Source: Paracoccaceae bacterium (GTDB taxonomy: Bacteria > Pseudomonadota > Alphaproteobacteria > Rhodobacterales > Rhodobacteraceae). From it: a stretch of 64,000 nt of DNA. Each line of letters opens with the position of its first letter. The first letter of the stretch is position 1. Made by a program: the position numbers and the translations under genes. This document shows positions 1 through 64,000 of this stretch, in pieces. The DNA is taken from the NCBI GenBank assembly GCA_902554885.1, contig CACDPV010000003.1, positions 1 to 64,000 of the forward strand, read 5' to 3'. The notes below the pieces were generated by a model. The model saw nothing but the letters and a program-made list of their open reading frames with translations, had not been told where the DNA came from and ran no database searches.

Positions 1-477
1 ATGTCCTGGCGGGCGGCAAAGTGAAAAGGCTGAAACATCACCAGCCAAAATTTGCTCCGCCCCACACAGCGCGACATTAAGCGATTCCCAAGCAGCTTCC
101 GCTGTTCCATTGCTAATGGAAGTTTCAGCGGCCAGACAGTAATAGCCCATCTTGCCTTCTATAAAATCTGGTATATGAGCTGAAGGCATAGAGCGGGATT
201 GCCAAACGGTGGCAATTGCTTCACCTTTAAAACCCGCTGTTTTCCACTCATCCCATGCTGATTTCAAAAATGATAAATAGTCCTTATCATGGATTTTATA
301 CAACGCTTTTGATTGTACATCATTGGGAGAAATGACTTCACCAAAACCTGTCTTCTTAAGGCGATCAAGGATGTAATCCATTCTTTCTGGACATTCAAAA
401 GGGCTAACCAATTCACCGCCATATAGCTCTGTCTCGGATGCTCTTTTCCTATGTGCTTCTGTATAGACTACTTTCAA
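1..477 (-). CDS. Acetylpolyamine amidohydrolase / class II HDAC-like, partial (C-terminus off window)
   Basis: My translation of the minus strand gives 159 codons running off the left edge. The start is a TTG at 477, with a purine-rich GGGGAGG about 9 bases upstream. Visible motifs fit bacterial acetylpolyamine aminohydrolases of the histone deacetylase superfamily: an N-terminal block ELYGGELVSPFECPERMDYI, then HDKDYLSFL, a GYYCLAAETSI segment, and CRPPGH at the very edge, just before the catalytic His pair of the family. Such Zn enzymes deacetylate acetylated polyamines or other small acetyl-amides in the cytoplasm. The gene follows the IlvD/Edd-family gene on the same strand after about 150 bases and could share its transcript. 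The catalytic C-terminal part is not in the window, so activity cannot be judged. Confidence 0.85.
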   Translation of the reverse strand, partial: MKVVYTEAHRKRASETELYGGELVSPFECPERMDYILDRLKKTGFGEVISPNDVQSKALYKIHDKDYLSFLKSAWDEWKTAGFKGEAIATVWQSRSMPSAHIPDFIEGKMGYYCLAAETSISNGTAEAAWESLNVALCGAEQILAGDVSAFSLCRPPGH

Positions 478-625
478 TTTTCCTATCCTCCCCAACTCAT
501 ATTATATTCAACCTATAACTGCTTACAACGAGCATAATAGGCCTACTATTCTCCTGTCACAATATGACGTTTACTAGGATTGCAAAGATCAGCGCCAATG
601 CAAAGTTAGATCAGTTAAGACTGAA

Positions 626-2479
626 CTATCTAAATTTGTTATGAGGTTTAAAATTCGATTTCTGCGGAGTTCTAGGATCCCTTACCCACAATGAACGATT
701 TGGGTGCATACCCGCACCAAACACCGCTGAAACTGCTGAATTGCGCATTCGATTAAGCAAACGTGTATCAGCATCGCCGACAGAAGGATGCATTCCGTTA
801 TTATCTTCTACTATTTTTGTCCATGCCAGTTGGCGTTCCTCGAACACTTTAGGATCCTGCAATTGTGAGCAACTGAGTTCGTTTTTATTCAAATCAACAA
901 GTATTTCATCACCATTTTCAATTAAAGCAATGGCGCCACCCGCCGCTGCTTCCGGCCCAACGTGCCCAATTACAAGCCCAACAGAGCCACCAGAGAAACG
1001 ACCATCTGTCATAAGCGCAACTACAATATCTTTCTCACGACATAGAGCAGTTATTCTAGATGTAGAGTCCAACATTTCGGGCATACCCGGAGCGCCAAAT
1101 GGACCCTCGTAACGGACTACAATCATATCAAAATTCTCAAAAACTTCTGGTTGGGCATCTAATGCTTTGAGTAATTCTTGTTCCCCATCAAATACTTTTG
1201 CATTTCCTTTGAAAACGTTATTTTCTAATCCACCCTCAACACCAGCTAATTTTAATACCGCACTATATTCGGGTGATAAGTTACCACCCAAAAGACGCAA
1301 ACCGCCAGTTTCTTTAAATGGGCTTTTTACGCTGTAAATCACATCGCCGTCAGGCTTAGGTGGGTCTAGTCGCTTTATTTGCTCTGAAAGAGTCTCGCCG
1401 GTGCAAGTTAACGTGTCACCATTTAATAGACCGGCATCCAATAACTCTTTAACAATAACTTGCATGCCACCCTTGGCATCAATATCTACCATTGAGTATT
1501 GGCCAAATGGTCGAGCGTTAATAACAACTGGAATAATATTTCTAGAAAGATTATTGAATTCCTCTGGACTCATAATTTCTTTTGAAAAATCTTTATAACC
1601 GGCCGCTCTTGCTATTTCTGGGGCATGCAAAAGGACATTAGTTGAACCTCCCACGGACATAGCAACAATAACTGCATTCCTCAAAGAATCTCGAGTTACA
1701 ATATCACGCGGGGTAATATTTTTGTCGATTAGGTTGGCGAGATAGTCAACCAGCTCAATCGGAAATTCCTTCAGTCTTCTAGAGTCCTGAGAGGCCGGAG
1801 AAATCATATGCAGAGGTTGCATGCCAACAACGCCAATAAATGACTGCATTGTGTTATAGGTAAACATACCTCCACAACTTCCAAAACCTGGGCAGGCCTC
1901 TTTTGCTATCCTGCGCTTTAGTTTCTCGTCAGCGCTTCCGGCCAACTGGTATGCAGTAATAAGATCAATACTTTCTCCAGTTTTAGAGTCAACGCCTGGC
2001 CTAATTGAACCATCTGACATAATAATTGCTGGCCGGTTGTGCTCAAGAATGGCCGCAAGTGTACCAACAGGTGGTTTGTCACATGCTACTACTGCAATGA
2101 CACCTTCCAGCCCAGTGGCGCTTAAGTGTTCAGATAAACTATCGTTAGTAACTTCCCTACCGATTAGAGAGTATCTCATTTCTTTAGTACCATTTCGAAT
2201 ACCATCTGAAGTTGCAACAGTGAACTCCGGCTGTATTAATCGCATGGACAATTTTCCTTGCTGACTACCAACCCTGGCTTTGAGTGCCTCATGTATAACA
2301 TTCACTTTTTGGAGAACACCAATATAACATTGGGAGTCGCCTTTGTTACCAACAACTCCAACAGATGGTTCATGAATTAGATCTACGTCCGTACCTAGTT
2401 CTCTTGCAATGCCATAAGTCTGAGAATTTCTACCTGGATTACTATCAATCAAAACCGTATTTGAATTTTTCATATTCAA
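626..2479 (-). CDS. IlvD/Edd-family dehydratase (dihydroxy-acid dehydratase-like)
   Basis: This 617-residue protein has the length of IlvD (E. coli IlvD is 616). The family's three cluster cysteines are recognisable at about C51 (GDSQCY), C133 (VVACDKPPVG) and C202 (ACPGFGSCGGMFTYNTM), so an Fe-S cluster is expected. Other family blocks are present: DGIRNGTKEMRYSLIGRE near 93-110, SVGGSTNVLLH, VVRYEGPFGAPGMPEML, and MTDGRFSGGSVGLVIGHVGPEAA near the C-terminus. The family dehydrates 2,3-dihydroxy acids, either branched-chain amino acid precursors or sugar acids. The block around the first cysteine lacks the usual PCN motif and the second has CDKPPVG rather than the common CDKTxPG. It is therefore probably a paralogue with another substrate and not the housekeeping ilvD. 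No other isoleucine/valine biosynthesis gene is nearby. Confidence 0.85.
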   Translation of the reverse strand: MNMKNSNTVLIDSNPGRNSQTYGIARELGTDVDLIHEPSVGVVGNKGDSQCYIGVLQKVNVIHEALKARVGSQQGKLSMRLIQPEFTVATSDGIRNGTKEMRYSLIGREVTNDSLSEHLSATGLEGVIAVVACDKPPVGTLAAILEHNRPAIIMSDGSIRPGVDSKTGESIDLITAYQLAGSADEKLKRRIAKEACPGFGSCGGMFTYNTMQSFIGVVGMQPLHMISPASQDSRRLKEFPIELVDYLANLIDKNITPRDIVTRDSLRNAVIVAMSVGGSTNVLLHAPEIARAAGYKDFSKEIMSPEEFNNLSRNIIPVVINARPFGQYSMVDIDAKGGMQVIVKELLDAGLLNGDTLTCTGETLSEQIKRLDPPKPDGDVIYSVKSPFKETGGLRLLGGNLSPEYSAVLKLAGVEGGLENNVFKGNAKVFDGEQELLKALDAQPEVFENFDMIVVRYEGPFGAPGMPEMLDSTSRITALCREKDIVVALMTDGRFSGGSVGLVIGHVGPEAAAGGAIALIENGDEILVDLNKNELSCSQLQDPKVFEERQLAWTKIVEDNNGMHPSVGDADTRLLNRMRNSAVSAVFGAGMHPNRSLWVRDPRTPQKSNFKPHNKFR

Positions 2480-2698
2480 TCTGCTGTCCTTTTTAATTCA
2501 ATGCCTTATACATCAACTTAAATATATTTTAAAATATTTGTCGTTTAGCGTGATGAAATACTTAAGTCCGTAACTTTATGATCCTAGCCCCTTGGGAGTT
2601 ACACAATAACCCTTTGGGTGTCAAAAATCTGCACAAAATAAAGTTTGATACCCATTTATGAACATTCGTCTTAATTTTAATACTATTTTTGACATATC

Positions 2699-2785
2699 TG
2701 GTACCCACGGCCAGACTCGAACTGGCACGGCCTATTAAGCCCAGAGATTTTAAGTCTCTTGTGTCTACCATTCCACCACGTGGGC
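2699..2785 (-). tRNA. tRNA-Leu (anticodon UAA)
   Basis: The minus strand folds as a tRNA. The 7-bp acceptor stem pairs GCCCACG with CGTGGGT (one G-U pair), followed by discriminator A and an encoded CCA. The anticodon stem is AGAGA/TCTCT around the loop CTTAAAA, giving anticodon TAA. The T-arm contains GTTCGAGTC. The 87-base length with an extra arm is typical of the class II leucine tRNAs. The reading frame antisense over it is not a gene. Confidence 0.95.
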
Positions 2786-2927
2786 TTCCAGATACTTGGG
2801 TCTTATTGTTGATTTTGAAAGTACAATCAAGTCAATTTTTTTTTTGCTTGAAGCAATTCAAATAATGAAAGAAATAAGTAATATAAAATATGAAAAGGCT
2901 AATTATTTTTTGGTGAAAGGATAAATA

Positions 2928-3239
2928 ATGGCAATCGCCAGAGTATCTTCTTTTGACTTCACTTCTCCAGAGAGTATGCGACATGCACTACAGAGATATA
3001 AAGAAGAGAGAGAACGAATTTTTCCGCATCTTGAGCTGAGTATGTGCGTTAATACTGGTCCATCATCGTTTGTAGATGTAGCAGTTTATCCCAATCAAGC
3101 GGTAGCAGACAAAAATAAAGAAGCACGGCAAAAATTTCATGACGATGTTTTTGGGGCCTCGCTGAAAGATGAATTCTACTATGAGGGCGACATTGACTAT
3201 TTTTATCAGTCTGAGAGTTTCAAAAAACTTGGGTTTTAG
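2928..3239 (+). CDS. Hypothetical protein, 103 aa
   Basis: I do not recognise this protein. It is soluble, without signal peptide or membrane segment, rich in charged and aromatic residues, with an acidic, aromatic end (EFYYEGDIDYFYQSESF). It has a credible start: AAAGGA lies 7 bases before ATG, in a 140-base AT-rich gap that separates it from tRNA-Leu. The pattern of a short helical N-terminal part followed by a strand-like middle (SFVDVAVYPNQ) could suit a small alpha/beta (ferredoxin-like) fold, but this is only an impression. It stands alone between genes on the other strand. Confidence 0.6.
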   Translation: MAIARVSSFDFTSPESMRHALQRYKEERERIFPHLELSMCVNTGPSSFVDVAVYPNQAVADKNKEARQKFHDDVFGASLKDEFYYEGDIDYFYQSESFKKLGF

Positions 3240-3317
3240 AACTGACGTATAAAAATATTTAAAGGTAATCCCATCCAGCACAAGCTAAGCCTATGCTGAT
3301 TGGAAATTTGTGCAAAT

Positions 3318-3479
3318 TCAAGCTGCCTTATTTTCAAAGCGCCCGCACCAGTCATCGACTGTTACTACAGGCCAAACAGCTTTATTATCATCCTTTAGTA
3401 CTATTGGCGGGTTTACCCTACAGGATCCACTGGATCTATTCTGATTTTCGTAGAAATTACACTTCTCACAAGCTTGCAT
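3318..3479 (-). CDS. Small cysteine-rich protein, putative metal-binding (53 aa)
   Basis: The frame encodes a small protein with two pairs of cysteines: CEKC near the start, C in GSCRVNPP, and C in DDWCGRFE. Short proteins with a CxxC pair, a CRxNPP element and a WPxVxxxDWCGxF ending recur in proteobacteria and are suggestive of a zinc knuckle; no function is known to me. The frame is open from 3503 with a TTG, but the ATG at 3479 has AGGA at proper distance and yields the MQACEKC start expected by the family, so I prefer it. The plus-strand frame over the same bases is a shadow. Confidence 0.65.
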   Translation of the reverse strand: MQACEKCNFYENQNRSSGSCRVNPPIVLKDDNKAVWPVVTVDDWCGRFENKAA

Positions 3480-3759
3480 AAACATCATCCTATTTGAAAA
3501 CAATGATCCTGGCTTGCGATAGGCTAGCTGGGATCGGTAACAAACATATAATACTTACTCTATCAATGTCAAGATTTTTGTTTATTTTCAATTACTTGAG
3601 TATTTTTGTCGGGAAAGTATCATAGTATGAAAGAATAAGTTTAAGGCTTTAAAAACTCAAAGATATAATCCCACACTATTATAAGTAACACTAAAAAATG
3701 TCTTGAATACAAGGGAACACGAAATAACCAGTTTTAGACCTGATGAAGCAAGTGTTTCA

Positions 3760-4149
3760 TTATTTCAATAAATACAGAGCAAATCCAGCAATAGCTATAT
3801 GGGCTACTGTAATAAGAACGGACGCTGTATGCAGTAACACAAATTTGCGCTTATGCTTGTTGTCCGAAGCCGAATTTATTGCTGGCATTAAAATTAAGCC
3901 AGTTGGGATAGTCGTAATCGCGATGACGAAAACTAATAAAAAAGCATCAAAATTTTTGAACACCAAAGTCGACGAAGCGATTATAGCGACACTGAATACG
4001 TAAAGATAAAAGAATGGAAACGTATTACGGATAAGTTGCCGGGCAATAGGAACGTCCAAAAACTTGAAAGCAAGTGTACCAAACCCTAAAGAAAAAAGTA
4101 ACATTCCTCCAAAGAGAAATGCTACTAATAGTAAGGAGAAAAACTCCAT
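3760..4149 (-). CDS. DUF4149-like integral membrane protein
   Basis: The 129-residue product is almost entirely hydrophobic with about four predicted transmembrane segments: residues 5-30, 42-62, 67-88 and 106-127. A short charged loop, SDNKHKRK, lies before the last helix. The pattern resembles the DUF4149/TMEM205-like family, whose biochemical role is unknown. It is the last gene of a three-gene minus-strand operon: the stop of the preceding 47-residue gene is only 5 bases from its start. The partner DoxX-like gene suggests a membrane-located function, but nothing more specific can be inferred. Confidence 0.6.
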   Translation of the reverse strand: MEFFSLLLVAFLFGGMLLFSLGFGTLAFKFLDVPIARQLIRNTFPFFYLYVFSVAIIASSTLVFKNFDAFLLVFVIAITTIPTGLILMPAINSASDNKHKRKFVLLHTASVLITVAHIAIAGFALYLLK

Positions 4150-4154
4150 ATAAT

Positions 4155-4298
4155 TTATACTCCCTTAAGGAAAAGGCTCAAAAATGCCAATACCATCAAG
4201 GCAAAGAAAGAAGCAGTAATGCCAATCATCATTTTCATCTTAATTTTCGAATAAATCTCAGCAGCTGTTTCAGCTTTTTCTTTATCACCCTTTTTCAT
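4155..4298 (-). CDS. Single-pass membrane microprotein (47 aa)
   Basis: A 47-codon frame lies between the DoxX-like and DUF4149-like genes. The product has a charged N-terminal half with lysine and glutamate (MKKGDKEKAETAAEIYSKIK) and one clear C-terminal transmembrane helix (about residues 24-45). The start is ATG at 4298 with GAGGG about 9 bases upstream. It is separated by 24 bases from the upstream gene and 5 from the downstream gene, which supports translation as part of the operon. I know no named family. It could be a small subunit or stabiliser of one of its two membrane neighbours (inference). Confidence 0.6.
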   Translation of the reverse strand: MKKGDKEKAETAAEIYSKIKMKMMIGITASFFALMVLAFLSLFLKGV

Positions 4299-4322
4299 CT
4301 GATCATCCCTCTATTGCTAAAT

Positions 4323-4757
4323 TTATGTCCTATTTCCTCTGAGTGCGAAAAACAGACCACCTACCCATAAAAATACATGCAGGTTATCGTACAAAATCAC
4401 ATCAACAAGGCTCTCAGGTTGACCGATCCAAATTACACCAGTGGTTATTGAGCATATCGTGATACCGGAAAATCTAGTTATCATATCCCCAAGCTCAGGC
4501 ACCAATTTTTGTATTGACGCTAGTTTTGCAGCAAACAACCCTCCAACTAATAACCCTATACCCGCGCCAAGTTCACCGTAAGACACGAACCACCAAACGA
4601 GGTAGGGTAGTTCATAAGCTTCTGCATCTTCTGCTGTAACCGGGAATTTAGACAAGCCCTGCTGAATGAAAATAATTGATAGTGGAATACGAAATAGCCA
4701 ATGACTCATACAAAACTCTGGTATCTTCATTGAAATACGTTTCAAAATCATATCCAT
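4323..4757 (-). CDS. DoxX-like membrane protein
   Basis: The 144-residue protein has four predicted membrane segments. The element FRIPLSIIFIQQGLSKFP in the first helix, followed by a helix with YGELGAGIGLLVGGL, is typical of the DoxX/DoxD-like superfamily of small quinone- or redox-associated membrane proteins. The start used is the first ATG; a second at residue 10 is possible. It heads a three-gene operon with the microprotein and the DUF4149-like protein; about 210 non-coding bases upstream should hold the promoter. The substrate is unknown. Confidence 0.65.
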   Translation of the reverse strand: MDMILKRISMKIPEFCMSHWLFRIPLSIIFIQQGLSKFPVTAEDAEAYELPYLVWWFVSYGELGAGIGLLVGGLFAAKLASIQKLVPELGDMITRFSGITICSITTGVIWIGQPESLVDVILYDNLHVFLWVGGLFFALRGNRT

Positions 4758-4971
4758 ATTAATAAACCTTCCTACTTAATCTTATATTTCATAAATTGTT
4801 TTGGCCTCTCACAATGGATTTGTGAGATCAAATTGCTATCAAAGATACGAATGGAGAGTTCCTACAGATCACTAAATAAGTTAGATGCGGCAGGATACCG
4901 CACCAATCTTATTTATAACCTGTAATTTAAATTTTTCTTATCGAGATAATATTAAGCTTTTAGAAAAAGAC

Positions 4972-6012
4972 TTATTTATTAATTGAAAATCGTTGCTTTA
5001 TATTTCCCCAAAGTTTAGCCATCCCCAAGGGTTCATATATCATAAATACTATGATCAATACACCAAACACGACCTGTTCTATCGATGAAATAATCGTTGC
5101 GTCAATCGCGCCATGGAAAACATTATTTCCTACGCTATTGAGCAATACGGGGAATAAAAGAATAAAAGCAGCCCCAATAAAAGCCCCACTTATTGTACCT
5201 AGGCCACCTAGAATAACCATAAATAAAATTTTAAATGATAATTTGATATCAAAAGCGACCGGCTCTAACGATTTTAGATAAGTGAACGCAAATAGAGCGC
5301 CAGCAACCCCACAATAGAAAGCGCATATAGCAAACGCCTGTAATTTTGTTTTGAGCAAGGATATTCCCATAGACTCCGCAGCGATGTCCATGTCGCGAAC
5401 GGCCATCCAATTACGACCGGTACTCCCTCTTGCCATATTCACCGCGAGAACCGTCAAAACGGTCACAACGACGAGTATCACAAGGTACATCTCTAAAGGT
5501 GAGGTGAATGGCTTGCCAAGTATTACTATATCTTGGGCAGTAATAATTCCGGACGTATCATAATTTTTGAACCAACCAAATTTATCAATCATCCATACAA
5601 TGAAAAATTGAGAGGCAAGTGTCGCAACCATTAAGTAGATGCCTCTTACTCTGAGGCTTGGTAATCCGAACAAAATTCCAAAAGCGGCTGCTACTAATCC
5701 AGATAATCCGAGTGCAACAAAAAACGGTATGTCTGGCACTCTGAGGATCAAGTTGAAGCAAGCAAAGGCACCCGCAGCCATAAAGCCGGCCGCTCCTAAA
5801 GCCAACTGCCCGGCGTAACCCATGACTATCTGCTGCCCAATGGCCGCCAAAGCTAAACACAGCCACGGTATAAGGATAGAAGAATACCAATAGTCTGTCT
5901 GCACTACCAAGGGGATTGCGACAAAAGAGAGGATCATAGCAATCAAAAAGTTTGTTAAGTCAGATCTTGTATATCCCATAAAACTATTATTGTTACTCAC
6001 TTTTTGCTCCAT
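4972..6012 (-). CDS. livM: ABC transporter permease, LivM family
   Basis: This 346-residue inner-membrane permease has about 9-10 hydrophobic segments. It carries the LivM hallmark GLPSLRVRGIYLMVATLA and the EAA-like loop GRNWMAVRDMDIAAESMGI, followed by KLQAFAICAFYCGVAGAL and MVILGGLGTISGAFIGA. It forms the translocation channel together with LivH. It is the last gene of the five-gene importer, 3 bases after livH. The family takes up branched-chain amino acids, but also urea, short amides and other small organic acids, so the substrate cannot be fixed from the permease. Confidence 0.9.
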   Translation of the reverse strand: MEQKVSNNNSFMGYTRSDLTNFLIAMILSFVAIPLVVQTDYWYSSILIPWLCLALAAIGQQIVMGYAGQLALGAAGFMAAGAFACFNLILRVPDIPFFVALGLSGLVAAAFGILFGLPSLRVRGIYLMVATLASQFFIVWMIDKFGWFKNYDTSGIITAQDIVILGKPFTSPLEMYLVILVVVTVLTVLAVNMARGSTGRNWMAVRDMDIAAESMGISLLKTKLQAFAICAFYCGVAGALFAFTYLKSLEPVAFDIKLSFKILFMVILGGLGTISGAFIGAAFILLFPVLLNSVGNNVFHGAIDATIISSIEQVVFGVLIIVFMIYEPLGMAKLWGNIKQRFSINK

Positions 6013-6015
6013 AAT

Positions 6016-6918
6016 TTATACTCGTCTAATTATCTTCTCACCGAATAGACCTTCAGGCCGATACAGCAAGAAAAAGATCGCCAGAACGTATGGCGCCCAA
6101 CCCTCAATGGCTCCACCAAAAAATGGACCCAAATAAACTTCAAGTACCTTCTCGGTGGCACCAATAATCAACCCCCCAATGATAGCTCCAGGGATGGAAG
6201 AAAATCCTCCAATGATCAAAACAGGTAGTGCCTTGAGTGCCAAATCTACCAAGGCAAATTGGACACCAGCTCGGGCACCCCACATCATTCCCGCTACCAA
6301 AGCAACAACGCCCGCGGCTGACCAGACTAATAACATGATGTTTTTTAAGGGGATACCGATTGAGCTGGCAGCACCAGGGTCGTCTGCAACCGCTCTCAAG
6401 CCCAGTCCCATCCTTGTATATTTAAACAACAAAGCTAAACCTATAATGAGCACTGCCGCGACTATGCCCGCTGTCACATCCAGTGCACTTACAAAAAGAC
6501 CAAAAACATCGATTATCCACTCAATTGGGAAATCACCAATACCTAGATCAAGTCTTCTGACTTCAACTCCCCATGCTGCTTGAGCAAGTCCTTCTAGAAC
6601 AAAACCCAAACCAATTGTTGCCATCAGTAACGTATCTTCACTTTGGTTCATTAAAGGATTGAGCACTAACCTCTCAGTACAAAACCCAACAAGAACCATG
6701 AGTAAGACAGTCACCACAAAGGACACGGGAAATGATAATCCTAACTCCATGAAGCCCACAAAGGCCAAAACTGCGAAAAAAACCATCGCACCTTGCGCAA
6801 AGTTAAATGTGGAAGATGCTTTGTAAATAAGAACAAACCCTAAAGCGACAAGAGAATACATAGTACCGGCAAGTAATCCCGCTACCACAACTTCAATGAA
6901 AAATAGTACTTCAGTCAT
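6016..6918 (-). CDS. livH: ABC transporter permease, LivH family
   Basis: This 300-residue permease has LivH features: an N-terminal GLLAGTMYSLVALGFVLIYKAS that leads into FNFAQGAMVFF, the cytoplasmic coupling loop GLGLRAVADDPGAASSIGI, and IGGFSSIPGAIIGGLIIG near the end. About eight membrane helices are visible. It pairs with LivM. The start overlaps the end of livG by 8 bases and its stop lies 3 bases before livM, so translation is probably coupled. Confidence 0.92.
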   Translation of the reverse strand: MTEVLFFIEVVVAGLLAGTMYSLVALGFVLIYKASSTFNFAQGAMVFFAVLAFVGFMELGLSFPVSFVVTVLLMVLVGFCTERLVLNPLMNQSEDTLLMATIGLGFVLEGLAQAAWGVEVRRLDLGIGDFPIEWIIDVFGLFVSALDVTAGIVAAVLIIGLALLFKYTRMGLGLRAVADDPGAASSIGIPLKNIMLLVWSAAGVVALVAGMMWGARAGVQFALVDLALKALPVLIIGGFSSIPGAIIGGLIIGATEKVLEVYLGPFFGGAIEGWAPYVLAIFFLLYRPEGLFGEKIIRRV

Positions 6919-7741
6919 GTGAAACCCCCAAATACGCGTCGATCACTTCCTGATTAGCTCGCACTTCGTCTGGAGGCCCATCAGCAATTATCTTTCCATA
7001 ATCCAAAACAACAACATTATCAGAAATGTCCATAACCACTCCCATGTCATGCTCGATCAAAACCATCGTCGTTCCGAGTTCGTCATTCACTTTGAGGATA
7101 AATCTGCACATCTCTCTTTTTTCTTCAACGTTCATTCCAGCCATGGGCTCGTCTAACATCAAGAAATCGGCCTCTGTTGCTAAAGCTCGTCCAAGCTCAA
7201 CTTTTTTCTGCAAACCATAAGGCAGCTTACCAACTGGCGTATTTTTAATGTCCGCTATTTCTAAAAAGTCGACAATTTCTTCGCACTTTGCTAGATTTTC
7301 TTTTTCTTCGGCTCTTGCTTTTGGAAGTTGAAACGCAACCTGCATGAAATTTGAGTTCATATGCAACCGTCGTCCGACGAGGATATTGTCCAAAACAGAC
7401 ATTCTCTTAAATAACGCCAAATTTTGAAATGTACGCGATATACCTTTTTGGGCAATCAGGTTTGGCGTAATTTTTTCTAAAACTTTACCTTTGAAGGCAA
7501 TTGATCCTTCTTGTGGCTGGTAGATACCGTTAATACAATTTAGAAGCGAGCTTTTACCTGCACCATTCGGTCCAATTATCGCTTTAATTTCGTGTTTTAG
7601 AACGGAGAAGGAACTGTCAGTAATCGCTTTGACACCCCCGAAACGCAGCGAAATGTTTTTCACTTCTAAAACTGGTTCACCAATTGGAAAATTTCTATCT
7701 ATAGTCATTGTACCCTGTTCAATATTTGGAGTTTCCTTCAA
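6911..7741 (-). CDS. livG: ABC transporter ATP-binding protein, LivG family
   Basis: This 276-residue cytoplasmic ATPase has a Walker A GPNGAGKSS at 57-65, the switch-like segment SRTFQNLALF typical of LivG, a degenerate signature LPYGLQKKVELGRALA, Walker B FLMLDEPMAGM and the H-loop LIEHDMG. The N-terminus is about 20 residues longer than in most LivG proteins; an ATG at residue 12 or an internal start is possible. It lies 10 bases after livF and overlaps livH. It energises import together with LivF. Confidence 0.92.
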   Translation of the reverse strand: MKETPNIEQGTMTIDRNFPIGEPVLEVKNISLRFGGVKAITDSSFSVLKHEIKAIIGPNGAGKSSLLNCINGIYQPQEGSIAFKGKVLEKITPNLIAQKGISRTFQNLALFKRMSVLDNILVGRRLHMNSNFMQVAFQLPKARAEEKENLAKCEEIVDFLEIADIKNTPVGKLPYGLQKKVELGRALATEADFLMLDEPMAGMNVEEKREMCRFILKVNDELGTTMVLIEHDMGVVMDISDNVVVLDYGKIIADGPPDEVRANQEVIDAYLGVSHD

Positions 7742-7751
7742 ACGCTTTGCT

Positions 7752-8564
7752 TCAAGCTAGTTTTTTAGTTTCTTCTTCCCGTAATACGTCACGGAAGTTC
7801 TTTCGCCCTTCCTTCGATATACCAAGATAGAGTTCCTTAACTTTCTCGTCATTAAGTAGTTCATCAGCTGAGCCATGAAGCATTACGTGTCCTGTTTCAA
7901 TTATATACCCGTAATCAGCGTTACGCAGTGCAACGTTGGTATTCTGCTCTGCCAGCAAAATACTGACCCCCTCTTTTTCATTCAGTTCTTTTACAATATT
8001 GAAAATTTCCGCAACTAGCTGAGGTGCCAATCCCATAGATGGTTCATCTAACAGAAGCATCTTTGGTTTTGCCATCATGGCTCTCGCAACAGCTATCATC
8101 TGCTGCTCTCCACCCGATGTAAAGCCCGCCTGGCTTTTCCTACGATCGCGCAAACGATTGAAGTAACCATAAATCTTCTCTAATTCATCTTTAATTTGTG
8201 ACTTTGATAATTTGCGGGAATATGCCCCGGCAATAATGTTTTCTTCTACTGTTAGGTGACCAAAGCATCTTCTTCCCTCGAGTACTTGCACCATTCCCAA
8301 CGTAACCATTTCGTAAGGGTTTTGATTCTTTACCTCAGTCCCATCGTAAACAATACTGCCTTTTGTGACTTTTCCTCTTTCTGCTGCCAACATCGTAGAT
8401 ATTGACTTTAACGTTGTGCTTTTACCGGCGCCATTACCGCCCAAGAGCGCAACAATTTTACCCTTCGGTACATTAAGAGACACATCATGAAGTGCAGAAA
8501 TTACGCTATCATACATGACCTCAATACTATTTATCTCTAAAATATTATCGGAATTCCCAGTCAT
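7752..8564 (-). CDS. livF: ABC transporter ATP-binding protein, LivF family
   Basis: This 270-residue ATPase has Walker A GGNGAGKST at 42-50, the signature TSGGEQQMIAVARAMM, Walker B MLLLDEPSMGLAP and a conserved LLAEQN H-loop region that has glutamine in place of His, as usual for LivF. The C-terminus extends about 20 residues past the common end with a charged tail (RKNFRDVLREEETKK). The gene lies downstream of the binding-protein gene, after a 132-base gap with a hairpin terminator, so it and the following three genes are probably expressed by read-through. Confidence 0.92.
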   Translation of the reverse strand: MTGNSDNILEINSIEVMYDSVISALHDVSLNVPKGKIVALLGGNGAGKSTTLKSISTMLAAERGKVTKGSIVYDGTEVKNQNPYEMVTLGMVQVLEGRRCFGHLTVEENIIAGAYSRKLSKSQIKDELEKIYGYFNRLRDRRKSQAGFTSGGEQQMIAVARAMMAKPKMLLLDEPSMGLAPQLVAEIFNIVKELNEKEGVSILLAEQNTNVALRNADYGYIIETGHVMLHGSADELLNDEKVKELYLGISKEGRKNFRDVLREEETKKLA

Positions 8565-8654
8565 TTATTCTCTCTCAGTATTTGGCCGCATGTTTTTAGC
8601 TTATTGACTGGTCAATAACTATCTATGCTTACCCATTAGTTGTATATTTGCAAA

Positions 8655-8681
8655 AAGACCAGCGGTTTACCCGCTGGTCTT
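8655..8681 (-). terminator. Intra-operon hairpin terminator between binding protein and livF
   Basis: An 11-bp perfect stem (AAGACCAGCGG with CCGCTGGTCTT) and a 5-base loop lie just after the stop of the binding-protein gene. On the minus strand it is followed by TTTTT; on the plus strand by a T-rich run as well. Its position inside the operon fits partial termination, giving more binding protein than membrane components, as is common for ABC importers. Confidence 0.8.
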
Positions 8682-8696
8682 ATTTTTTTTGATGTC

Positions 8697-10043
8697 TTAT
8701 GGACAAACCTTAGGAGTGATGTTGTTTTCAGCTGCGAACTTTGCTGCTGAAGCTTCAACAAGCCCCCTGATGTAAGCAGGGTCCATAGGAGCCTCCCAAC
8801 CAGTTACTTGATTGAACTTTTCACCATCCCACTGCATCACAGCAAATTTACCAGCACCCTCATGGTTAGCACATGAGATGCTAAACGGCGCTACCATTCC
8901 TTTGACGCCTATTTCGCCAAGACGAGCTTCAGTCATATTCAGAGCTTCGTACCCATCTCTGAATTCAGCGCCTGTGACAGCTTTTCCAACTTTGTTATGC
9001 ATTTCTTGAGCATTTTTCAAAGCTTCGATCCACATTACAGCAGCGCCTAGACCACGGTTCCAATAAACTGAACCAACACGACTGTCGTCGTTAAGGTTAC
9101 CTTTTCCAGCACCATATACTTGCTCTTTGATTGCAGCAACCAATGGATAATCTGCACCAGGTAGCGCGTTTGCAACGGCGTATGTTCCGACCGCTGCGTC
9201 ACCCGCAGGATACATATCCTCTTCGGCCGCACCAAATGTAACATACATCATGCGATCTCTTGGAAAACGAATTCTTGCAGCATTTGTCATGGCAGTAGAA
9301 TTCATACCAGAGCCAGCTCCCCAGAAAGTTACCCAATCCGGCTGCTCTTTTCTGATTTGAAGCCATTGAGACCCTTGCTCCAATCCGGGTGGCGGTATTG
9401 AAATCTCAACAAGCTCTACGCCCCAATCTTTTGCAATTGAACGCATCGCTGGTAATGGCTCACGACCATATGCGGAATCAATGTGAAGGTGTACAATCTT
9501 TTTACCCTTCATTTTGTCTACGCCACCTTCTTGTTCTGCCATAAATTTCATTTTCACAGCAATTTGTGACCAATAATGGCTAGCAGCATTGAACACCCAT
9601 GGCCACACTCGACCATCCGCACCATCGGTACGTCCGTATCCATACTGAGCAAGAACAACATTGTCCTCCGCCATTCGATTAATCACGGCGTATGCCCCTG
9701 GTGTTCCTAAAGTGTCAAATACCACAATCCGTTGACCATCTTTCTCAAGAAGTCTTTGGTAACATTCCACTGTTTTCACAGCATTATACTCAGTTTCACA
9801 CTCTTGCCATGTCAACATTACTCCATTGACACCGCCATTCATGTTTACATAATTCATGTAATCAATTTGAGCACCGTAGTACCCAGTACCCATCGCAGAA
9901 TAGGGTCCAACCCTACTACTGGCTATCGGGAAATATTGCTTCTCTTCTCCAAACGCTATTTGAGGAGTAGCAAACATTGATAGAGCACCAGCAGCGACCG
10001 CTACTGAACCAATCAAGTAGTTTTTTAAAGTTTTAAAAATCAC
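8697..10043 (-). CDS. ABC transporter periplasmic substrate-binding protein (LivK-like, type 1)
   Basis: This 448-residue protein has a Sec signal: a basic MIFKTLKNY start, a hydrophobic core, and likely cleavage near residue 32 (QIAFG before EEKQ). The mature part shows the type 1 periplasmic binding fold used by Liv-type importers, including DTLGTPGAYAVINRMAEDNVVLAQYGYGR and a late CANHEGAGKFAVMQWDG segment. It is longer than amino-acid LivJ/LivK proteins (about 370), resembling relatives that bind aromatic, amide or other non-amino-acid ligands. It is the first gene of the importer operon; the ligand is unknown. The ATG has AGGAGG-like sequence (GGGAGGAAAAGG) upstream. Confidence 0.88.
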   Translation of the reverse strand: MIFKTLKNYLIGSVAVAAGALSMFATPQIAFGEEKQYFPIASSRVGPYSAMGTGYYGAQIDYMNYVNMNGGVNGVMLTWQECETEYNAVKTVECYQRLLEKDGQRIVVFDTLGTPGAYAVINRMAEDNVVLAQYGYGRTDGADGRVWPWVFNAASHYWSQIAVKMKFMAEQEGGVDKMKGKKIVHLHIDSAYGREPLPAMRSIAKDWGVELVEISIPPPGLEQGSQWLQIRKEQPDWVTFWGAGSGMNSTAMTNAARIRFPRDRMMYVTFGAAEEDMYPAGDAAVGTYAVANALPGADYPLVAAIKEQVYGAGKGNLNDDSRVGSVYWNRGLGAAVMWIEALKNAQEMHNKVGKAVTGAEFRDGYEALNMTEARLGEIGVKGMVAPFSISCANHEGAGKFAVMQWDGEKFNQVTGWEAPMDPAYIRGLVEASAAKFAAENNITPKVCP

Positions 10044-10428
10044 ACCTTTTCCTCCCTTGATGCTTGTGGCCTTTAATGTTCATTATTGAACAATAACGTT
10101 TCACATCCCCTTTGATTTAAAAGCTGCGACATAAAAGTCAATAAATACAATAGTATACAAATTTTACATATTAAAATCATGTACATAACGGTATTTTTTA
10201 TTCGAGCCAACGTCCAAAAGTTTTATTAAAACGCGCTGCTTGCTTGGTCTTTCACGGGGGGAGCCGAGAAAACACCTGGCTGGTAGCGAGGTTTGGACAG
10301 GGTAAGTTCTCCCACATGATTGTCAAGGCATTCAGCATAATTACTGATCGTAATATTTGATGATGCCATTTGTTTTGGTTATAGCGATCTAACCCATACA
10401 GTCGCATGGCTCATAATATTAAAAATAG
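10044..10428. other. 385-base intergenic region between fdsA end and importer promoter
   Basis: The left part (10044-10200), very AT-rich, should hold the promoter of the importer operon read leftwards. The middle (10226-10370) is noticeably richer in G and C than its surroundings and contains a possible small reading frame listed separately. I see no tRNA fold. No clear rho-independent terminator for fdsA was found. Confidence 0.5.
10226..10369 (-). CDS. Possible small protein downstream of fdsA (47 aa, doubtful)
   Basis: A 47-codon ATG frame starts 57 bases after fdsA on the same strand. It is less AT-rich than the flanking DNA, and the product (start MASSNITISNYAECLDNHVG) has no membrane segment and no family I recognise. 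It ends ...DQASSAF with TTTTAA. A shift of one base in that T-run would continue as NKTFGRWLE before the next stop, so the gene could be frameshifted or simply not real. No good ribosome binding site is seen. It is not the FdsD subunit. Confidence 0.25.
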   Translation of the reverse strand: MASSNITISNYAECLDNHVGELTLSKPRYQPGVFSAPPVKDQASSAF

Positions 10429-13209
10429 CTATTCAGCAGCAATGGATTTCGAGACCGCTTCGACTCTAACCGCCGAAAATTTGAATTCTGGGATCTTACC
10501 ATAAGGATCAATTGCCGAATTCGTCAAAATATTTGCTGCTGCCTCAACATATGCAAATGGCAGAAACACCATGTCCTCTGATACCGCTCTATCAGAGCGA
10601 GCCATTAAGGCTATATTCCCACGCTTCGTTGTCAATTTTACAAACTCGCCCGGTGCTACACCTAATTTCCGTAGAGTTTTTGGATGCAGTGAGCAATTGG
10701 CTTCTGGTTCTACTGCGTCGAGCACCTTTGACCTTCGCGTCATAGAGCCAGTGTGCCAATGCTCCAATAGCCGTCCAGTGGTTAATATCATAGGATAATC
10801 TGCGTCTGGAGTTTCATCTGGTGCAATTACCGATGCGGGCGTAAATTTTGCACGGCCCTCTGGTCTTGGAAACCCTTCACCAAAAACAATAGGCTGCCCA
10901 GGATCAGTTTCTGATAGTGATGGATAAGTTACCGCGCTATCGTTTTCCAAACGGTTCCAAGTAATATTATCTAGCGACCGCATATTTATCGCCATTTCAT
11001 TAAAAACTTCTGACGGATCTTTGTAGTTCCAATCCAGCCCAACTCTTTTAGCGAGCTCAACCTCTATCCACCAATCAGCCTTTGCAAGTCCAGGAGGTAC
11101 GACAGCAGGCCTCGCCATTTGTACCTGCCTATTTGTATTTGTAACCGTTCCAGACTTCTCGGCAAATGCTGCAGCAGGTAAAATTACATCTGCATAATTT
11201 GCTGTCTCAGTAATAAATATGTCTTGGACAACAAGGTGCTCTAACTTTGCCAAAGCATCTCGCGCATGCCCGACATCTGGATCAGACATAGCGGGATTTT
11301 CTCCCAGTATGTACATGCCTTTTATTTTATTATCGTGGACTGCATCCATTATCTCAGTGACAGTAAGACCCTTTTCAGCACTGAAATCTCCAGAATTCCA
11401 AACTGATGTAAATGAATTCCTGACACTTTGATCTGTAACCGTCTGATAATCAGGAAGAAACATTGGGATCAGTCCTGCATCAGATGCACCTTGCACATTA
11501 TTTTGCCCTCGTAGCGGATGCAATCCGGTTCCTGGCCTACCTATTTGCCCGCTCATAAGTGATAGAGAGATCAAACACCTGCTGTTATCCGTCCCATGTA
11601 TGTGCTGTGAAACCCCCATACCCCAAAAAATCATTGCAGCTTGGGCGCCTGCGAATGTCCTAGCCACATCTCGCAAAACCCCCGGCTCGATACCACAAAT
11701 CTCACTCATTTTTTCAGGTGAGAAGTTTTTCAAGTGGGCCTTTTCTGCCTCCCAATTTTCCGTATAAGCTTCTATATATTGCTTGTCGTATAGACCCTCT
11801 TCAACAATGACATGCATTATTGCATTAAGCATAGAAACATCCGCTCCCGGACGAAATTGAAGCATGTGGCTTGCAAATCTTCTCAATGCCTGACCGCGTG
11901 GATCCATCACAATTAATTTTCCACCTCGCTTTGCAAACTGCTTGAAATAGGTTGCGGCAACCGGGTGGTTTTCTATCGGGTTAGCACCAATTACTATGGC
12001 AACATCTGCATTTTCAATCTCATTAAACGTAGCCGTGACGGCAGCTGACCCAACATTTTCCATCAACGCAGCAACAGAGGATGCGTGACATAATCTGGTA
12101 CAATGATCTACATTATTATGACCAAAACCTTGGCGAATGAATTTTTGGAATAAATACGCTTCTTCGTTGGTGCATTTCGCGCTTCCAAAGCCCGCAACGG
12201 TCTGCCCGCCTTGCTCGTCTCTTAGATCTCTTAAGCCTTTAGCAGCAAAATCCAGCGCTTCATCCCATGTTGCCTCTCGAAAAAAATCAGACCAATTGTT
12301 TGGATCAACGTTCAACCCCTTTTCGGGCGCATCACTTCTTCTTATTAGTGGTTTTGTAAGCCGATGATCATGATGAATGTAATCAAAACCAAATCGGCCT
12401 TTAACGCAAAGCCTTCCCTCATTCGCGGGTCCATTGATCCCTTCTACAAACTTAATTTTGTTGTCTTTAACTTTCAAGGAAACTTGACATCCTACCCCGC
12501 AAAAAGGGCAAACGCTTTTCACTTCCTTATCATAATCTTTGCTATCACCGACTTGCCCCTCATCAACTACTGAAGACGGCATCAAGGCACCTGTAGGACA
12601 GGCCTGAACGCACTCTCCACAGCCGACACAAGTTGAAGAACCCATAGGATCTGCCATATCAAATGTTGGGTAAGAGTTGTGACCACGCCCTGACATTCCA
12701 ATTACATCATTTACTTGAACTTCTCGACAAGCGCGCACACACAAGCCACATTGAATACATGCATCGAGACTAACAGACATTGCCACATGAGAATCATCCA
12801 AAATTGGAACACGATCCTGCTCTAGTCGTGGCAATCTACTTTCTTGTACATCATTTAATTCAACCATATCCCAGAAATGGCTAGATTTATCATGAGCTAA
12901 TGTTCTTTGAGGCTGATCAGCAACTAGCATTTCGACCACCATTTTTCTAGCGGCTTCAGCGCGCTGGGTCGCAGAATTGACCACCATTCCGGGTTGTGGC
13001 TCTCGTATACACGAAGCGGCTAGTGTCCTTTCGCCCTCTATTTCAACCATGCAAGCCCTACAGTTTCCATCAGGCCGATATCCTGGCTTGGGCTTGTGGC
13101 ATAAATGCGGTATTGTCAGGCCTTGTCCATTTGCAACTTCCCAAATCGATTGTCCTTTTTCTGCATATACAGTCTCACCATCAAGTACAAATTCGATCTT
13201 TTCACTCAT
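10429..13209 (-). CDS. fdsA: NAD-dependent formate dehydrogenase, alpha subunit
   Basis: This 926-residue molybdenum bis-MGD enzyme oxidises formate to CO2 in the cytoplasm. In order: an N-terminal [2Fe-2S] ferredoxin domain (C37, C50, C53, C67), two 4Fe-4S sets (C151/154/157/161 and C194/197/200/204), a CxxCxxxC motif with a fourth Cys (C234/237/241/268) leading into the molybdopterin domain, and RLCHASSV with C374 at the position of the Mo-ligand Cys/Sec. The C-terminal dinucleotide-binding part contains TTGRLLEHWHTG. There is no twin-arginine signal, consistent with the soluble Fds type. It lies 3 bases after the fused fdsGB gene; electrons would pass to NAD+ through that subunit. No fdhD or fdsD was found in the window. 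Confidence 0.93.
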   Translation of the reverse strand: MSEKIEFVLDGETVYAEKGQSIWEVANGQGLTIPHLCHKPKPGYRPDGNCRACMVEIEGERTLAASCIREPQPGMVVNSATQRAEAARKMVVEMLVADQPQRTLAHDKSSHFWDMVELNDVQESRLPRLEQDRVPILDDSHVAMSVSLDACIQCGLCVRACREVQVNDVIGMSGRGHNSYPTFDMADPMGSSTCVGCGECVQACPTGALMPSSVVDEGQVGDSKDYDKEVKSVCPFCGVGCQVSLKVKDNKIKFVEGINGPANEGRLCVKGRFGFDYIHHDHRLTKPLIRRSDAPEKGLNVDPNNWSDFFREATWDEALDFAAKGLRDLRDEQGGQTVAGFGSAKCTNEEAYLFQKFIRQGFGHNNVDHCTRLCHASSVAALMENVGSAAVTATFNEIENADVAIVIGANPIENHPVAATYFKQFAKRGGKLIVMDPRGQALRRFASHMLQFRPGADVSMLNAIMHVIVEEGLYDKQYIEAYTENWEAEKAHLKNFSPEKMSEICGIEPGVLRDVARTFAGAQAAMIFWGMGVSQHIHGTDNSRCLISLSLMSGQIGRPGTGLHPLRGQNNVQGASDAGLIPMFLPDYQTVTDQSVRNSFTSVWNSGDFSAEKGLTVTEIMDAVHDNKIKGMYILGENPAMSDPDVGHARDALAKLEHLVVQDIFITETANYADVILPAAAFAEKSGTVTNTNRQVQMARPAVVPPGLAKADWWIEVELAKRVGLDWNYKDPSEVFNEMAINMRSLDNITWNRLENDSAVTYPSLSETDPGQPIVFGEGFPRPEGRAKFTPASVIAPDETPDADYPMILTTGRLLEHWHTGSMTRRSKVLDAVEPEANCSLHPKTLRKLGVAPGEFVKLTTKRGNIALMARSDRAVSEDMVFLPFAYVEAAANILTNSAIDPYGKIPEFKFSAVRVEAVSKSIAAE

Positions 13210-13212
13210 TGG

Positions 13213-14895
13213 TTATACCTCATCCGGGAAATGCCGTAATGTCAACTTTATAGGGTTTGAAGCAGCTTGGCCTAACCCACAAATTGAAGCGTCTCCCATC
13301 GCAGTACAAATGTCTGTTAGAAGCTCTGCATCCCACTTTGGCTGCTCAAGCAATTTAACTGCTTTTTCACACCCTACTCGACATGGCGTGCACTGCCCAC
13401 AGCTTTCATCTTCAAAAAACCTGAGCATATTTAATGCAGCATCCCGCGGCTTGTCCATTTGAGATAAAATAACAACCGCTGCAGACCCAATGAATGTGTC
13501 CAGTGACTGCAAGGTATCAAAGTCCATTGGAACATCATTAATAGATGCAGGCAACAGACCCGACGACGGGCCCCCAGGCTGATACGCTTTGAAGGTATGA
13601 CCATCTAACATACCGCCACACGCATCAATAATATCTATAATAGTAGAACCAGATGGCAGAAGATGAACACCAGGGTTTTTTACCCTGCCGGATACCGAAT
13701 AGCTACGCAAACCTATTCTACCATTTTTTTTCGTTCCAGAAAATATCTCACCGCCCTCGCGGCATATTCGCGCTATCCAATGTAGCGTTTCGACATTGTG
13801 CACAAGCGTAGGCCTACCAAATATTCCGACCTGCGCAACAAATGGAGGTCGATGCCGCGGAATACCACGTTTCCCTTCTATACTTTCTATCATCGCGCTC
13901 TCTTCGCCACAAATGTAGGCACCGGCTCCACGGCGAAGGTCAATATAACCTTCTTTAACAATACCTGCATTCTCCAATTTTATGATTTCATCTTTTAATA
14001 TCTTAAGAACGGATGGATACTCATCCCGCATGTAAATATATGCTTTCTCGGCTTCAACCGCCCAGGCTGCGATCAACATCCCTTCAAGAAATAAGTGGGG
14101 GGTACGTTCGAGATAATATCTATCCTTAAACGTGCCCGGCTCGCCCTCATCACCATTAACAGCGAGATATCTTGGGCCCTCGTTTGCTCTAACAAACTCC
14201 CATTTCTTTCCTGAAGGAAATCCCGCACCTCCAAGCCCACGAAGACCAGCATCCAAGATTTTAGTCTGCACTTCTTTCCAGTCGCCTGATTTACGAAGGA
14301 ATTTTAATGTCTCGTATCCACCAGAGGAGACATACTCTGAAAATCTTTCATACTTCGGGATTGTTGGGTGCACATGGTTATTTTCAATTGCCTCTGTCAC
14401 CTTTTCAAAGGTAGCATTATCGATGTGAGCGTGTCCTATCTCTAGTGCCGGAGCAGTATCGCACCGGCCCATACATGGAGCACGCAAAACCCGTACCTCA
14501 GATGGATCTAAGCCATCTTCTAGATTTTTTTTCAGCGTGTCGGCTCCAGCTATCATGCAAGATAAGCTATCACAAACGCGAATTGTTAATTTTGGAGGAG
14601 GTAGTTGACCATCTCTTACAATATCAAAATGAGCATAAAAAGATGCTACTTCATACACTTCCGCCGATGACATTCTCATCTCTTCCGCCAAAGCTCGCAT
14701 GTGGGCTGTACTTATACACCGAAATTTGTCTTGGATTAAATGCAAGTGCTCAATCAGCATATCACGCTCGAGCCGTTTACCTACTAGAAGGTCTTTTACC
14801 TGAGCCCAAGCGGCGTCATCTAAAGGCCTACCTTTTGTGTGAGCCCGCCCTTTGCCCTTAGCGGACTTCCATATCCCTGATTCAATTTTTCCCAT
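13213..14895 (-). CDS. fdsB: Formate dehydrogenase, fused gamma-beta (FdsG-FdsB, NuoE-NuoF-like) subunit
   Basis: This 560-residue protein joins two subunits that are separate in Rhodobacter capsulatus. Residues 1-160 are NuoE/FdsG-like, with [2Fe-2S] cysteines C108, C113, C141 and C145. The remainder is NuoF/FdsB-like, with GLRGLGGAGFPSGKKW and NGDEGEPGTFKDR for FMN/NADH binding, GAGAYICGEESAMIESIEG, and the 4Fe-4S motif ESCGQCTPCRVGC near the end. It carries electrons from FdsA to NAD+. The frame is open to 14964, but the ATG at 14895 (MGKIESGIWK) begins the homologous region; the upstream 23 residues are hydrophobic and AT-rich and are probably not translated. It lies between the LysR gene and fdsA. 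Confidence 0.92.
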   Translation of the reverse strand: MGKIESGIWKSAKGKGRAHTKGRPLDDAAWAQVKDLLVGKRLERDMLIEHLHLIQDKFRCISTAHMRALAEEMRMSSAEVYEVASFYAHFDIVRDGQLPPPKLTIRVCDSLSCMIAGADTLKKNLEDGLDPSEVRVLRAPCMGRCDTAPALEIGHAHIDNATFEKVTEAIENNHVHPTIPKYERFSEYVSSGGYETLKFLRKSGDWKEVQTKILDAGLRGLGGAGFPSGKKWEFVRANEGPRYLAVNGDEGEPGTFKDRYYLERTPHLFLEGMLIAAWAVEAEKAYIYMRDEYPSVLKILKDEIIKLENAGIVKEGYIDLRRGAGAYICGEESAMIESIEGKRGIPRHRPPFVAQVGIFGRPTLVHNVETLHWIARICREGGEIFSGTKKNGRIGLRSYSVSGRVKNPGVHLLPSGSTIIDIIDACGGMLDGHTFKAYQPGGPSSGLLPASINDVPMDFDTLQSLDTFIGSAAVVILSQMDKPRDAALNMLRFFEDESCGQCTPCRVGCEKAVKLLEQPKWDAELLTDICTAMGDASICGLGQAASNPIKLTLRHFPDEV

Positions 14896-14982
14896 ACTCG
14901 GCCTACATATGTATACAATCAAAAAATACAGATAATTTTGATAAATTCCAATACAAATAATCAAAGGTGCGATTTGAAATGA

Positions 14983-15861
14983 TTATAATGCTGACTTAAC
15001 AGCTTTTCGAAGAGCCTCAATCATCGGAAGCACTGGGGATTGATCTTTAATGGAAAGACCAACTGAGTGGGTAAAAACAGGACGGATCAAATCTAATTGT
15101 TTGGTGGATTTTAAATCCAAAAATGTCTGTGCAACGCTTACAGGTGCAATTGTCGCTGCGTTACCCGCGGCAACCTGAGCCAAAACAGCGGTAAAATCAC
15201 TGGCTTCAGTGACTATACTCGGGGAGATTCCCAAATCTAAAAAGTGCCGGTCTAATAGTTGGCGATTTTTCATATTTTGAGTCAACAGACATAGAGGAAT
15301 TTGCGCGACTTCTGTCCATGTAATTTGCCTCTCTTTAGAAACCGCTAGTGACTTAGGCGCGATGAAAACATATCTTTCTTCGTAAAGTTTTACCGTTGTC
15401 TCTGGATCTCCATCATCGAAGTAAAGTATTCCTGCGTCTAGTGAAAAATCATTAAGCTTGCGTACGATTTGGTGAGTAGACTCAGAATAAATCTCTATAG
15501 ATAAATTAGGGTGCTTTCCTCGAAGTTTTGCTGAGACACGTGCAGCAAATGGCATTGCCGTGGGTATTACTCCAAGCGACAATGTACCGTTTAGATCGTT
15601 TTTTAGGGAAGCGATCTCTTGCCTCATACCTTCCTCGTCAGCTAAAAGCTTTCTGGCCCACTTCAGCACTACTTCACCCTCTTTAGTAAACCCCTGAAAG
15701 CTATTACCGCGACGCACTAAAGGTAGTTTGAGACGCTCCTCTAATTTTCTAATTCGCGTCGAAAAAGCAGGTTGTGAAATATTACAGTCCATTGCGGACC
15801 TTGAGAAATTTCTTGTCCTAGACAACGACACCAACATTTGTAAATCTCGAAGTTCAGACAT
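14983..15861 (-). CDS. LysR-family regulator, likely of the formate dehydrogenase operon
   Basis: This 292-residue LysR-type transcriptional regulator has an N-terminal winged helix (MSELRDLQMLVSLSRTRNFS, then SQPAFSTRIRKLEERLKLPLVRR at about 29-52). The C-terminal two-lobe effector domain includes GTLSLGVIPTAMPFAARV. It lies directly upstream of fdsGB on the same strand with an 87-base gap, and Fds operons often carry such a regulator as first gene. Control of the operon in response to formate is an inference from position. Its own promoter should lie in the 15862-16130 region. Confidence 0.85.
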   Translation of the reverse strand: MSELRDLQMLVSLSRTRNFSRSAMDCNISQPAFSTRIRKLEERLKLPLVRRGNSFQGFTKEGEVVLKWARKLLADEEGMRQEIASLKNDLNGTLSLGVIPTAMPFAARVSAKLRGKHPNLSIEIYSESTHQIVRKLNDFSLDAGILYFDDGDPETTVKLYEERYVFIAPKSLAVSKERQITWTEVAQIPLCLLTQNMKNRQLLDRHFLDLGISPSIVTEASDFTAVLAQVAAGNAATIAPVSVAQTFLDLKSTKQLDLIRPVFTHSVGLSIKDQSPVLPMIEALRKAVKSAL

Positions 15862-16204
15862 AGTTTTCCTAAATCACTTTTATAAAAATTAAATACCCAA
15901 TGCTGCCTAGAAAGGATGTGACAACAGGGAGGTAGTCACTACGCTTATCAATCAGTTGCGTCCTCAAAACTAGTTTTATGCACCTGAAGCGTCAATAGCG
16001 TCTTTCAATTCAAAAAGTGAACTAAATACATAAATAAATAAATACAATTACCTCAAAAACTATAGTCTATTTTCTAATGAAATGGTAACACACCAAGCAT
16101 ACAATTTAGTTATTAATAAATATAGTCATTAATAAAAAACTGCAGCGAAACCGCTGCAGTTTTTACTTTTTTCAATAGCCAAAGAGTTAGAGTCAGTAAT
16201 ATCT
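15862..16204. other. 343-base intergenic region: puf terminator and LysR promoter region
   Basis: The right end holds the strong hairpin listed at 16135-16164. The rest is AT-rich, presumably with the promoter of the LysR-fds operon read leftwards. I found no reading frame that looks coding and no tRNA. No light-harvesting (pufB/pufA) frame is present here. Confidence 0.6.
16135..16164 (-). terminator. Rho-independent terminator of the puf operon
   Basis: A perfect 13-bp stem (AAAAACTGCAGCG with CGCTGCAGTTTTT) around an AAAC loop lies about 40 bases after the pufX stop. T-runs follow on the minus strand, and also on the plus strand, so it can work in both directions. It closes the puhC-pufLMX locus and isolates it from the LysR-fds operon. 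Confidence 0.9.
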
Positions 16205-16420
16205 TTAATCTGTACTCGATACAAATGAGTCCGGCGTCGGGTCATCTGCAAGTTTTGACTCCGCTGGGAGAAATTCACCCAGCCACATGAGCGCAACTAT
16301 AAATACTACTGGTACTCCAACTAGAGCCCCGGCGACTAATGATCCTGAAAACATCTGCCCAAAAATTTGAGCAATTGACATTTCCCTGTCCCAAGACTCT
16401 TTCGTATTTCTACTATCCAT
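16205..16420 (-). CDS. pufX: PufX-like reaction-centre associated membrane protein
   Basis: The 71-residue product lies right after pufM, the place of pufX in Rhodobacter. It has a polar N-terminus, a GQMFSGSLVAG element entering a single transmembrane helix (about residues 24-45), then a LPAESK-x-DDPTP segment. Rhodobacter PufX proteins share GxQMxxG before the helix and LPxxxxxAPxP after it, so the assignment rests on position, topology and these spots. PufX opens the LH1 ring for quinone exchange and affects dimer formation. The frame is open from a GTG at 16429, but the ATG at 16420 has GAGGTGA in front. Its presence is odd because no LH1 genes lie nearby. PufQ and PufC were considered and do not match. 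Confidence 0.75.
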   Translation of the reverse strand: MDSRNTKESWDREMSIAQIFGQMFSGSLVAGALVGVPVVFIVALMWLGEFLPAESKLADDPTPDSFVSSTD

Positions 16421-16430
16421 TTTGATCACC

Positions 16431-17354
16431 TCAATTCATTGGAGCATAGCCATGCAGCTGCGCCCAATAGTACCAATTATCTACCACAGTACCTGTAAGA
16501 AGTATTCCGATGCCTCCGGTAATTGTGGTTAGAACTGCAAACCACCAAGCCCACCGATGTATACCTTCCATCGAAGCATTAAAGCCCATGGTCCATCGCC
16601 AGAACAAAGCAGCACGCTCGGATGCTGTACCACGATCAGCAATTTGCTCTAATTCTCTATCACCACCAAACCTGGATACGGCTAAAATCGTCGCTCCGTG
16701 CATGGCAAACAATAATGCGGAGCCATAAAGGAACGCAATGCTCAAGGCGTGAAATGGATTGTAAAAAAGATTACCGTAGACTACGGAAAAATTCATTGTC
16801 CAATCAAGGTGACTAAAAATCCCGTACGGGACAGCCTCCGACCAACTGCCCATTAGGACTGGTCGAATTAAACCAAGAACTAGGAAAAGCCATATTGCAG
16901 CACCAAAAGCGTAAAATACATGCTTACCCATTTTAAGCTGCCTTGCTAGTTCGTAAGATCGCAACCACCATGAAAGCACTGAAACAAGTAAAAAGAAACT
17001 AGCGATTAGCCACAAGCCACCTTCCTTCATAGGAGGCATACTCAAACCGTATTCTTCGGTAGGTGGCTCCAAGGAGAAGTAAAATAGATCGCGTAGGAAT
17101 ATCGCTGGATTATAATCAGCCTGTGCCCAATAACTTGCGCCTACTATTACAAACCAAATCAAGCCTGTAGCGAGACCCACCACACCAAAAGACCCTAGAT
17201 AGATGGGACCAAGTTGAGCATTACCAAACCAACCTAACAATTTAGAAAATCGAGCTGAATTTGTCCTATCATTGAGAGGCACACCCTCTTCAACCCCCAT
17301 TTCTGGAGGTCCTTGAACCTGCACCTGCGTAAAAATATTCTGATACTCAACCAT
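16431..17354 (-). CDS. pufM: Photosynthetic reaction centre M subunit
   Basis: The 307-residue protein has the same length as Rhodobacter sphaeroides PufM and an almost identical start ([16 protein letters not shown]). Five membrane helices bind the bacteriochlorophylls, bacteriopheophytin and quinone QA. All key residues are in place: H182 and H202 (bacteriochlorophyll ligands), H219, E234 and H266 (non-haem iron ligands) and W252 at QA. The frame is open five codons further upstream, but the ATG at 17354 is preceded by GGAGG and matches the family start. It overlaps pufL by 8 bases, the usual coupled arrangement. The gene appears intact and under selection. It is type II, purple-bacterial. 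Confidence 0.97.
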
Positions 17355-18195
17355 TGACGCCTCCCTCAATATCTACCCACATAGGGAGATCTACATACCA
17401 AAACCACCATTCAGACCAAGCATCGAACCAAACTGTGCCAGAGATGACGATACATATCGCAGACCAGATTACTGCGTTGAGCGCGAGCAATAGTCCAAGA
17501 CGATGGATGCCCAGCGGCCCAATAGAATAGCCTATAAAATCACGAAAAAAAGTATCTTCATGATCCGGTGAGCGCATTTCGTTACCTTTTTCTGGATTGG
17601 CTGCTGAAAGAATAAGCGAGCCGTGCAACGCCAATGCTAGTGTCGTTGTGAAAAATAAACTGACGGCAATCATATGAGCAGGATTATAGTGAAAATTACC
17701 ATATGCATAACCAACGTTATTGACCCAATCAAGATGTGACCAAATTCCATATGGAAAGCCATGGCCCCACGCCCCCATTAATACAGGGCGAATTACAACA
17801 AGCGTTGTGTAGGCCAAAATTGCAACTGCAAAAGCGACTGGGACATGTAAACCCATTCCTAGCTTTCTCGAGATTTCAACCTCACGCAAAGCCCATGAAA
17901 TAAATGCGCCGTGAGCGCAGATTGTAATTAATTGCCAGAGCCCACCTTCTTTCAAGGGTGCAAAGCCCAGACCAACTTCAAGTTCTGGTGGTTCAATTGA
18001 AATAAGCCATGGGTTCCAAGTATCACCAATAGCAGCGCCATAAAAAATTAAAATTGTTCCAAGTAAAGCGAAAAAGGCAACCGAGAGCCCCCAGAAGCCC
18101 ACATAAAAGGGGCCAACCCAAAAGTCACAAAGGTCGCCTCCTACTAAGGTACCTCCGCGAACTCGATATTTTTTTTCAAAAGATAAAAGAGCCAT
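17347..18195 (-). CDS. pufL: Photosynthetic reaction centre L subunit
   Basis: The 282-residue protein equals R. sphaeroides PufL in length. Counting the initiator Met, H154, H169 and H174 (near or on bacteriochlorophylls), H191 and H231 (iron ligands) and the E213-D214 pair that delivers protons to QB are all present; they correspond to L153, L168, L173, L190, L230, L212 and L213 in the usual numbering. The motif DHEDTFFRD and the C-terminal [12 protein letters not shown] are intact. The product sits in the inner membrane with PufM and subunit H. It is the first gene of the pufLMX operon; unusually, no pufB/pufA precede it. AAGGAT lies just before the ATG. Confidence 0.97.
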
Positions 18196-18307
18196 AAATT
18201 ATCCTTCTCTTCCGTAGGTATACCTGTCTTACCAACGTCGATGTTTGAGCTTCCATTGAATTCTCAAATGAAAGCGCGTGAATCACAGGTAGATTCCTTC
18301 TGCTCTG

Positions 18308-18335
18308 AGGATAAAAAAAGAAATAAATATGTCAA
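18308..18335 (-). promoter_or_regulatory. Candidate sigma-70-type promoter of pufLMX
   Basis: On the minus strand TTGACA (18330-18335) and TATCCT (18308-18313) are separated by 16 bases, about 110 bases before the pufL start. The -35 is consensus and the -10 is moderate. It would give a leader of roughly 105 bases. The TGT-N12-ACA site lies 15 bases upstream of the -35. Confidence 0.5.
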
Positions 18336-18349
18336 TTAAAATTTACAGT

Positions 18350-18369
18350 GTGTAAGGTTATATTTACAC
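18350..18369. promoter_or_regulatory. PpsR/CrtJ-type palindrome upstream of pufL
   Basis: The site contains TGT-N12-ACA (18351-18368) inside a 6-bp inverted repeat GTGTAA-N8-TTACAC. This is the recognition pattern of the aerobic photosynthesis repressor PpsR/CrtJ. A further half site TTACA (18343-18347) overlaps on the left, so three TGTAA half sites alternate in orientation. It touches the puhC stop codon and lies just upstream of the candidate puf promoter. The short consensus can occur by chance; position favours function. Confidence 0.5.
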
Positions 18370-18809
18370 TATTGTTCTAATATATCACGAAATACTAAAA
18401 TATTATCTTCGCCAAAGCCCATTAAATCTACTTCTTTTTCAGATGATGGGTCAAAAATACTTAACCGGCCATTCTCTTTTTGTTGTAATAGTAGAGGGCC
18501 AGATTTATCTAAGTTCCTTTTAAGCCGGTCTCTATTTATGACAGTTAACACAGTGGAAACAAATGATTGCTCTCCTTTCGGATACTCGACTAAGATAGCT
18601 CCGTTTTCATTTAAAATTTTTGTCGCCAAATCATCACTTTGTTCAATATAAATCAGTTTACTGCCAGTAATACTGCTATTTGAGGACACGTTTATCGGCT
18701 CAAAATTGAAAAATTGAAATCCAATTACAAATAAAATCGATGCAACCATCGCACCCGGAACCAGCCACTGGGGCTTAAGCGACCTTATTATCTTGCGAGC
18801 ATGAAACAA
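18369..18809 (-). CDS. puhC: Photosynthetic complex assembly protein PuhC
   Basis: The 146-residue protein has one N-terminal membrane helix (about residues 18-35, VPGAMVASILFVIGFQFF) and a periplasmic domain. The C-terminal half follows the PuhC pattern: FVSTVLTVINRDR, GPLLLQ, NGRLSIFDPSSEKEVDLMGFG and a final FRDIL. PuhC assists assembly of the reaction centre and LH1 in purple bacteria. The frame begins with TTG at 18809; an ATG at residue 21 would cut into the helix, so TTG is preferred. Normally puhC follows puhA-puhB; here those genes are absent and puhC is placed 173 bases before pufL on the same strand, a rearranged order. Confidence 0.85.
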   Translation of the reverse strand: MFHARKIIRSLKPQWLVPGAMVASILFVIGFQFFNFEPINVSSNSSITGSKLIYIEQSDDLATKILNENGAILVEYPKGEQSFVSTVLTVINRDRLKRNLDKSGPLLLQQKENGRLSIFDPSSEKEVDLMGFGEDNILVFRDILEQ

Positions 18810-19202
18810 GAGACTATCCCGTTGAATTATGTAACGTCATCAATTCTACCAAAACACAAATATCTATAAGATCATTGGCTGGCTTATCTAATTAGGACAT
18901 AGTGGAGTACGTTCTTAGAAGATGGCTGGCAATGTCTCATAGCTATGTTGCTCTTGGCATTAAAGAGCTATTCAAAGATGTCGCTTGTGACTAATTTTGT
19001 CAATTGCAATTTAGATTGCGAAAATATATCCAACCTAGACTATTGAAATCCACTAAAAGGGCGCTTTATTGTAAATTGACTCTAGGTCAGCGGAATAGCA
19101 AAAGTCTATCTATGCCAGCGCCTTTAGTAAACTTAATGAGTATAAAACGGCCTAAATTTGTTTAATCTTGGTGGGTCACATAACTTTGTAATGGAGAAAT
19201 AA
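18810..19202. other. 393-base divergent region between puhC and pseudoazurin
   Basis: This region must contain the promoters of puhC (leftward) and the pseudoazurin gene (rightward). I searched both strands by eye for short LH1 alpha or beta frames (a Trp-rich single helix with a conserved His) and found none. No further TGT-N12-ACA site and no FNR-type TTGAT-N4-ATCAA site was seen. No tRNA is present. Confidence 0.55.
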
Positions 19203-19697
19203 ATGTTCAACAAAATGTCAAAAAGAGAATTTATCGCAGCATCTGCGGCATTAACTGGCTCATTACTTATGTCAAAAACAGCAATGGGATCTACCAAATA
19301 TGAAATCCTAATGCTTAATAAAGATCCCGAAAACTCTAAAAACAAGATGATTTTTTCACCACGTTTATTGAAAGTACAGGTAGGTGATGAAGTAAGCTTT
19401 TTACCAACTGACAAAGGTCATAATAGCGAAATCATTAAAGGAATGTTGCCGGCTGGTGCTGAAAAATGGAAGGGAAAGATTAACAAACAAGTTGACGTCG
19501 TATTTGATACGCCAGGTTTTTACGGTTATCAATGCAAACCCCACGCAAATATGGGTATGATTGGTCTTATCGTCGTCGAAGGTGACGGGATGCTCGATAA
19601 TCTTGAGGAAGCCAGATCTGTAAAACACAGAGGCAAAGCCAAAAAGGCTTGGAAAGCTTTGTGGGAAGAAGCAGACGCTGCGGGATTTACAGCTTAA
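19203..19697 (+). CDS. Pseudoazurin (type 1 blue copper protein)
   Basis: This 164-residue periplasmic cupredoxin has type 1 copper ligands H73 (KGHNSEI), C111, H114 and M119 in QCKPHANMGM, the pseudoazurin arrangement. The N-terminus (about 1-29) is a signal with MSKREFIAASAAL; it resembles a twin-arginine signal with a Lys-Arg pair, otherwise a Sec signal. A GGAG lies 7 bases before the ATG. Pseudoazurin shuttles electrons between periplasmic partners, classically bc1 complex and nitrite reductase. The C-terminus carries about 30 extra residues with EARSVKHRGKAKKAWKAL, as usual for the family. Being divergent from the reaction-centre genes, it is a candidate electron donor to them, but this is only inferred from position. 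Confidence 0.9.
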   Translation: MFNKMSKREFIAASAALTGSLLMSKTAMGSTKYEILMLNKDPENSKNKMIFSPRLLKVQVGDEVSFLPTDKGHNSEIIKGMLPAGAEKWKGKINKQVDVVFDTPGFYGYQCKPHANMGMIGLIVVEGDGMLDNLEEARSVKHRGKAKKAWKALWEEADAAGFTA

Positions 19698-20040
19698 TAT
19701 TCCCGTCAAACTGCAGGTCGCTGACAAAAATTACTATTGTGTAGCGATAATCTGACAGGTTTTTTGATCTTAAATATTTAAGAGCGAATATTAATTCGCT
19801 CTTATTAACCAAATACTACTTTTTGGAAACTAATAAAAACTCAAAAGAATTATCGTTAAGAGTTACCGATTGATCATTAGCAAAAATTGATAAAATCTAA
19901 TCCTTTCTAAGCTAGAATAACTACTGATGCTTTGTGAAAGATTTTGTAAGACACATCGTGACTTTGCCATTTCAGTATTCTCAGCAAGAAAACTACTCCA
20001 TAAGTTACAGAGAATAATTTAAGAGGTTAGGCGTTTCGGC
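19698..20040. other. 343-base intergenic region before the rhomboid gene
   Basis: It contains the hairpin listed at 19780-19803 and otherwise AT-rich sequence that should hold the promoter of the rhomboid gene. I see no convincing small reading frame or RNA gene. Confidence 0.5.
19780..19803 (+). terminator. Hairpin terminator after pseudoazurin
   Basis: A 10-bp perfect stem (AAGAGCGAAT with ATTCGCTCTT) and an ATTA loop lie 83 bases after the stop codon. The following T-run is weak, so termination may be partial, but no competing structure is nearer. Confidence 0.5.
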
Positions 20041-20808
20041 ATGTTACCAATAAGGGATCATAATCCATCTGGGCGAACACCCTACGTTACCTATTCGATA
20101 ATTTCTATTAACTGCATTATTTTCTTTAGCTATTGGGGAAATATACACGATCCTCAAATTATAAACGAATTTTTTTCATCATGGGCTCTAATTCCATATA
20201 ATCTTACTCAAGGCGAAGATTTATTTACTTTAATAACATCAATTTTTCTGCATGCCGGCATACTACACCTCGCTGGAAACATGTTATTTTTACATATTTT
20301 TGGTGATAACCTCGAAGATCAAATGGGGCACCTTGGTTTCCTAGTTTTTTATTTATTGAGTGGGATTGGAGCCAGTATTATTTACTACCTAACCGCACCT
20401 CTTTCTCCAATACCACTTGTCGGAGCGTCAGGAGCAATAGCTGGCGTGATGGGAGGGTATCTTCTATTATACCCTAAGGCACGCGTAGATGTAATTTTCT
20501 TTATTTTAATATTTTTTAAAATTTTTTCTTTGCGAGCGTGGCTGGTTCTTGGCGTGTGGTTTTTCCTGCAGTTGGCAAATGGAACTATGTTAATGTCAGG
20601 TCAAAGCGGTGTTGCTTATTGGGCGCATATTGGCGGGTTTCTTGTTGGAAGTATTCTTTGCTTGCCAACTTTTTTTAAATTAGGTGGTTTTAAGTTCTGG
20701 ATAGATAGCAGTGGCCACCCACCCTATCCTGAAGCTGATTATGAAATGGTTAAGTCCGCAATTCCAAAGGTAAAATCACGTCTTAGCAAAAAATCACCCT
20801 GGACCTAA
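20041..20808 (+). CDS. Rhomboid family intramembrane serine protease
   Basis: This 255-residue membrane protein has about six helices. The catalytic dyad is visible: S130 in GASGAIAG and H196 in AHIGGFLVG, with the conserved oxyanion-side HLAGNMLFL (N80). The family cleaves single-pass membrane proteins within the lipid bilayer. The cytoplasmic C-terminal tail is short and basic. The gene stands alone and is convergent with suhB, with one base between the two stop codons. The substrate is unknown. Confidence 0.92.
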   Translation: MLPIRDHNPSGRTPYVTYSIISINCIIFFSYWGNIHDPQIINEFFSSWALIPYNLTQGEDLFTLITSIFLHAGILHLAGNMLFLHIFGDNLEDQMGHLGFLVFYLLSGIGASIIYYLTAPLSPIPLVGASGAIAGVMGGYLLLYPKARVDVIFFILIFFKIFSLRAWLVLGVWFFLQLANGTMLMSGQSGVAYWAHIGGFLVGSILCLPTFFKLGGFKFWIDSSGHPPYPEADYEMVKSAIPKVKSRLSKKSPWT

Positions 20809-20809
20809 C

Positions 20810-21616
20810 TTACTGCTTAATTATTCTTACAAATTCATTGAATTGGGCATCATTTGCACAAATTACATTACCCAATTCATGCGGCTCTACAGTGCTATCG
20901 TCAAGCGACTCTACAAGAGCTCCGGCCTCTCGGGCAATTATTACACCCGCCGCTATATCCCATGAGTGTAACCCACGCTCCCAATATCCGTCATATCTCC
21001 CCGCAGCAACATATGCTAAATCAAGAGCTGCACTGCCAAGGCGGCGGACACCTGCACAAAAAGGCATAAGGTTTTTAAGCTGCTGTGTCGTGGAAGGAAG
21101 ATCAACTACAGTATCAGCAAATGGAATACCCGTCGCATAAAGACTATCAGAAACTTGCGACCTTGACGACACACGAAGTCTTTCGTCATTCATACTTGGA
21201 CCATTCATCCAAGCTCCAGTACCTTTCTCAGCGTAAAAGAGTTCATCTTTTGCTGCGTCAAATATCACGCCAGAGATTACTTTACCCTTATGCTCAAGTG
21301 CAATTGATACCGCCCAGTGAGGAAGACCGTGCAGAAAATTAGTGGTTCCATCTAATGGATCAACTATCCAACGACGTGTTGGATCTTCTCCGTCTGAACC
21401 ACCTGTTTCTTCACCCAACCAACCATAAGTGGGTCGAGCTTCTGTCAAGATTTCTCGAATAATACCTTCAGCAGCTGTATCAGCTCTTGATACAAAATCT
21501 CCTGCCCCTTTGCGTGAAACCTGCAAGTTTTCAACTTCTTTGAAATCTTTCACCAAAGAGCGTCCGGCTCTGCGGGCAGCTTTTATCATTGTATTAAGAT
21601 TTGCACTACCCGGCAT
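20810..21616 (-). CDS. suhB: Inositol-1-monophosphatase family protein SuhB
   Basis: This 268-residue Mg-dependent phosphatase has metal-binding motifs GEETG (near 72), DPLDGTTNFLHGLPHWAVS (near 89-107) and SWDIAAGVIIAREAGA (near 218). The family hydrolyses inositol phosphates; SuhB also takes part in rRNA transcription antitermination in enterics. Length and motifs are standard. It is convergent with the rhomboid gene. The plus-strand frames over it are shadows. Confidence 0.9.
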   Translation of the reverse strand: MPGSANLNTMIKAARRAGRSLVKDFKEVENLQVSRKGAGDFVSRADTAAEGIIREILTEARPTYGWLGEETGGSDGEDPTRRWIVDPLDGTTNFLHGLPHWAVSIALEHKGKVISGVIFDAAKDELFYAEKGTGAWMNGPSMNDERLRVSSRSQVSDSLYATGIPFADTVVDLPSTTQQLKNLMPFCAGVRRLGSAALDLAYVAAGRYDGYWERGLHSWDIAAGVIIAREAGALVESLDDSTVEPHELGNVICANDAQFNEFVRIIKQ

Positions 21617-21714
21617 TTTAACTCTTTCCGCTAAGCGTGTGCTCGCTATACTTGCGTTTTAGAGAATTGCCAAGGCCTGATAGTACTCTTTTCTCTTTGC
21701 AATATGGGAAAGCG

Positions 21715-22113
21715 TCATGTGACGATAGAATGGATCCAGACGCCACCAACAGCCGAAAGAGCCGTTAAAAGAGCGCCCCATGACAGGTCTATCGCTACCA
21801 TTCTTCTGCGCCAACCTTTAAGTGTTGCAAAATTTGTGAATTCATAAGTCCCATATGCCATAGCACCGAGTATCAGGCCTGCTACGAAGGCTTGCAACAT
21901 ACTTCCACCGTTTGCGGCCGGTAGAGCAACAAAGAAAACTATTCCTGCAACATAGAGCAGGTAAAATATCCCGGCCGCTCCCATCTTTGGAGCGTCAAGC
22001 ATCATATGACCAATGTGTTTAGAAAATAATGGATGTAAAACACGCTTTAACATCACTACGTCTAAAGCAAGAAATACTAAAGCTGTGGCTGTATATAGTA
22101 TAATTAACGACAT
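21715..22113 (-). CDS. DUF2177 family membrane protein
   Basis: This 132-residue protein has four hydrophobic helices. The element YTATALVFLALDVVMLKRVLHPLF at the start, the central AGLILGAMAYGTYEFTNFATLKGW and the late DLSWGALLTALSA match the DUF2177 family of unknown function. It is a single gene between suhB and the PCu(A)C gene. Homologues are often placed near genes for lipid or carotenoid metabolism; nothing here supports that. Confidence 0.75.
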   Translation of the reverse strand: MSLIILYTATALVFLALDVVMLKRVLHPLFSKHIGHMMLDAPKMGAAGIFYLLYVAGIVFFVALPAANGGSMLQAFVAGLILGAMAYGTYEFTNFATLKGWRRRMVAIDLSWGALLTALSAVGGVWIHSIVT

Positions 22114-22367
22114 AACTACTCCTGGCTAAGGATCTATACGGTCCAAATTCCCAATTGGATCAAAGTCAAATTTCAGTTATAGTGTAGATAGGACTAATTT
22201 ACAAAAAGAAAAGGCTAATTAGCCCGAACGAATGCTAATCTTAAAAAACTCCGCCGTTATGCAGAATATTTAAATGGTCGGCACTTAAATGACCCCTGTG
22301 CGATTGATAATCAAAAAGCTTCGACCAAAAACAAAACAAATAGGCCAAAGATTATTTCATCTAGTTT

Positions 22368-22913
22368 TCAATCTGAGTGCGTGTGCTCATGCTTATGAGC
22401 CTTAGAGTTCTTGTGTTTGTGGGTATGTGAGTGTGATCTTGAAGTTGATCTCTTCTTCAAATGAACCGGGATCTCTAACTCAATTGATCCAGCAGTTTCA
22501 AATATAAGCGTCAAAGAAATTGCCCCCCCATCAACGAAAGGCTGAGAAAGCCCCATGAACATAATATGGTCACCACCTCTTTCAAGCTTGAGCACTCCAT
22601 TGCCCGAAATAACAAACCCATCTTCAACGCGGCGCATTTTCATCACGCCATCGTCACTCTTAATATGGGTATGTAATTCAACCTTTTTAGCTACATCTGA
22701 TTTTACATCCAGCAAGCGGTCGCCCCGTGAAGATGTATTCCTTATTTCCATAAAAGCCGCTGCAGATTTTGCCAATTTTGAAGAAGCACGCACATATGCG
22801 TCTTCAACCAATATTGTTTCTGCACTCGCCACCCACGGAGTAAGCAATACTATTCCGAAAAAAATCAATTTGTTGTAAAAGTAGCGAAGTCTTTTACAGT
22901 ATTCTAAGATCAT
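22368..22913 (-). CDS. PCu(A)C-family periplasmic copper chaperone with His-rich tail
   Basis: This 181-residue protein has an N-terminal signal (about 1-31, ending WVASA). The Cu(I) site pattern H-(M)-x10-M-x21-HxM is seen as H81, M93, H116 and M118. The last 25 residues form a histidine-rich tail (SHSHTHKHK, then KAHKHEHTHSD) that could gather extra copper or other metal. PCu(A)C chaperones deliver copper to the CuA or CuB sites of cytochrome oxidase. It lies 10 bases after rpmB on the same strand but is probably separately regulated. It may also serve the pseudoazurin 3 kb away (inference). Confidence 0.88.
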   Translation of the reverse strand: MILEYCKRLRYFYNKLIFFGIVLLTPWVASAETILVEDAYVRASSKLAKSAAAFMEIRNTSSRGDRLLDVKSDVAKKVELHTHIKSDDGVMKMRRVEDGFVISGNGVLKLERGGDHIMFMGLSQPFVDGGAISLTLIFETAGSIELEIPVHLKKRSTSRSHSHTHKHKNSKAHKHEHTHSD

Positions 22914-22923
22914 ATGATTTAAG

Positions 22924-23214
22924 TTAAGCTTCAGCCGCTTGGCTTTTCACGACTTCCTTCTTAATTTTCAGAGCATTGTCAGATAATTCAGAGTCTTTAG
23001 CCTTGAGAAGGAAAGCATCCAGCCCCCCTCGATGGTCTACACTCCGAAGAGCTGCTGCCGTAATACGCATCTTAAAACCACGCCCCAAAGATTCCGACTG
23101 TAAAGTGACATCATTCAGGTTTGGTAAGAACCTGCGCTTTGTTTTGTTGTTGGCATGACTTACATTGTTGCCTGTCATGGGGCCTTTACCGGTTAGTTCA
23201 CAGCGGCGTGACAT
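22924..23214 (-). CDS. rpmB: 50S ribosomal protein L28
   Basis: This 96-residue protein has the L28 start [32 protein letters not shown] and the internal [28 protein letters not shown]. The length suits alphaproteobacterial L28. It is a component of the large ribosomal subunit. It is expressed from the 195-base gap on its right. Confidence 0.97.
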
Positions 23215-23409
23215 ATCGAATTCCTTGTTTCCTCAAACTGATTTTCCAAAATACAAATTAATTTTAGTAAATGCAGATTCTTTTAGCTCTAATTTGATGT
23301 GCTTCTAAGTTTAAAGTTAGGGATCGTCAAGCACTGCAGCTTAATATTATAACAAACTCGGTTTACCTATTATTAGATAGAGAAACACCCAAATCAGAAA
23401 TTTTAAAAT

Positions 23410-24408
23410 TTAATCTGTTTCAACTATACATTTTTTTAAAATCTTTTGAGCAGCCGCTGAGGGATAGATTTCCCCATCATCAACCATATTCATTAATAAT
23501 GAAATTTCTTCCTTAACTTCTTCCTTATCTAGCATTGATAAAAGCCCTTGGCGAATTTCTTCTTTGAACCAAAATCGCGATTGAGCTTTTCTATTATGAT
23601 CAAACCATCCGTCTGACTTCCTCCAATCTACAAGTTGTTCAATCTTGCTCCAAACGTCTGCTAATCCAACTTCCTCTAAGGCAGATATGGTCATTGCAAG
23701 AGGAAACCCCTCTGGGTCATGACGCCGTTTTCGTAAAAGCATCAATGAGCTCGCATAATCTGAACAAGTTCTTGAGGCCGCGGCTTTGAGATCACCATCC
23801 GCCTTATTGACGAGAATTAGATCTGCTATTTCCATTATACCTCTTTTAACGCCCTGAAGCTCATCACCGCCAGCTGGAGCAATAAGAAGTAAAAAAACAT
23901 CAGATATTTCTGAAACTATAGTTTCAGATTGCCCTACGCCCACTGTTTCGATGAAGATAACATCAAATCCAGCTACTTCACAAATTGTAACGGCCTCTCG
24001 CGATCTTTTTGCTACGCCGCCCAGATGAGTTTGGCTTGGAGATGGCCTGATAAAAGCATTCGGTTCCCTTGCCAACCTTTCCATCCTAGTTTTATCCCCT
24101 AAAATAGAGCCGCCTGATCTGACTGAACTGGGATCGACTGCAAGAACAGCGACCCTTAATCCTATTCCGGTAAGATAAGTCCCAAAACTTTCAATAAAAG
24201 TAGATTTACCTACTCCCGGCGTTCCTGAAAGCCCGATACGAATGGCTTTTTTATTGGACAATCTAAGCTTATCCATCAATTCCATTGCTTGAATGCGATG
24301 ATCTTCTCTTGAGCTTTCAATCAACGTAATAGCTTGAGACAATGCACGGCGATCCGCATTCATAACGCTTTTAGCTAATTCGGCAATATTTTCCATACCG
24401 TCCATCAT
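23410..24408 (-). CDS. meaB: Methylmalonyl-CoA mutase-associated GTPase MeaB (ArgK)
   Basis: This 332-residue G3E-family GTPase has the P-loop GLSGTPGVGKST near 58-69, switch elements AVDPSSVRSGGSILGDKTRM, FIETVGVGQSE and the NKAD guanine-specificity motif. MeaB protects and reactivates B12-dependent methylmalonyl-CoA mutase or related mutases. No mutase gene is adjacent. Two further ATGs at residues 2 and 5 are possible starts. It is a single gene, divergent from the DUF3108 gene. Confidence 0.92.
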   Translation of the reverse strand: MMDGMENIAELAKSVMNADRRALSQAITLIESSREDHRIQAMELMDKLRLSNKKAIRIGLSGTPGVGKSTFIESFGTYLTGIGLRVAVLAVDPSSVRSGGSILGDKTRMERLAREPNAFIRPSPSQTHLGGVAKRSREAVTICEVAGFDVIFIETVGVGQSETIVSEISDVFLLLIAPAGGDELQGVKRGIMEIADLILVNKADGDLKAAASRTCSDYASSLMLLRKRRHDPEGFPLAMTISALEEVGLADVWSKIEQLVDWRKSDGWFDHNRKAQSRFWFKEEIRQGLLSMLDKEEVKEEISLLMNMVDDGEIYPSAAAQKILKKCIVETD

Positions 24409-24510
24409 ATTAAATATTTACAAGGCTACCTGTTGACCTTTACAGCAAATTTTTGCCTAGATGAAGACACAACCAGAAGAAGTTAAAAATATCTATGTAG
24501 GATTAGATTA

Positions 24511-25218
24511 TTGAGGATTATTCTTACAGCCTGTTTTCTTATAGTGTTCAATTCACCAGAATACTCTTATGGTAAAACACAGCAGCATGTTTTTGATGTA
24601 TACATACTCGGCCTGAAATTAGGCAGGCTCAATTATGCTATTGAATTTAAAAATGATTTATATAGCGCGGCTGGAAACCTGCGCTCAACAGGCATTTTTT
24701 CAGCAATTTCCAAATATTCCTTTGAAGCATCGTCAAAGGGGAAAGTTGAGAGCGACTTACTTAGACCCAATTATTATGCTGAGAGATCAGATACTGGACG
24801 GCGAAAAGAAGAAAAAACAATGCAATATTTAAAGCATGGTATTGAATTGATTACAAAAAAAATTCCAAAACCTTATTGGCAGGATCCTGATAAACAGTTG
24901 GACACATTAGACCCAATGAGCTCAATAGTTTACATTTTAAGAGATCAAAAAGAAGCAAATATCTGCCGGCAAAACTTTGCAATGTTTGATGGTATAAGGC
25001 GGGTTAAAATAAAATTTACACATGGTGAAAAAACATCTGACGGTCACTTCAGATGCCATGGCATATACACGCGCGTGGGTGGTTATTCACAAAAAGAATT
25101 AAAAGATGGAACGAATTTTCCATTTAATGTGAACTACAAAATTGAAAGTGCTGTTTACAAAGTGGTCGCTTTTGAAATTACAACAAACCGTGGGCGTGCC
25201 AAATTTGTGCGTAAATAG
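24511..25218 (+). CDS. DUF3108 domain-containing periplasmic protein
   Basis: This 235-residue protein has a signal peptide (about 1-21, TACFLIVFNSPEYSYG) followed by a beta-rich domain of the DUF3108 type: FDVYILGLKLGRLNYAIEF, then STGIFSAISKYSFEASSKGKV. The family is of unknown function and probably lies in the periplasm or outer membrane. The start is TTG with AGGATTAG upstream. It is followed after 3 bases by hrpB, so the two form an operon. Confidence 0.75.
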   Translation: MRIILTACFLIVFNSPEYSYGKTQQHVFDVYILGLKLGRLNYAIEFKNDLYSAAGNLRSTGIFSAISKYSFEASSKGKVESDLLRPNYYAERSDTGRRKEEKTMQYLKHGIELITKKIPKPYWQDPDKQLDTLDPMSSIVYILRDQKEANICRQNFAMFDGIRRVKIKFTHGEKTSDGHFRCHGIYTRVGGYSQKELKDGTNFPFNVNYKIESAVYKVVAFEITTNRGRAKFVRK

Positions 25219-25221
25219 ATC

Positions 25222-27645
25222 TTGAAAGACTTACTTCCGATACATGATGTGATAACGCAGGTACAAGAAGCCATTACAGTTGGAAAACGCGCCGTGCTTG
25301 TGGCTCCCCCGGGAGCCGGAAAAACAACCATTATTCCGTTGAAATTACTGGATAACCCAAACATTAACGGACAAATTATAATTTTAGAGCCCAGACGACT
25401 CGCAGCACGTGCGGCAGCTAGTCAAATGGCAGCGATACTCAATGAAAGGATTGGAGAAACAGTCGGCTTTAAGATTAAAGGGCTTACTAAGGTCAGCAAA
25501 CAAACTCGTATAGTGGTTATGACCGAAGGCATACTAATCAGAATGATTCAATCCGATCCAAGTTTATCTGAAGTCGGTTGTATTATTTTTGATGAATTCC
25601 ATGAAAGATCAATTAATTCAGACTTAGGCCTCGCACTGAGCTTACAACTCTCAGAAATTTTAAGAAGTGACTTAAGGATAGTAGTCATGTCTGCTACTCT
25701 AGATGTTGGTCCTGTTTCAGACTTATTGGACACGAAAGCTCCAATTATATCGGACGGTCGAGCTTATGACGTCAACTGCGAGTACTTATCCCGCCCAAGA
25801 TCAAAAAATAATAAGCTATGGGAAAACTTCGCCCAACTTATTTCTGATGCGTTTGAAATGACAGAAGGAGGTATTCTCGCATTTTTGCCAGGGGAGGCAG
25901 AAATAAGAGCAACAGAAAAGCTCTTAAAAGAAAAGTTGCCCAACGCAGCAATTATAATGCCTCTTTATGGATCACTGCCGTTTGAACAGCAGAACAAAAT
26001 ATTAGAGCCATTGAAAGACGAAACATTCCGTAAAGTTGTTCTCTCAACTTCTATTGCAGAGACATCTCTTACAATTTCAGGAATTAAAGTAGTCGTCGAT
26101 AGTGGTTACACGAGGCGCTCTCGCTATGACCCCACTAGTGGCATGTCTAGGCTAATCACGCAAAAAATTTCTAAAGCCGAAGCAAATCAACGTATGGGCA
26201 GAGCCGGACGTGTTGCTGCAGGTTGGTGTTACCGAAATTGGGCAGTAAGTGAGGAAGGTGGAATGTTAGAATTTCCTCCCAGTGAAATTGAGATTTCGGA
26301 CCTTAGTAATTTCGCTCTAGAACTTTCTCTGTGGGGGTCAAAACCAGAGAGTATGAAATTTTTAACAAAACCAGAGCCAAATCGTTTAACAAAAGCATAC
26401 GAATTATTAAATCAATTAGGCGCGATTTCAGGCCAAAACAAAATTACGCCACACGGTCGAGAAATCGCAAAATTTCCTTGCCATGTGCGTCTAGCGCACA
26501 TGCTTTCTAAAGCGGGAAAAAAATCTGCTACTATCGCTGCCTTGTTGCAAAATAGAGATATTATGTTTGATAAAAATAATTCTGACTTTCAAATACGTCT
26601 GAATAAATTTGATGATGGTTTTTATTCTGGCGGAATAAATGCGGGTTTATACTCAAAAATAAAGACAGATCTCAAAATTCTTGAAAAACTGGTGCAGCAT
26701 GATACTTTTTTTAGTGCAGCTCAGAGTTTGGCTCTGGCATTCCCTGATCGGATAGGCAAGAAAAGAGATGGATCGAATTCAAAATTTATTTTGTCCAGCG
26801 GAAAAGGGGCATACGTTCATAAAGATGATCCGCTCAGCAGAAAGAAATACATTGTGGCAGTGGATATGGACGGCCATCAAAAAGACTCAAAAATTAGATT
26901 AGGCATAGAAATCTCAGAAAACGAAATACGAGAACTTTTTGCAGACACGATCGTTTGGCAAGAAACTTGTTATTGGTCAACACGTGAAAAACGTGTAAAA
27001 GCAATTAGAACAGAAGTTCTCGGAAAAATTTCACTTAAATCACAGGCTTGGATCAATCCACCAACTGAAAAAATTTCGTCAGCAATTCTTGAAGGAATTA
27101 AGGATTTAGGGTTGAATTTTGGCCCAGCGGAAGAGCAATTCATCGCCAGAGTCAAAATTGGCGGTGAAGGTTATCCTAATATGGAGATAGGTCATTTACA
27201 GGAAACAGCAAAAGAATGGCTAACACCATTCATAAAAAATATAAAAACTGCTGACGATTGGAGGAAATTTGATTGTCTACCAGCCCTAAGAAATTTACTT
27301 AGTTGGAAGCAGCACAGCAAATTAGACGAGGTTGTCCCAAAGTACTTTGTCAGTCCGTTGGGTCGAAAATTGTCTATAGATTACCTAGGACAACACCCCT
27401 CTGTGGAATTACGTATGCAAGAGCTTTTTGGACAGAAATCACACCCAATGATCAAAAAAAAACCACTTCTTTTAACACTTTTATCACCGGCAGGGAGGCC
27501 ACTTCAAAAAACGATGGACCTACCAAACTTTTGGGAAACAAGCTATCTAGAAATTAGGAAAGAAATGCGAGGAAGATATCCAAAACACTCTTGGCCGGAA
27601 AGACCTGAAAACGAAAAACCAACCACTAAAATTAAGTCCAAATAA
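25222..27645 (+). CDS. hrpB: ATP-dependent RNA helicase HrpB
   Basis: This 807-residue DEAH-box protein has Walker A APPGAGKTT (near 29), motif Ia EPRRLAAR, the DEFH box in FDEFHERS, SAT motif VMSATLD and motif VI QRMGRAGRV. The HrpB C-terminal domain ends with the typical RYPKHSWPERP. The TTG start 3 bases after the preceding stop agrees with the family's LPIHDVI start. HrpB helicases have a poorly defined role in RNA metabolism. Length is standard. Confidence 0.95.
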   Translation: MKDLLPIHDVITQVQEAITVGKRAVLVAPPGAGKTTIIPLKLLDNPNINGQIIILEPRRLAARAAASQMAAILNERIGETVGFKIKGLTKVSKQTRIVVMTEGILIRMIQSDPSLSEVGCIIFDEFHERSINSDLGLALSLQLSEILRSDLRIVVMSATLDVGPVSDLLDTKAPIISDGRAYDVNCEYLSRPRSKNNKLWENFAQLISDAFEMTEGGILAFLPGEAEIRATEKLLKEKLPNAAIIMPLYGSLPFEQQNKILEPLKDETFRKVVLSTSIAETSLTISGIKVVVDSGYTRRSRYDPTSGMSRLITQKISKAEANQRMGRAGRVAAGWCYRNWAVSEEGGMLEFPPSEIEISDLSNFALELSLWGSKPESMKFLTKPEPNRLTKAYELLNQLGAISGQNKITPHGREIAKFPCHVRLAHMLSKAGKKSATIAALLQNRDIMFDKNNSDFQIRLNKFDDGFYSGGINAGLYSKIKTDLKILEKLVQHDTFFSAAQSLALAFPDRIGKKRDGSNSKFILSSGKGAYVHKDDPLSRKKYIVAVDMDGHQKDSKIRLGIEISENEIRELFADTIVWQETCYWSTREKRVKAIRTEVLGKISLKSQAWINPPTEKISSAILEGIKDLGLNFGPAEEQFIARVKIGGEGYPNMEIGHLQETAKEWLTPFIKNIKTADDWRKFDCLPALRNLLSWKQHSKLDEVVPKYFVSPLGRKLSIDYLGQHPSVELRMQELFGQKSHPMIKKKPLLLTLLSPAGRPLQKTMDLPNFWETSYLEIRKEMRGRYPKHSWPERPENEKPTTKIKSK

Positions 27646-27656
27646 TTCAAGTTTAG

Positions 27657-28421
27657 CTAAAGGGCTCCTCTGGATATGAAACCGAAGTTAAATACAAACC
27701 TTCCGGGGGGGCTAACTGGGCCACAGGCAGTCCGATCTTTGGCTGATAAAGCGTCGAGGACATTCTGAGGGGACCAAGCTCCCGCTCCTACTCTTTCAAG
27801 GGTGCCAACAAAACTTCTTACTTGATTATGTAAAAAACTCCGGGCTCTTAAAATGAATCGTATCTCTATTCCATGAGCCATAGTTATCTTTCTAACGTTA
27901 AATTCATCTAGCGTTTTGATTGGACTACTGGCTTGGCATATTGACGACCTAAAAGTTGTGAAGTCATGTTTGCCGAGCAAACAGTTGGCAGCTATTTGCA
28001 TAGCACCAACATCCAAGTCATGTTTTAAATGCCATACCAGTCCATTTTCATGGGTGAGCGGCGCGCGCCGGCAGACTATACGAAACTCATAGTGCCTTCC
28101 AACAGCGGAAAATCGAGCATGCCAATTCTCATGAACCTGTGCGCATGAAACAATTGAAATTGGGCTCGGCTTTAAATGAAAATTTAACGCCTCAGAAAGA
28201 CGAAAAGGATCCCAGTCTTTTACCAAATCGCAATGTGCAACTTGCCCAACCGCATGGACGCCCGCATCAGTTCTTCCAGCAGCGGCAACAGTGTGATCCC
28301 CTGGCTCTAGCATAGCCAGTGCCCGTTCAATATTACCTTGGACCGACGGAAGTTTTGCTTGTCTCTGCCAGCCGACAAAAGGGCCCCCGTGGTATTCCAC
28401 TTTTAAAGCATATCTTGGCAT
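27657..28421 (-). CDS. truA: tRNA pseudouridine(38-40) synthase TruA
   Basis: This 254-residue enzyme has the catalytic Asp D52 in [12 protein letters not shown], the start [18 protein letters not shown] and the late [18 protein letters not shown]. It modifies uridines 38-40 of the anticodon arm. It is convergent with hrpB, 11 bases between stops. Confidence 0.96.
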
Positions 28422-28560
28422 TTACAAAGATCACTTGCTCTCTAAACCTAACAATAACTGAGGTTTAGTAAATTAAATAAATATTAATCTCAAGTTACAA
28501 TAAGCCCGCGATTAACTGGTTCTGTTAAGTGCATTTACATCTATAAAGAAAAACCCAAGC

Positions 28561-29061
28561 TTAATTTTTTAATCTTAAAGCGCAAACTTTACCTAGAACC
28601 CCCTGCCAAGCAAAGTCTTCTAACTCCATGCCCAGAATGCGATCTGGATTGGTTGGCGGCGGGAACATAATCCCATCCATCTTTCGAAAACCAAATCTTC
28701 TATAATAGATTTCATCACCAACCATTAAAACACGCGTCCAATTCAATTCCCTTGCCCTTTTGATGCTAATTTTAATTAAAGCAGCGCCAAGACCTTCACC
28801 TTGATAGGTGGGATGTACCGCAATTGGTCCAAGAAATAGAATCCTTTTTTTGTTAATTTCTACTGGCCAATATCTTATTGCGCCTACTAAAAGATCTTCT
28901 TCACTTTTTGCAATGAGGCATAAATCTTTGATAGGCGAATAGCCTTCTCTCAGTCTGTAGGACGATAATGCAAAGCGACTGGGAGTAAAACAAAGGTCAA
29001 ATAGAGCCTCAACATCCCAATAATCTTCTTTTTTCTCATTATGAATCTCGAACACCTGCAA
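28561..29061 (-). CDS. GNAT-family N-acetyltransferase
   Basis: This 166-residue protein has the acetyl-CoA binding motif VHPTYQGEGLGAALIKISIKRARELN near 78-103 and the following MVGDEIYYRRFGFRK typical of the YhbS-like subgroup. The acceptor substrate is unknown. It is transcribed in the direction of truA, 139 bases upstream of it. Confidence 0.85.
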   Translation of the reverse strand: MQVFEIHNEKKEDYWDVEALFDLCFTPSRFALSSYRLREGYSPIKDLCLIAKSEEDLLVGAIRYWPVEINKKRILFLGPIAVHPTYQGEGLGAALIKISIKRARELNWTRVLMVGDEIYYRRFGFRKMDGIMFPPPTNPDRILGMELEDFAWQGVLGKVCALRLKN

Positions 29062-29317
29062 ACCTTATCAGAATTCTAAAGTCTTTTTATATTTGCCCTC
29101 TGTACTTATACAGTCATTAATATATTCGAAAAGCCACTATCATTTTCAATAAAAACCTTTAGCAAAATTCTGCAACCAACCCACTTGTAATTGAGATAGA
29201 ATAGTTGGAAAACTTCTGTTTTTTCTAGGCTAGTTCCCGAGTATAATTGTTGTTAAAGTATACGAGTTACGACAATTAAAATAGTAGTTATTAATTGAGC
29301 GAATTTTAGAGAGTTAA

Positions 29318-30496
29318 ATGAGTTCTTCGATATTACCAACCTATAACCGCGCTCCATTGGCCTTTGATAAAGGTCAAGGTAGTTGGCTGTTTACAAAGGA
29401 CGGCGACTGTTATCTTGATATGGGAGCCGGAATCGCAGTTAATGCCTTGGGGCATTCAAACCCAGAACTTGTAGAAGCATTAACGTTTCAGGCTACCAAA
29501 CTCTGGCATGTATCCAATCTTTATGAAATCCCTGAACAACGACGGCTGGCGGACTTGCTTGTAGAAGCAAGCTTTGCAGATAATGTTTTCTTCACAAACT
29601 CGGGAACAGAAAGCTGCGAGTTAGCCGTAAAAATGGTTCGTAAATACTGGTATGAAAAAGGACAAGAAAATAGAGTTGAAATAATAACTTTTGAGGGCTC
29701 TTTCCACGGCCGTTCCTCGGCAGGTATCGCTGCCGCAGGTGGCGAAAAACTTACAAAAGGTTTCGGGCCAATGCTCCCAGGGTTTGTTCATCTTCCTTGG
29801 GCTAATCATGATGCCATCGAAGCTGCCATAAATGAAGATACCGCTGCAATTCTTATAGAACCTATACAAGGCGAGGGTGGTATTCGGTGCTTGCCAGATG
29901 AATGTTTAAAGAGCCTACGAATTTTGTGTGACAAGCATGATATATTGCTAATGGTTGATGAAGTTCAATGTGGGATTGGTCGTACCGGCAAGCTATTTGC
30001 GTATGAATGGTCCGGAATAGAACCCGATATCGCTATGGTTGCAAAAGGCATCGGTGGCGGTTTCCCTTTAGGAGCAGTTCTTGCAAAAGAACATGCAGCG
30101 AGCGGAATGACTGCGGGAACGCATGGTTCGACGTACGGTGGAAATCCATTAGCGTGTTCGGTAGGAATAAAAGTTCTTGAATTAATAAATACGCCCAAGT
30201 TCCTTAACTCTGTGGTATCAAAATCGGGAATTATGAGCCAAGGACTTCTTCGGCTAATTGACTCTTATCCTGATATTTTTGAAGAAATAAGGGGAACTGG
30301 TTTAATGTTGGGAGTAAAATGCAAATGCCCAAATACGGATTTTGTAAAAGGAGGTTATGAAAACGCCATCTTAACAGTTCCGGCTAGTGATAATGTCGTT
30401 AGACTGTTACCCGCTTTGAATATAACCGCAGAAGAGGTTAATGAGGGCCTAAGCAGGTTAGAAAAGACCGCAGTCTGTCTGAGAAACGCTTTGTGA
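29318..30496 (+). CDS. argD: Acetylornithine aminotransferase
   Basis: This 392-residue class III PLP aminotransferase catalyses the fourth step of arginine biosynthesis and often also acts on succinyl-diaminopimelate. Visible are FFTNSGTESCELAVKM, FEGSFHGRSSAG, LMVDEVQCGIGRTG and the Schiff-base lysine in MVAKGIGGGFPLGA. It is followed after 9 bases by argF, an argDF operon common in alphaproteobacteria. The promoter should lie in the 255-base gap upstream. Confidence 0.95.
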   Translation: MSSSILPTYNRAPLAFDKGQGSWLFTKDGDCYLDMGAGIAVNALGHSNPELVEALTFQATKLWHVSNLYEIPEQRRLADLLVEASFADNVFFTNSGTESCELAVKMVRKYWYEKGQENRVEIITFEGSFHGRSSAGIAAAGGEKLTKGFGPMLPGFVHLPWANHDAIEAAINEDTAAILIEPIQGEGGIRCLPDECLKSLRILCDKHDILLMVDEVQCGIGRTGKLFAYEWSGIEPDIAMVAKGIGGGFPLGAVLAKEHAASGMTAGTHGSTYGGNPLACSVGIKVLELINTPKFLNSVVSKSGIMSQGLLRLIDSYPDIFEEIRGTGLMLGVKCKCPNTDFVKGGYENAILTVPASDNVVRLLPALNITAEEVNEGLSRLEKTAVCLRNAL

Positions 30497-30505
30497 AGAA
30501 ATAAA

Positions 30506-31432
30506 ATGGCAAATTTTTTAGATATAAAAAATATAGAAAGTAATGACCTTAAAAAGATAATCCAAACTGCTTTGGAACTAAAAAAATCTAGGTCAGGCCT
30601 AACAAAGGGTGCCTGTGATAGCGATCGGGCACTAGAGGGCCACATCGTAGCTTTAATTTTTGAAAAACCGTCAACCCGCACTCGAGTAAGTTTTGATGTG
30701 GGCGTACGCCAAATGGGTGGCCAAACAATAGTTTTATCAGGCAAGGATATGCAACTTGGCCATGGTGAAACTATTGCAGATACTGCGAGAGTTCTAAGCC
30801 GTTACGTCGATTTAATTATGCTTCGAACGTATGAGGAAGCGACACTTCATGAAATGGCTCAATTCTCAGAGGTACCAGTAATTAATGGCCTAACAAATTT
30901 TTCACACCCTTGTCAGATTATGGCCGATATAATGACTTACGAAGAACACAGAGGCTCAATCGAGGGTAAAAAAATAGTTTGGTCAGGCGATGGAAATAAT
31001 GTTTTTAATAGTTTTGCTCAGGCTGCAGAAAAATTTAATTTCAATTTAACATTTACTGGTCCAGAAACTCTTGAACCAGATAGGAAAGTAATTGAGCGAG
31101 CTCAGCAAAATGGGGTAAAAATCTCAATCGAACGCGATCCTACTATCGCAACGAAAGACGCAGATCTAGTTGCAACCGATACATGGATAAGTATGCATGA
31201 CCTTCAATCTGCTAGAGAGCGGCGACATAACCAACTACGGCCATATCAGGTCAATAAAGAACTAATTGCACATGCAAAATCCGATGCATTATTTATGCAC
31301 TGTTTACCAGCACATAGAGATGAGGAAGCAACGTCTGATGTTATGGATGGAAAAAACTCAGTAATTTTTGATGAAGCAGAAAATAGGCTTCACATTCAAA
31401 AAGCAATAATGCGATGGTGCTTGGGAAAATAA
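30506..31432 (+). CDS. argF: Ornithine carbamoyltransferase
   Basis: This 308-residue enzyme has the carbamoyl phosphate motif [16 protein letters not shown] in [12 protein letters not shown], and the ornithine-binding [10 protein letters not shown]. It makes citrulline in arginine biosynthesis. It is co-transcribed with argD. The trimer-forming family length is standard. Confidence 0.96.
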
Positions 31433-31434
31433 AC

Positions 31435-31451
31435 AAACCGCCTTGCGGTTT
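31435..31451. terminator. Short hairpin between argF and sulP stops
   Basis: A 7-bp stem (AAACCGC with GCGGTTT) and CTT loop lie between the convergent stop codons of argF and the SulP gene. It is GC-rich relative to its surroundings but has no T-run, so it is a weak bidirectional terminator candidate. Confidence 0.35.
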
Positions 31452-31455
31452 CTAA

Positions 31456-33081
31456 CTAATGACCCTCTTCCAGAATACCGGTCCTTACTGAATAATTTAC
31501 TGCAAGTGCGTAGTCAGGGTCATCATCACTGTCAACCATAAGGTGACCCGCCTTTATTAAAAGCATATGGCAATCTCTACTTAGGTGTTTTAATTGCAGA
31601 CGCTTTCCTGCACTTTCATATTTGGCAGCAACAACCTCTATTGCTTGCAAGGCAGATTGATCCACTACCCTGCTCGCCTCAAAATCCAAAATGACGGTAT
31701 TGGGATCATTTTGAACGTCAAAAAGCTCTACAAAACCGTCTGTTGAACCAAAAAACAACGGACCCTGAATTTTGTAGGTTTTTTCATCACCTTTTAAATC
31801 AACATGCGCATGAATTCTTCGTGCATTATTCCAAGCATAGGCAAGTGCGGAAACAATAACGCCGACAACTACTGCTACAGCGAGATCAAACCAAACCGTT
31901 ACAACAGTTACTAAAATGGTCACAAAGGCATCAGTTTTCGGTACCACCCGTAAAATTTTGAGTGAATTCCATGCGAAAGTCCCAATTACAACCATAAACA
32001 TAACGCCAACCAAGGCGGCCAAGGGAATTTGCTCAATAATTGAGCTACCAACTAGAATGAAAAGTAAAAGAAAAATGGCAGCAGATATCCCTGCTATACG
32101 AGTACGCCCTCCTGATTTTACATTTATCATGGATTGACCGATCATGGCACATCCACCCATACCCCCAAAAAATCCTGTCACTACGTTGGCTGCACCCTGG
32201 GCAAGGCATTCTTGACTTGCACCTCCACGCTTGTTTGTCATTTCACCAACCAAGTTAAGTGTAAGCAAACTCTCGATAAGGCCAATAGCAGCCAGTATTA
32301 CCGCATATGGGAAAATTATTTCAAAAGTTTCCCAGCTTAAATCAACCATCGGCACGTGGAAACTTGGAAAACCTCCTTTAATTGACGCCATATCACCAAC
32401 TCTTGGCACATCTAACCCGAAAAATATAACGATAAGCGCAACGACCCCAATACCAGCGAGCGGTGCCGGAATAATCTTTGAGATCTTTGGTAGAAAATAA
32501 ATGATAGCCATCGTTACGCCGACGAGCACCAACATGGTCACCAAGGGGGTGCCGGTCAACCACTCGCCACCAGACATTCCATGACCAGAGACTTCGACTG
32601 AGCCTGGGACTTTGAACTGGGTTAGTTGAGCTAAAAAAATCACGATAGCCAAACCATTTACAAAACCTAACATGACGGGATGAGGGACTAGACGTATAAA
32701 TCTACCCCACTGCATAATGCCAGCTACCAGCTGCAAGATACCCATCAGAACAACAGTTGCGAAAAGATACTCAACTCCGTGTTCTGCAACTAAGGCAACC
32801 ATCACAACTGCTAAGGCGCCCGTGGCTCCCGAAATCATACCAGGACGGCCACCAAAAACTGCCGTTATCAGCCCAACTATAAATGCTGCATACAAACCGA
32901 CGAGCGGGTGAACTCCGGCAACGAATGCAAAAGCCACTGCCTCAGGCACAAGTGCAAGTGCCACTGTGAGACCAGAAAGCAACTCTATTTTCAATCGATT
33001 AAGGCTGATTCCGTCGGCACCTCTTGAACCCAAATCAGGCTTAAATAAATTTGCGAATGCTCCAAAAAGGGCGCGTCTCAT
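31456..33081 (-). CDS. SulP-family anion transporter with STAS domain
   Basis: This 541-residue membrane protein has a hydrophobic core of about 10-12 helices with the SulP signature region LTVALALVPEAVAFAFVAGVHPLVGLYAAF and GMGGCAMIGQSMINVKSGGRTR. A C-terminal cytoplasmic STAS domain (about 435-530) contains VILDFEASRVVDQSALQAIE. Marine SulP proteins carry sulfate, bicarbonate or other anions; the substrate is not determinable here. It is convergent with argF. Confidence 0.9.
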   Translation of the reverse strand: MRRALFGAFANLFKPDLGSRGADGISLNRLKIELLSGLTVALALVPEAVAFAFVAGVHPLVGLYAAFIVGLITAVFGGRPGMISGATGALAVVMVALVAEHGVEYLFATVVLMGILQLVAGIMQWGRFIRLVPHPVMLGFVNGLAIVIFLAQLTQFKVPGSVEVSGHGMSGGEWLTGTPLVTMLVLVGVTMAIIYFLPKISKIIPAPLAGIGVVALIVIFFGLDVPRVGDMASIKGGFPSFHVPMVDLSWETFEIIFPYAVILAAIGLIESLLTLNLVGEMTNKRGGASQECLAQGAANVVTGFFGGMGGCAMIGQSMINVKSGGRTRIAGISAAIFLLLFILVGSSIIEQIPLAALVGVMFMVVIGTFAWNSLKILRVVPKTDAFVTILVTVVTVWFDLAVAVVVGVIVSALAYAWNNARRIHAHVDLKGDEKTYKIQGPLFFGSTDGFVELFDVQNDPNTVILDFEASRVVDQSALQAIEVVAAKYESAGKRLQLKHLSRDCHMLLIKAGHLMVDSDDDPDYALAVNYSVRTGILEEGH

Positions 33082-33313
33082 AATTCATTCCATGCAGGGA
33101 AAATCATTACTTGCGACATAAACTATAGATTCCAAAAAAGAAACCCCAGACCATTGTATTTATTTGATGCAGAGCCTTGATTATTTGCTATTTTATATTC
33201 ATTCCTACCAAAAATAAACTCTCGAAATGAGTTAGGTGCAAATTGATGAAGCAAAAGTATGATTTCAAGTTTCAATTTAAGTTGAGTCTGATATCGCAAG
33301 TGAGATGTAGAAG

Positions 33314-33850
33314 ATGGATAAAATAGGAATAAAAAAATACATCCGAACGATTAAAGATTTCCCACACGAAGGGATCATGTTTAGAGACGTTACTACTTTA
33401 TTCTCTGACCCAACTGGTTTCGACCTTACTATAAGTGAAATATTATCCTCTATTAAAAGTAGTGGGATAGATAAAGTAGTAGGAATTGAAGCACGTGGCT
33501 TTATAATGGGTGGTGCTTTGGCAAACAGGTTGGGATGTGGCTTCGTTCCTATTCGAAAATCTGGAAAATTACCAGGGGCCACAATCAGCCAAGATTACCA
33601 ACTTGAATATGGAAGTGACACCCTAGAAGTCCACGTAGATAGTATTGAACCGGGGGAAAGAGTTTTGCTCGTGGATGACCTTTTGGCAACTGGAGGGACA
33701 GCTGCAGCAGGTGTTAAATTAATAGAAAAGCTGGGCGGCAACATAATATCCTGTAATTTTATAGTGAATTTACCAGATCTAGGTGGCAGCGAAAAACTTG
33801 CAAACTTAGGCATATCTACACATTTTCTGTGTTCATTTGATGGTAACTAA
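33314..33850 (+). CDS. apt: Adenine phosphoribosyltransferase
   Basis: This 178-residue enzyme of purine salvage has the PRPP-binding motif [17 protein letters not shown] near 116-132, the [16 protein letters not shown] start and [14 protein letters not shown]. It converts adenine and PRPP to AMP. It is followed 5 bases later by tdk, so the two salvage genes form an operon. Confidence 0.95.
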
Positions 33851-33855
33851 CTTGG

Positions 33856-34434
33856 ATGGCAAAGCTCTATTTTCACTATTCAACAATGAATGCGGGCAAA
33901 TCAACTCTACTGCTTCAAGCATCTCATAACTATCAAGAGAGAGGTATGAATACATACCTTATAACAGCTCAACTTGATAACAGGGCCGGAGAGGGAAAAA
34001 TTGGCTCAAGAATCGGTATTGGAGCAGCTGCTGATACATTTACAGGTGATGATGATTTGTTTGCCAAAATTCAGGCAAAATTGAGTCTGGAAAAAATTTC
34101 TTGTGTCTTAATAGATGAGGCACAATTCCTTACATCTCAACAGGTATGGCAACTTGCTAAAGCCGTAGATGATCTTGCAGTTCCTATCATGTGTTATGGT
34201 TTGAGAGTTGACTTCTTAGGCAATCTTTTTCCAGGTTCAGCATCTTTATTAGCACTTGCTGACGAGATGCGAGAAATTAGAACAATTTGTCATTGTGGAA
34301 AGAAAGCAACTATGGTTGTGCGCCAAGATGAAGACGGCAATATAGTTAAAGGCGGTGATCAAATACAGATCGGAGGCAACGAAACATATGTATCATTATG
34401 CCGTAGACATTGGCGCGAAGCTTTTGAAAATTAA
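33856..34434 (+). CDS. tdk: Thymidine kinase
   Basis: This 192-residue type II thymidine kinase has a P-loop STMNAGKST (9-17), the DEAQF Walker B motif and a zinc-binding lasso with CHCGKKA and CRRHW. It phosphorylates thymidine for salvage. The end overlaps the hydroxyacid dehydrogenase stop on the other strand by 4 bases. Confidence 0.95.
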   Translation: MAKLYFHYSTMNAGKSTLLLQASHNYQERGMNTYLITAQLDNRAGEGKIGSRIGIGAAADTFTGDDDLFAKIQAKLSLEKISCVLIDEAQFLTSQQVWQLAKAVDDLAVPIMCYGLRVDFLGNLFPGSASLLALADEMREIRTICHCGKKATMVVRQDEDGNIVKGGDQIQIGGNETYVSLCRRHWREAFEN

Positions 34435-35387
34435 ACCAGGTTGGGCGGTTCATTACCTTCAATAAAGGATTTAATATTTTGCACCGCCATTAACCCCATA
34501 CCAGTTCTAACCTCCAAAGAAGCTGTTCCAAGATGAGGTAGAAGCACTACATTCTCCATTGCGATTAGATCCTCAGGCACTTTGGGCTCATGTTCATACA
34601 CGTCCAACCCGGCTCCAGCGATCTGGTTCAATTTGAGCGCGTCGATTAGGTCCCTTTCATTTACTACATCGCCACGAGCAATATTTACAAAATAAGCATG
34701 CGGCTGCATCGAAGAAAATATATCTTTATTTATTAAATGGTGCGTTGCAGATCCTCCTGGCACTGAAACAACAAGTATATCGCTACTTGACGCTAATTCC
34801 GTCAGTGAGTCATATCGTTTTACAGGGAAACTTAAATTTTTTGCGGACCTAGAGAAATACCCCACCTGCATTCCAAAACCGAAGTGGCATCGCTTTGCGA
34901 TGGCCTGTCCAATATTCCCCATCCCAACAATACCTACTCTCTTATCAGATATATGGAACCCGAGCATCTGAGTTGGATGCCAACCTTCCCACTTGTTGGC
35001 TCTCACAATTCTTTCACCCTCCGAGGTTCTCCTACAGCACATCAGCATAAGCGCCATGGCTATATCAGCTGTTGCATCTGTAACTGCACCAGGGGTATTA
35101 GAAACTTTAACGCCGTGTTCATTTGCCACTTTTACATCAATATGATTAAAGCCTACCCCAAAATTTGCGAGTAATTTTGCGTTTATTTTATTACAAGATG
35201 CAAATATTTTTTCTGAATAAATATCGCCAAGCGTAGGTAAAACAACGTCATAATTAACGAGGCTATCTATCATCTCACTTTCATTCATGGCGGAGGTATT
35301 TTCTCGTACTGTAACTTCGCCTAGCAGACCTGCTGCACTTAGAACTTCTTTCGGTAGTGGTCGAGTAATAAATATTTTTTTTGTCAA
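34431..35387 (-). CDS. D-2-hydroxyacid dehydrogenase (glyoxylate/hydroxypyruvate reductase type)
   Basis: This 318-residue NAD(P)-dependent enzyme has GVGFNHIDV, the Rossmann motif GIVGMGNIGQAIAKR near 150, NIARGDVVNE, and catalytic His in LLPHLGTAS. The related enzymes reduce glyoxylate or hydroxypyruvate, but the exact substrate is not fixed by sequence. Its start overlaps the csaA stop by 4 bases, so it is the last gene of a proC-csaA-dehydrogenase operon. Confidence 0.9.
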   Translation of the reverse strand: MTKKIFITRPLPKEVLSAAGLLGEVTVRENTSAMNESEMIDSLVNYDVVLPTLGDIYSEKIFASCNKINAKLLANFGVGFNHIDVKVANEHGVKVSNTPGAVTDATADIAMALMLMCCRRTSEGERIVRANKWEGWHPTQMLGFHISDKRVGIVGMGNIGQAIAKRCHFGFGMQVGYFSRSAKNLSFPVKRYDSLTELASSSDILVVSVPGGSATHHLINKDIFSSMQPHAYFVNIARGDVVNERDLIDALKLNQIAGAGLDVYEHEPKVPEDLIAMENVVLLPHLGTASLEVRTGMGLMAVQNIKSFIEGNEPPNLV

Positions 35388-35722
35388 TGCATTCGTTCCC
35401 CATTTGGAATTTCTTTATCTGGACCTAATAATGTAACTGCCCCTTTATTATCAGTTACTCCTAAAGTCAAAACCTCTGACATAAATGGCCCAATTTGTCG
35501 GGGTGGAAAATTAACAACTGCCAATACTTGCCGCCCGATTAGTTCGGCCAGTGTATAATTATCGGTAATTTGGGCTGACGTTTTCTTTGTTCCAATAGAC
35601 GGGCCAAAATCAATCCAAAGTTTATATGCGGGCTTCCTAGCCTCTGGAAAGGTCTCTGCTTTTAGTATACTTCCCACACGAATATCGACTTTCAAAAAAT
35701 CGTTAAAAGTTATTTCATCCAT
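35384..35722 (-). CDS. csaA: tRNA-binding domain protein CsaA
   Basis: The product is 112 residues from the ATG at 35722 (MDEITFNDFLKVDIRVG), which is the family start; the frame is open further upstream to 35794 but that part lies within proC and is not conserved. The domain is the OB-fold seen in CsaA and in the C-terminus of methionyl-tRNA synthetase. CsaA is a dimeric putative chaperone or tRNA-binding protein. It overlaps the end of proC by 8 bases. Confidence 0.9.
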   Translation of the reverse strand: MDEITFNDFLKVDIRVGSILKAETFPEARKPAYKLWIDFGPSIGTKKTSAQITDNYTLAELIGRQVLAVVNFPPRQIGPFMSEVLTLGVTDNKGAVTLLGPDKEIPNGERMH

Positions 35723-36530
35723 TTGCCAATTCCTTCGATCTTGCCGTAGCAGCAGCAACCGTTTTTTCGATAAGAGGCCCCAATCCATTCTCACTATTCA
35801 TAAGGATATTTAATCCTGCTTCTGTCGTACCATTCGGACTAGTAACATTAACCCTCAATTTCTCGGGAACAGCAGTTGAATCAGCAGCTAATTGTCCTCC
35901 TCCAAGAACTGTCATTTTTGCAAGTTTCATAGCAAGTTCTTTATCTAGACCCTGTTTATGACCAGCAGCAGCAAGTACATCTATTAAATAGAAAACGTAG
36001 GCTGGACCAGAACCTGAAAGACCAGTAACCGCATCCATTTGTTCTTCCGAATTTAGGCTGACAACTTCTCCAATTGCTGACAATAAATTTCCAGCAACCT
36101 CGAAAGCATCCTTAGAAACATTCTTATTAGCTATTTTAGCAGTAATGCCCAAACCAATTTCAGCAGGCGTATTTGGCATTGCGCGAATAATCGGTGTTTT
36201 TTGTCCTAAAAGACTTTCAAAACTTGATATTGTTACACCCGCAGCAATTGATAAGAAGACAACTTGCCTATTTCCGTAATGAGAAAACTTTGGTAAAATC
36301 TCAGGTATCATTTGCGGCTTGACCGCAATACAAAAAAATGTGGGATTGGACGGTAATTTGGAATTTACGTTTACCCCTATATCAATTAACCAATCACTGG
36401 GATATGGGTCCTCTACCCAAATATTCTTTGGTTCAAATCCCTTCGCTATCCAGCCCTTAAGCATTGCAGAGCCCATCTTTCCACAACCTAATAAGATGAG
36501 TGTATTTCTCTCAAAATTTTCTTGAGTCAT
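35715..36530 (-). CDS. proC: Pyrroline-5-carboxylate reductase
   Basis: This 271-residue enzyme makes the last step of proline biosynthesis. It has an N-terminal Rossmann motif LLGCGKMGSAMLKGW, AVKPQM, the RAMPNTPAEIGLG segment and the C-terminal MDAVTGLSGSGPAYVFYLID and VTSPNGTTEAGL that form the active site. It is the first gene of the operon with csaA and the dehydrogenase gene. Confidence 0.95.
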   Translation of the reverse strand: MTQENFERNTLILLGCGKMGSAMLKGWIAKGFEPKNIWVEDPYPSDWLIDIGVNVNSKLPSNPTFFCIAVKPQMIPEILPKFSHYGNRQVVFLSIAAGVTISSFESLLGQKTPIIRAMPNTPAEIGLGITAKIANKNVSKDAFEVAGNLLSAIGEVVSLNSEEQMDAVTGLSGSGPAYVFYLIDVLAAAGHKQGLDKELAMKLAKMTVLGGGQLAADSTAVPEKLRVNVTSPNGTTEAGLNILMNSENGLGPLIEKTVAAATARSKELANG

Positions 36531-36561
36531 AGAACATCCTTATTTTTTCATAAGGATAGTC

Positions 36562-37062
36562 TTAAGCCCGGCCGAATGCCTCTGCAATGGCTACTTGTAT
36601 CGCTTCTTTGGGCGTTTTGTCACCGTACACAGCCAATTGAAAAGCTGGATAAAACTTTTCAGAGCTCAAAACAGCTGTTGAAATCAGACAATCTATTTGC
36701 TCTGCACTGGCTATCTGCCCACCAGTAAGCACCAAACCATACTTATAAATCATCATTTTTTGCTCTGTCCAAAATGAAAATGAACCCGCCCAGCATTTTT
36801 CATTAACATCATTTAGTAGTTCAAATAAGGCAGCGTGTTTTTCCTCAGGGGGCTCCATTTCAAAAGAGCATATAAGCCGCAGAGTTTCATCGAATGATGA
36901 CCACGCAAGAGTTATAGAGTATGTTCTCCACTGCCCTTCAACCGCCATCGCGATTTGATCGTCAGCAATTCGATCGAAATCCCAATCATTATATTCAGCA
37001 ACCGACTCGACCAAGTCAATCGGGTGTATATCGTCATCCAATAATTGCTCTGTAAGTGCCAT
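36562..37062 (-). CDS. YbjN domain-containing protein
   Basis: This 166-residue cytoplasmic protein has the YbjN-type pattern: IHPIDLVESVAEYNDWDFDRIADDQIAMAVEG, followed by a beta sheet core and a helical C-terminus. YbjN proteins resemble type III secretion chaperones in fold, and their role is unknown. It sits upstream of proC on the same strand (31-base gap). Confidence 0.8.
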   Translation of the reverse strand: MALTEQLLDDDIHPIDLVESVAEYNDWDFDRIADDQIAMAVEGQWRTYSITLAWSSFDETLRLICSFEMEPPEEKHAALFELLNDVNEKCWAGSFSFWTEQKMMIYKYGLVLTGGQIASAEQIDCLISTAVLSSEKFYPAFQLAVYGDKTPKEAIQVAIAEAFGRA

Positions 37063-37278
37063 CGCCCCGCCTCTTTCTTTTTATACCTAAGGATGTGGCC
37101 GCATACCCTAGGTCTTGGTGCCTGCTCTAAGGATAGACATATTGAGAAAATCCTTACTACATATGGTGGTGTTATTTTGTGGGCGTGTAAAGAGAAATAT
37201 TCACTGTTAAGCGAATAAGTTGTGGATAGATTAAAAAGTGGTAGAGATTTTAACAGCAGCAAGCTGTTTTACGGGCGA

Positions 37279-37524
37279 CTATTTGCTTTCAAGTGCTTCA
37301 ATCCTGGCTTTGAGATCTTTATTCTCTTCTCTCGCCTTTTGAGCCATTGCTTTTACAGCATCGAATTCTTCACGAGTGACAAAATCACGATCAGCTAACC
37401 ATCTATCAACCATCGAGGCGAAGGCATTTTCTGCCTCTTCCTTTGCCCCCTGTGCAACACCCATAGCATTGGTCATAAGCTGAGAAAAATCATCTAACAT
37501 TTTATTACGTGTCTGCATTTTCAC
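37279..37524 (-). CDS. ubiK: UbiK-family accessory factor (BMFP domain)
   Basis: This 81-residue protein has an amphipathic N-terminal helix (DDFSQLMTNAMGVAQGAKEEAE) and a C-terminal coiled coil (REEFDAVKAMAQKAREENKDLKARIEALES), the layout of UbiK/YqiC. The family assists the aerobic ubiquinone biosynthesis complex and can interact with membranes. It is a single gene divergent from the MidA-type methyltransferase. Confidence 0.85.
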   Translation of the reverse strand: MKMQTRNKMLDDFSQLMTNAMGVAQGAKEEAENAFASMVDRWLADRDFVTREEFDAVKAMAQKAREENKDLKARIEALESK

Positions 37525-37768
37525 ACTCTTTTACAATGGTTACTAATATTTAATTTTAGTCGCGCCGTATTGCGGGAAGTTAGAGCAAATTTATGCCTAT
37601 TCAACAATAAAAGATTATACCGCTAACTTTTCAACTTTGTTATTTTTAAATTCTACTTCAATAAACAATTTTTAAACAGCCTTTAATTCTATTTTTAATT
37701 TAGCTAACTATCCTACTAAGTTCCGCTAATATATTCATACGCTCTCTTATTATTATGATAAATTTTAT

Positions 37769-38833
37769 ATGACAAAACTTGAAGAATTGATCATTAAACG
37801 CATTCAAGAAACTGGACCAATAAGCATTTCCACTTTCATGCGCGAGTGCCTGCTTCACCCAGAGCATGGATTTTATACTCAGAGAAATGTGTTAGGTTCA
37901 GATGGGGATTTCATAACATCACCCGAGATTAGTCAGATGTTCGGTGAAATCTTGGGGTTGTGTTTAGCTCAATACTGGATTGATTTAAATCGACCTGATC
38001 GTTTTGCTTTGGTGGAGTTAGGACCAGGCAACGGTACATTAATGCTTGATATTTTAAGAGCTGGTTCTTCAGTAAACGGTTTTATAGATGCATGTAAAAT
38101 TTATTTGGTAGAAGCATCTTCAAAGTTAAAAAGACAGCAACAAAAAAAACTATCACAATTCAATGTAAATTGGATCACTGATGATTTATTGCTCCCCAAA
38201 ATTCCTACTTTTTTCATTGCTAATGAATTCTTTGATGCGTTACCTGTTAAACAATACCAAAGAAAAAATGACCTATGGTATGAAATTCAGATTGGTTTAA
38301 AGAATGCACAACTTAGTCTTGGCATGTCGCAAGTGCCTTCAAATCATCCTGAATTAGAAACGCGTTTTAAAGACTGCGTGACCGGAGACATTGTTGAGAT
38401 TTCTGATGATGCGTTAAGAATTTCTAATTTAATTGGCCAAATTATCAATAATGAGGGCGGCTGTGCCTTAATTATTGATTATGGGGATTGGCACTCTCTC
38501 GGATCTACTTTGCAAGCAGTCAAATCCCATAAAGTTGCAAAAATTTTTGATCGACCTGGGGAGGTCGATTTAACCTGCCACGTAGATTTTGAGGCACTTG
38601 CAACAAATTCAGGATGCGCATACTCTAAATTAACAGCACAGGGGGTTTTTTTGGAAAGGTTAGGAATTTCAGATCGTGCCAATCTACTACTTAAAAACTC
38701 CAAGCCTGAATATAAGAACTCAATTATCTCGGCTCACAGACGCTTAACACACCCTGATGAGATGGGAACTCTTTTTAAAGTTTTAGGTCTATTTCCAAAA
38801 GATCAAAATAGTCCTGCTGGTTTAGTAAGGTGA
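37769..38833 (+). CDS. SAM-dependent methyltransferase, MidA/NDUFAF7 family (DUF185)
   Basis: This 354-residue protein has PISISTFMRECLLHPEHGFYTQR at the start, the SAM-binding LVELGPGNGTLMLDIL near 88-103, and FIANEFFDALPVKQ, all characteristic of the family. The mitochondrial relative methylates an Arg of complex I subunit NDUFS2; the bacterial substrate is not established. It overlaps pgeF by 4 bases. Confidence 0.88.
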   Translation: MTKLEELIIKRIQETGPISISTFMRECLLHPEHGFYTQRNVLGSDGDFITSPEISQMFGEILGLCLAQYWIDLNRPDRFALVELGPGNGTLMLDILRAGSSVNGFIDACKIYLVEASSKLKRQQQKKLSQFNVNWITDDLLLPKIPTFFIANEFFDALPVKQYQRKNDLWYEIQIGLKNAQLSLGMSQVPSNHPELETRFKDCVTGDIVEISDDALRISNLIGQIINNEGGCALIIDYGDWHSLGSTLQAVKSHKVAKIFDRPGEVDLTCHVDFEALATNSGCAYSKLTAQGVFLERLGISDRANLLLKNSKPEYKNSIISAHRRLTHPDEMGTLFKVLGLFPKDQNSPAGLVR

Positions 38834-39588
38834 GTATTCATCGTTTCAGAAGTAGAAAACTTGATAGTTTTGATCATGGGTTTTTTACGCGCTTAGGCGG
38901 CATTTCGATTGGCATTTTTGAAGGGCTTAATTGTGGAACTGGATCAAAAGACGATCAAAAAAACGTACAATTTAATCGTGACTTAGTTGCAGCAGAAATG
39001 AACGTAAATCCACAAGACTTAATAACAGTTCATCAGGAACATTCTGCACGGGTAGTAGTCGTTGATAGTCCGTTAGAGGTTTTAACGAAAGCAGATGCCA
39101 TCGTCACTGATACACCCAATTTGTCGATCAGTGTACTGACAGCCGATTGCCTTCCGGTTCTCTTCGCCGATAAAAAAAACCATGTAATTGGAGTAGCTCA
39201 CGCTGGATGGAAAGGCGCACTGAATGGGATTTTAGAAAACACAGTTCATTCAATGATTGAACTCGGTGCAGATATTAAAAGTATTAAAGCAGTAATCGGG
39301 CCTTGCATTTCCCCCAGTATCTACGAAGTCGGTCAAGATTTTTTTGACACATTTACAGAAAGAAATATATCTTTTCAAAATTATTTTTCTAAAGGGGTTT
39401 ACCAAAGAAAATACTTTTTCAACTTACCAAAATTTGCATTGGACAGACTATATCATCTCAAAATTTCAGACGCTGAATGGATAGGAAATTGCACTTATCA
39501 CGAGTCTGATAAATTTTATTCCTATCGCCGCTCTCAGCATTTGGGCGAGTTGGATTATGGTAGGCAAATATCAACAATAAAAATCTAA
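38830..39588 (+). CDS. pgeF: Peptidoglycan editing factor PgeF / YfiH (multicopper oxidase-like fold)
   Basis: This 252-residue protein has LTADCLPVLFAD, the AHAGWKGALNG motif with its His and the IGPCISPSIYEVG motif with its Cys that together bind metal. PgeF removes misincorporated residues from peptidoglycan precursors in E. coli; relatives act on purine nucleosides. The start is GTG in the ATGA-like overlap with the methyltransferase gene. Confidence 0.9.
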   Translation: MSIHRFRSRKLDSFDHGFFTRLGGISIGIFEGLNCGTGSKDDQKNVQFNRDLVAAEMNVNPQDLITVHQEHSARVVVVDSPLEVLTKADAIVTDTPNLSISVLTADCLPVLFADKKNHVIGVAHAGWKGALNGILENTVHSMIELGADIKSIKAVIGPCISPSIYEVGQDFFDTFTERNISFQNYFSKGVYQRKYFFNLPKFALDRLYHLKISDAEWIGNCTYHESDKFYSYRRSQHLGELDYGRQISTIKI

Positions 39589-39602
39589 ACCTCAGATTTA
39601 AA

Positions 39603-40103
39603 TTATGCCTTCTGTGCTAAACGCTCTTCTAAAATATCGAATGGAACTCCTGGATCATCTTTTGCTCCACGAATTACCAGCGAAGTCTTAACAGAACCAA
39701 CATTTTGAGCAGTTAGTAATTCGCCTGTCAGAAATGATTGAAAACTACTTAAATCAGGGGCCACACACTTGAGCATAAAATCTACTTCACCGTTAAGCAT
39801 ATGGCATTCTCGAACTAAAGGCCAAGTCTTACACAGTTCCTCAAAGGAACTTAAATCAGCCTCTGCTTGGCTTTGCAGCCCAACCATTGCGAAAACTTTA
39901 ACTTCAAAACCTAATGATCTTTCATCTACCTGAGCGTGATATCCATTTATAAAACCCTGCTCTTCCAACGCCCTAACCCTACGCAAACACGGTGGCGCAG
40001 ATATCCCAACACGTTTCGCCAATTCGACATTCGTTATTCTGCCATTGGCTTGCAACTCTGACAAGATTAGGCGATCGATAGGATCTAATCTGGTTAATGG
40101 CAT
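39603..40103 (-). CDS. Lrp/AsnC-family transcriptional regulator
   Basis: This 166-residue protein has an N-terminal helix-turn-helix (LDPIDRLILSELQANGRITNVELAKRVGISAPPCLRRVRALEEQG) and a RAM effector domain. Lrp/AsnC proteins respond to amino acids. It is divergent from trxB over a 172-base gap that contains an AATATT-TC-AATATT dyad, a possible binding site. In alphaproteobacteria this regulator commonly lies beside trxB. Confidence 0.9.
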   Translation of the reverse strand: MPLTRLDPIDRLILSELQANGRITNVELAKRVGISAPPCLRRVRALEEQGFINGYHAQVDERSLGFEVKVFAMVGLQSQAEADLSSFEELCKTWPLVRECHMLNGEVDFMLKCVAPDLSSFQSFLTGELLTAQNVGSVKTSLVIRGAKDDPGVPFDILEERLAQKA

Positions 40104-40275
40104 ATTTTAAAACCTTATTTGGTTTTATATATAGCATTCAGTAGGTGCTGCGCAATAATATTTCAATATTAAGTAATAATCTTATAAGTCTAAACAGGTA
40201 AAATTTAAAATTACAGACTTTCATCCTAATTAAAGGATGAGTATAACCTATTAGGGTTTTTGGGGAAAATTTAGA

Positions 40276-41217
40276 ATGGCTGAAGTAATAAAAACAAAAG
40301 TGTTAATCATAGGCTCAGGCCCTGCTGGATACTCTGCGGGTGTTTATGCTAGTCGGGCTATGTTGGAGCCAATTCTGATACAGGGTATTGAACCAGGAGG
40401 CCAACTTACGACAACCACTGAGGTAGAAAATTGGCCAGGAGATACTGAGGTTCAAGGGCCCGATCTGATGTTGCGAATGGAAGCACATGCCAAAGCTATG
40501 GGGTGTCAAATTATTCATGATATGGTTACCAAGTTAGAACTTGGCAATAGGCCTTTCAATGCAACTTGTGACAGTGGCACCTCTTACGAGGCCGATGCTG
40601 TAATACTTGCAACTGGAGCCAGGGCAAAATGGTTAGGATTAAAGTCGGAAGAATACTTTAAGGGTTTTGGTGTTTCAGCCTGCGCGACCTGTGACGGTTT
40701 TTTCTACCGCGAGCAAGAGATTGTTGTTGTAGGCGGGGGGAATACCGCTGTCGAGGAGGCCCTGTTTTTGACAAATTTTGCCTCAAAAGTTACCCTGATA
40801 CACAGACGAAATGAACTCAGAGCTGAAAAAATTCTTCAAGAGCGCCTATTCAATCATCCTAAAGTTGAAACACTTTGGTTCCACGAACTTAAAGAAGTTA
40901 TCGGAACAAATGATCCGAAAGGAGTAGAGGCTGTTCGCGTAGAAAATGTCCATACTAGTCAAATCAAAGAGATACCATGCAAAGGTGTATTTATCGCGAT
41001 CGGTCACTCGCCAGCTTCAGAGTTAGTAATTGAGCAATTGGAAACCCATAACGGAGGGTATGTGCAAGTTCAAGCTGGTAGCACTCGTACATCTATTGAT
41101 GGTGTTTTCGCAGCAGGAGATCTCACTGACCATATCTATCGTCAAGCAATTACTAGTGCGGGCATGGGTTGTATGGCTGCCCTAGATGCGGAGAAATTTC
41201 TTGCCGAAAAAGGATAA
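40276..41217 (+). CDS. trxB: Thioredoxin-disulfide reductase
   Basis: This 313-residue FAD flavoprotein has the redox motif CATC in [12 protein letters not shown], the FAD-binding [23 protein letters not shown]-binding [13 protein letters not shown] and the C-terminal [13 protein letters not shown]. It reduces thioredoxin with NADPH. It is convergent with the PhzF gene with 10 bases between them. Confidence 0.96.
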
Positions 41218-41227
41218 GACCTCAGCA

Positions 41228-42121
41228 CTAAATCTTTAATTTCCCAGTCATTAAAATATACGCGGAACCAGTAACTTTTACCCCGGATATATTGCCTGGA
41301 CGGCCCAAAACCTCAACCTCAGCTTCTCCAGGCCGGCCTAAAAAGTCACCCTGATGAGCTGTAAAAGTAGGTTTTTGTATTAAGCCATTATCCCAAAGAT
41401 ATGCTGCCATTGCACCAGTTGCCGAACCGGTAAAGGGGTCTTCACTTCGACCACCTGATTGTAATAACAGTCTTGAAAAGGTTATTCCATTTTCCCTTGG
41501 CGGACTTAAACATACCCAGAAAGGCTCCATCAAGTCATTCTCAGAGCTTGTCGCCCGAAACTTATCTAATGCCTGATAATCAATTGTTACTTTTTGAAGC
41601 GTTTCCAAAGTGTCAACTAACACTATTGGGAAGGGAAGACCTGTAGAAACCACTTGTGGTTTAAAGAGAATGCTATTCTCAGGAATACCTCCAATTTCAG
41701 ACAAAACTTTCTTCTCAATCTCAAAACCAAATTTAGGTTTAGGCTGAGTCATAGATATTTTTGTTTGATCACCGGAGCAACTAACTTCAACATGAATCAA
41801 ACCAGCCAATGTTTCAAAGACCAACTTATTTTTAACGTGTTTACTGCGAGAAATTAGCGACATTGCTGTTGCTATTGTTGGGTGACCCGCAAATGGGATT
41901 TCCCGGTCAGATAAAAAATAGCGAACTCGAAAATCAGCGATATCCGAAGAAGAAAGAAAAGTACATTCTACGAGAGAAGTCTCTCTAACTATATTTAAGC
42001 AAGATTGCTCCGATAAGACACCATCATCGTAAACTACCGCACAGCCATTCCCACAAAATGGTTTTTGACTGAAAGCATCTACCCAATCAAAATCAAGTTG
42101 ACGATCATTAGCTTTCACCAT
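41228..42121 (-). CDS. PhzF-family isomerase/epimerase-like protein
   Basis: This 297-residue protein has the start DWVDAFSQKPFCGNGCAVV, the catalytic-Glu region SLVECTFLSS, the REIPFAGHPTIATAMSL motif and RSEDPFTGSATGAMAAYL. PhzF enzymes act in phenazine synthesis, but most family members outside phenazine clusters have unknown substrates, as here. It follows the hsp20-DUF1150 pair on the same strand by 21 bases. Confidence 0.85.
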   Translation of the reverse strand: MVKANDRQLDFDWVDAFSQKPFCGNGCAVVYDDGVLSEQSCLNIVRETSLVECTFLSSSDIADFRVRYFLSDREIPFAGHPTIATAMSLISRSKHVKNKLVFETLAGLIHVEVSCSGDQTKISMTQPKPKFGFEIEKKVLSEIGGIPENSILFKPQVVSTGLPFPIVLVDTLETLQKVTIDYQALDKFRATSSENDLMEPFWVCLSPPRENGITFSRLLLQSGGRSEDPFTGSATGAMAAYLWDNGLIQKPTFTAHQGDFLGRPGEAEVEVLGRPGNISGVKVTGSAYILMTGKLKI

Positions 42122-42142
42122 TATTCCAAAAACTTAGGCTGG

Positions 42143-42367
42143 TTAATGAACTGGCACAGGATGAAACTCATTTTGCCTAGCAAGTACGAATGCTAGCGAC
42201 CTATCCTTAACAAGTGCTAATCTTTCACCATTACTGCTATTGAGCGAGTACACTTGATCCTGAGAAATTCCTTTTGCCACTGCCTCTGGCAAATCGTCCA
42301 CATTCACTGCGCATACATAAACCGTTCTATCATCTAGAGTATTTATGTTAAGTTTATCTTTGCTCAT
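42143..42367 (-). CDS. DUF1150 family protein
   Basis: This 74-residue protein has the family pattern YVCAVNVDDLPEAVAKGI, then VYSLNSSNGERLALVKDRSLAFVLARQNEFHPVPVH. It lies 2 bases after hsp20. The hsp20-DUF1150 pair is common in alphaproteobacteria, which suggests a role linked to the heat-shock protein; no activity is known. Confidence 0.88.
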   Translation of the reverse strand: MSKDKLNINTLDDRTVYVCAVNVDDLPEAVAKGISQDQVYSLNSSNGERLALVKDRSLAFVLARQNEFHPVPVH

Positions 42368-42369
42368 AG

Positions 42370-42783
42370 CTAAGCCCTCCTTATTTTTATTTTTTGAACA
42401 ACCGTTTCCGGAATACTTTGTGTTAGGTCAATATGCAGTAGGCCATTTTCCATAATGGCCTGTCCGACATCAACGCCCTCAGCTAAAACAAACGAGCGCT
42501 GAAACTGACGTGCTGCTATTCCTCGATGCAGGAAGACACGAGCGCTATCATCCTCTTTCTGCCGTCCTCTAACAACTAATTGCTTATCTTCAACCGTTAT
42601 GGACAAATCTTCTTCTGAAAACCCTGCTATAGCCAATGTTATTCGAAAAGATGTTTCAGTTGTCTGCTCTATGTTAAACGGAGGGTACCCCTCATTACCA
42701 TTTTTGGACGCTCTTTGCAGAAGTCGCTCTAATTGTTCAAAACCCAGCATGTTTGGGTAAGTCGATAAAGTTAGTCTCGTCAT
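42370..42783 (-). CDS. Small heat shock protein, Hsp20 family
   Basis: This 137-residue alpha-crystallin domain chaperone has a core at about 35-125 with YPPFNIEQTTETSFRITLAIAGFSEEDLSITVEDKQLVVRG and RGIAARQFQRSFVLAEGVDV, followed by NGLLHIDL. It holds unfolding proteins. The short N-terminus resembles IbpA. A candidate heat-shock promoter lies upstream at 42845-42873, and rpoH is 9 kb away. Confidence 0.93.
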   Translation of the reverse strand: MTRLTLSTYPNMLGFEQLERLLQRASKNGNEGYPPFNIEQTTETSFRITLAIAGFSEEDLSITVEDKQLVVRGRQKEDDSARVFLHRGIAARQFQRSFVLAEGVDVGQAIMENGLLHIDLTQSIPETVVQKIKIRRA

Positions 42784-42844
42784 TTGTAGCCCTCTAAATT
42801 AAGCGACTTTTTATTGGCATCCTCAAAGGCGATGTCATAAATAG

Positions 42845-42873
42845 ATATGGGAGCTATGTAATCGGAATACAAG
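42845..42873 (-). promoter_or_regulatory. Candidate RpoH-type promoter of hsp20
   Basis: On the minus strand CTTG (42870-42873) and CCCATAT (42845-42851) are separated by 18 bases, resembling the heat-shock sigma factor consensus (CTTGAA with CCCCATNT), 62 bases before the hsp20 start. The -35 part is only a partial match (CTTGTA). Confidence 0.4.
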
Positions 42874-42931
42874 GACTAGGAAAATTCATAGACCAGTTGT
42901 ATAGTGCCTCTTTAACTTTAGAAATAAAATT

Positions 42932-43156
42932 ATGAATGCCTACAACGATGTATCACTGAAAACTGAGGAAATTCTTCAAATAGAGTTGGAGGTTCTCAAA
43001 CAAGAACATCGAGATTTAGATGAAGCTGTTAAAGCTCTTGAGGAAAGAGGCATCCGAGATCAGTTAACAATTCAACGTCTGAAAAAAAAGAAACTTGCAT
43101 TAAAAGATAAGATTGCAGTAATCGAGGACCGTCTAACACCTGATATAATCGCCTAA
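42932..43156 (+). CDS. YdcH family protein (DUF465)
   Basis: This 74-residue protein is nearly all helix: EILQIELEVLKQEHRDLDEAVKALEERG, a short hinge, then LTIQRLKKKKLALKDKIAVIEDRL, a helical hairpin typical of DUF465. Its role is unknown. It lies 47 bases before purE on the same strand and could be co-transcribed. Confidence 0.82.
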   Translation: MNAYNDVSLKTEEILQIELEVLKQEHRDLDEAVKALEERGIRDQLTIQRLKKKKLALKDKIAVIEDRLTPDIIA

Positions 43157-43203
43157 CTGATTTAAATCTTTGTAAATTACGAAAAATTTGAGGAAGCGAA
43201 ATA

Positions 43204-43692
43204 ATGAAGACTGAACCATCTATTGGCATTATTATGGGAAGCCAGTCAGATTGGCCAACTTTGAAATATTCCGCTAATATTCTTGATGAATTTGATATCG
43301 TATATGAAACAAAAATCATTTCTGCGCATCGCACGCCCAATAGGCTATGGGAATATGGTAAAACTGCTGTGACACGCGGTTTAAAAGTAATTATTGCTGG
43401 TGCAGGTGGCGCTGCTCATTTACCTGGCATGATGGCATCAAAAACGCGTATACCAATCATCGGCGTTCCAATACAAACACAAGCCTTATCTGGAGTAGAC
43501 AGCTTATACTCAATCGTCCAAATGCCACGTGGTTTTCCCGTAGGAACAATGGCGATAGGATCAACAGGAGCATCCAACGCCGCGCTCATGTCATTACAGA
43601 TACTAGCCCTAAACGACGCAAATTTGGCACTAAAATTAGAAAGCTGGAGAAATCATTTATCTTCTTCAATTCCAGATGAACCACAAAATTGA
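43204..43692 (+). CDS. purE: N5-carboxyaminoimidazole ribonucleotide mutase PurE
   Basis: This 162-residue enzyme of purine biosynthesis has [36 protein letters not shown] and [17 protein letters not shown]. It converts N5-CAIR to CAIR. A strong GAGGAAG lies before the ATG. It overlaps purK or leads directly into it. Confidence 0.97.
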
Positions 43693-44758
43693 CAAAATGT
43701 TAGAACCTGGATCTAGAATAGGTATTTTAGGCGGCGGACAGTTAGGTAGAATGCTTGCTATCGCAGCCGCAAGATTAGGTTTTAAGTCGCATATATTTGA
43801 CCCCTCTGAAAACTCACCAGCTTCACAAGTTGCAAGTAAAACATCGATAGCTTCATTTGAGAATGAGAAGGCACTAATAGAGTTTGCAAAAAATGTTGAT
43901 GTGATAACTTATGAATTCGAAAATATTCCTACAACTACTCTTGATATTTTAGAAGAAATTGTGCCGATCAGACCTGGGAGAGAAGCACTTCGAGTATCTC
44001 AAGATAGGATTATTGAGAAAGACTTCCTGTCTAATTTAGGCTTAATGACGGCACCTTATCGAGCAGTAGAGGATTTAAACTCTCTTTACGCAGCTTCTAA
44101 ATCAATTGGCTTCCCCGCTGTACTAAAAACTACTCGCCTTGGATATGATGGCAAAGGCCAGATAAGATTATCGGAAACCAGTAATATTGAAAAAGAATTC
44201 AAAAAATTAGAAAATGATTTATTAATATACGAGGGCTTTGTTGATTTTGAATTCGAGCTTTCAGTGATTGCAGCGCGTAATTTATCCGGACAAGTGGCAT
44301 GTTATGATCCAGGACAAAATGTGCACATAAACGGTATCCTGCATAGTACTACCATACCATCACAATTAAACAGCCGGCAAACAGTTGATGCTGTACTAAT
44401 AGCTAGCAAGATACTTGAAAGCCTCAATTATGTCGGGGTATTAGGAGTCGAACTTTTCTACACAAAATCTGGATTAATTGTTAACGAAATTGCACCTCGT
44501 GTTCATAATTCTGGTCACTGGACCCAAAACGGCTGCACAGTTGATCAATTTGAACAACACATAAGAGCTATTACCAACTGGCCACTTGGCGATGGAAAAC
44601 GTAATACTAACGTTGTAATGGAGAATTTAATAGGCGATGAGATTAAGCGCGCCCCAGCGTTAGCTTTGGATGGAAATATTAGCCTTCATCTTTATGGTAA
44701 AACTGACATAAAACCAGGCCGCAAAATGGGCCACTTTAATCTAGTCAAAGAAAAATGA
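43676..44758 (+). CDS. purK: N5-carboxyaminoimidazole ribonucleotide synthase PurK
   Basis: This ATP-grasp enzyme (360 residues) has the start [29 protein letters not shown], the ATP-binding [16 protein letters not shown] and [17 protein letters not shown]. It supplies N5-CAIR to PurE. The first ATG overlaps purE by 17 bases; an ATG at 43697 (residue 8) just after the purE stop would also be consistent with the family, and neither has a strong ribosome binding site. Confidence 0.95.
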
Positions 44759-44786
44759 AAAAAGCTCACGCCTTATCAGCGTGAGC
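44758..44786 (-). terminator. Terminator of groESL (and probably purEK)
   Basis: An 8-bp perfect stem (GCTCACGC with GCGTGAGC) with a 7-base loop lies between the convergent purK and groEL genes. On the minus strand it is followed by a T-run of six (the As at 44758-44763), making a strong terminator for groEL; on the plus strand CTTGTTATTG follows, weaker. Confidence 0.85.
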
Positions 44787-44820
44787 CTTGTTATTGTAAA
44801 GCTTTGTAGGAAACTTGGCG

Positions 44821-46497
<1,677 letters not shown>

Positions 46498-46524
46498 CTA
46501 TCTAAAATTAATTGATATGGCGAA

Positions 46525-46812
46525 TTAAGACAAAATGCCTAAAATATCGCTTTCCTTCATGATCAATAGCTCTTCACCATCAATCGTCACTTCCGTACCT
46601 GACCATTTGCCAAACAGGATCTTGTCACCCTCTTTTACGGCCATTGCAATAAGTTCGCCGTTATCTTTTCGGGCGCCCTCGCCAGCGGCGACAATAAGCC
46701 CTTCGGCGGGTTTTTCTTTTGCGCTATCTGGGATGATCAACCCACCAGCAGTTTTCTCATCACTTTCCACGCGACGAACTAAAACGCGATCGTGAAGCGG
46801 TTTTAATGCCAT
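46525..46812 (-). CDS. groES: Co-chaperonin GroES (Hsp10)
   Basis: This 95-residue protein has [12 protein letters not shown], the mobile loop [18 protein letters not shown] and [17 protein letters not shown]. It caps the GroEL ring. It is the first gene of the groESL operon, controlled by the CIRCE element and promoter just upstream. Confidence 0.98.
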
Positions 46813-46857
46813 TTTTGAGGCTCCTTAGTTAAGTTTCGATCTTGCTTTTAAAAGCGT

Positions 46858-46884
46858 TTAGCACTCCTATCTCAAGAGTGCTAA
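46858..46884. promoter_or_regulatory. CIRCE operator (HrcA binding site) of groESL
   Basis: A perfect 9-bp inverted repeat TTAGCACTC-N9-GAGTGCTAA lies 46 bases before the groES start and immediately downstream of the -10 element. This is the conserved HrcA operator; HrcA would repress groESL until heat stress. No hrcA gene lies in the window. Confidence 0.97.
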
Positions 46885-46891
46885 CGATGGT

Positions 46892-46920
46892 CAGATAAGT
46901 ATGCCACCTCAAAGAGTCAA
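46892..46920 (-). promoter_or_regulatory. groESL promoter
   Basis: On the minus strand TTGACT (46915-46920) and TATCTG (46892-46897) lie 17 bases apart, directly upstream of CIRCE. The -35 reads CTTGAC, which also fits the start of an RpoH promoter, but no CCCCAT-type -10 is seen, so the vegetative sigma factor is the more likely reader. Confidence 0.7.
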
Positions 46921-47019
46921 GAGACCCAAGAAAAAAAATTGCTCGTAAATTACAAAACTAAGCGTGCACTTGTTTTTTAGTCTACAATCAAGTCCGTACA
47001 GTAGACATATCTTTTTGAT

Positions 47020-49050
47020 TTACGTGTACAATCCCCTAGATTCAATCAGCGCATTAGGGTCAGGCAATCGTCCTCTAAAATTGACATAAAGAATTTCTGG
47101 CTCTTCAGACCCACCAGCAGCCAGGATATTTTTTTCGAGGGATTTTGCGACCCTTGAGTCAAAAGGATCGTTTACTTCAGTAAAAGCAGAAAAGGCATCA
47201 GCTTCCATTACCTCAGACCACATGTAACTATAATATCCGCTGGCATAGCCACTGCCAGAAAAAACATGGGCAAAATGTGGTACTGCGTGCCGCATTCCAA
47301 TGGCAGCTGGTATTTGTAATTTTTGAAGTATCTGGTCTTGCCGTTTCATTATATCATCAGGAGGCTCGTATAGATGTAGATATAAATCTACGAAAGCTGA
47401 CGCAAGGTATTCGGTTGTCTGAAATCCCATATCAAATGTGGATGCCTCCAAAATAGCCGAAAGCATATCTGGCGCTAAAGGCTCTCCAGTATCGCAATGC
47501 GTTGCAAATTCTTCTAATATTTCAGGAACTTCCAGCCAATGCTCAAACAATTGACTGGGTAATTCAACAAAATCACGAGCGACTGATGTCCCAGAAATAA
47601 TATCGTAAGTTACGTCTGATAAGATTTGGTGTAGCGCATGCCCAAATTCGTGAAAGAGAGTTTTCGCATCGTCAAACGAAAGCACCGTATTTTCGAGCTT
47701 GGAAAAATTACAGACGTTTATTACAATTGGTATTTGTTTCTTAGGAAACTTTGCTTGCGATCGCATAGCACTGCACCATGCACCTGATCTTTTCGATGGC
47801 CGCGCGAAATAGTCGCCAATAAATACTGCAATATCCACTCCTTTTCTAGATACTGTCCAAGCACGACAATCTTCGTGATACAAAGGTACATCCAGGGCTG
47901 AAAACTCAAGCTCAAACAATTTATATGCACATTTAAAGACTGCATTAACGAGGTTATCCAATTGAAAGAAAGGTTTTATATTTTCTTCATTCAAATCGTA
48001 TTCTAGTAAGCGCCTACGCTCTGCATAAAAACGCCAATCCCAAGCTTTCAAAGTGTCGTTGATACCATCCTCAAGCAACATGGATGTTAAAATAGTCTCA
48101 TCTTTAATTGCTGCCTCTCGAGCGGGAGCCCATACTGTTTTTAGTAATTTATCTACAGCTTCAGGAGAAGATGCCATCTCAGTTTCTAATTTATAATGTG
48201 AATAGGACTCAAATCCCAGAATTTTTGCCATTTCTGCTCGCAAGTTAAGTGTTTTATGAGCAAGTCTTACATTGTTGCGATCACCTACACTGGCGCCACG
48301 TTTTGTCCAGGCAACATATGCACGCTCCCTAAGCTCACGATCAGAACAAAATTGCAAGAAAGGTGTAATTAGTGAGCGGGAAAGAGTTAAAACCGCCTGA
48401 TTTATACCTCGGTCTTTACCAGCCTGTTCCAAGGCCTGAACTAAAAATGATGGGAGCGATTCCAGAGTCTCGCGCTCTAATTTTAAAAACCAATCACGCT
48501 CATCATTCAAAAGGTTTTGAGAAAACTTAGTACCTATTTCGGCAAGTTTTTTACTTATGCTTTGAAATCGTGCCTTATTTTTTCCCGTCAAAGCAGCGCC
48601 TGAACGCAGAAAGTTTCTGTGAACCAACATTAAAACTCTCACTTGCTCTTTGTTTAAGCTTTGTAATTTTTTTGTATCCACAACTCGGGCAATTCTTTTA
48701 AATAGCTCACTATTTGAATAAATTTTGTTATTATAATCACTGAGCTTAGCTGAAAAAACTAAAAGTAGTTGGTCCCTTTTCTCGTTGGTGTGAGCACCTG
48801 CTACAGTATAAAAAGTGGATACCACCTGATCTAGTAATCGACCTTTTTTGAGCAGAGCTTCAATTGTATTTTCAAAAGTTGGCTCATCATTATTTGAGAT
48901 AATTTCGTCAATCTCTCTTAAAGCTTCAGAACAGGCAATCGCCAGTGCAGGCTCGAAGTGTTCATCATTAATGATATCAAAAGGAGCAATTTTATGTGGA
49001 GTTTCCCAATTTCCTAATAATGGATTTGGTATTTTGTCAGTTTTTTCCAT
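47020..49050 (-). CDS. M3 family oligopeptidase
   Basis: This 676-residue zinc metallopeptidase of the thimet oligopeptidase family has the HExxH motif in LFHEFGHALHQ, with the Zn-ligand Glu expected about 25 residues later in the following helix. The C-terminal part contains FAHVFSGSGYASGYYSYMWSEV, typical of bacterial PrlC/Dcp enzymes. It degrades short peptides in the cytoplasm. The frame is open from a GTG at 49056, but the ATG at 49050 has AGGA in front. It overlaps the thiF-like gene by 14 bases. Confidence 0.92.
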   Translation of the reverse strand: MEKTDKIPNPLLGNWETPHKIAPFDIINDEHFEPALAIACSEALREIDEIISNNDEPTFENTIEALLKKGRLLDQVVSTFYTVAGAHTNEKRDQLLLVFSAKLSDYNNKIYSNSELFKRIARVVDTKKLQSLNKEQVRVLMLVHRNFLRSGAALTGKNKARFQSISKKLAEIGTKFSQNLLNDERDWFLKLERETLESLPSFLVQALEQAGKDRGINQAVLTLSRSLITPFLQFCSDRELRERAYVAWTKRGASVGDRNNVRLAHKTLNLRAEMAKILGFESYSHYKLETEMASSPEAVDKLLKTVWAPAREAAIKDETILTSMLLEDGINDTLKAWDWRFYAERRRLLEYDLNEENIKPFFQLDNLVNAVFKCAYKLFELEFSALDVPLYHEDCRAWTVSRKGVDIAVFIGDYFARPSKRSGAWCSAMRSQAKFPKKQIPIVINVCNFSKLENTVLSFDDAKTLFHEFGHALHQILSDVTYDIISGTSVARDFVELPSQLFEHWLEVPEILEEFATHCDTGEPLAPDMLSAILEASTFDMGFQTTEYLASAFVDLYLHLYEPPDDIMKRQDQILQKLQIPAAIGMRHAVPHFAHVFSGSGYASGYYSYMWSEVMEADAFSAFTEVNDPFDSRVAKSLEKNILAAGGSEEPEILYVNFRGRLPDPNALIESRGLYT

Positions 49051-50092
49051 CAGCACATATCCTGCAAGTAGTAGCTTTGTTAAGCTTTATTATTCTTATT
49101 TCAGATTGTATGGCGTCATAAATCAGCATGACACCTCTTAGCCCATTTCCTATATCCAGAATGTGTTTAATTGCCTCTGCAGCCATCAAAGTACCAACTA
49201 CGCCTGGCAATGCCGAAAACACTCCTGCCTCAGCACAAGTAGGAGCTAAATCGTCTGCTGGTTTTTCAGGAAAAACACACTCATAACATGGGGAGTTTAT
49301 AGCATGATCAAACACCATTATCTGTCCTTCCCACTGACTAAGGGCACCAGAAATAACTACTTTAGAAAGAGATTTTGCAACTTCATTCACCAAATATCGA
49401 GTTTCGAAATTATCACTACCCTCAATAATTATATCGTATTCAGACAGAAGTTCATTAGCTATATCTTGGTTTAAGCGTCTGTTGTAAGGTTTAACCACAA
49501 CATGCGGGTTCTGCTCTTTAATTGCTTTTTGCGCAGAAAATACCTTAGGAACGCCTATTGAGTTGTCATTATGAATTATTTGACGCTGGAGGTTCGATTG
49601 ATCGACAACATCATTATCAATAATCCCAATTTTACCGATGCCAGCTGCAGAAAGGTACTGCAGAACTGGAGAGCCTAAACCACCAGCACCTACTACTAGT
49701 ATCGAAGTTGATTTAAGCTTTTTTTGGCCCGACCCACCTATTTCACGCATTATCACATGCCGCGAGTATCGGTCCAACTCAATATCCGAAAAAGTTACTT
49801 CGGAAGTGTTAATTGGCAAATTTTCTTTAGTGTTTTTTGTAGATATAGATCTTATACGCCTGAGAATCTCTCGATAAAAATATACTACCAAAAATATACT
49901 TACTAAAAGCACCCAAGGTTCTAAACTACCACCTAACAAAACACGAAGATTATTTTCTGGTGGTAATGTTAAATGAACACATAAAATAAAAACCGACAGA
50001 CCGATTGCAACTGCAGGAACAATTGATTTAGACAACTTTAATTTGCGAGCCAAAACCCAAAAGACAACGAATCCAAAAATAATAGAGATCAT
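49037..50092 (-). CDS. ThiF/MoeB-family adenylyltransferase with N-terminal membrane segments
   Basis: This 351-residue protein has two or three hydrophobic segments at residues 1-75 (for example IFGFVVFWVLARKL and VAIGLSVFILCVHL), then an E1-like domain. The domain shows YSRHVIMREIGGSGQKKL, the nucleotide motif VVGAGGLGSPVLQYLSAAGIGKIGIID, DQSNLQRQIIH and IIEGSDNFETRYLVN, and a CxxC (C272-type) and CRIC for zinc. ThiF/MoeB enzymes activate the C-terminus of a ubiquitin-like sulfur carrier for molybdopterin or thiamine synthesis. The membrane anchor is unusual for E. coli MoeB. It overlaps dut upstream and the peptidase downstream. Confidence 0.85.
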   Translation of the reverse strand: MISIIFGFVVFWVLARKLKLSKSIVPAVAIGLSVFILCVHLTLPPENNLRVLLGGSLEPWVLLVSIFLVVYFYREILRRIRSISTKNTKENLPINTSEVTFSDIELDRYSRHVIMREIGGSGQKKLKSTSILVVGAGGLGSPVLQYLSAAGIGKIGIIDNDVVDQSNLQRQIIHNDNSIGVPKVFSAQKAIKEQNPHVVVKPYNRRLNQDIANELLSEYDIIIEGSDNFETRYLVNEVAKSLSKVVISGALSQWEGQIMVFDHAINSPCYECVFPEKPADDLAPTCAEAGVFSALPGVVGTLMAAEAIKHILDIGNGLRGVMLIYDAIQSEIRIIKLNKATTCRICADGKN

Positions 50093-50559
50093 TAATCTAT
50101 CCCAGTAGACCCAAAACCCATCGATCCACGCGCTGTTTTGGATATCTCAGTAGAAACTTCAAATTTCACCTGGACTACATTTGCAACAACTAACTGCGCA
50201 ATACGGTCACCATGAGAAATTTTGAATTCATCATCCCCGGAGTTAAACAGTATAACTGAGATTTCTCCTCTGTAATCGCAATCAATAGTCCCTGGACTGT
50301 TTAAAATCGTTACACCATTCTTGATTGCTAATCCGGATCTAGGTCTGATCTGCACCTCATGGCCTGGTGGTATCTCCATCATTAACCCAGTAGGAATCAA
50401 CGATCTACTCTTGGGCATTAATATCTTGCCTGCTTTTCGTATATTACCTGGAAAGTTTGCTCTTAGATCCGCTCCAGATGACCCTTCAGTTTCATATTTT
50501 GGTATTGGTATTTCTGTATCCGCATCAGGTGCATGCCTTAATTTCAGAGTCAAATACAT
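50092..50559 (-). CDS. dut: dUTP diphosphatase
   Basis: This 155-residue trimeric dUTPase has SGADLRA, PRSGLAIKNGV, GTIDCDYRGEI, GDRIAQLV and the C-terminal arginine-finger segment RGSMGFGSTG. The frame is open upstream, but the ATG at 50559 overlaps the coaBC stop by one base (TGATG), the expected arrangement. It removes dUTP and provides dUMP. Confidence 0.96.
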   Translation of the reverse strand: MYLTLKLRHAPDADTEIPIPKYETEGSSGADLRANFPGNIRKAGKILMPKSRSLIPTGLMMEIPPGHEVQIRPRSGLAIKNGVTILNSPGTIDCDYRGEISVILFNSGDDEFKISHGDRIAQLVVANVVQVKFEVSTEISKTARGSMGFGSTGID

Positions 50560-51755
50560 CAAACTTCCAAAGCGGTACATATTTTTGCTGCTAATTTTTT
50601 AGCAACTGACTTTTTTGACATCAAAGGCCATTCTTCTTTCTGCTTCGCAGAAATAAGACAGATCTTATTTTCATCGCCACCCATATATCCTTTACTCGAC
50701 GATACATCATTTGCAATGACCCAGTCACAACCTTTTTTCTTAAATTTGGTCTCGGCATTTTTATGTAAATCTTCAGTTTCGGCGGCAAATCCAATCACCA
50801 AAGAAGGCCTATCATCCTTTAAATTACCAACGTCACGTAAAATATCTGGATTTTCGTTAAATTTTAAAACAGGAGGTCCATTGCTATTTTTTTTGATTTT
50901 TTGCTCTGATACATGATCAATGTACCAATCACTGACTGCTGCAACAAAGATTGCAACATCAGCAGGTAATTGAGCCAGCACAGCTTTATGCATCTCTCGC
51001 CCAGACTTTACCTTAGTTAACTCTACATTAGCCGGAATTGGCGCCGTACTCGGGCCAGTAATAAAAATTACATTAGCACCCAAATCTGCCAAGGCGCTAG
51101 CTATCGCCGAACCTTGCTCACCGGAGGACCTATTTGCAATGTATCTAACGGGATCAATCATTTCATGTGTTGTACCTGAGGTAACAATAATGCGCTTACC
51201 TGAAAGTGGCCCTTGCTTAAAATAACTATTCAGAAATGCTACGATCTCGGTTGGTTCAGACATTCTGCCCAGTCCAAATTCTCCACAAGCCATACCACCT
51301 TCATTGGGCCCAATTGTAATAATGCCATCATCATTTATGGCATTAAGATTTCTCTGGGTTGCTGGATGGTGCCACATACGCACATTCATAGATGGAGCCA
51401 CTAATACTGGTTTATCTGTGGCCAGTAAGAGTGTAGATGCAAGATCATCGCAGCTTCCTTGTGCCATCTTTGACAAAAAATCAGCTGACGCTGGAACAAC
51501 TAGAATTATGTCTGCAGACCTTGAAAGTTCTATGTGACCCATCTCTGCTTCTGCGGTTAGATCAAACAATTCAGTATAGACCTTTGATCCAGCAATAGCA
51601 GCAACCGATATTGGTTTTATAAACTGTTGAGCAGATTTGGTCATTACAGGAACGACAATGGCGTTGTTTGTTTGCAACAATCGTATCAACTCAATAGACT
51701 TGTAAGCAGCAATTCCCCCAGTGATTACCAGTAGAACCGTTTTTCCTTCTAACAT
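50559..51755 (-). CDS. coaBC: Bifunctional phosphopantothenoylcysteine decarboxylase/synthetase
   Basis: This 398-residue fusion of CoaC (N-terminal, flavin-dependent decarboxylase; VTGGIAAYKSIELIR, APSMNVRMWHHPA) and CoaB (C-terminal synthetase; IIVTSGTTHEMIDPVRYIANRSSG, FAAETEDL). It makes 4'-phosphopantetheine in CoA synthesis. The frame is open from a TTG at 51770, but the ATG at 51755 has GAGGAT in front. It is the first gene of a coaBC-dut-thiF-peptidase operon with overlapping genes. Confidence 0.96.
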   Translation of the reverse strand: MLEGKTVLLVITGGIAAYKSIELIRLLQTNNAIVVPVMTKSAQQFIKPISVAAIAGSKVYTELFDLTAEAEMGHIELSRSADIILVVPASADFLSKMAQGSCDDLASTLLLATDKPVLVAPSMNVRMWHHPATQRNLNAINDDGIITIGPNEGGMACGEFGLGRMSEPTEIVAFLNSYFKQGPLSGKRIIVTSGTTHEMIDPVRYIANRSSGEQGSAIASALADLGANVIFITGPSTAPIPANVELTKVKSGREMHKAVLAQLPADVAIFVAAVSDWYIDHVSEQKIKKNSNGPPVLKFNENPDILRDVGNLKDDRPSLVIGFAAETEDLHKNAETKFKKKGCDWVIANDVSSSKGYMGGDENKICLISAKQKEEWPLMSKKSVAKKLAAKICTALEV

Positions 51756-52004
51756 ATTATCCTCAGTCAAACTAAAACAGTTTTGCAGACGAAATCTAAG
51801 AAAGATATAGTAATAAGCCTGGAAAGTAGCAAGGCATCAGTCATGCCCTACCTTTAAACTAAAATCTACTGGTATTTAGGTCGCCTACCAAATTGATTTA
51901 AACGAGGCAAATCTAATAGAAAACACAAACCATAATAAAATGGGCCAGCACGCTTAAAATCTATACTATTGGCCAAGGTGCTTATTGGTTCACATATCTC
52001 CCAT

Positions 52005-52880
52005 TTATAGAAAATTGTGAACTTCACGCGCATTTTTATCCAAAAATCGACGCATTTTGGTAAAAGCAGCGGCTTCTATTTGGCGAACGCGTTCCTTGGA
52101 AAGACCTAGCTCCTGACCTAAACTTTCTAGCGTTCGAGGCTCATCAATTACTTGTCTTTCTTTGACAATAAATTTTTCTCGATCAGATAAGCCATCCATT
52201 GCTCCAAGCAGCCAATTACGAAGGTTCTCCTGATCGTGAGCTTCTTCCACGGTCTGAGAATCAACGGAGTCTTCATCCTCTATTATATCAATCCATTCAC
52301 GCCCATCTTCATCGGATGCTTGCGTAGCATTTAGGGAATAATCAGTACCCGATAGCCGACCATCCATCATTTCCACATCACCAATGGGTACGCCTATCTC
52401 TGTGGCTATCATTTCATGCAATTGGCTCCTGTCTAATGGCCCACCATCTTGCATAGCTTCACGTTCGATTTGGGCTTGAACCCGTCTCATGTTAAAAAAT
52501 AGAGATTTCTGACTACTCGTAGAGCCAGTTCTTACTAACGACCAGTTGCGCATTACATAATCTTGGATACCAGCTTTTATCCACCAAACGGCATATGTCG
52601 AAAATCGAACACCACGATCAGGATCAAATTTATCAGCAGCCTTCATTAAGCCCAACCCAGCTTCCTGAATTAAATCCGACATCGGTGCGCCGTACCTTTT
52701 AAATTTAGAGGCCATTGAAATCGCTAACCGCATGTACGCGCTTATCAATCGATGCAACGCTTTTTCGTCCCGATTATTCTTCCAAGCATAAGCTAACTGT
52801 AATTCTGTTTCAGCGTCTAATAACTCGGCTTTCATTGCTTTCCTTGATAAAGCCCTGTCCCCACCGATATCTAAAGCCAT
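52005..52880 (-). CDS. rpoH: RNA polymerase sigma-32 factor RpoH
   Basis: This 291-residue sigma-70 family protein has region 2 (LIQEAGLGLMKAADKFDPDRGVRFSTYAVWWIKAGIQDYV), the RpoH box SQKSLFFNMRR, and a region 4 helix-turn-helix (LESLGQELGLSKERVRQIEAAAFTKM). It directs heat-shock transcription. The frame extends to a TTG at 52892, but the ATG at 52880 has GGAG 6 bases upstream. Roseobacters often have two RpoH paralogues; which one this is cannot be decided from the sequence alone. Hsp20 and groESL lie within 10 kb. Confidence 0.94.
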   Translation of the reverse strand: MALDIGGDRALSRKAMKAELLDAETELQLAYAWKNNRDEKALHRLISAYMRLAISMASKFKRYGAPMSDLIQEAGLGLMKAADKFDPDRGVRFSTYAVWWIKAGIQDYVMRNWSLVRTGSTSSQKSLFFNMRRVQAQIEREAMQDGGPLDRSQLHEMIATEIGVPIGDVEMMDGRLSGTDYSLNATQASDEDGREWIDIIEDEDSVDSQTVEEAHDQENLRNWLLGAMDGLSDREKFIVKERQVIDEPRTLESLGQELGLSKERVRQIEAAAFTKMRRFLDKNAREVHNFL

Positions 52881-53075
52881 AATGTTCTCCAACCAATAAA
52901 TAATTACTTTTAGTTATCAAGTTGTGTACGTGGCATTAGTTAATTTGGATCATTAACGACTAATTTTTTTTCCTTACATTTAGAACAAGATATCAATTAT
53001 GGCCTGAAAAAGTGTCTTATTCTATCGATTTTGCGATAACAGAATCCTACCGGCTGCGTTAAACCGAAGTAATTT

Positions 53076-54023
53076 TTAATTTTTAAAACAACTAAGCTTT
53101 TGTTCAATCGAATCCCAGATGCTACCAGCAGCATTTATACCGTCAAAACGCTCTAACTCTTGAAGACCCGTGGGTGACGTAACATTAATTTCTGTCAGAA
53201 ATTCACCAATAACGTCAATACCTACAAAAATTTGTCCTTTTTCTCTTAAAGTCGGCCCAATAGTTTCACAAATGTCGAGATCACGCTTTGTTAAGCTTGC
53301 TTGATTTGCAGTCCCACCGACGTGCATATTTGATCTTATCTCACCAGAGATTGGCACTCGGTTTATTGCACCCACTGGATCCCCATTGACAAGAATAATT
53401 CTCTTATCCCCTTTATTTACCTGTGGCAAGAACTTCTGCGCTACCAATGGTTCTCGAGAAAAGTTCGAATACATCTCAACAATAGACTCCAAATTTTGGT
53501 CGTTAAGATTTAGACGCAAAACTCCGGAGCCACCATTTCCATACAATGGTTTCAATATTATATCGCCATACTTCTCCTTAAAAGCCTTTAACACATTAAT
53601 ATCCCTGGTAATTGTTGTGGGTGGTATCAACTCAGGGAAATTTAGAACAAGTAATTTCTCAGGAAAATTCCTAACCCAAAAAGGATCATTAACTACAAGA
53701 GTTTGTGCCGTTAGCGCATCTAGGATGAAAGTTGTTGTAATGTAATGCATATCAAAGGGAGGATCCTGCCTTAGCCAAACGACATCAAACTCGTTAAGCT
53801 CAACGACTTCTTCTTGCCCAAGCTCTACACTCTTATTCCCTTGACCAATAATTTTAAAAAAATGCCCTGCTGCAATCGCTTTGCCATTTTCCGAGGTCAG
53901 CTTGTCTGGCTCATAGTAAAATAATAGATGACCTCTGAGCTGTGCTTCTTCGGCTATCCGGAAAGTGCTGTCAGCTTTTGTGTCCACCTTTGTAATTGGA
54001 TCCATCTGAAAAGCTACTTTCAT
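53076..54023 (-). CDS. gshB: Glutathione synthetase
   Basis: This 315-residue ATP-grasp enzyme has the start MKVAFQMDPITKVDTKADSTFRIAEEAQLRGH, VWLRQDPPFDMHYITTTF, and the ATP-binding DIILKPLYGNGGSGV, with the late FVGIDVIGEFLTEINVTSPTG. It joins gamma-glutamylcysteine and glycine. The ATG at 54023 follows a GGAG; the further upstream frame is not conserved. It is a single gene between rpoH and rsmI. Confidence 0.96.
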   Translation of the reverse strand: MKVAFQMDPITKVDTKADSTFRIAEEAQLRGHLLFYYEPDKLTSENGKAIAAGHFFKIIGQGNKSVELGQEEVVELNEFDVVWLRQDPPFDMHYITTTFILDALTAQTLVVNDPFWVRNFPEKLLVLNFPELIPPTTITRDINVLKAFKEKYGDIILKPLYGNGGSGVLRLNLNDQNLESIVEMYSNFSREPLVAQKFLPQVNKGDKRIILVNGDPVGAINRVPISGEIRSNMHVGGTANQASLTKRDLDICETIGPTLREKGQIFVGIDVIGEFLTEINVTSPTGLQELERFDGINAAGSIWDSIEQKLSCFKN

Positions 54024-54118
54024 CGCTTGCACTCCATTTGATCTACAGCGGTCCATCTTTAGAACAAACTCGGGAAAGGTTTCAATGTATTTTAAGAATT
54101 AGGGGAAAAATTTAGCGA

Positions 54119-54988
54119 TTATTTCTCTTCAGAAACATCACGAATAGACAATGCCAGGCTGTAGACATAACGCTTACTCAAGCCATGAGCGGCGGCAACG
54201 AAATTAGAAGCATCTTTCAAACTCATTTTATCAAGTACAACACTTAACTGAGCCCTTATGTCTGTGTCCGTCAAGCTTGTTGACAAAGGACGGTCAAGTA
54301 GCACTACCAGCTCTCCCTTTAAATTCTCTTTTTGTATGAGGGCATATAATTCACCCAATGTGCCAGATATTATTTGTTCGAATTTTTTTGTTAACTCACG
54401 AGCGATGACTGCACGTCGATTTTCCCCCATGACAGCAATTAAATCATTAAATACTTTTGTTAATCTTTTTGGCGACTCATAAAAAATTAAGGTGCTCGGT
54501 ATTTGCGCGAGCTCTTTCAACCTTTCACGTCTTTTTTCTTTGCCAACCGGTAGAAATCCTTCAAAGAAAAAGCGATCAGTGGGTAACCCAGAAAGACTTA
54601 ATGCAGTAAGACACGCAGATGCACCTGGCACTGAAGTAACATAAAAACCTCTTTCTGCTGCCTGTTTTGAAAGTTGATATCCCGGATCAGCAATTAATGG
54701 CATACCTGCATCTGATGCATAGGCTACCGCCTTATTTGAGCTCAACAAACTCAAAATTTTTGGCCGTACGCGATCACCATTAAAATCGTTGTATGAAAAC
54801 AAGGGTCTACCATTGATTGAAATATTATGTATGTTCAGTAGCTTACGCATCGATCGAGTATCTTCCGCTACTATTGCGTCACAGGAATGTAGAACATCAA
54901 GTGCCCTGAGCGTTATGTCTCTAGCCGAACCTAATGGTGTTGCAACAAGATAAAGACCTGACTTCAATTTTTCATAATGATAATTCAC
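54119..54988 (-). CDS. rsmI: 16S rRNA (cytidine(1402)-2'-O)-methyltransferase RsmI
   Basis: This 289-residue tetrapyrrole-methylase-fold enzyme has LYLVATPLGSARDITLRALDVL, VAEDTRS, ASDAGMPLIADPGYQL and FIFYESPKRL-type motif (TLIFYESPKRL). It methylates C1402 of 16S rRNA. It is divergent from the LpoA-like gene over a 52-base gap, the standard pairing in alphaproteobacteria. Confidence 0.95.
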   Translation of the reverse strand: MNYHYEKLKSGLYLVATPLGSARDITLRALDVLHSCDAIVAEDTRSMRKLLNIHNISINGRPLFSYNDFNGDRVRPKILSLLSSNKAVAYASDAGMPLIADPGYQLSKQAAERGFYVTSVPGASACLTALSLSGLPTDRFFFEGFLPVGKEKRRERLKELAQIPSTLIFYESPKRLTKVFNDLIAVMGENRRAVIARELTKKFEQIISGTLGELYALIQKENLKGELVVLLDRPLSTSLTDTDIRAQLSVVLDKMSLKDASNFVAAAHGLSKRYVYSLALSIRDVSEEK

Positions 54989-55040
54989 CTCTAGACCCCA
55001 CCTTAAACACGTCTATTATGAAGGTCTGAATTAGAATTCT

Positions 55041-56231
55041 ATGCGAGCTTTGGTTATGACTCTTCAACTGTCACGATTTGCAAAAAAAATACCATCAGTT
55101 CCATTAATAGCCATATTAATGTTTTTCATAAGTGCATGCGAAATGCAAACCTCTTCAGTAGGGACTGGTCAATTGATTAATTTAGAGGAGCCTATTCCAG
55201 TCGCTTTACTAGTTCCAAAAACTTCTCGCAATGCGTCCAGTGTAGCCACTAGTCTTGAAAATGCCACTCGGCTTGCAATATCTCAATTGGATACCGCAAG
55301 AATAAATCTAAAAGTATATGATACATACGGATCTTCTAAGATTGCAGCCAATCAGGCCAAGCTAGCAGTAAAGGAGGGCGCAAAAATTATCATCGGACCT
55401 CTCTTTGGAGACGCCGCCAACGAAGTAGGGCTCGAACTGTCCAACAAGAATATTAATGTGATAAGTTTTTCAAACAACCCCACCGTAGCTGGTGGTAACT
55501 TGTTTATAATCGGAAAGACATTCGAAAATACTGCTGAACGCTTAATTAATTTTGCTTCCACCAAAGGGAAAAGAAGAGCCGTGATTATATACCCTGACAC
55601 CGTTGAAGGTAGACTGGGACGCGACGCACTGGAGGCTGCAACGAAAAAGTCAAAAATTAGGATCGTTGCAACACAAAGCTTTTCATTTACGCAAGAAAGT
55701 GTGGTGAATTCAGTTCCACTCGTAAGAGCAGCAACGAAAATATATGACGCTGATTTACTTTTGCTTACTTCGAATAGTGCAGGCGCATTGCCATTGTTAG
55801 CTCAGCTACTACCTGAGGCTGGACTTAATCCCCAAAAAATCCAGTATGCTGGACTGGCCAGATGGGACATACCTTCACAAAACATAGCTTTACCAGGTCT
55901 TCAAGGAGGTTGGTTTACAGTACCTGAAACAGTAAGATATGAAATTTTTTCAGATCACTACTTCGCAGAATATCGAGAAAAACCACATCCACTAGCGGGA
56001 TTAGCGTTTGATGCTATTTCAGCAATTGGTGCCCTTGCACAATCAGGACACTCCAATGCAGTGACAACAAGAGCTCTTACAAGAAAATCGGGCTTTACCG
56101 GTGTCGATGGGATTTTCCGTTTCACACCCGCTGGGTCCAACCAGCGCGGTTTAGCTATCGCACAAATCAAAAACTCACAGGTGAACATAATTGACGACGC
56201 GCCCCAATCGTTTAACCATTCCGGTATGTGA
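55041..56231 (+). CDS. Penicillin-binding protein activator, LpoA/LppC-like lipoprotein
   Basis: This 396-residue protein has a type II signal: hydrophobic LIAILMFFISAC with the lipobox Cys at about 33. The mature domain has the periplasmic-binding fold of LppC/LpoA (IPVALLVPKTSRNASSVA and AANQAKLAVKEGAKIIIGPLFG). In gammaproteobacteria LpoA activates PBP1A from the outer membrane; the alphaproteobacterial protein is shorter and its partner is not proven. A second ATG at residue 6 is possible. Its end overlaps glnD. Confidence 0.85.
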   Translation: MRALVMTLQLSRFAKKIPSVPLIAILMFFISACEMQTSSVGTGQLINLEEPIPVALLVPKTSRNASSVATSLENATRLAISQLDTARINLKVYDTYGSSKIAANQAKLAVKEGAKIIIGPLFGDAANEVGLELSNKNINVISFSNNPTVAGGNLFIIGKTFENTAERLINFASTKGKRRAVIIYPDTVEGRLGRDALEAATKKSKIRIVATQSFSFTQESVVNSVPLVRAATKIYDADLLLLTSNSAGALPLLAQLLPEAGLNPQKIQYAGLARWDIPSQNIALPGLQGGWFTVPETVRYEIFSDHYFAEYREKPHPLAGLAFDAISAIGALAQSGHSNAVTTRALTRKSGFTGVDGIFRFTPAGSNQRGLAIAQIKNSQVNIIDDAPQSFNHSGM

Positions 56232-59004
56232 TCCTGGTTCATTAAAACCTAATTTGGATGAGACAGATCTAATTACAGCGCCAGAAAAAATTTTTGACGC
56301 TGTTAAATTTTCCAGTTTCTTAACCAGTTGTCATTCAAAAACATCAGACTTGAAAAGTTTTCGAGATAACGTTGTTGTCGAACTCCAGCGTATCCGAAAA
56401 GCAGGGATGGCTGAAATAGAAGACAGTTTTACTAAAAACCCCTTTTCAGCTGGAAAAGTCGTCCTATCATACACTTGGCTCACGGACTCCATTATTAAAT
56501 CAGTATGGAATATAAGCAAAATATGGCTTCATCCGGCACCAAACCCAACACAGGCTGAAAAACTATCCATAATCGCAGTCGGAGGATACGGACGCAAAGA
56601 AATGGCTCCATATTCTGATGTAGATCTTCTTTTTTTAACGCCATATAAAATAACACCTTGGGCTGAAAGTGTAATTGAAACTATTTTGTATATATTATGG
56701 GATTTAAAACTAAAAATTGGACATTCTTCACGAACGATTAATGACTGCTTGAGATTAGGAAAAGAAGATTACACAATTCGTACAGCTTTGTTAGAGCAGC
56801 GTTTTATCGATGGTGATTATGCTTCTGCAAAACAGTTAGAAGAACGGTTGTGGTCTGAATTATTCAATTCGACAACTAAAGAATTCATATCCGCGAAATT
56901 GGATGAACGTGACCTTCGGCACGAGAAGCAAGGTGGCCAGAGATACATGGTAGAACCCAACGTTAAGGAAGGCAAAGGCGGACTTCGGGATCTGCAATCA
57001 TTATTTTGGATTGCGAAATATTTATATCGTGTAAAGGAACAATCGGAACTGGTCGAACTTGGAATGTTAAGAAAAGATGAGTTTATAAAGTTTCAAGAAG
57101 CAGAGAGTTTTTTATGGGCAATCCGCTGCCATCTCCATATTCTAACTAAGAGACCGAGCGATCAATTATCTTTTGATCTTCAGGTCGAAATAGCTACCAA
57201 GTTGGGCTACCAAGATACAAAAGCGCGTCGAGCGGTTGAAGTATTTATGCAGGATTATTTTACACATGCAACAAGAGTTGGAGACATAACTCGTATATTT
57301 CTAACTGCTTTGGAAGCCAAGCATGTAAAAGAAATGCCTCTACTTCAAAGAATTTTTAGACGACTACCTCAAGTTAAAGATCCATACACAGTTTTGCAGA
57401 ATAGATTATCGGTAAAGTCATTTGAAGTATTTTTAGGAGATAAGCTAAACCTTTTGCGCCTATTCGAAGAGGCACTTAGAACGGGCTTATTAATTCATCC
57501 TGATGCGATGCGATTGGTTTCTGCTAACATTCATCTTTTCGATGATGAAATGCGCCAAGACAAGGAAGCGCAGCGTATTTTTATGGATTTGCTGATAAAG
57601 CACGGGAACCCAGAAAGAGCGCTTCGCAGAATGAATGAACTGGGAGCATTGGCTGCTTTCATACCCGAGTTTCAACCAATTGTAGCGATGATGCAATTTA
57701 ATATGTACCACAGCTATACTGTGGATGAGCATACAATCCAATGTATTTCAAACCTCGCTAAGATTGAGCGAGAAGAATTAATGGAAGAACTTCCTATTGC
57801 CAGCTCTATTCTGAAAAAAGGTGCCAACAGGCGCATTTTGTACAGCAGTCTCCTACTACATGATATAGGAAAAGGGCGGAATGAAGATCACTCTATATTA
57901 GGTGCGCGGATTGCTAGAAAAGTGGCACCTAGGTTGGGCTTGAACAAGAAGGAAGTAGAAACTGTAGAATGGCTCATAAGGTATCACCTTTTAATGTCTG
58001 ATATGGCCCAAAAAAGAGATATTGCGGATCCTAGAACGGTTAGAGATTTTGCCAAAGCGGTGCAAACCGTAAATAGGTTAGACTTACTCACGGTGCTTAC
58101 AGTTTGTGATATTCGCGGTGTTGGTCCAAATACCTGGAATAATTGGAAAGCAGTACTGATAAGAGCTTTGTATAGACAGACAAAGAAAGTTTTAGAAAAT
58201 GGATTTGAGGCCCTTACTAGAGAAAACAGGGGTGCTGAGGCCAAGAAAAATCTGAGAAAGCGATTAGTTTCTTGGAACCCAAAACAAATGCGCAACGAAT
58301 TATCACGTCATTACGATCCTTACTGGCAAGGATTGCACATCACCGCTCATGAAACATTTGCTTATTTATTGAAAGAAATTACAGATGACGAGATTAGGAT
58401 AGACTTACACCCCGACCATGACAGAGACGCGACAAGAATATGCTTCGCACTTAGTGACCATCCGGGGATATTTTCAAGGCTTGCTGGCGCATTAGCACTT
58501 GTTGGAGCAAATGTAGTAGATGCAAGAACATACACATCGAAGGATGGATACGCGACCGCAGCATTCTGGGTTCAGGATAAGTATGGAAATCCTTACAAGG
58601 TAACGCACCTAAAGAGATTACATGCGATGATCGAAAAAACATTGAGGGGAGAGGTAATAACTCAAGAAGCTATCAAAGATCGCGACAAATTGAAAAAACG
58701 CGAGAGAGCATTCACCGTGCCTACCTCAATAACTTTTGATAATGATGGCTCTGAAATTTATACTTTGATTGAAGTAGACACCAGAGACCGACCTGGCCTT
58801 TTGTTTGATCTAACAAAAGCTCTGGCAAATATGAACGTTTACATAGCCTCGGCTGTAATTGCCACATACGGCGAACAAGTTGTGGATACTTTTTATGTCA
58901 AGGATACTTTCGGATTAAAGTTTCATAACCACTCCAAACAGCGTGCACTAGAAGACAAGCTTAGAGCAGCAATAGAGCTAGGCGTCAAACGGGCGGAACT
59001 ATAA
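56191..59004 (+). CDS. glnD: Bifunctional [protein-PII] uridylyltransferase/uridylyl-removing enzyme
   Basis: This 937-residue nitrogen-sensing enzyme has the nucleotidyltransferase motif GGYGRKEMAPYSDVDLLFL near 131-149, a GlnD linker, an HD domain (LLLHDIGKGRNEDHSILGARIA), and two C-terminal ACT domains (ISRL-type SDHPGIFSRLAGALALVGANVVDA and DTRDRPGLLFDLTKALANMNVYI). It modifies PII according to glutamine. The TTG start overlaps the previous gene by 41 bases; the exact start is uncertain because no strong ribosome binding site is seen. It precedes murJ, whose ATG overlaps its stop by one base. Confidence 0.94.
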   Translation: MTTRPNRLTIPVCDPGSLKPNLDETDLITAPEKIFDAVKFSSFLTSCHSKTSDLKSFRDNVVVELQRIRKAGMAEIEDSFTKNPFSAGKVVLSYTWLTDSIIKSVWNISKIWLHPAPNPTQAEKLSIIAVGGYGRKEMAPYSDVDLLFLTPYKITPWAESVIETILYILWDLKLKIGHSSRTINDCLRLGKEDYTIRTALLEQRFIDGDYASAKQLEERLWSELFNSTTKEFISAKLDERDLRHEKQGGQRYMVEPNVKEGKGGLRDLQSLFWIAKYLYRVKEQSELVELGMLRKDEFIKFQEAESFLWAIRCHLHILTKRPSDQLSFDLQVEIATKLGYQDTKARRAVEVFMQDYFTHATRVGDITRIFLTALEAKHVKEMPLLQRIFRRLPQVKDPYTVLQNRLSVKSFEVFLGDKLNLLRLFEEALRTGLLIHPDAMRLVSANIHLFDDEMRQDKEAQRIFMDLLIKHGNPERALRRMNELGALAAFIPEFQPIVAMMQFNMYHSYTVDEHTIQCISNLAKIEREELMEELPIASSILKKGANRRILYSSLLLHDIGKGRNEDHSILGARIARKVAPRLGLNKKEVETVEWLIRYHLLMSDMAQKRDIADPRTVRDFAKAVQTVNRLDLLTVLTVCDIRGVGPNTWNNWKAVLIRALYRQTKKVLENGFEALTRENRGAEAKKNLRKRLVSWNPKQMRNELSRHYDPYWQGLHITAHETFAYLLKEITDDEIRIDLHPDHDRDATRICFALSDHPGIFSRLAGALALVGANVVDARTYTSKDGYATAAFWVQDKYGNPYKVTHLKRLHAMIEKTLRGEVITQEAIKDRDKLKKRERAFTVPTSITFDNDGSEIYTLIEVDTRDRPGLLFDLTKALANMNVYIASAVIATYGEQVVDTFYVKDTFGLKFHNHSKQRALEDKLRAAIELGVKRAEL

Positions 59005-60530
59005 TGCAAGTTAATCTTACAAAAGGTGTTATAACTGTTGGCTCATGGACGTTACTCAGCCGTGTTCTAGGAATGGTGAGAGAAATTTTACTCTCAACCT
59101 TCATCGGGGCAGGACCTTTATTGGACGCATTTGTAGCTGCTTTCAGATTACCCAATATTTTTAGGCGTTTTTTTGCAGAAGGCGCCTTTAATGCTGCATT
59201 TGTACCACTATTTGCAAAGAGGTACGAAAGCAAAATGGAGCCAAACGAGTTTGCCAATAATGTTTTTGCAAACTTACTAACAATACTTTTGATACTAACA
59301 TCAATTGCCATGATTTTTATGCCTGGATTAGTATTTTTAACAGCAGCAGGATTTGCTCCCGATGAAAGATTTGATTTAACTGTCGAATTTGGAAGGGTTA
59401 TGTTTCCTTACATATTATTAATTTCCTTGGCGGCTTTATTTTCTGGCATTTTAAATACAGCTGGAAGATTTGCCGTAGCTGCTGCTGCCCCAGTTATTTT
59501 AAATATTGTTATAGTGGCCGCCCTTCTTATCGCTTGGGCGATAAGCAGCGACATAATAGTATGGCTGGTTTGGTCTATACCCACTGCCGGCATACTTCAG
59601 TTAAGTTTGCTTTGGCTGGCGACTCGCAGAACTGGGATTAAAATCACCTTGGCGGTTCCAAAATGGAATAAAGACATAGCCAAACTGATTAAAATCGCGA
59701 TACCTGCTGCTTTAGCTGGTGGCGTGCTCCAAATAAATTTATTGGTTGGGCAGCTCGTTGCAAGTCAAGAGACCGGTGCAATAAGTTTTTTATACTTTGC
59801 GGATAGGCTTTATCAGCTTCCTCTCGGCATGGCTGGTATAGCGGTGGGAACAGTTCTTTTACCAAAACTATCGCGTCATTTAAAATCAGGCGATAGTACT
59901 AAAGCTCAGCATACATATTCACAAAGTGCAGAAATGATATGGTTTGTGGCACTGCCCTCCAGCTTTGCTCTGTGCTTAATTCCACTGCCACTTGTGTCAG
60001 CACTTTTTGAACACGGGAAAACAACGAAAGACGATGCATTAGCAATATCATATGCGACTGCTATTTACGGTATTGGACTTCCAGCGTTTATGATACAAAA
60101 ACTATTGCAACCGTTATACTTTGCCCGCGAAGACACTAAGACCCCACTAAGATTTGCACTTGTGTCAATGATATTAAATGCAATTCTCGCCATAGGGCTT
60201 TTGCAAATTATGGGTTGGATTGCCGTTGCGATAGCTGCAAGCGTGTCTGCATGGGTCACAACTATTCTATTATGGCTCAGAGCAAAACAATTTGGACAGG
60301 CCGCGAGTGCATTAAAAACTTCCACTGGTCGAATTCGACGTACTTTTTTTGCGAGTTTAGCGATGGGTTTTATTTTATGGGCAATAAATCAAAACCTACA
60401 AAGCACAATGGAAACTTCAATTGAGCGAGTGCTTTTTGCAGTTGCTTTAATATTTATCGGTGCTTCAACATATCTGATATTTATTTATCTATTGAAGGCT
60501 TTTCCGAAAAATTTTGAAAAAGTCGGATAA
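59004..60530 (+). CDS. murJ: Lipid II flippase MurJ
   Basis: This 508-residue membrane protein has about 14 helices and the family start GSWTLLSRVLGMVREILLSTFIGAG and AFRLPNIFRRFFAEGAFNAAFVP. It translocates lipid II for peptidoglycan synthesis. It is part of the glnD-murJ-trpS run, as in many alphaproteobacteria. Confidence 0.95.
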   Translation: MQVNLTKGVITVGSWTLLSRVLGMVREILLSTFIGAGPLLDAFVAAFRLPNIFRRFFAEGAFNAAFVPLFAKRYESKMEPNEFANNVFANLLTILLILTSIAMIFMPGLVFLTAAGFAPDERFDLTVEFGRVMFPYILLISLAALFSGILNTAGRFAVAAAAPVILNIVIVAALLIAWAISSDIIVWLVWSIPTAGILQLSLLWLATRRTGIKITLAVPKWNKDIAKLIKIAIPAALAGGVLQINLLVGQLVASQETGAISFLYFADRLYQLPLGMAGIAVGTVLLPKLSRHLKSGDSTKAQHTYSQSAEMIWFVALPSSFALCLIPLPLVSALFEHGKTTKDDALAISYATAIYGIGLPAFMIQKLLQPLYFAREDTKTPLRFALVSMILNAILAIGLLQIMGWIAVAIAASVSAWVTTILLWLRAKQFGQAASALKTSTGRIRRTFFASLAMGFILWAINQNLQSTMETSIERVLFAVALIFIGASTYLIFIYLLKAFPKNFEKVG

Positions 60531-60628
60531 ATGGATATTTGATTTTAAAAACCATCAATAAGGCTTCTTGACGTGCGGCAGCTACATGCTTACTGACTCT
60601 TTGAAATAACTCTTCAGGGACCCTGTTT

Positions 60629-61669
60629 ATGGTAGACAAAGAAAAACAGTCTTCATTAAAAAAGTTTGAAAAACGAGTTTTTTCAGGTGTGCAACCTACA
60701 GGAGGACTGACATTAGGGAATTACTTAGGAGCAGTTAAACGCTTTGTTGAAATGCAAAGCGAAGACTACGAAACGATATACTGTGTAGTTGATCAACATG
60801 CGATAACAGCGTGGCAAAATCCATTGGAACTGAGAGAAAATACCAGACAGATCGCCGCATTTTTTATTGCTGCCGGAATAGATCCTAATTCCGCAATTCT
60901 TTTTAACCAATCAGCTGTGCCCGAGCACGCACAGCTAGGATGGATTTTTAATTGTGTGGCCAGGATGGGCTGGATGCAACGAATGACACAATTTAAGGAT
61001 AAGGCAGGAAAAAATTCTCAAAATGCTGCCCTTGGTTTATTTGCATATCCTGCGCTTATGGCTGCCGATATTTTATTATATCATGCGACACACGTTCCAG
61101 TGGGTGACGATCAAAAACAACATCTTGAGCTAACAAGAGATATCGCGATAAAGTTTAACCATGATTACAAAGTGGATTTTTTCCCAGTGACTGAGCCAGT
61201 AATTGGAGGCACTGCTTCAAGAGTCATGAGCTTGCGAGATGGAACAAAAAAAATGTCAAAGTCAGACCCATCCGATCTAAGTAGGATCAACATGGGTGAC
61301 GATGCGGATACAATATTTCTTAAATTCAAAAAAGCGAAGACAGATGCTGGTGCCTTGCCGTCAGAAATACCTGGTTTGAAAAATCGACCCGAAGCAGAAA
61401 ACCTCATTACAATCTACTCAGCGCTCAGTAACCAATCCATCGAAAGCACCTTAAAGGAAGTGGGGGGCAAACAATTTTCTGAATTTAAACCAATTTTAGC
61501 CGAACTAGCGGTTGAACTCTTGTCTCCAATTTCAACAGAAATGAATCGACTAATGCAAAATTCCGAAGAAATAGATATAATTCTATCCAAAGGTGCAGAT
61601 AGAGCACGAAAAATTGCAGGTCCAATTTTGCAAAAAACGTACGAGATAATTGGTATGTTACAACCATAG
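60629..61669 (+). CDS. trpS: Tryptophanyl-tRNA synthetase
   Basis: This 346-residue class I synthetase has the HIGH-like motif [13 protein letters not shown] near 24-36 and KMSKS near 208 ([10 protein letters not shown]). [27 protein letters not shown] is in the tryptophan/ATP pocket. It follows murJ by 98 bases on the same strand. Confidence 0.96.
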
Positions 61670-61771
61670 TTTAAGTTTCTCAAACAGCAGTTTTATAATG
61701 ATATGCTGCTTCCATAACCGAAAGATTGCAAACGCTTCATTCCTAGTGCATGCTGGATGGTGGAGATTTTA

Positions 61772-62227
61772 ATGCGTAAATTTTTAGTAGTGCTAGATGA
61801 CAGCAAAGAATGCCTTAACGCGATACGATTTGCAGCAATGCGCGCTGCAAAATCAGGAGGAGGTGTAGAAGTACTTTCGATAATCCCTCCAGAAGAATTT
61901 AATCACTGGATTGGGGTTGCAGATTTAATGCGTGCAGAGGCCAAAGAACGAATAGAGGTTCATTTCGAAGTATTTGCCAAGTGGATGCGAGACAAACAAG
62001 GAATTGATCCAAGTTTAGTGATCCGCGAAGGCGAAGTCGTCCCTGAAATATTAGCACAAATATCAGATGACCCAGAAATAGGGGTTTTAGTACTCGGCGC
62101 CAGTACTGACAAAAAAGGGCCGGGACCAATAGTCACTCAATTAAGCAAAAATGCCGGCTTATTACCAATTCCAATCACTGTTGTTCCAGGAGATTTATCA
62201 AAAGAAAGACTAGAAGCAATTACTTAA
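61772..62227 (+). CDS. Universal stress protein family (UspA)
   Basis: This 151-residue protein has the USP fold start RKFLVVLDDSKECLNAIRFAAMRA and the C-terminal VLVLGASTDKKGPGPIVTQL with a GxxGPxxxQ-like nucleotide pattern. The frame is open from 61757, but the ATG at 61772 has GGTGGAG in front. Its role is stress-related and unspecific. It lies between trpS and nfuA. Confidence 0.88.
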   Translation: MRKFLVVLDDSKECLNAIRFAAMRAAKSGGGVEVLSIIPPEEFNHWIGVADLMRAEAKERIEVHFEVFAKWMRDKQGIDPSLVIREGEVVPEILAQISDDPEIGVLVLGASTDKKGPGPIVTQLSKNAGLLPIPITVVPGDLSKERLEAIT

Positions 62228-62244
62228 TTTAGAATCATTCTAAA
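62228..62244. promoter_or_regulatory. Irr-type iron box (ICE motif) upstream of nfuA
   Basis: A perfect TTTAGAA-TCA-TTCTAAA inverted repeat lies 57 bases before the nfuA start and just upstream of its -35. It is the ICE motif bound by Irr, the haem-sensing Fur-family regulator of alphaproteobacteria. Its place in front of an Fe-S assembly gene supports a function. Confidence 0.75.
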
Positions 62245-62247
62245 TAC

Positions 62248-62276
62248 TTGACATTTCACTGAGTAATTAGCATATA
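62248..62276 (+). promoter_or_regulatory. nfuA promoter
   Basis: Consensus TTGACA (62248-62253) and CATATA (62271-62276) lie 17 bases apart, 25 bases before the nfuA start, giving a short leader. The Irr box ends 3 bases upstream of the -35. Confidence 0.65.
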
Positions 62277-62300
62277 TAGTCAACAAAAAGGGAAATCGAA

Positions 62301-62861
62301 ATGTTTATCCAAACAGAATCAACACCTAACCCGGCCACGTTGAAATTCCTGCCGGGACAAACAGTTATGGAGCAAGGTACTGCAGACTTTCCCAATTCAG
62401 ATAGTGCAAATTCTTCTCCACTAGCCGAGCGGCTTTTTGCTCTAAACGGGGTCGCAGGTGTTTTCTTGGGAAATGATTTTGTGACAGTCACTAAGCAAGA
62501 CGGTATAGACTGGGAGCACATAAAACCTGGTATACTTGGGGCGATAATGGATCATTTTCAGTCAGGAGCTCCTGTAATTGATGGTGAACAAACTGGAAGT
62601 GTTCACGCAGAGCACTCAGGCGAGGACACCGAGATAGTTGGCCAGATTAAAGAGCTTTTGGACAGTCGAGTGCGTCCCGCGGTTGCACAAGATGGAGGAG
62701 ACATCACTTTTCATGGATTTGAACGTGGGGTTGTATATTTGCAGATGCAAGGTGCATGCGCAGGATGTCCTTCCTCAACAATGACCCTAAAAATGGGAAT
62801 TGAGAACCTTTTGAGGCATTATATTCCAGAGGTCACTGAAGTTCGGCCAGTTGGACTATAG
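62301..62861 (+). CDS. nfuA: NifU-family Fe-S cluster scaffold (NfuA-like)
   Basis: This 186-residue protein has an N-terminal Nfu domain (MFIQTESTPNPATLKFLPG) and a C-terminal NifU domain with the cluster motif CAGC (C153, C156) in GACAGCPSSTMTLKMGIE. It carries [4Fe-4S] clusters to target proteins. It is first in a nfuA-tsaB-rimI operon, controlled by the iron box and promoter listed. AAGGGAAA is its ribosome binding site. Confidence 0.94.
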   Translation: MFIQTESTPNPATLKFLPGQTVMEQGTADFPNSDSANSSPLAERLFALNGVAGVFLGNDFVTVTKQDGIDWEHIKPGILGAIMDHFQSGAPVIDGEQTGSVHAEHSGEDTEIVGQIKELLDSRVRPAVAQDGGDITFHGFERGVVYLQMQGACAGCPSSTMTLKMGIENLLRHYIPEVTEVRPVGL

Positions 62862-63432
62862 AGCTAATTGCTTACTAGCAATTGATACATCAACCGCCCA
62901 TTGCGCGGCGGCAATTTTTCTTAACGGAAAAGTTTTTACTTCCGTAAAAGAAATGAAAAAAGGACAAGCCGAACTTCTATTTGAAGTGATAGAAGATGCA
63001 CTCAAGAAAGCTAAAATTGAAAAAACACGGATTGACTTAATAGTAGTTGGGATTGGTCCAGGAAACTTTACTGGCATTCGCATCGGACTGGCAGCTGCTA
63101 AAGGTCTTTCCTTATCTTTGAAAGTACCCATTTCAGGCGTAAATAGTTTCCAAGCTTCTCTCTATGGACAAAATGACTACGAGATTGCCGCAATTCCAGC
63201 TAGGCAAAATTTGTATTACCTTGGAACTATAAACGGAGATTTCAAAACTAACCTTACGAAAGATGATACGAAACCTAAAAGGTTTGCAAATAGACCAAAA
63301 GGAAAAGAATTCATTAAGAATATGGCCATATTTGGTGCAGATCTAAAATTTAGTTTGTCTAAACCAGCTCCACTCTATATGAAGCCAGTAGATGCTCAGC
63401 CTCACACTGACAAAATTTCTATAATCAAATGA
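62851..63432 (+). CDS. tsaB: tRNA threonylcarbamoyladenosine biosynthesis protein TsaB
   Basis: This 193-residue ASKHA-fold protein has LLAIDTSTAHCAAAIF, GIGPGNFTGIRIGLAAAKGLSL and a shortened C-terminal part. It partners TsaD and TsaE in making t6A at position 37 of tRNAs. The TTG start overlaps nfuA by 11 bases and the stop overlaps rimI by 4. Alphaproteobacterial TsaB proteins are often this short. Confidence 0.93.
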   Translation: MDYRANCLLAIDTSTAHCAAAIFLNGKVFTSVKEMKKGQAELLFEVIEDALKKAKIEKTRIDLIVVGIGPGNFTGIRIGLAAAKGLSLSLKVPISGVNSFQASLYGQNDYEIAAIPARQNLYYLGTINGDFKTNLTKDDTKPKRFANRPKGKEFIKNMAIFGADLKFSLSKPAPLYMKPVDAQPHTDKISIIK

Positions 63433-63848
63433 CACCAGAGAAGATGGCAAAACTTCACGCGAACTCTGAAGCTAACCACCGAATATGGCATGCTCGCGAA
63501 TTTGCGCAGATACTACCTTTGCAAGGAGTTTTTGCCGAATGCCATCAGCACGGCTTTGCTCTTGCAAGAGTTATTGATTCGGAGGCAGAGCTTTTACTCA
63601 TAGTTACACACAAAATGAAACAAAACACCGGATTAGGAACCAACTGCCTATTGAAGATTGAGCAAAAATTAGTCGAAAATGGTGCCAGAAAATTGTCTCT
63701 AGAAGTAAGCGAATCAAATAAAGCTGCAATTCAAATTTACAAAAAATTAAATTATAAAAAAATCTCCGTTCGAAAATCATATTCGCGTGACAAATACGGA
63801 AAATTTGAAGATGCAGTGATTATGCAAAAAGATCTACTTCTGATTTAA
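63429..63848 (+). CDS. rimI: Ribosomal protein S18-alanine N-acetyltransferase RimI (GNAT)
   Basis: This 139-residue GNAT protein is recognised by its place after tsaB and the pattern LLIVTHKMKQNTGLGTNCLLKIEQKLVENGARKLSLEVSESNKAAIQIYKKLNYKKISVRKSYS. The acetyl-CoA motif is Q/RxxGxG-like (QNTGLGT). It acetylates the N-terminus of S18, or acts on another protein. It is the third gene of the operon. Confidence 0.85.
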   Translation: MTPEKMAKLHANSEANHRIWHAREFAQILPLQGVFAECHQHGFALARVIDSEAELLLIVTHKMKQNTGLGTNCLLKIEQKLVENGARKLSLEVSESNKAAIQIYKKLNYKKISVRKSYSRDKYGKFEDAVIMQKDLLLI

Positions 63849-63977
63849 ACAATATTTACAATTTTGTGTCTTATAAATGAAATTATTTGGTTGACCATCA
63901 ATGAGAATCTTGCCCTTATTACGTAATGAGGTTGGTTGATTTTATTGGGCCAACTAACAATTAATCGGGAGATATAG

Positions 63978-64000
63978 ATGAATATCGTAACTAAAATGGT
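63978..64000 (+). CDS. Start of a further gene, cut by the window edge
   Basis: An ATG at 63978 with CGGGAG 9 bases upstream begins a frame that reads MNIVTKM before the window ends. Seven residues are too few for identification. The 129-base gap from rimI suggests its own promoter. Confidence 0.45.

Follow-up and report, generated by a model that had tools for sequence, protein, structure and literature searches.

Known arrangements of reaction-centre genes

Rhodobacter-type reaction-centre genes are arranged as pufQBALMX, and in the relevant passages of Brinkmann (2018, PMC6052148) all 22 pufC-lacking strains among 44 carry pufX directly after pufQBALM. Another arrangement is described in the relevant part of PMC3338782 for Citromicrobium sp. 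JL354, where an incomplete second cluster, pufLMC-puhCBA, is situated inside an ICE as an extra beside a complete cluster. Split photosynthesis clusters are listed for Methylorubrum extorquens, Loktanella vestfoldensis, and others in the corresponding section of a review (PMC12654162). The COR cluster of Liu (2025, PMC12661815) has pufLMX and pufLMC operons, and seven genomes are given there as carrying both. The relevant passages of that paper do not mention the location of the pufLMX/pufLMC genes, and the words pufBA, pufA, pufB, light-harvesting, and pseudoazurin are absent from its main text. COR-1 and COR-2 are listed with a G+C of 39–40.5% and about 2.3 Mb; the window analysed here has a G+C of 40.9%, and the COR cluster probably represents the same organisms. 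The host group consists of small-genome marine bacteria drawing extra energy from light.

The window is a 64,000 nt stretch of a Paracoccaceae bacterium contig (CACDPV010000003.1). Its minus strand carries, at 16135–18809, the intact genes puhC-pufL-pufM-pufX and no LH1 genes. The unit resembles the Rhodobacter type in that pufL, pufM, and pufX follow one another, PufX replaces PufC, and the PufLM sequences lie in the PufX-type part of the tree, but it lacks the upstream pufQ and pufBA as well as the downstream dxs. As in Citromicrobium JL354, reaction-centre and puh genes lie outside the main cluster and are not accompanied by pufBA. However, the Citromicrobium genes are of PufC type with puhCBA and represent an extra copy, whereas here the PufX type is found, puhC is the sole puh gene, and the unit holds the only pufL and the only pufM found in eight of nine genomes with a stand-alone unit, all incomplete assemblies. 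The likeness to M. extorquens and L. vestfoldensis consists of a photosynthesis cluster in several pieces. Citromicrobium is a precedent for extra reaction-centre genes, and what appears new is a sole pufLM beside orphaned LH1 genes, although an earlier environmental report of pufLM lacking pufBA may exist. The locus is very probably a functional stand-alone reaction-centre operon whose products work with LH1 from pufBA genes left behind at a second locus, the photosynthesis cluster.

Genes and signals of the operon

The puhC-like assembly factor (18369–18809, minus strand, 146 aa, TTG start) is not named by Pfam but is named by NCBIfam TIGR03054 (82.7 bits, cut-off 55). pufL (17347–18195, minus strand) encodes the 282 aa L subunit, with a PF00124 (Photo_RC) match of E = 3.8e-96. 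pufM (16431–17354, minus strand) encodes the 307 aa M subunit; its start is the ATG at 17354, giving an 8-base overlap with pufL, and a 312-aa frame matches PF00124 with E = 9.4e-103. pufX (16205–16420, minus strand, 71 aa; PF11511, 29.3 bits on a 74-aa frame, cut-off 25) is immediately 3′ of pufM and pufC is absent, which is the PufX-type layout. pufB and pufA are not directly upstream of pufL, where a puf operon would have them.

The first-pass annotation described pufL and pufM as full-length and not decaying, and the Photo_RC matches, the residues, and the substitution rates all agree. Twenty-two positions of L and M were inspected, with residue numbering that we take to follow Rhodobacter. 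Fifteen are pigment, iron, and proton-pathway residues, and all 15 are as expected: L His153, His173, His190, His230, Glu212, Asp210, Asp213, Arg217, and Ser223, and M His182, His202, His219, His266, Glu234, and Trp252. Six more, presumed to be cytochrome-docking positions (L155, L162, M88, M95, M184, M292), are also as expected; M217 is uninformative. The dN/dS of pufL and pufM is 0.010–0.029 in the clade of the window and 0.010–0.045 within clades.

A terminator was also correctly placed at the end of the operon. The near-palindrome behind pufX (16135–16164) folds on the minus strand into a single 13-pair hairpin of −20 kcal/mol followed by T's; the terminator scan lists the 13 pairs on the plus strand and a 5-pair hairpin inside it on the minus strand. 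Between puhC and pufL (18330–18368, minus strand) there are tandem TGT-N12-ACA palindromes with starts 21 bases apart, which we take to be the PpsR/CrtJ motif. All 12 stand-alone units have such tandem sites in the 700 bases preceding pufL, and none of the four cluster-located operons does. They are predicted binding sites placed at the promoter, as in a PpsR/CrtJ regulon. The best promoter-like match has its TTGACA overlapping the palindrome nearer pufL; overall, promoter-like matches do not exceed those in shuffles (12 found, 10.4 expected). The layout would be puhC, a putative PpsR-type promoter region, and then pufL-pufM-pufX.

LH1 genes and the photosynthesis cluster

The gaps of 173, 393, and 343 bases that had been reported to hold no LH1 frame have these lengths, and PF00556 (LHC) gives no match at E ≤ 1 in the whole assembly of the window (G000; 72 contigs, 53% complete). 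The absence of bch and crt genes from the 64 kb likewise stands as far as 52 queries reach: at E ≤ 1e-5 only the operon genes and an adjacent pseudoazurin gene match. The queries were 38 open frames from two 20-kb stretches of the G007 photosynthesis cluster, together with 14 sequences of puf genes, puhC, and pseudoazurin, of which the window itself supplied five.

The first-pass annotation left a choice between LH1 encoded elsewhere and reaction centres made with a different core antenna or none. The missing LHC match in the window's own assembly is what an antenna-less organism would give, but PRCH (puhA) and BchZ are unmatched there too. Across the genus, LHC above its cut-off is found in exactly those 10 of 16 genomes that have BchZ, and both are missing in the other six, G000 included. 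Since the two are present or absent together, the lack of LHC is best put down to the 53% completeness. All 10 genomes with BchZ, split ones included, have LHC, and reaction centres made with another antenna or none are very improbable; an antenna-less organism was rejected on the joint absence of LHC and BchZ. The split-cluster half of the choice is the one that holds, since G001, G003, G004, G010, and G012, five of the nine genomes with the stand-alone unit, carry pufBA on a different contig within the bch cluster. The antenna of the window's own cell is inferred from these relatives because G000 lacks LHC, PRCH, and BchZ matches, and the cell would have the same cluster.

All seven split clusters (G001, G002, G003, G004, G010, G012, G015) show the order bchXYZ-pufQ-pufBA-dxs, and none of them has a pufL, pufM, or pufC match at E ≤ 1e-4. 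A clear remnant of the pufL start is present in two (G003, G012), with 29 of 35 bases matching the start of pufL in G011; among 20000 shuffles of the G003 piece the best had 19 matches. The clade B remnants are short, with 17 of 18 bases in G015 and 12 of 12 in both G001 and G002, and no clear one is seen in G004 or G010 of this clade. Remnant ends differ between clades A and B. An Rfam search of the region gives nothing over the gathering score (best 17.4 bits, cut-off 40). The cluster's own pufLM(C) was probably deleted behind pufA in this lineage, leaving a remnant of the start of pufL in some genomes. Matches are 28–29 of 35 bases to the PufC-type G007/G011 and 26–27 of 35 to the PufX-type G255/L067, so that the origin of the remnant only leans toward the PufC type.

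With pufLMX standing alone and pufBA in the cluster, LH1 and reaction centre would therefore be made from two loci. The products of the two loci would then come together in trans to form an RC-LH1-PufX core. The balance of LH1 and reaction-centre amounts can now be tested where there is no common transcript. In the family, LHC is directly upstream of pufL in 91 of the 95 genomes parsed (of 100 with pufLM; G115, G143, G150, G197, and G255 left out). Among the four others, the G130 contig ends at pufL and G229 has pufM alone near a contig start. Of 80 pufLM loci, 69 have pufBA upstream, five have none, and six have pufL or pufM at a contig end.

The stand-alone unit in the genus

Gene order in relatives bears out the arrangement, as a stand-alone pufLMX lacking pufBA is present in nine of the 11 pufLM-bearing genomes among the 16 of the genus. 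Its chromosomal surroundings are of two kinds, and the assemblies that show it are independent of one another. Eight of the nine show one pufL and one pufM (the pufL of G004 was read as two pieces), and G010 has two copies. None of these incomplete assemblies shows the Citromicrobium situation, in which a complete cluster is accompanied by a further reaction centre.

The 72 contigs and low completeness of the window's assembly could suggest a chimeric contig in which pufBA truly precedes pufLM. However, the same junctions recur in CACOXV01 (AH-326-E22), PAHS01 (NAT183), CACDPP01 (AG-390-A18), and CACBXB01 (AG-359-N23), on contigs of 32–149 kb, which makes an assembly break unlikely, and the clusters of the split genomes carry pufBA but no pufLM. 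An assembly or binning artefact is scarcely credible. pufBA joined to pufLM, which the first-pass annotation had considered for related genomes, does occur in the sister genomes G007 and G011, but these keep pufBALMC with a reaction centre of another type, PufC.

An empty site is present in G006 and G011. The operon is missing there together with the genes at 10429–15861 (minus strand), two genes judged by eye to be formate-dehydrogenase-like and one for a LysR regulator (14983–15861).

Two reaction-centre types

In the PufLM tree the nine stand-alone copies form a clade with L066, G255, and L067 (100/100), while G007 and G011 group with the PufC-type G016, G114, and G130. A single clade for both types is rejected (AU p 5e-12), for a group that was picked after an earlier tree, which skipped 4 of 94 rows, had been seen. 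The stand-alone units of the genus are one well-supported clade (100/99). G225, from another genus, holds both reaction-centre types; in the tree its unit falls with those of the genus at 86/87, not a firm value. The BchXYZ of the genus are sister to those of the PufX-type G255/L067 (100/99, bootstrap not settled), and the remnant leans toward the PufC type, so that either type may have been the native one. A simple foreign takeover, with an incoming pufLMX replacing a native pufLMC, is weakened by the BchYZ tree and by BchXYZ trees with PufC-type references, which place the genus beside G255/L067. The PuhC tree points to no donor for the unit's copy; the nine rows of such copies form their own group (99/96), and long branches meet.

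Since G225 carries both types, an ancestor with both followed by reciprocal loss is likely. For the genus this would mean a cluster pufBALMC and a stand-alone puhC-pufLMX in the common ancestor, most lineages having lost the first and a few the second, an order of events that we consider rather probable. The grouping of the G225 unit with the genus copies, the neighbourhood genes common to the three contexts (window 3760–10043), the unlike remnant ends of the two clades, and the seven COR genomes reported with both types in the relevant passages of Liu (2025, PMC12661815) agree with it. Between-clade change is also on the same scale, with dN of pufL/pufM at 0.079/0.104 for pufLMX and 0.038/0.082 for pufLMC, but synonymous change between clades is saturated and the dates are therefore not comparable. 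None of the 16 genus genomes holds both types, however, and the trees do not fix polarity. A history in which each clade received the stand-alone unit later, perhaps through gene transfer agents, and then lost the cluster pufLMC would fit the differing flanks of clades A and B and the clean empty sites of G006 and G011. This seems unlikely, as the stand-alone units are one clade and a single acquisition most simply explains their common pseudoazurin-puhC-pufLMX order.

The reaction centre is here uncoupled from LH1, and its type varies among members of a single genus. A remnant and an empty site accompany this, as does a two-type genome in another genus. This suggests that the reaction-centre core is exchangeable on its own. 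It is also a caution for pufM surveys, as pufM types the reaction centre and not the whole cluster.

A pseudoazurin gene beside the unit

The far end of the 393-base gap beyond puhC is a pseudoazurin-type cupredoxin gene, absent from the first-pass annotation (19203–19697, plus strand, divergent from puhC; TIGR02375 132.5 bits, cut-off 109.85; PDB 3tu6, E 1e-31). The His, Cys, His, and Met ligands, at what we take to be the copper-ligand positions, are visible in alignments. No TGT-N12-ACA site is found in the window's pseudoazurin-puhC gap, and an alignment of eight of these intergenic sequences (G004 and G010a left out) shows no block common to both clades. The gene flanks the stand-alone unit in nine of nine genomes and in both contexts (at least 72% identity), and it is absent from both PufC genomes.

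Auracyanin of Chloroflexus is a blue copper protein that serves a type II reaction centre. The likeness here is that of a blue copper protein with such a reaction centre, but Chloroflexus belongs to another phylum and pseudoazurin would be only a putative donor. It is possible, though doubtful, that pseudoazurin has taken over from haem proteins as electron donor, from the PufC tetrahaem subunit in all of these genomes and additionally from the cluster's cytochrome c in clade B, and that it travels with reaction-centre genes in open-ocean phototrophs; a copper donor for a purple-bacterial reaction centre is now testable. Besides the nine-to-none distribution, the clade B genomes G001 and G015 have lost the cytochrome c gene located behind hemA. 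However, clade A, that of the window, retains this gene in G003, G012, and G013, all three of the split genomes in which it was located, 12 of 16 genomes still contain further cytochromes c, the six docking positions are unchanged, G015 (59% complete) has no pseudoazurin, and in seven more genomes the homologue lies away from cluster genes. On the other side, the nearest pseudoazurin of G255, whose BchXYZ with those of L067 are sister to the genus, occupies that position behind hemA, and a pseudoazurin-like gene is also found inside the cluster of G065, G261, and G114.

Reaction-centre operon of the window

The genes puhC, pufL, pufM and pufX run on the minus strand of the window and end in a terminator hairpin, the whole spanning 18809 down to 16135. 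The first-pass annotation had described a reaction-centre operon without LH1 genes. This is confirmed, and its coordinates, gap sizes and lack of LH1-like frames were all reproduced. The lack extends to the assembly (G000, 53% complete), where the LH1 polypeptide family (LHC, PF00556) gives no match at E<=1 in the whole 1.46 Mb. A tRNA gene lies at 2702–2785, minus strand.

Of 22 PufL/PufM positions (Rhodobacter numbering), 15 pigment, iron and proton-path positions and six presumed cytochrome-docking positions, unchanged here, carry the expected residues; M217 is uninformative. Both genes are under strong constraint, with a dN/dS of 0.010–0.045 within clades. The values are 0.04–0.14 for pufX and the neighboring pseudoazurin gene and 0.14–0.22 for the puhC of the unit. 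This puhC (18369–18809) changes very fast, with 38% identity between the window's clade (A) and the other clade (B), against 90% for pufL and 87% for pufM.

An LHC gene is found approximately 1.1–1.3 kb upstream of the PufM domain in 91 of 95 family genomes (those with parsable positions, of 100 with pufLM among 248). The four exceptions are the window, G043 (outside the genus) and two at contig ends. Among the best 30 pufL loci, drawn from 81 genomes with a match (394 searched), 27 have pufBA upstream; it is lacking in the window, in G043 and at one of the two copies in G225 (its second), also outside the genus.

Stand-alone unit in the genus

Eleven of 16 genus genomes contain pufLM. Nine (G000, G001, G003, G004, G009, G010, G012, G013, G014) carry puhC-pufLMX as a stand-alone unit outside the photosynthesis cluster with a divergent pseudoazurin gene, and two (G007, G011) carry pufBALMC inside the cluster. 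The unit has two chromosomal contexts. Context A (window, G003, G009, G012, G013, one G010 contig) shows a rhomboid gene past the pseudoazurin end of the unit and, beyond pufX, a LysR gene and a dehydrogenase-like gene in five of six, wherever the contig continues. Context B (G001, G004, G014, another G010 contig) adjoins a gene related to DoxX of the window, then, where the contig extends that far, one related to the window's DUF4149 gene (two pieces in G014) and a 444–457 aa gene, which is trigger factor in G001. A misassembly as the origin of the split is very unlikely, since the unit recurs in nine genus genomes and two contexts, with four publicly named assemblies among the carriers (CACOXV01 AH-326-E22, PAHS01 NAT183, CACDPP01 AG-390-A18, CACBXB01 AG-359-N23).

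G010 contains the clade A and clade B versions of the unit (loci L054 and L055, contigs C76 and C44) plus two rhomboid genes; although its reported contamination is 1%, the bin may be mixed. The G004 pufL (L057 7084–8011) is split over two frames that overlap, through either a frameshift or an error of assembly.

LH1 genes and a pufL remnant in the cluster

In G001, G003, G004, G010 and G012, pufBA and pufLM are on different contigs, and pufBA is found in the order bchXYZ-pufQ-pufBA-dxs. The same order is seen in G002 and G015, where no pufLM was found. None of these seven stretches gives a match to pufL, pufM or pufC at E<=1e-4. The proposal that LH1 is encoded elsewhere, in a split cluster, is thus supported by relatives; for the window's cell we infer the placement, as pufBA was observed only in relatives' assemblies. 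Its lack of LH1 accompanies a lack of the remaining cluster in an incomplete assembly, because LHC over cut-off and BchZ are found in the same 10 of 16 genomes and are both missing from the same six, the window's included.

The start of pufL survives behind pufA in G012 (MELLSFKMKYR) and G003 (MVLLSFQRKYR). Of 35 bases, the remnant matches the pufL start of G011 at 29, G007 at 28, G255 (another genus) or the PufX-type reference L067 at 26–27 and the stand-alone copies at 20–25; the best of 20000 shuffles of the G003 remnant gives 19. In clade B, shorter matches are in the right place in G015 (17/18 bases), G001 and G002 (both 12/12), and no clear remnant is found behind pufA in G004 or G010. 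The 126 bases between remnant and dxs (L048 10258–10383 in G012; same place in L052, G003) are identical at 125 positions between the two genomes and, by eye, rich in inverted repeats. Rfam shows no family at gathering score in this region.

An empty site is present in G006 and G011, where the ABC-transporter gene (window 8697–10043) directly adjoins the rhomboid gene (window 20041) and the intervening 10 kb is absent. Two dehydrogenase-like genes and the LysR gene (10429–15861) are gone together with the reaction-centre unit.

Two reaction-centre types

In the careful PufLM tree, one clade (100/99) takes in all nine stand-alone copies and lies inside a PufX-type group with L066 (the G043 locus), G255 and L067 (100/100); G007/G011 fall in the PufC-type group. 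Holding stand-alone copies and G007/G011 together is rejected (AU p 5e-12, the group having been named after inspection of an initial tree). With more references, the PufX-type group grows to include further pufBALMX genomes (13 rows, 100/99). The BchXYZ tree unites split and unsplit genus members (100/100) and places the genus beside PufX-type G255/L067 (100/99, bootstrap not settled). Across the two trees, puf and bch histories conflict in G007 and G011 and not in the stand-alone units. As the native type of the genus, we would claim neither PufX nor PufC.

G225 (98% complete) combines a pufQBALMC located in its cluster with a puhC-pufLMX that stands alone at another place (loci L273 8045–10735 and L274 7523–10978). 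The latter adjoins the ABC-transporter genes that are also present in the window, with no pseudoazurin gene beside it. G043 displays puhB-puhC-pufQ-pufLMX, where pufBA is lacking; its pufBA is located on a different contig, flanked by bchZ and dxs. A common ancestor with both reaction-centre types, followed by reciprocal loss, is the simplest account of the trees, G225 and G043, and a moderately probable one. Liu 2025 (PMC12661815) reports seven genomes of the COR cluster that carry both types; judging by G+C content and genome size, the window probably belongs to COR.

Pseudoazurin, cytochrome c and puhC

The window's pseudoazurin gene (19203–19697) was named from TIGR02375 and solved relatives. 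A copy with at least 72% identity is found in 10 of 16 genus genomes, the nine with the unit and G008 (at a contig end), and is absent from G007 and G011. The sister of the genus copies (FastTree support 0.93) is the G255 gene (L205 8382–8846), directly behind hemA, where other clusters carry a cytochrome c gene. In all, four further genera have pseudoazurin-like genes that lie in the cluster or border it: besides G255, G261 shows hemA, a pseudoazurin-like gene (L218 14492–14929) and a cytochrome c gene consecutively, G065 the order pufX-pseudoazurin-bchY (L206 5713–6207), and G114 a gene adjoining dxs (L207 7720–8154). In seven other genomes examined (G043, G067, G110, G155, G189, G211, G225; some on short contigs) the homologue does not adjoin cluster genes.

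The cytochrome c gene that follows hemA in the cluster, a Pfam Cytochrom_C match in G007, G003, G011 and G006, is kept in G007, G006, G011 (match over 87 residues), G003, G012 and G013. It is gone in G001 and G015 of clade B, so clade A retains it wherever seen. Other cytochromes c (35–44% identity), in 12 of 16 genus genomes, could be alternative reaction-centre donors. Linkage suggests pseudoazurin as a putative donor; a donor swap and the order of evolutionary events are hypothetical. The puh operon has lost its native puhC in the clade B genomes G001 and G015, whereas G003, G007 and G011 retain the gene; G003, a clade A split genome, thus has it (L181 11890–12360) besides the unit's puhC.

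Region upstream of pufL

Two TGT-N12-ACA palindromes, putative PpsR/CrtJ binding sites, lie between the puhC stop and pufL in the window, their starts 21 bases apart. The palindrome closer to pufL shares bases with the TTGACA of the top-ranked promoter-like match; such matches in the window are not above shuffles (12 found, 10.4 expected). Tandem pairs occur less than 700 bases upstream of pufL in 12/12 stand-alone units (ten genus copies, G043 and G225) and in 0/4 cluster-located puf operons examined (G007, G011, L067, G255). Sites are found farther upstream, within the cluster, in G007, G011 and L067. By chance, 60 simulated windows of matched dinucleotide make-up gave two tandem pairs in total. 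The stand-alone unit may have its own promoter.
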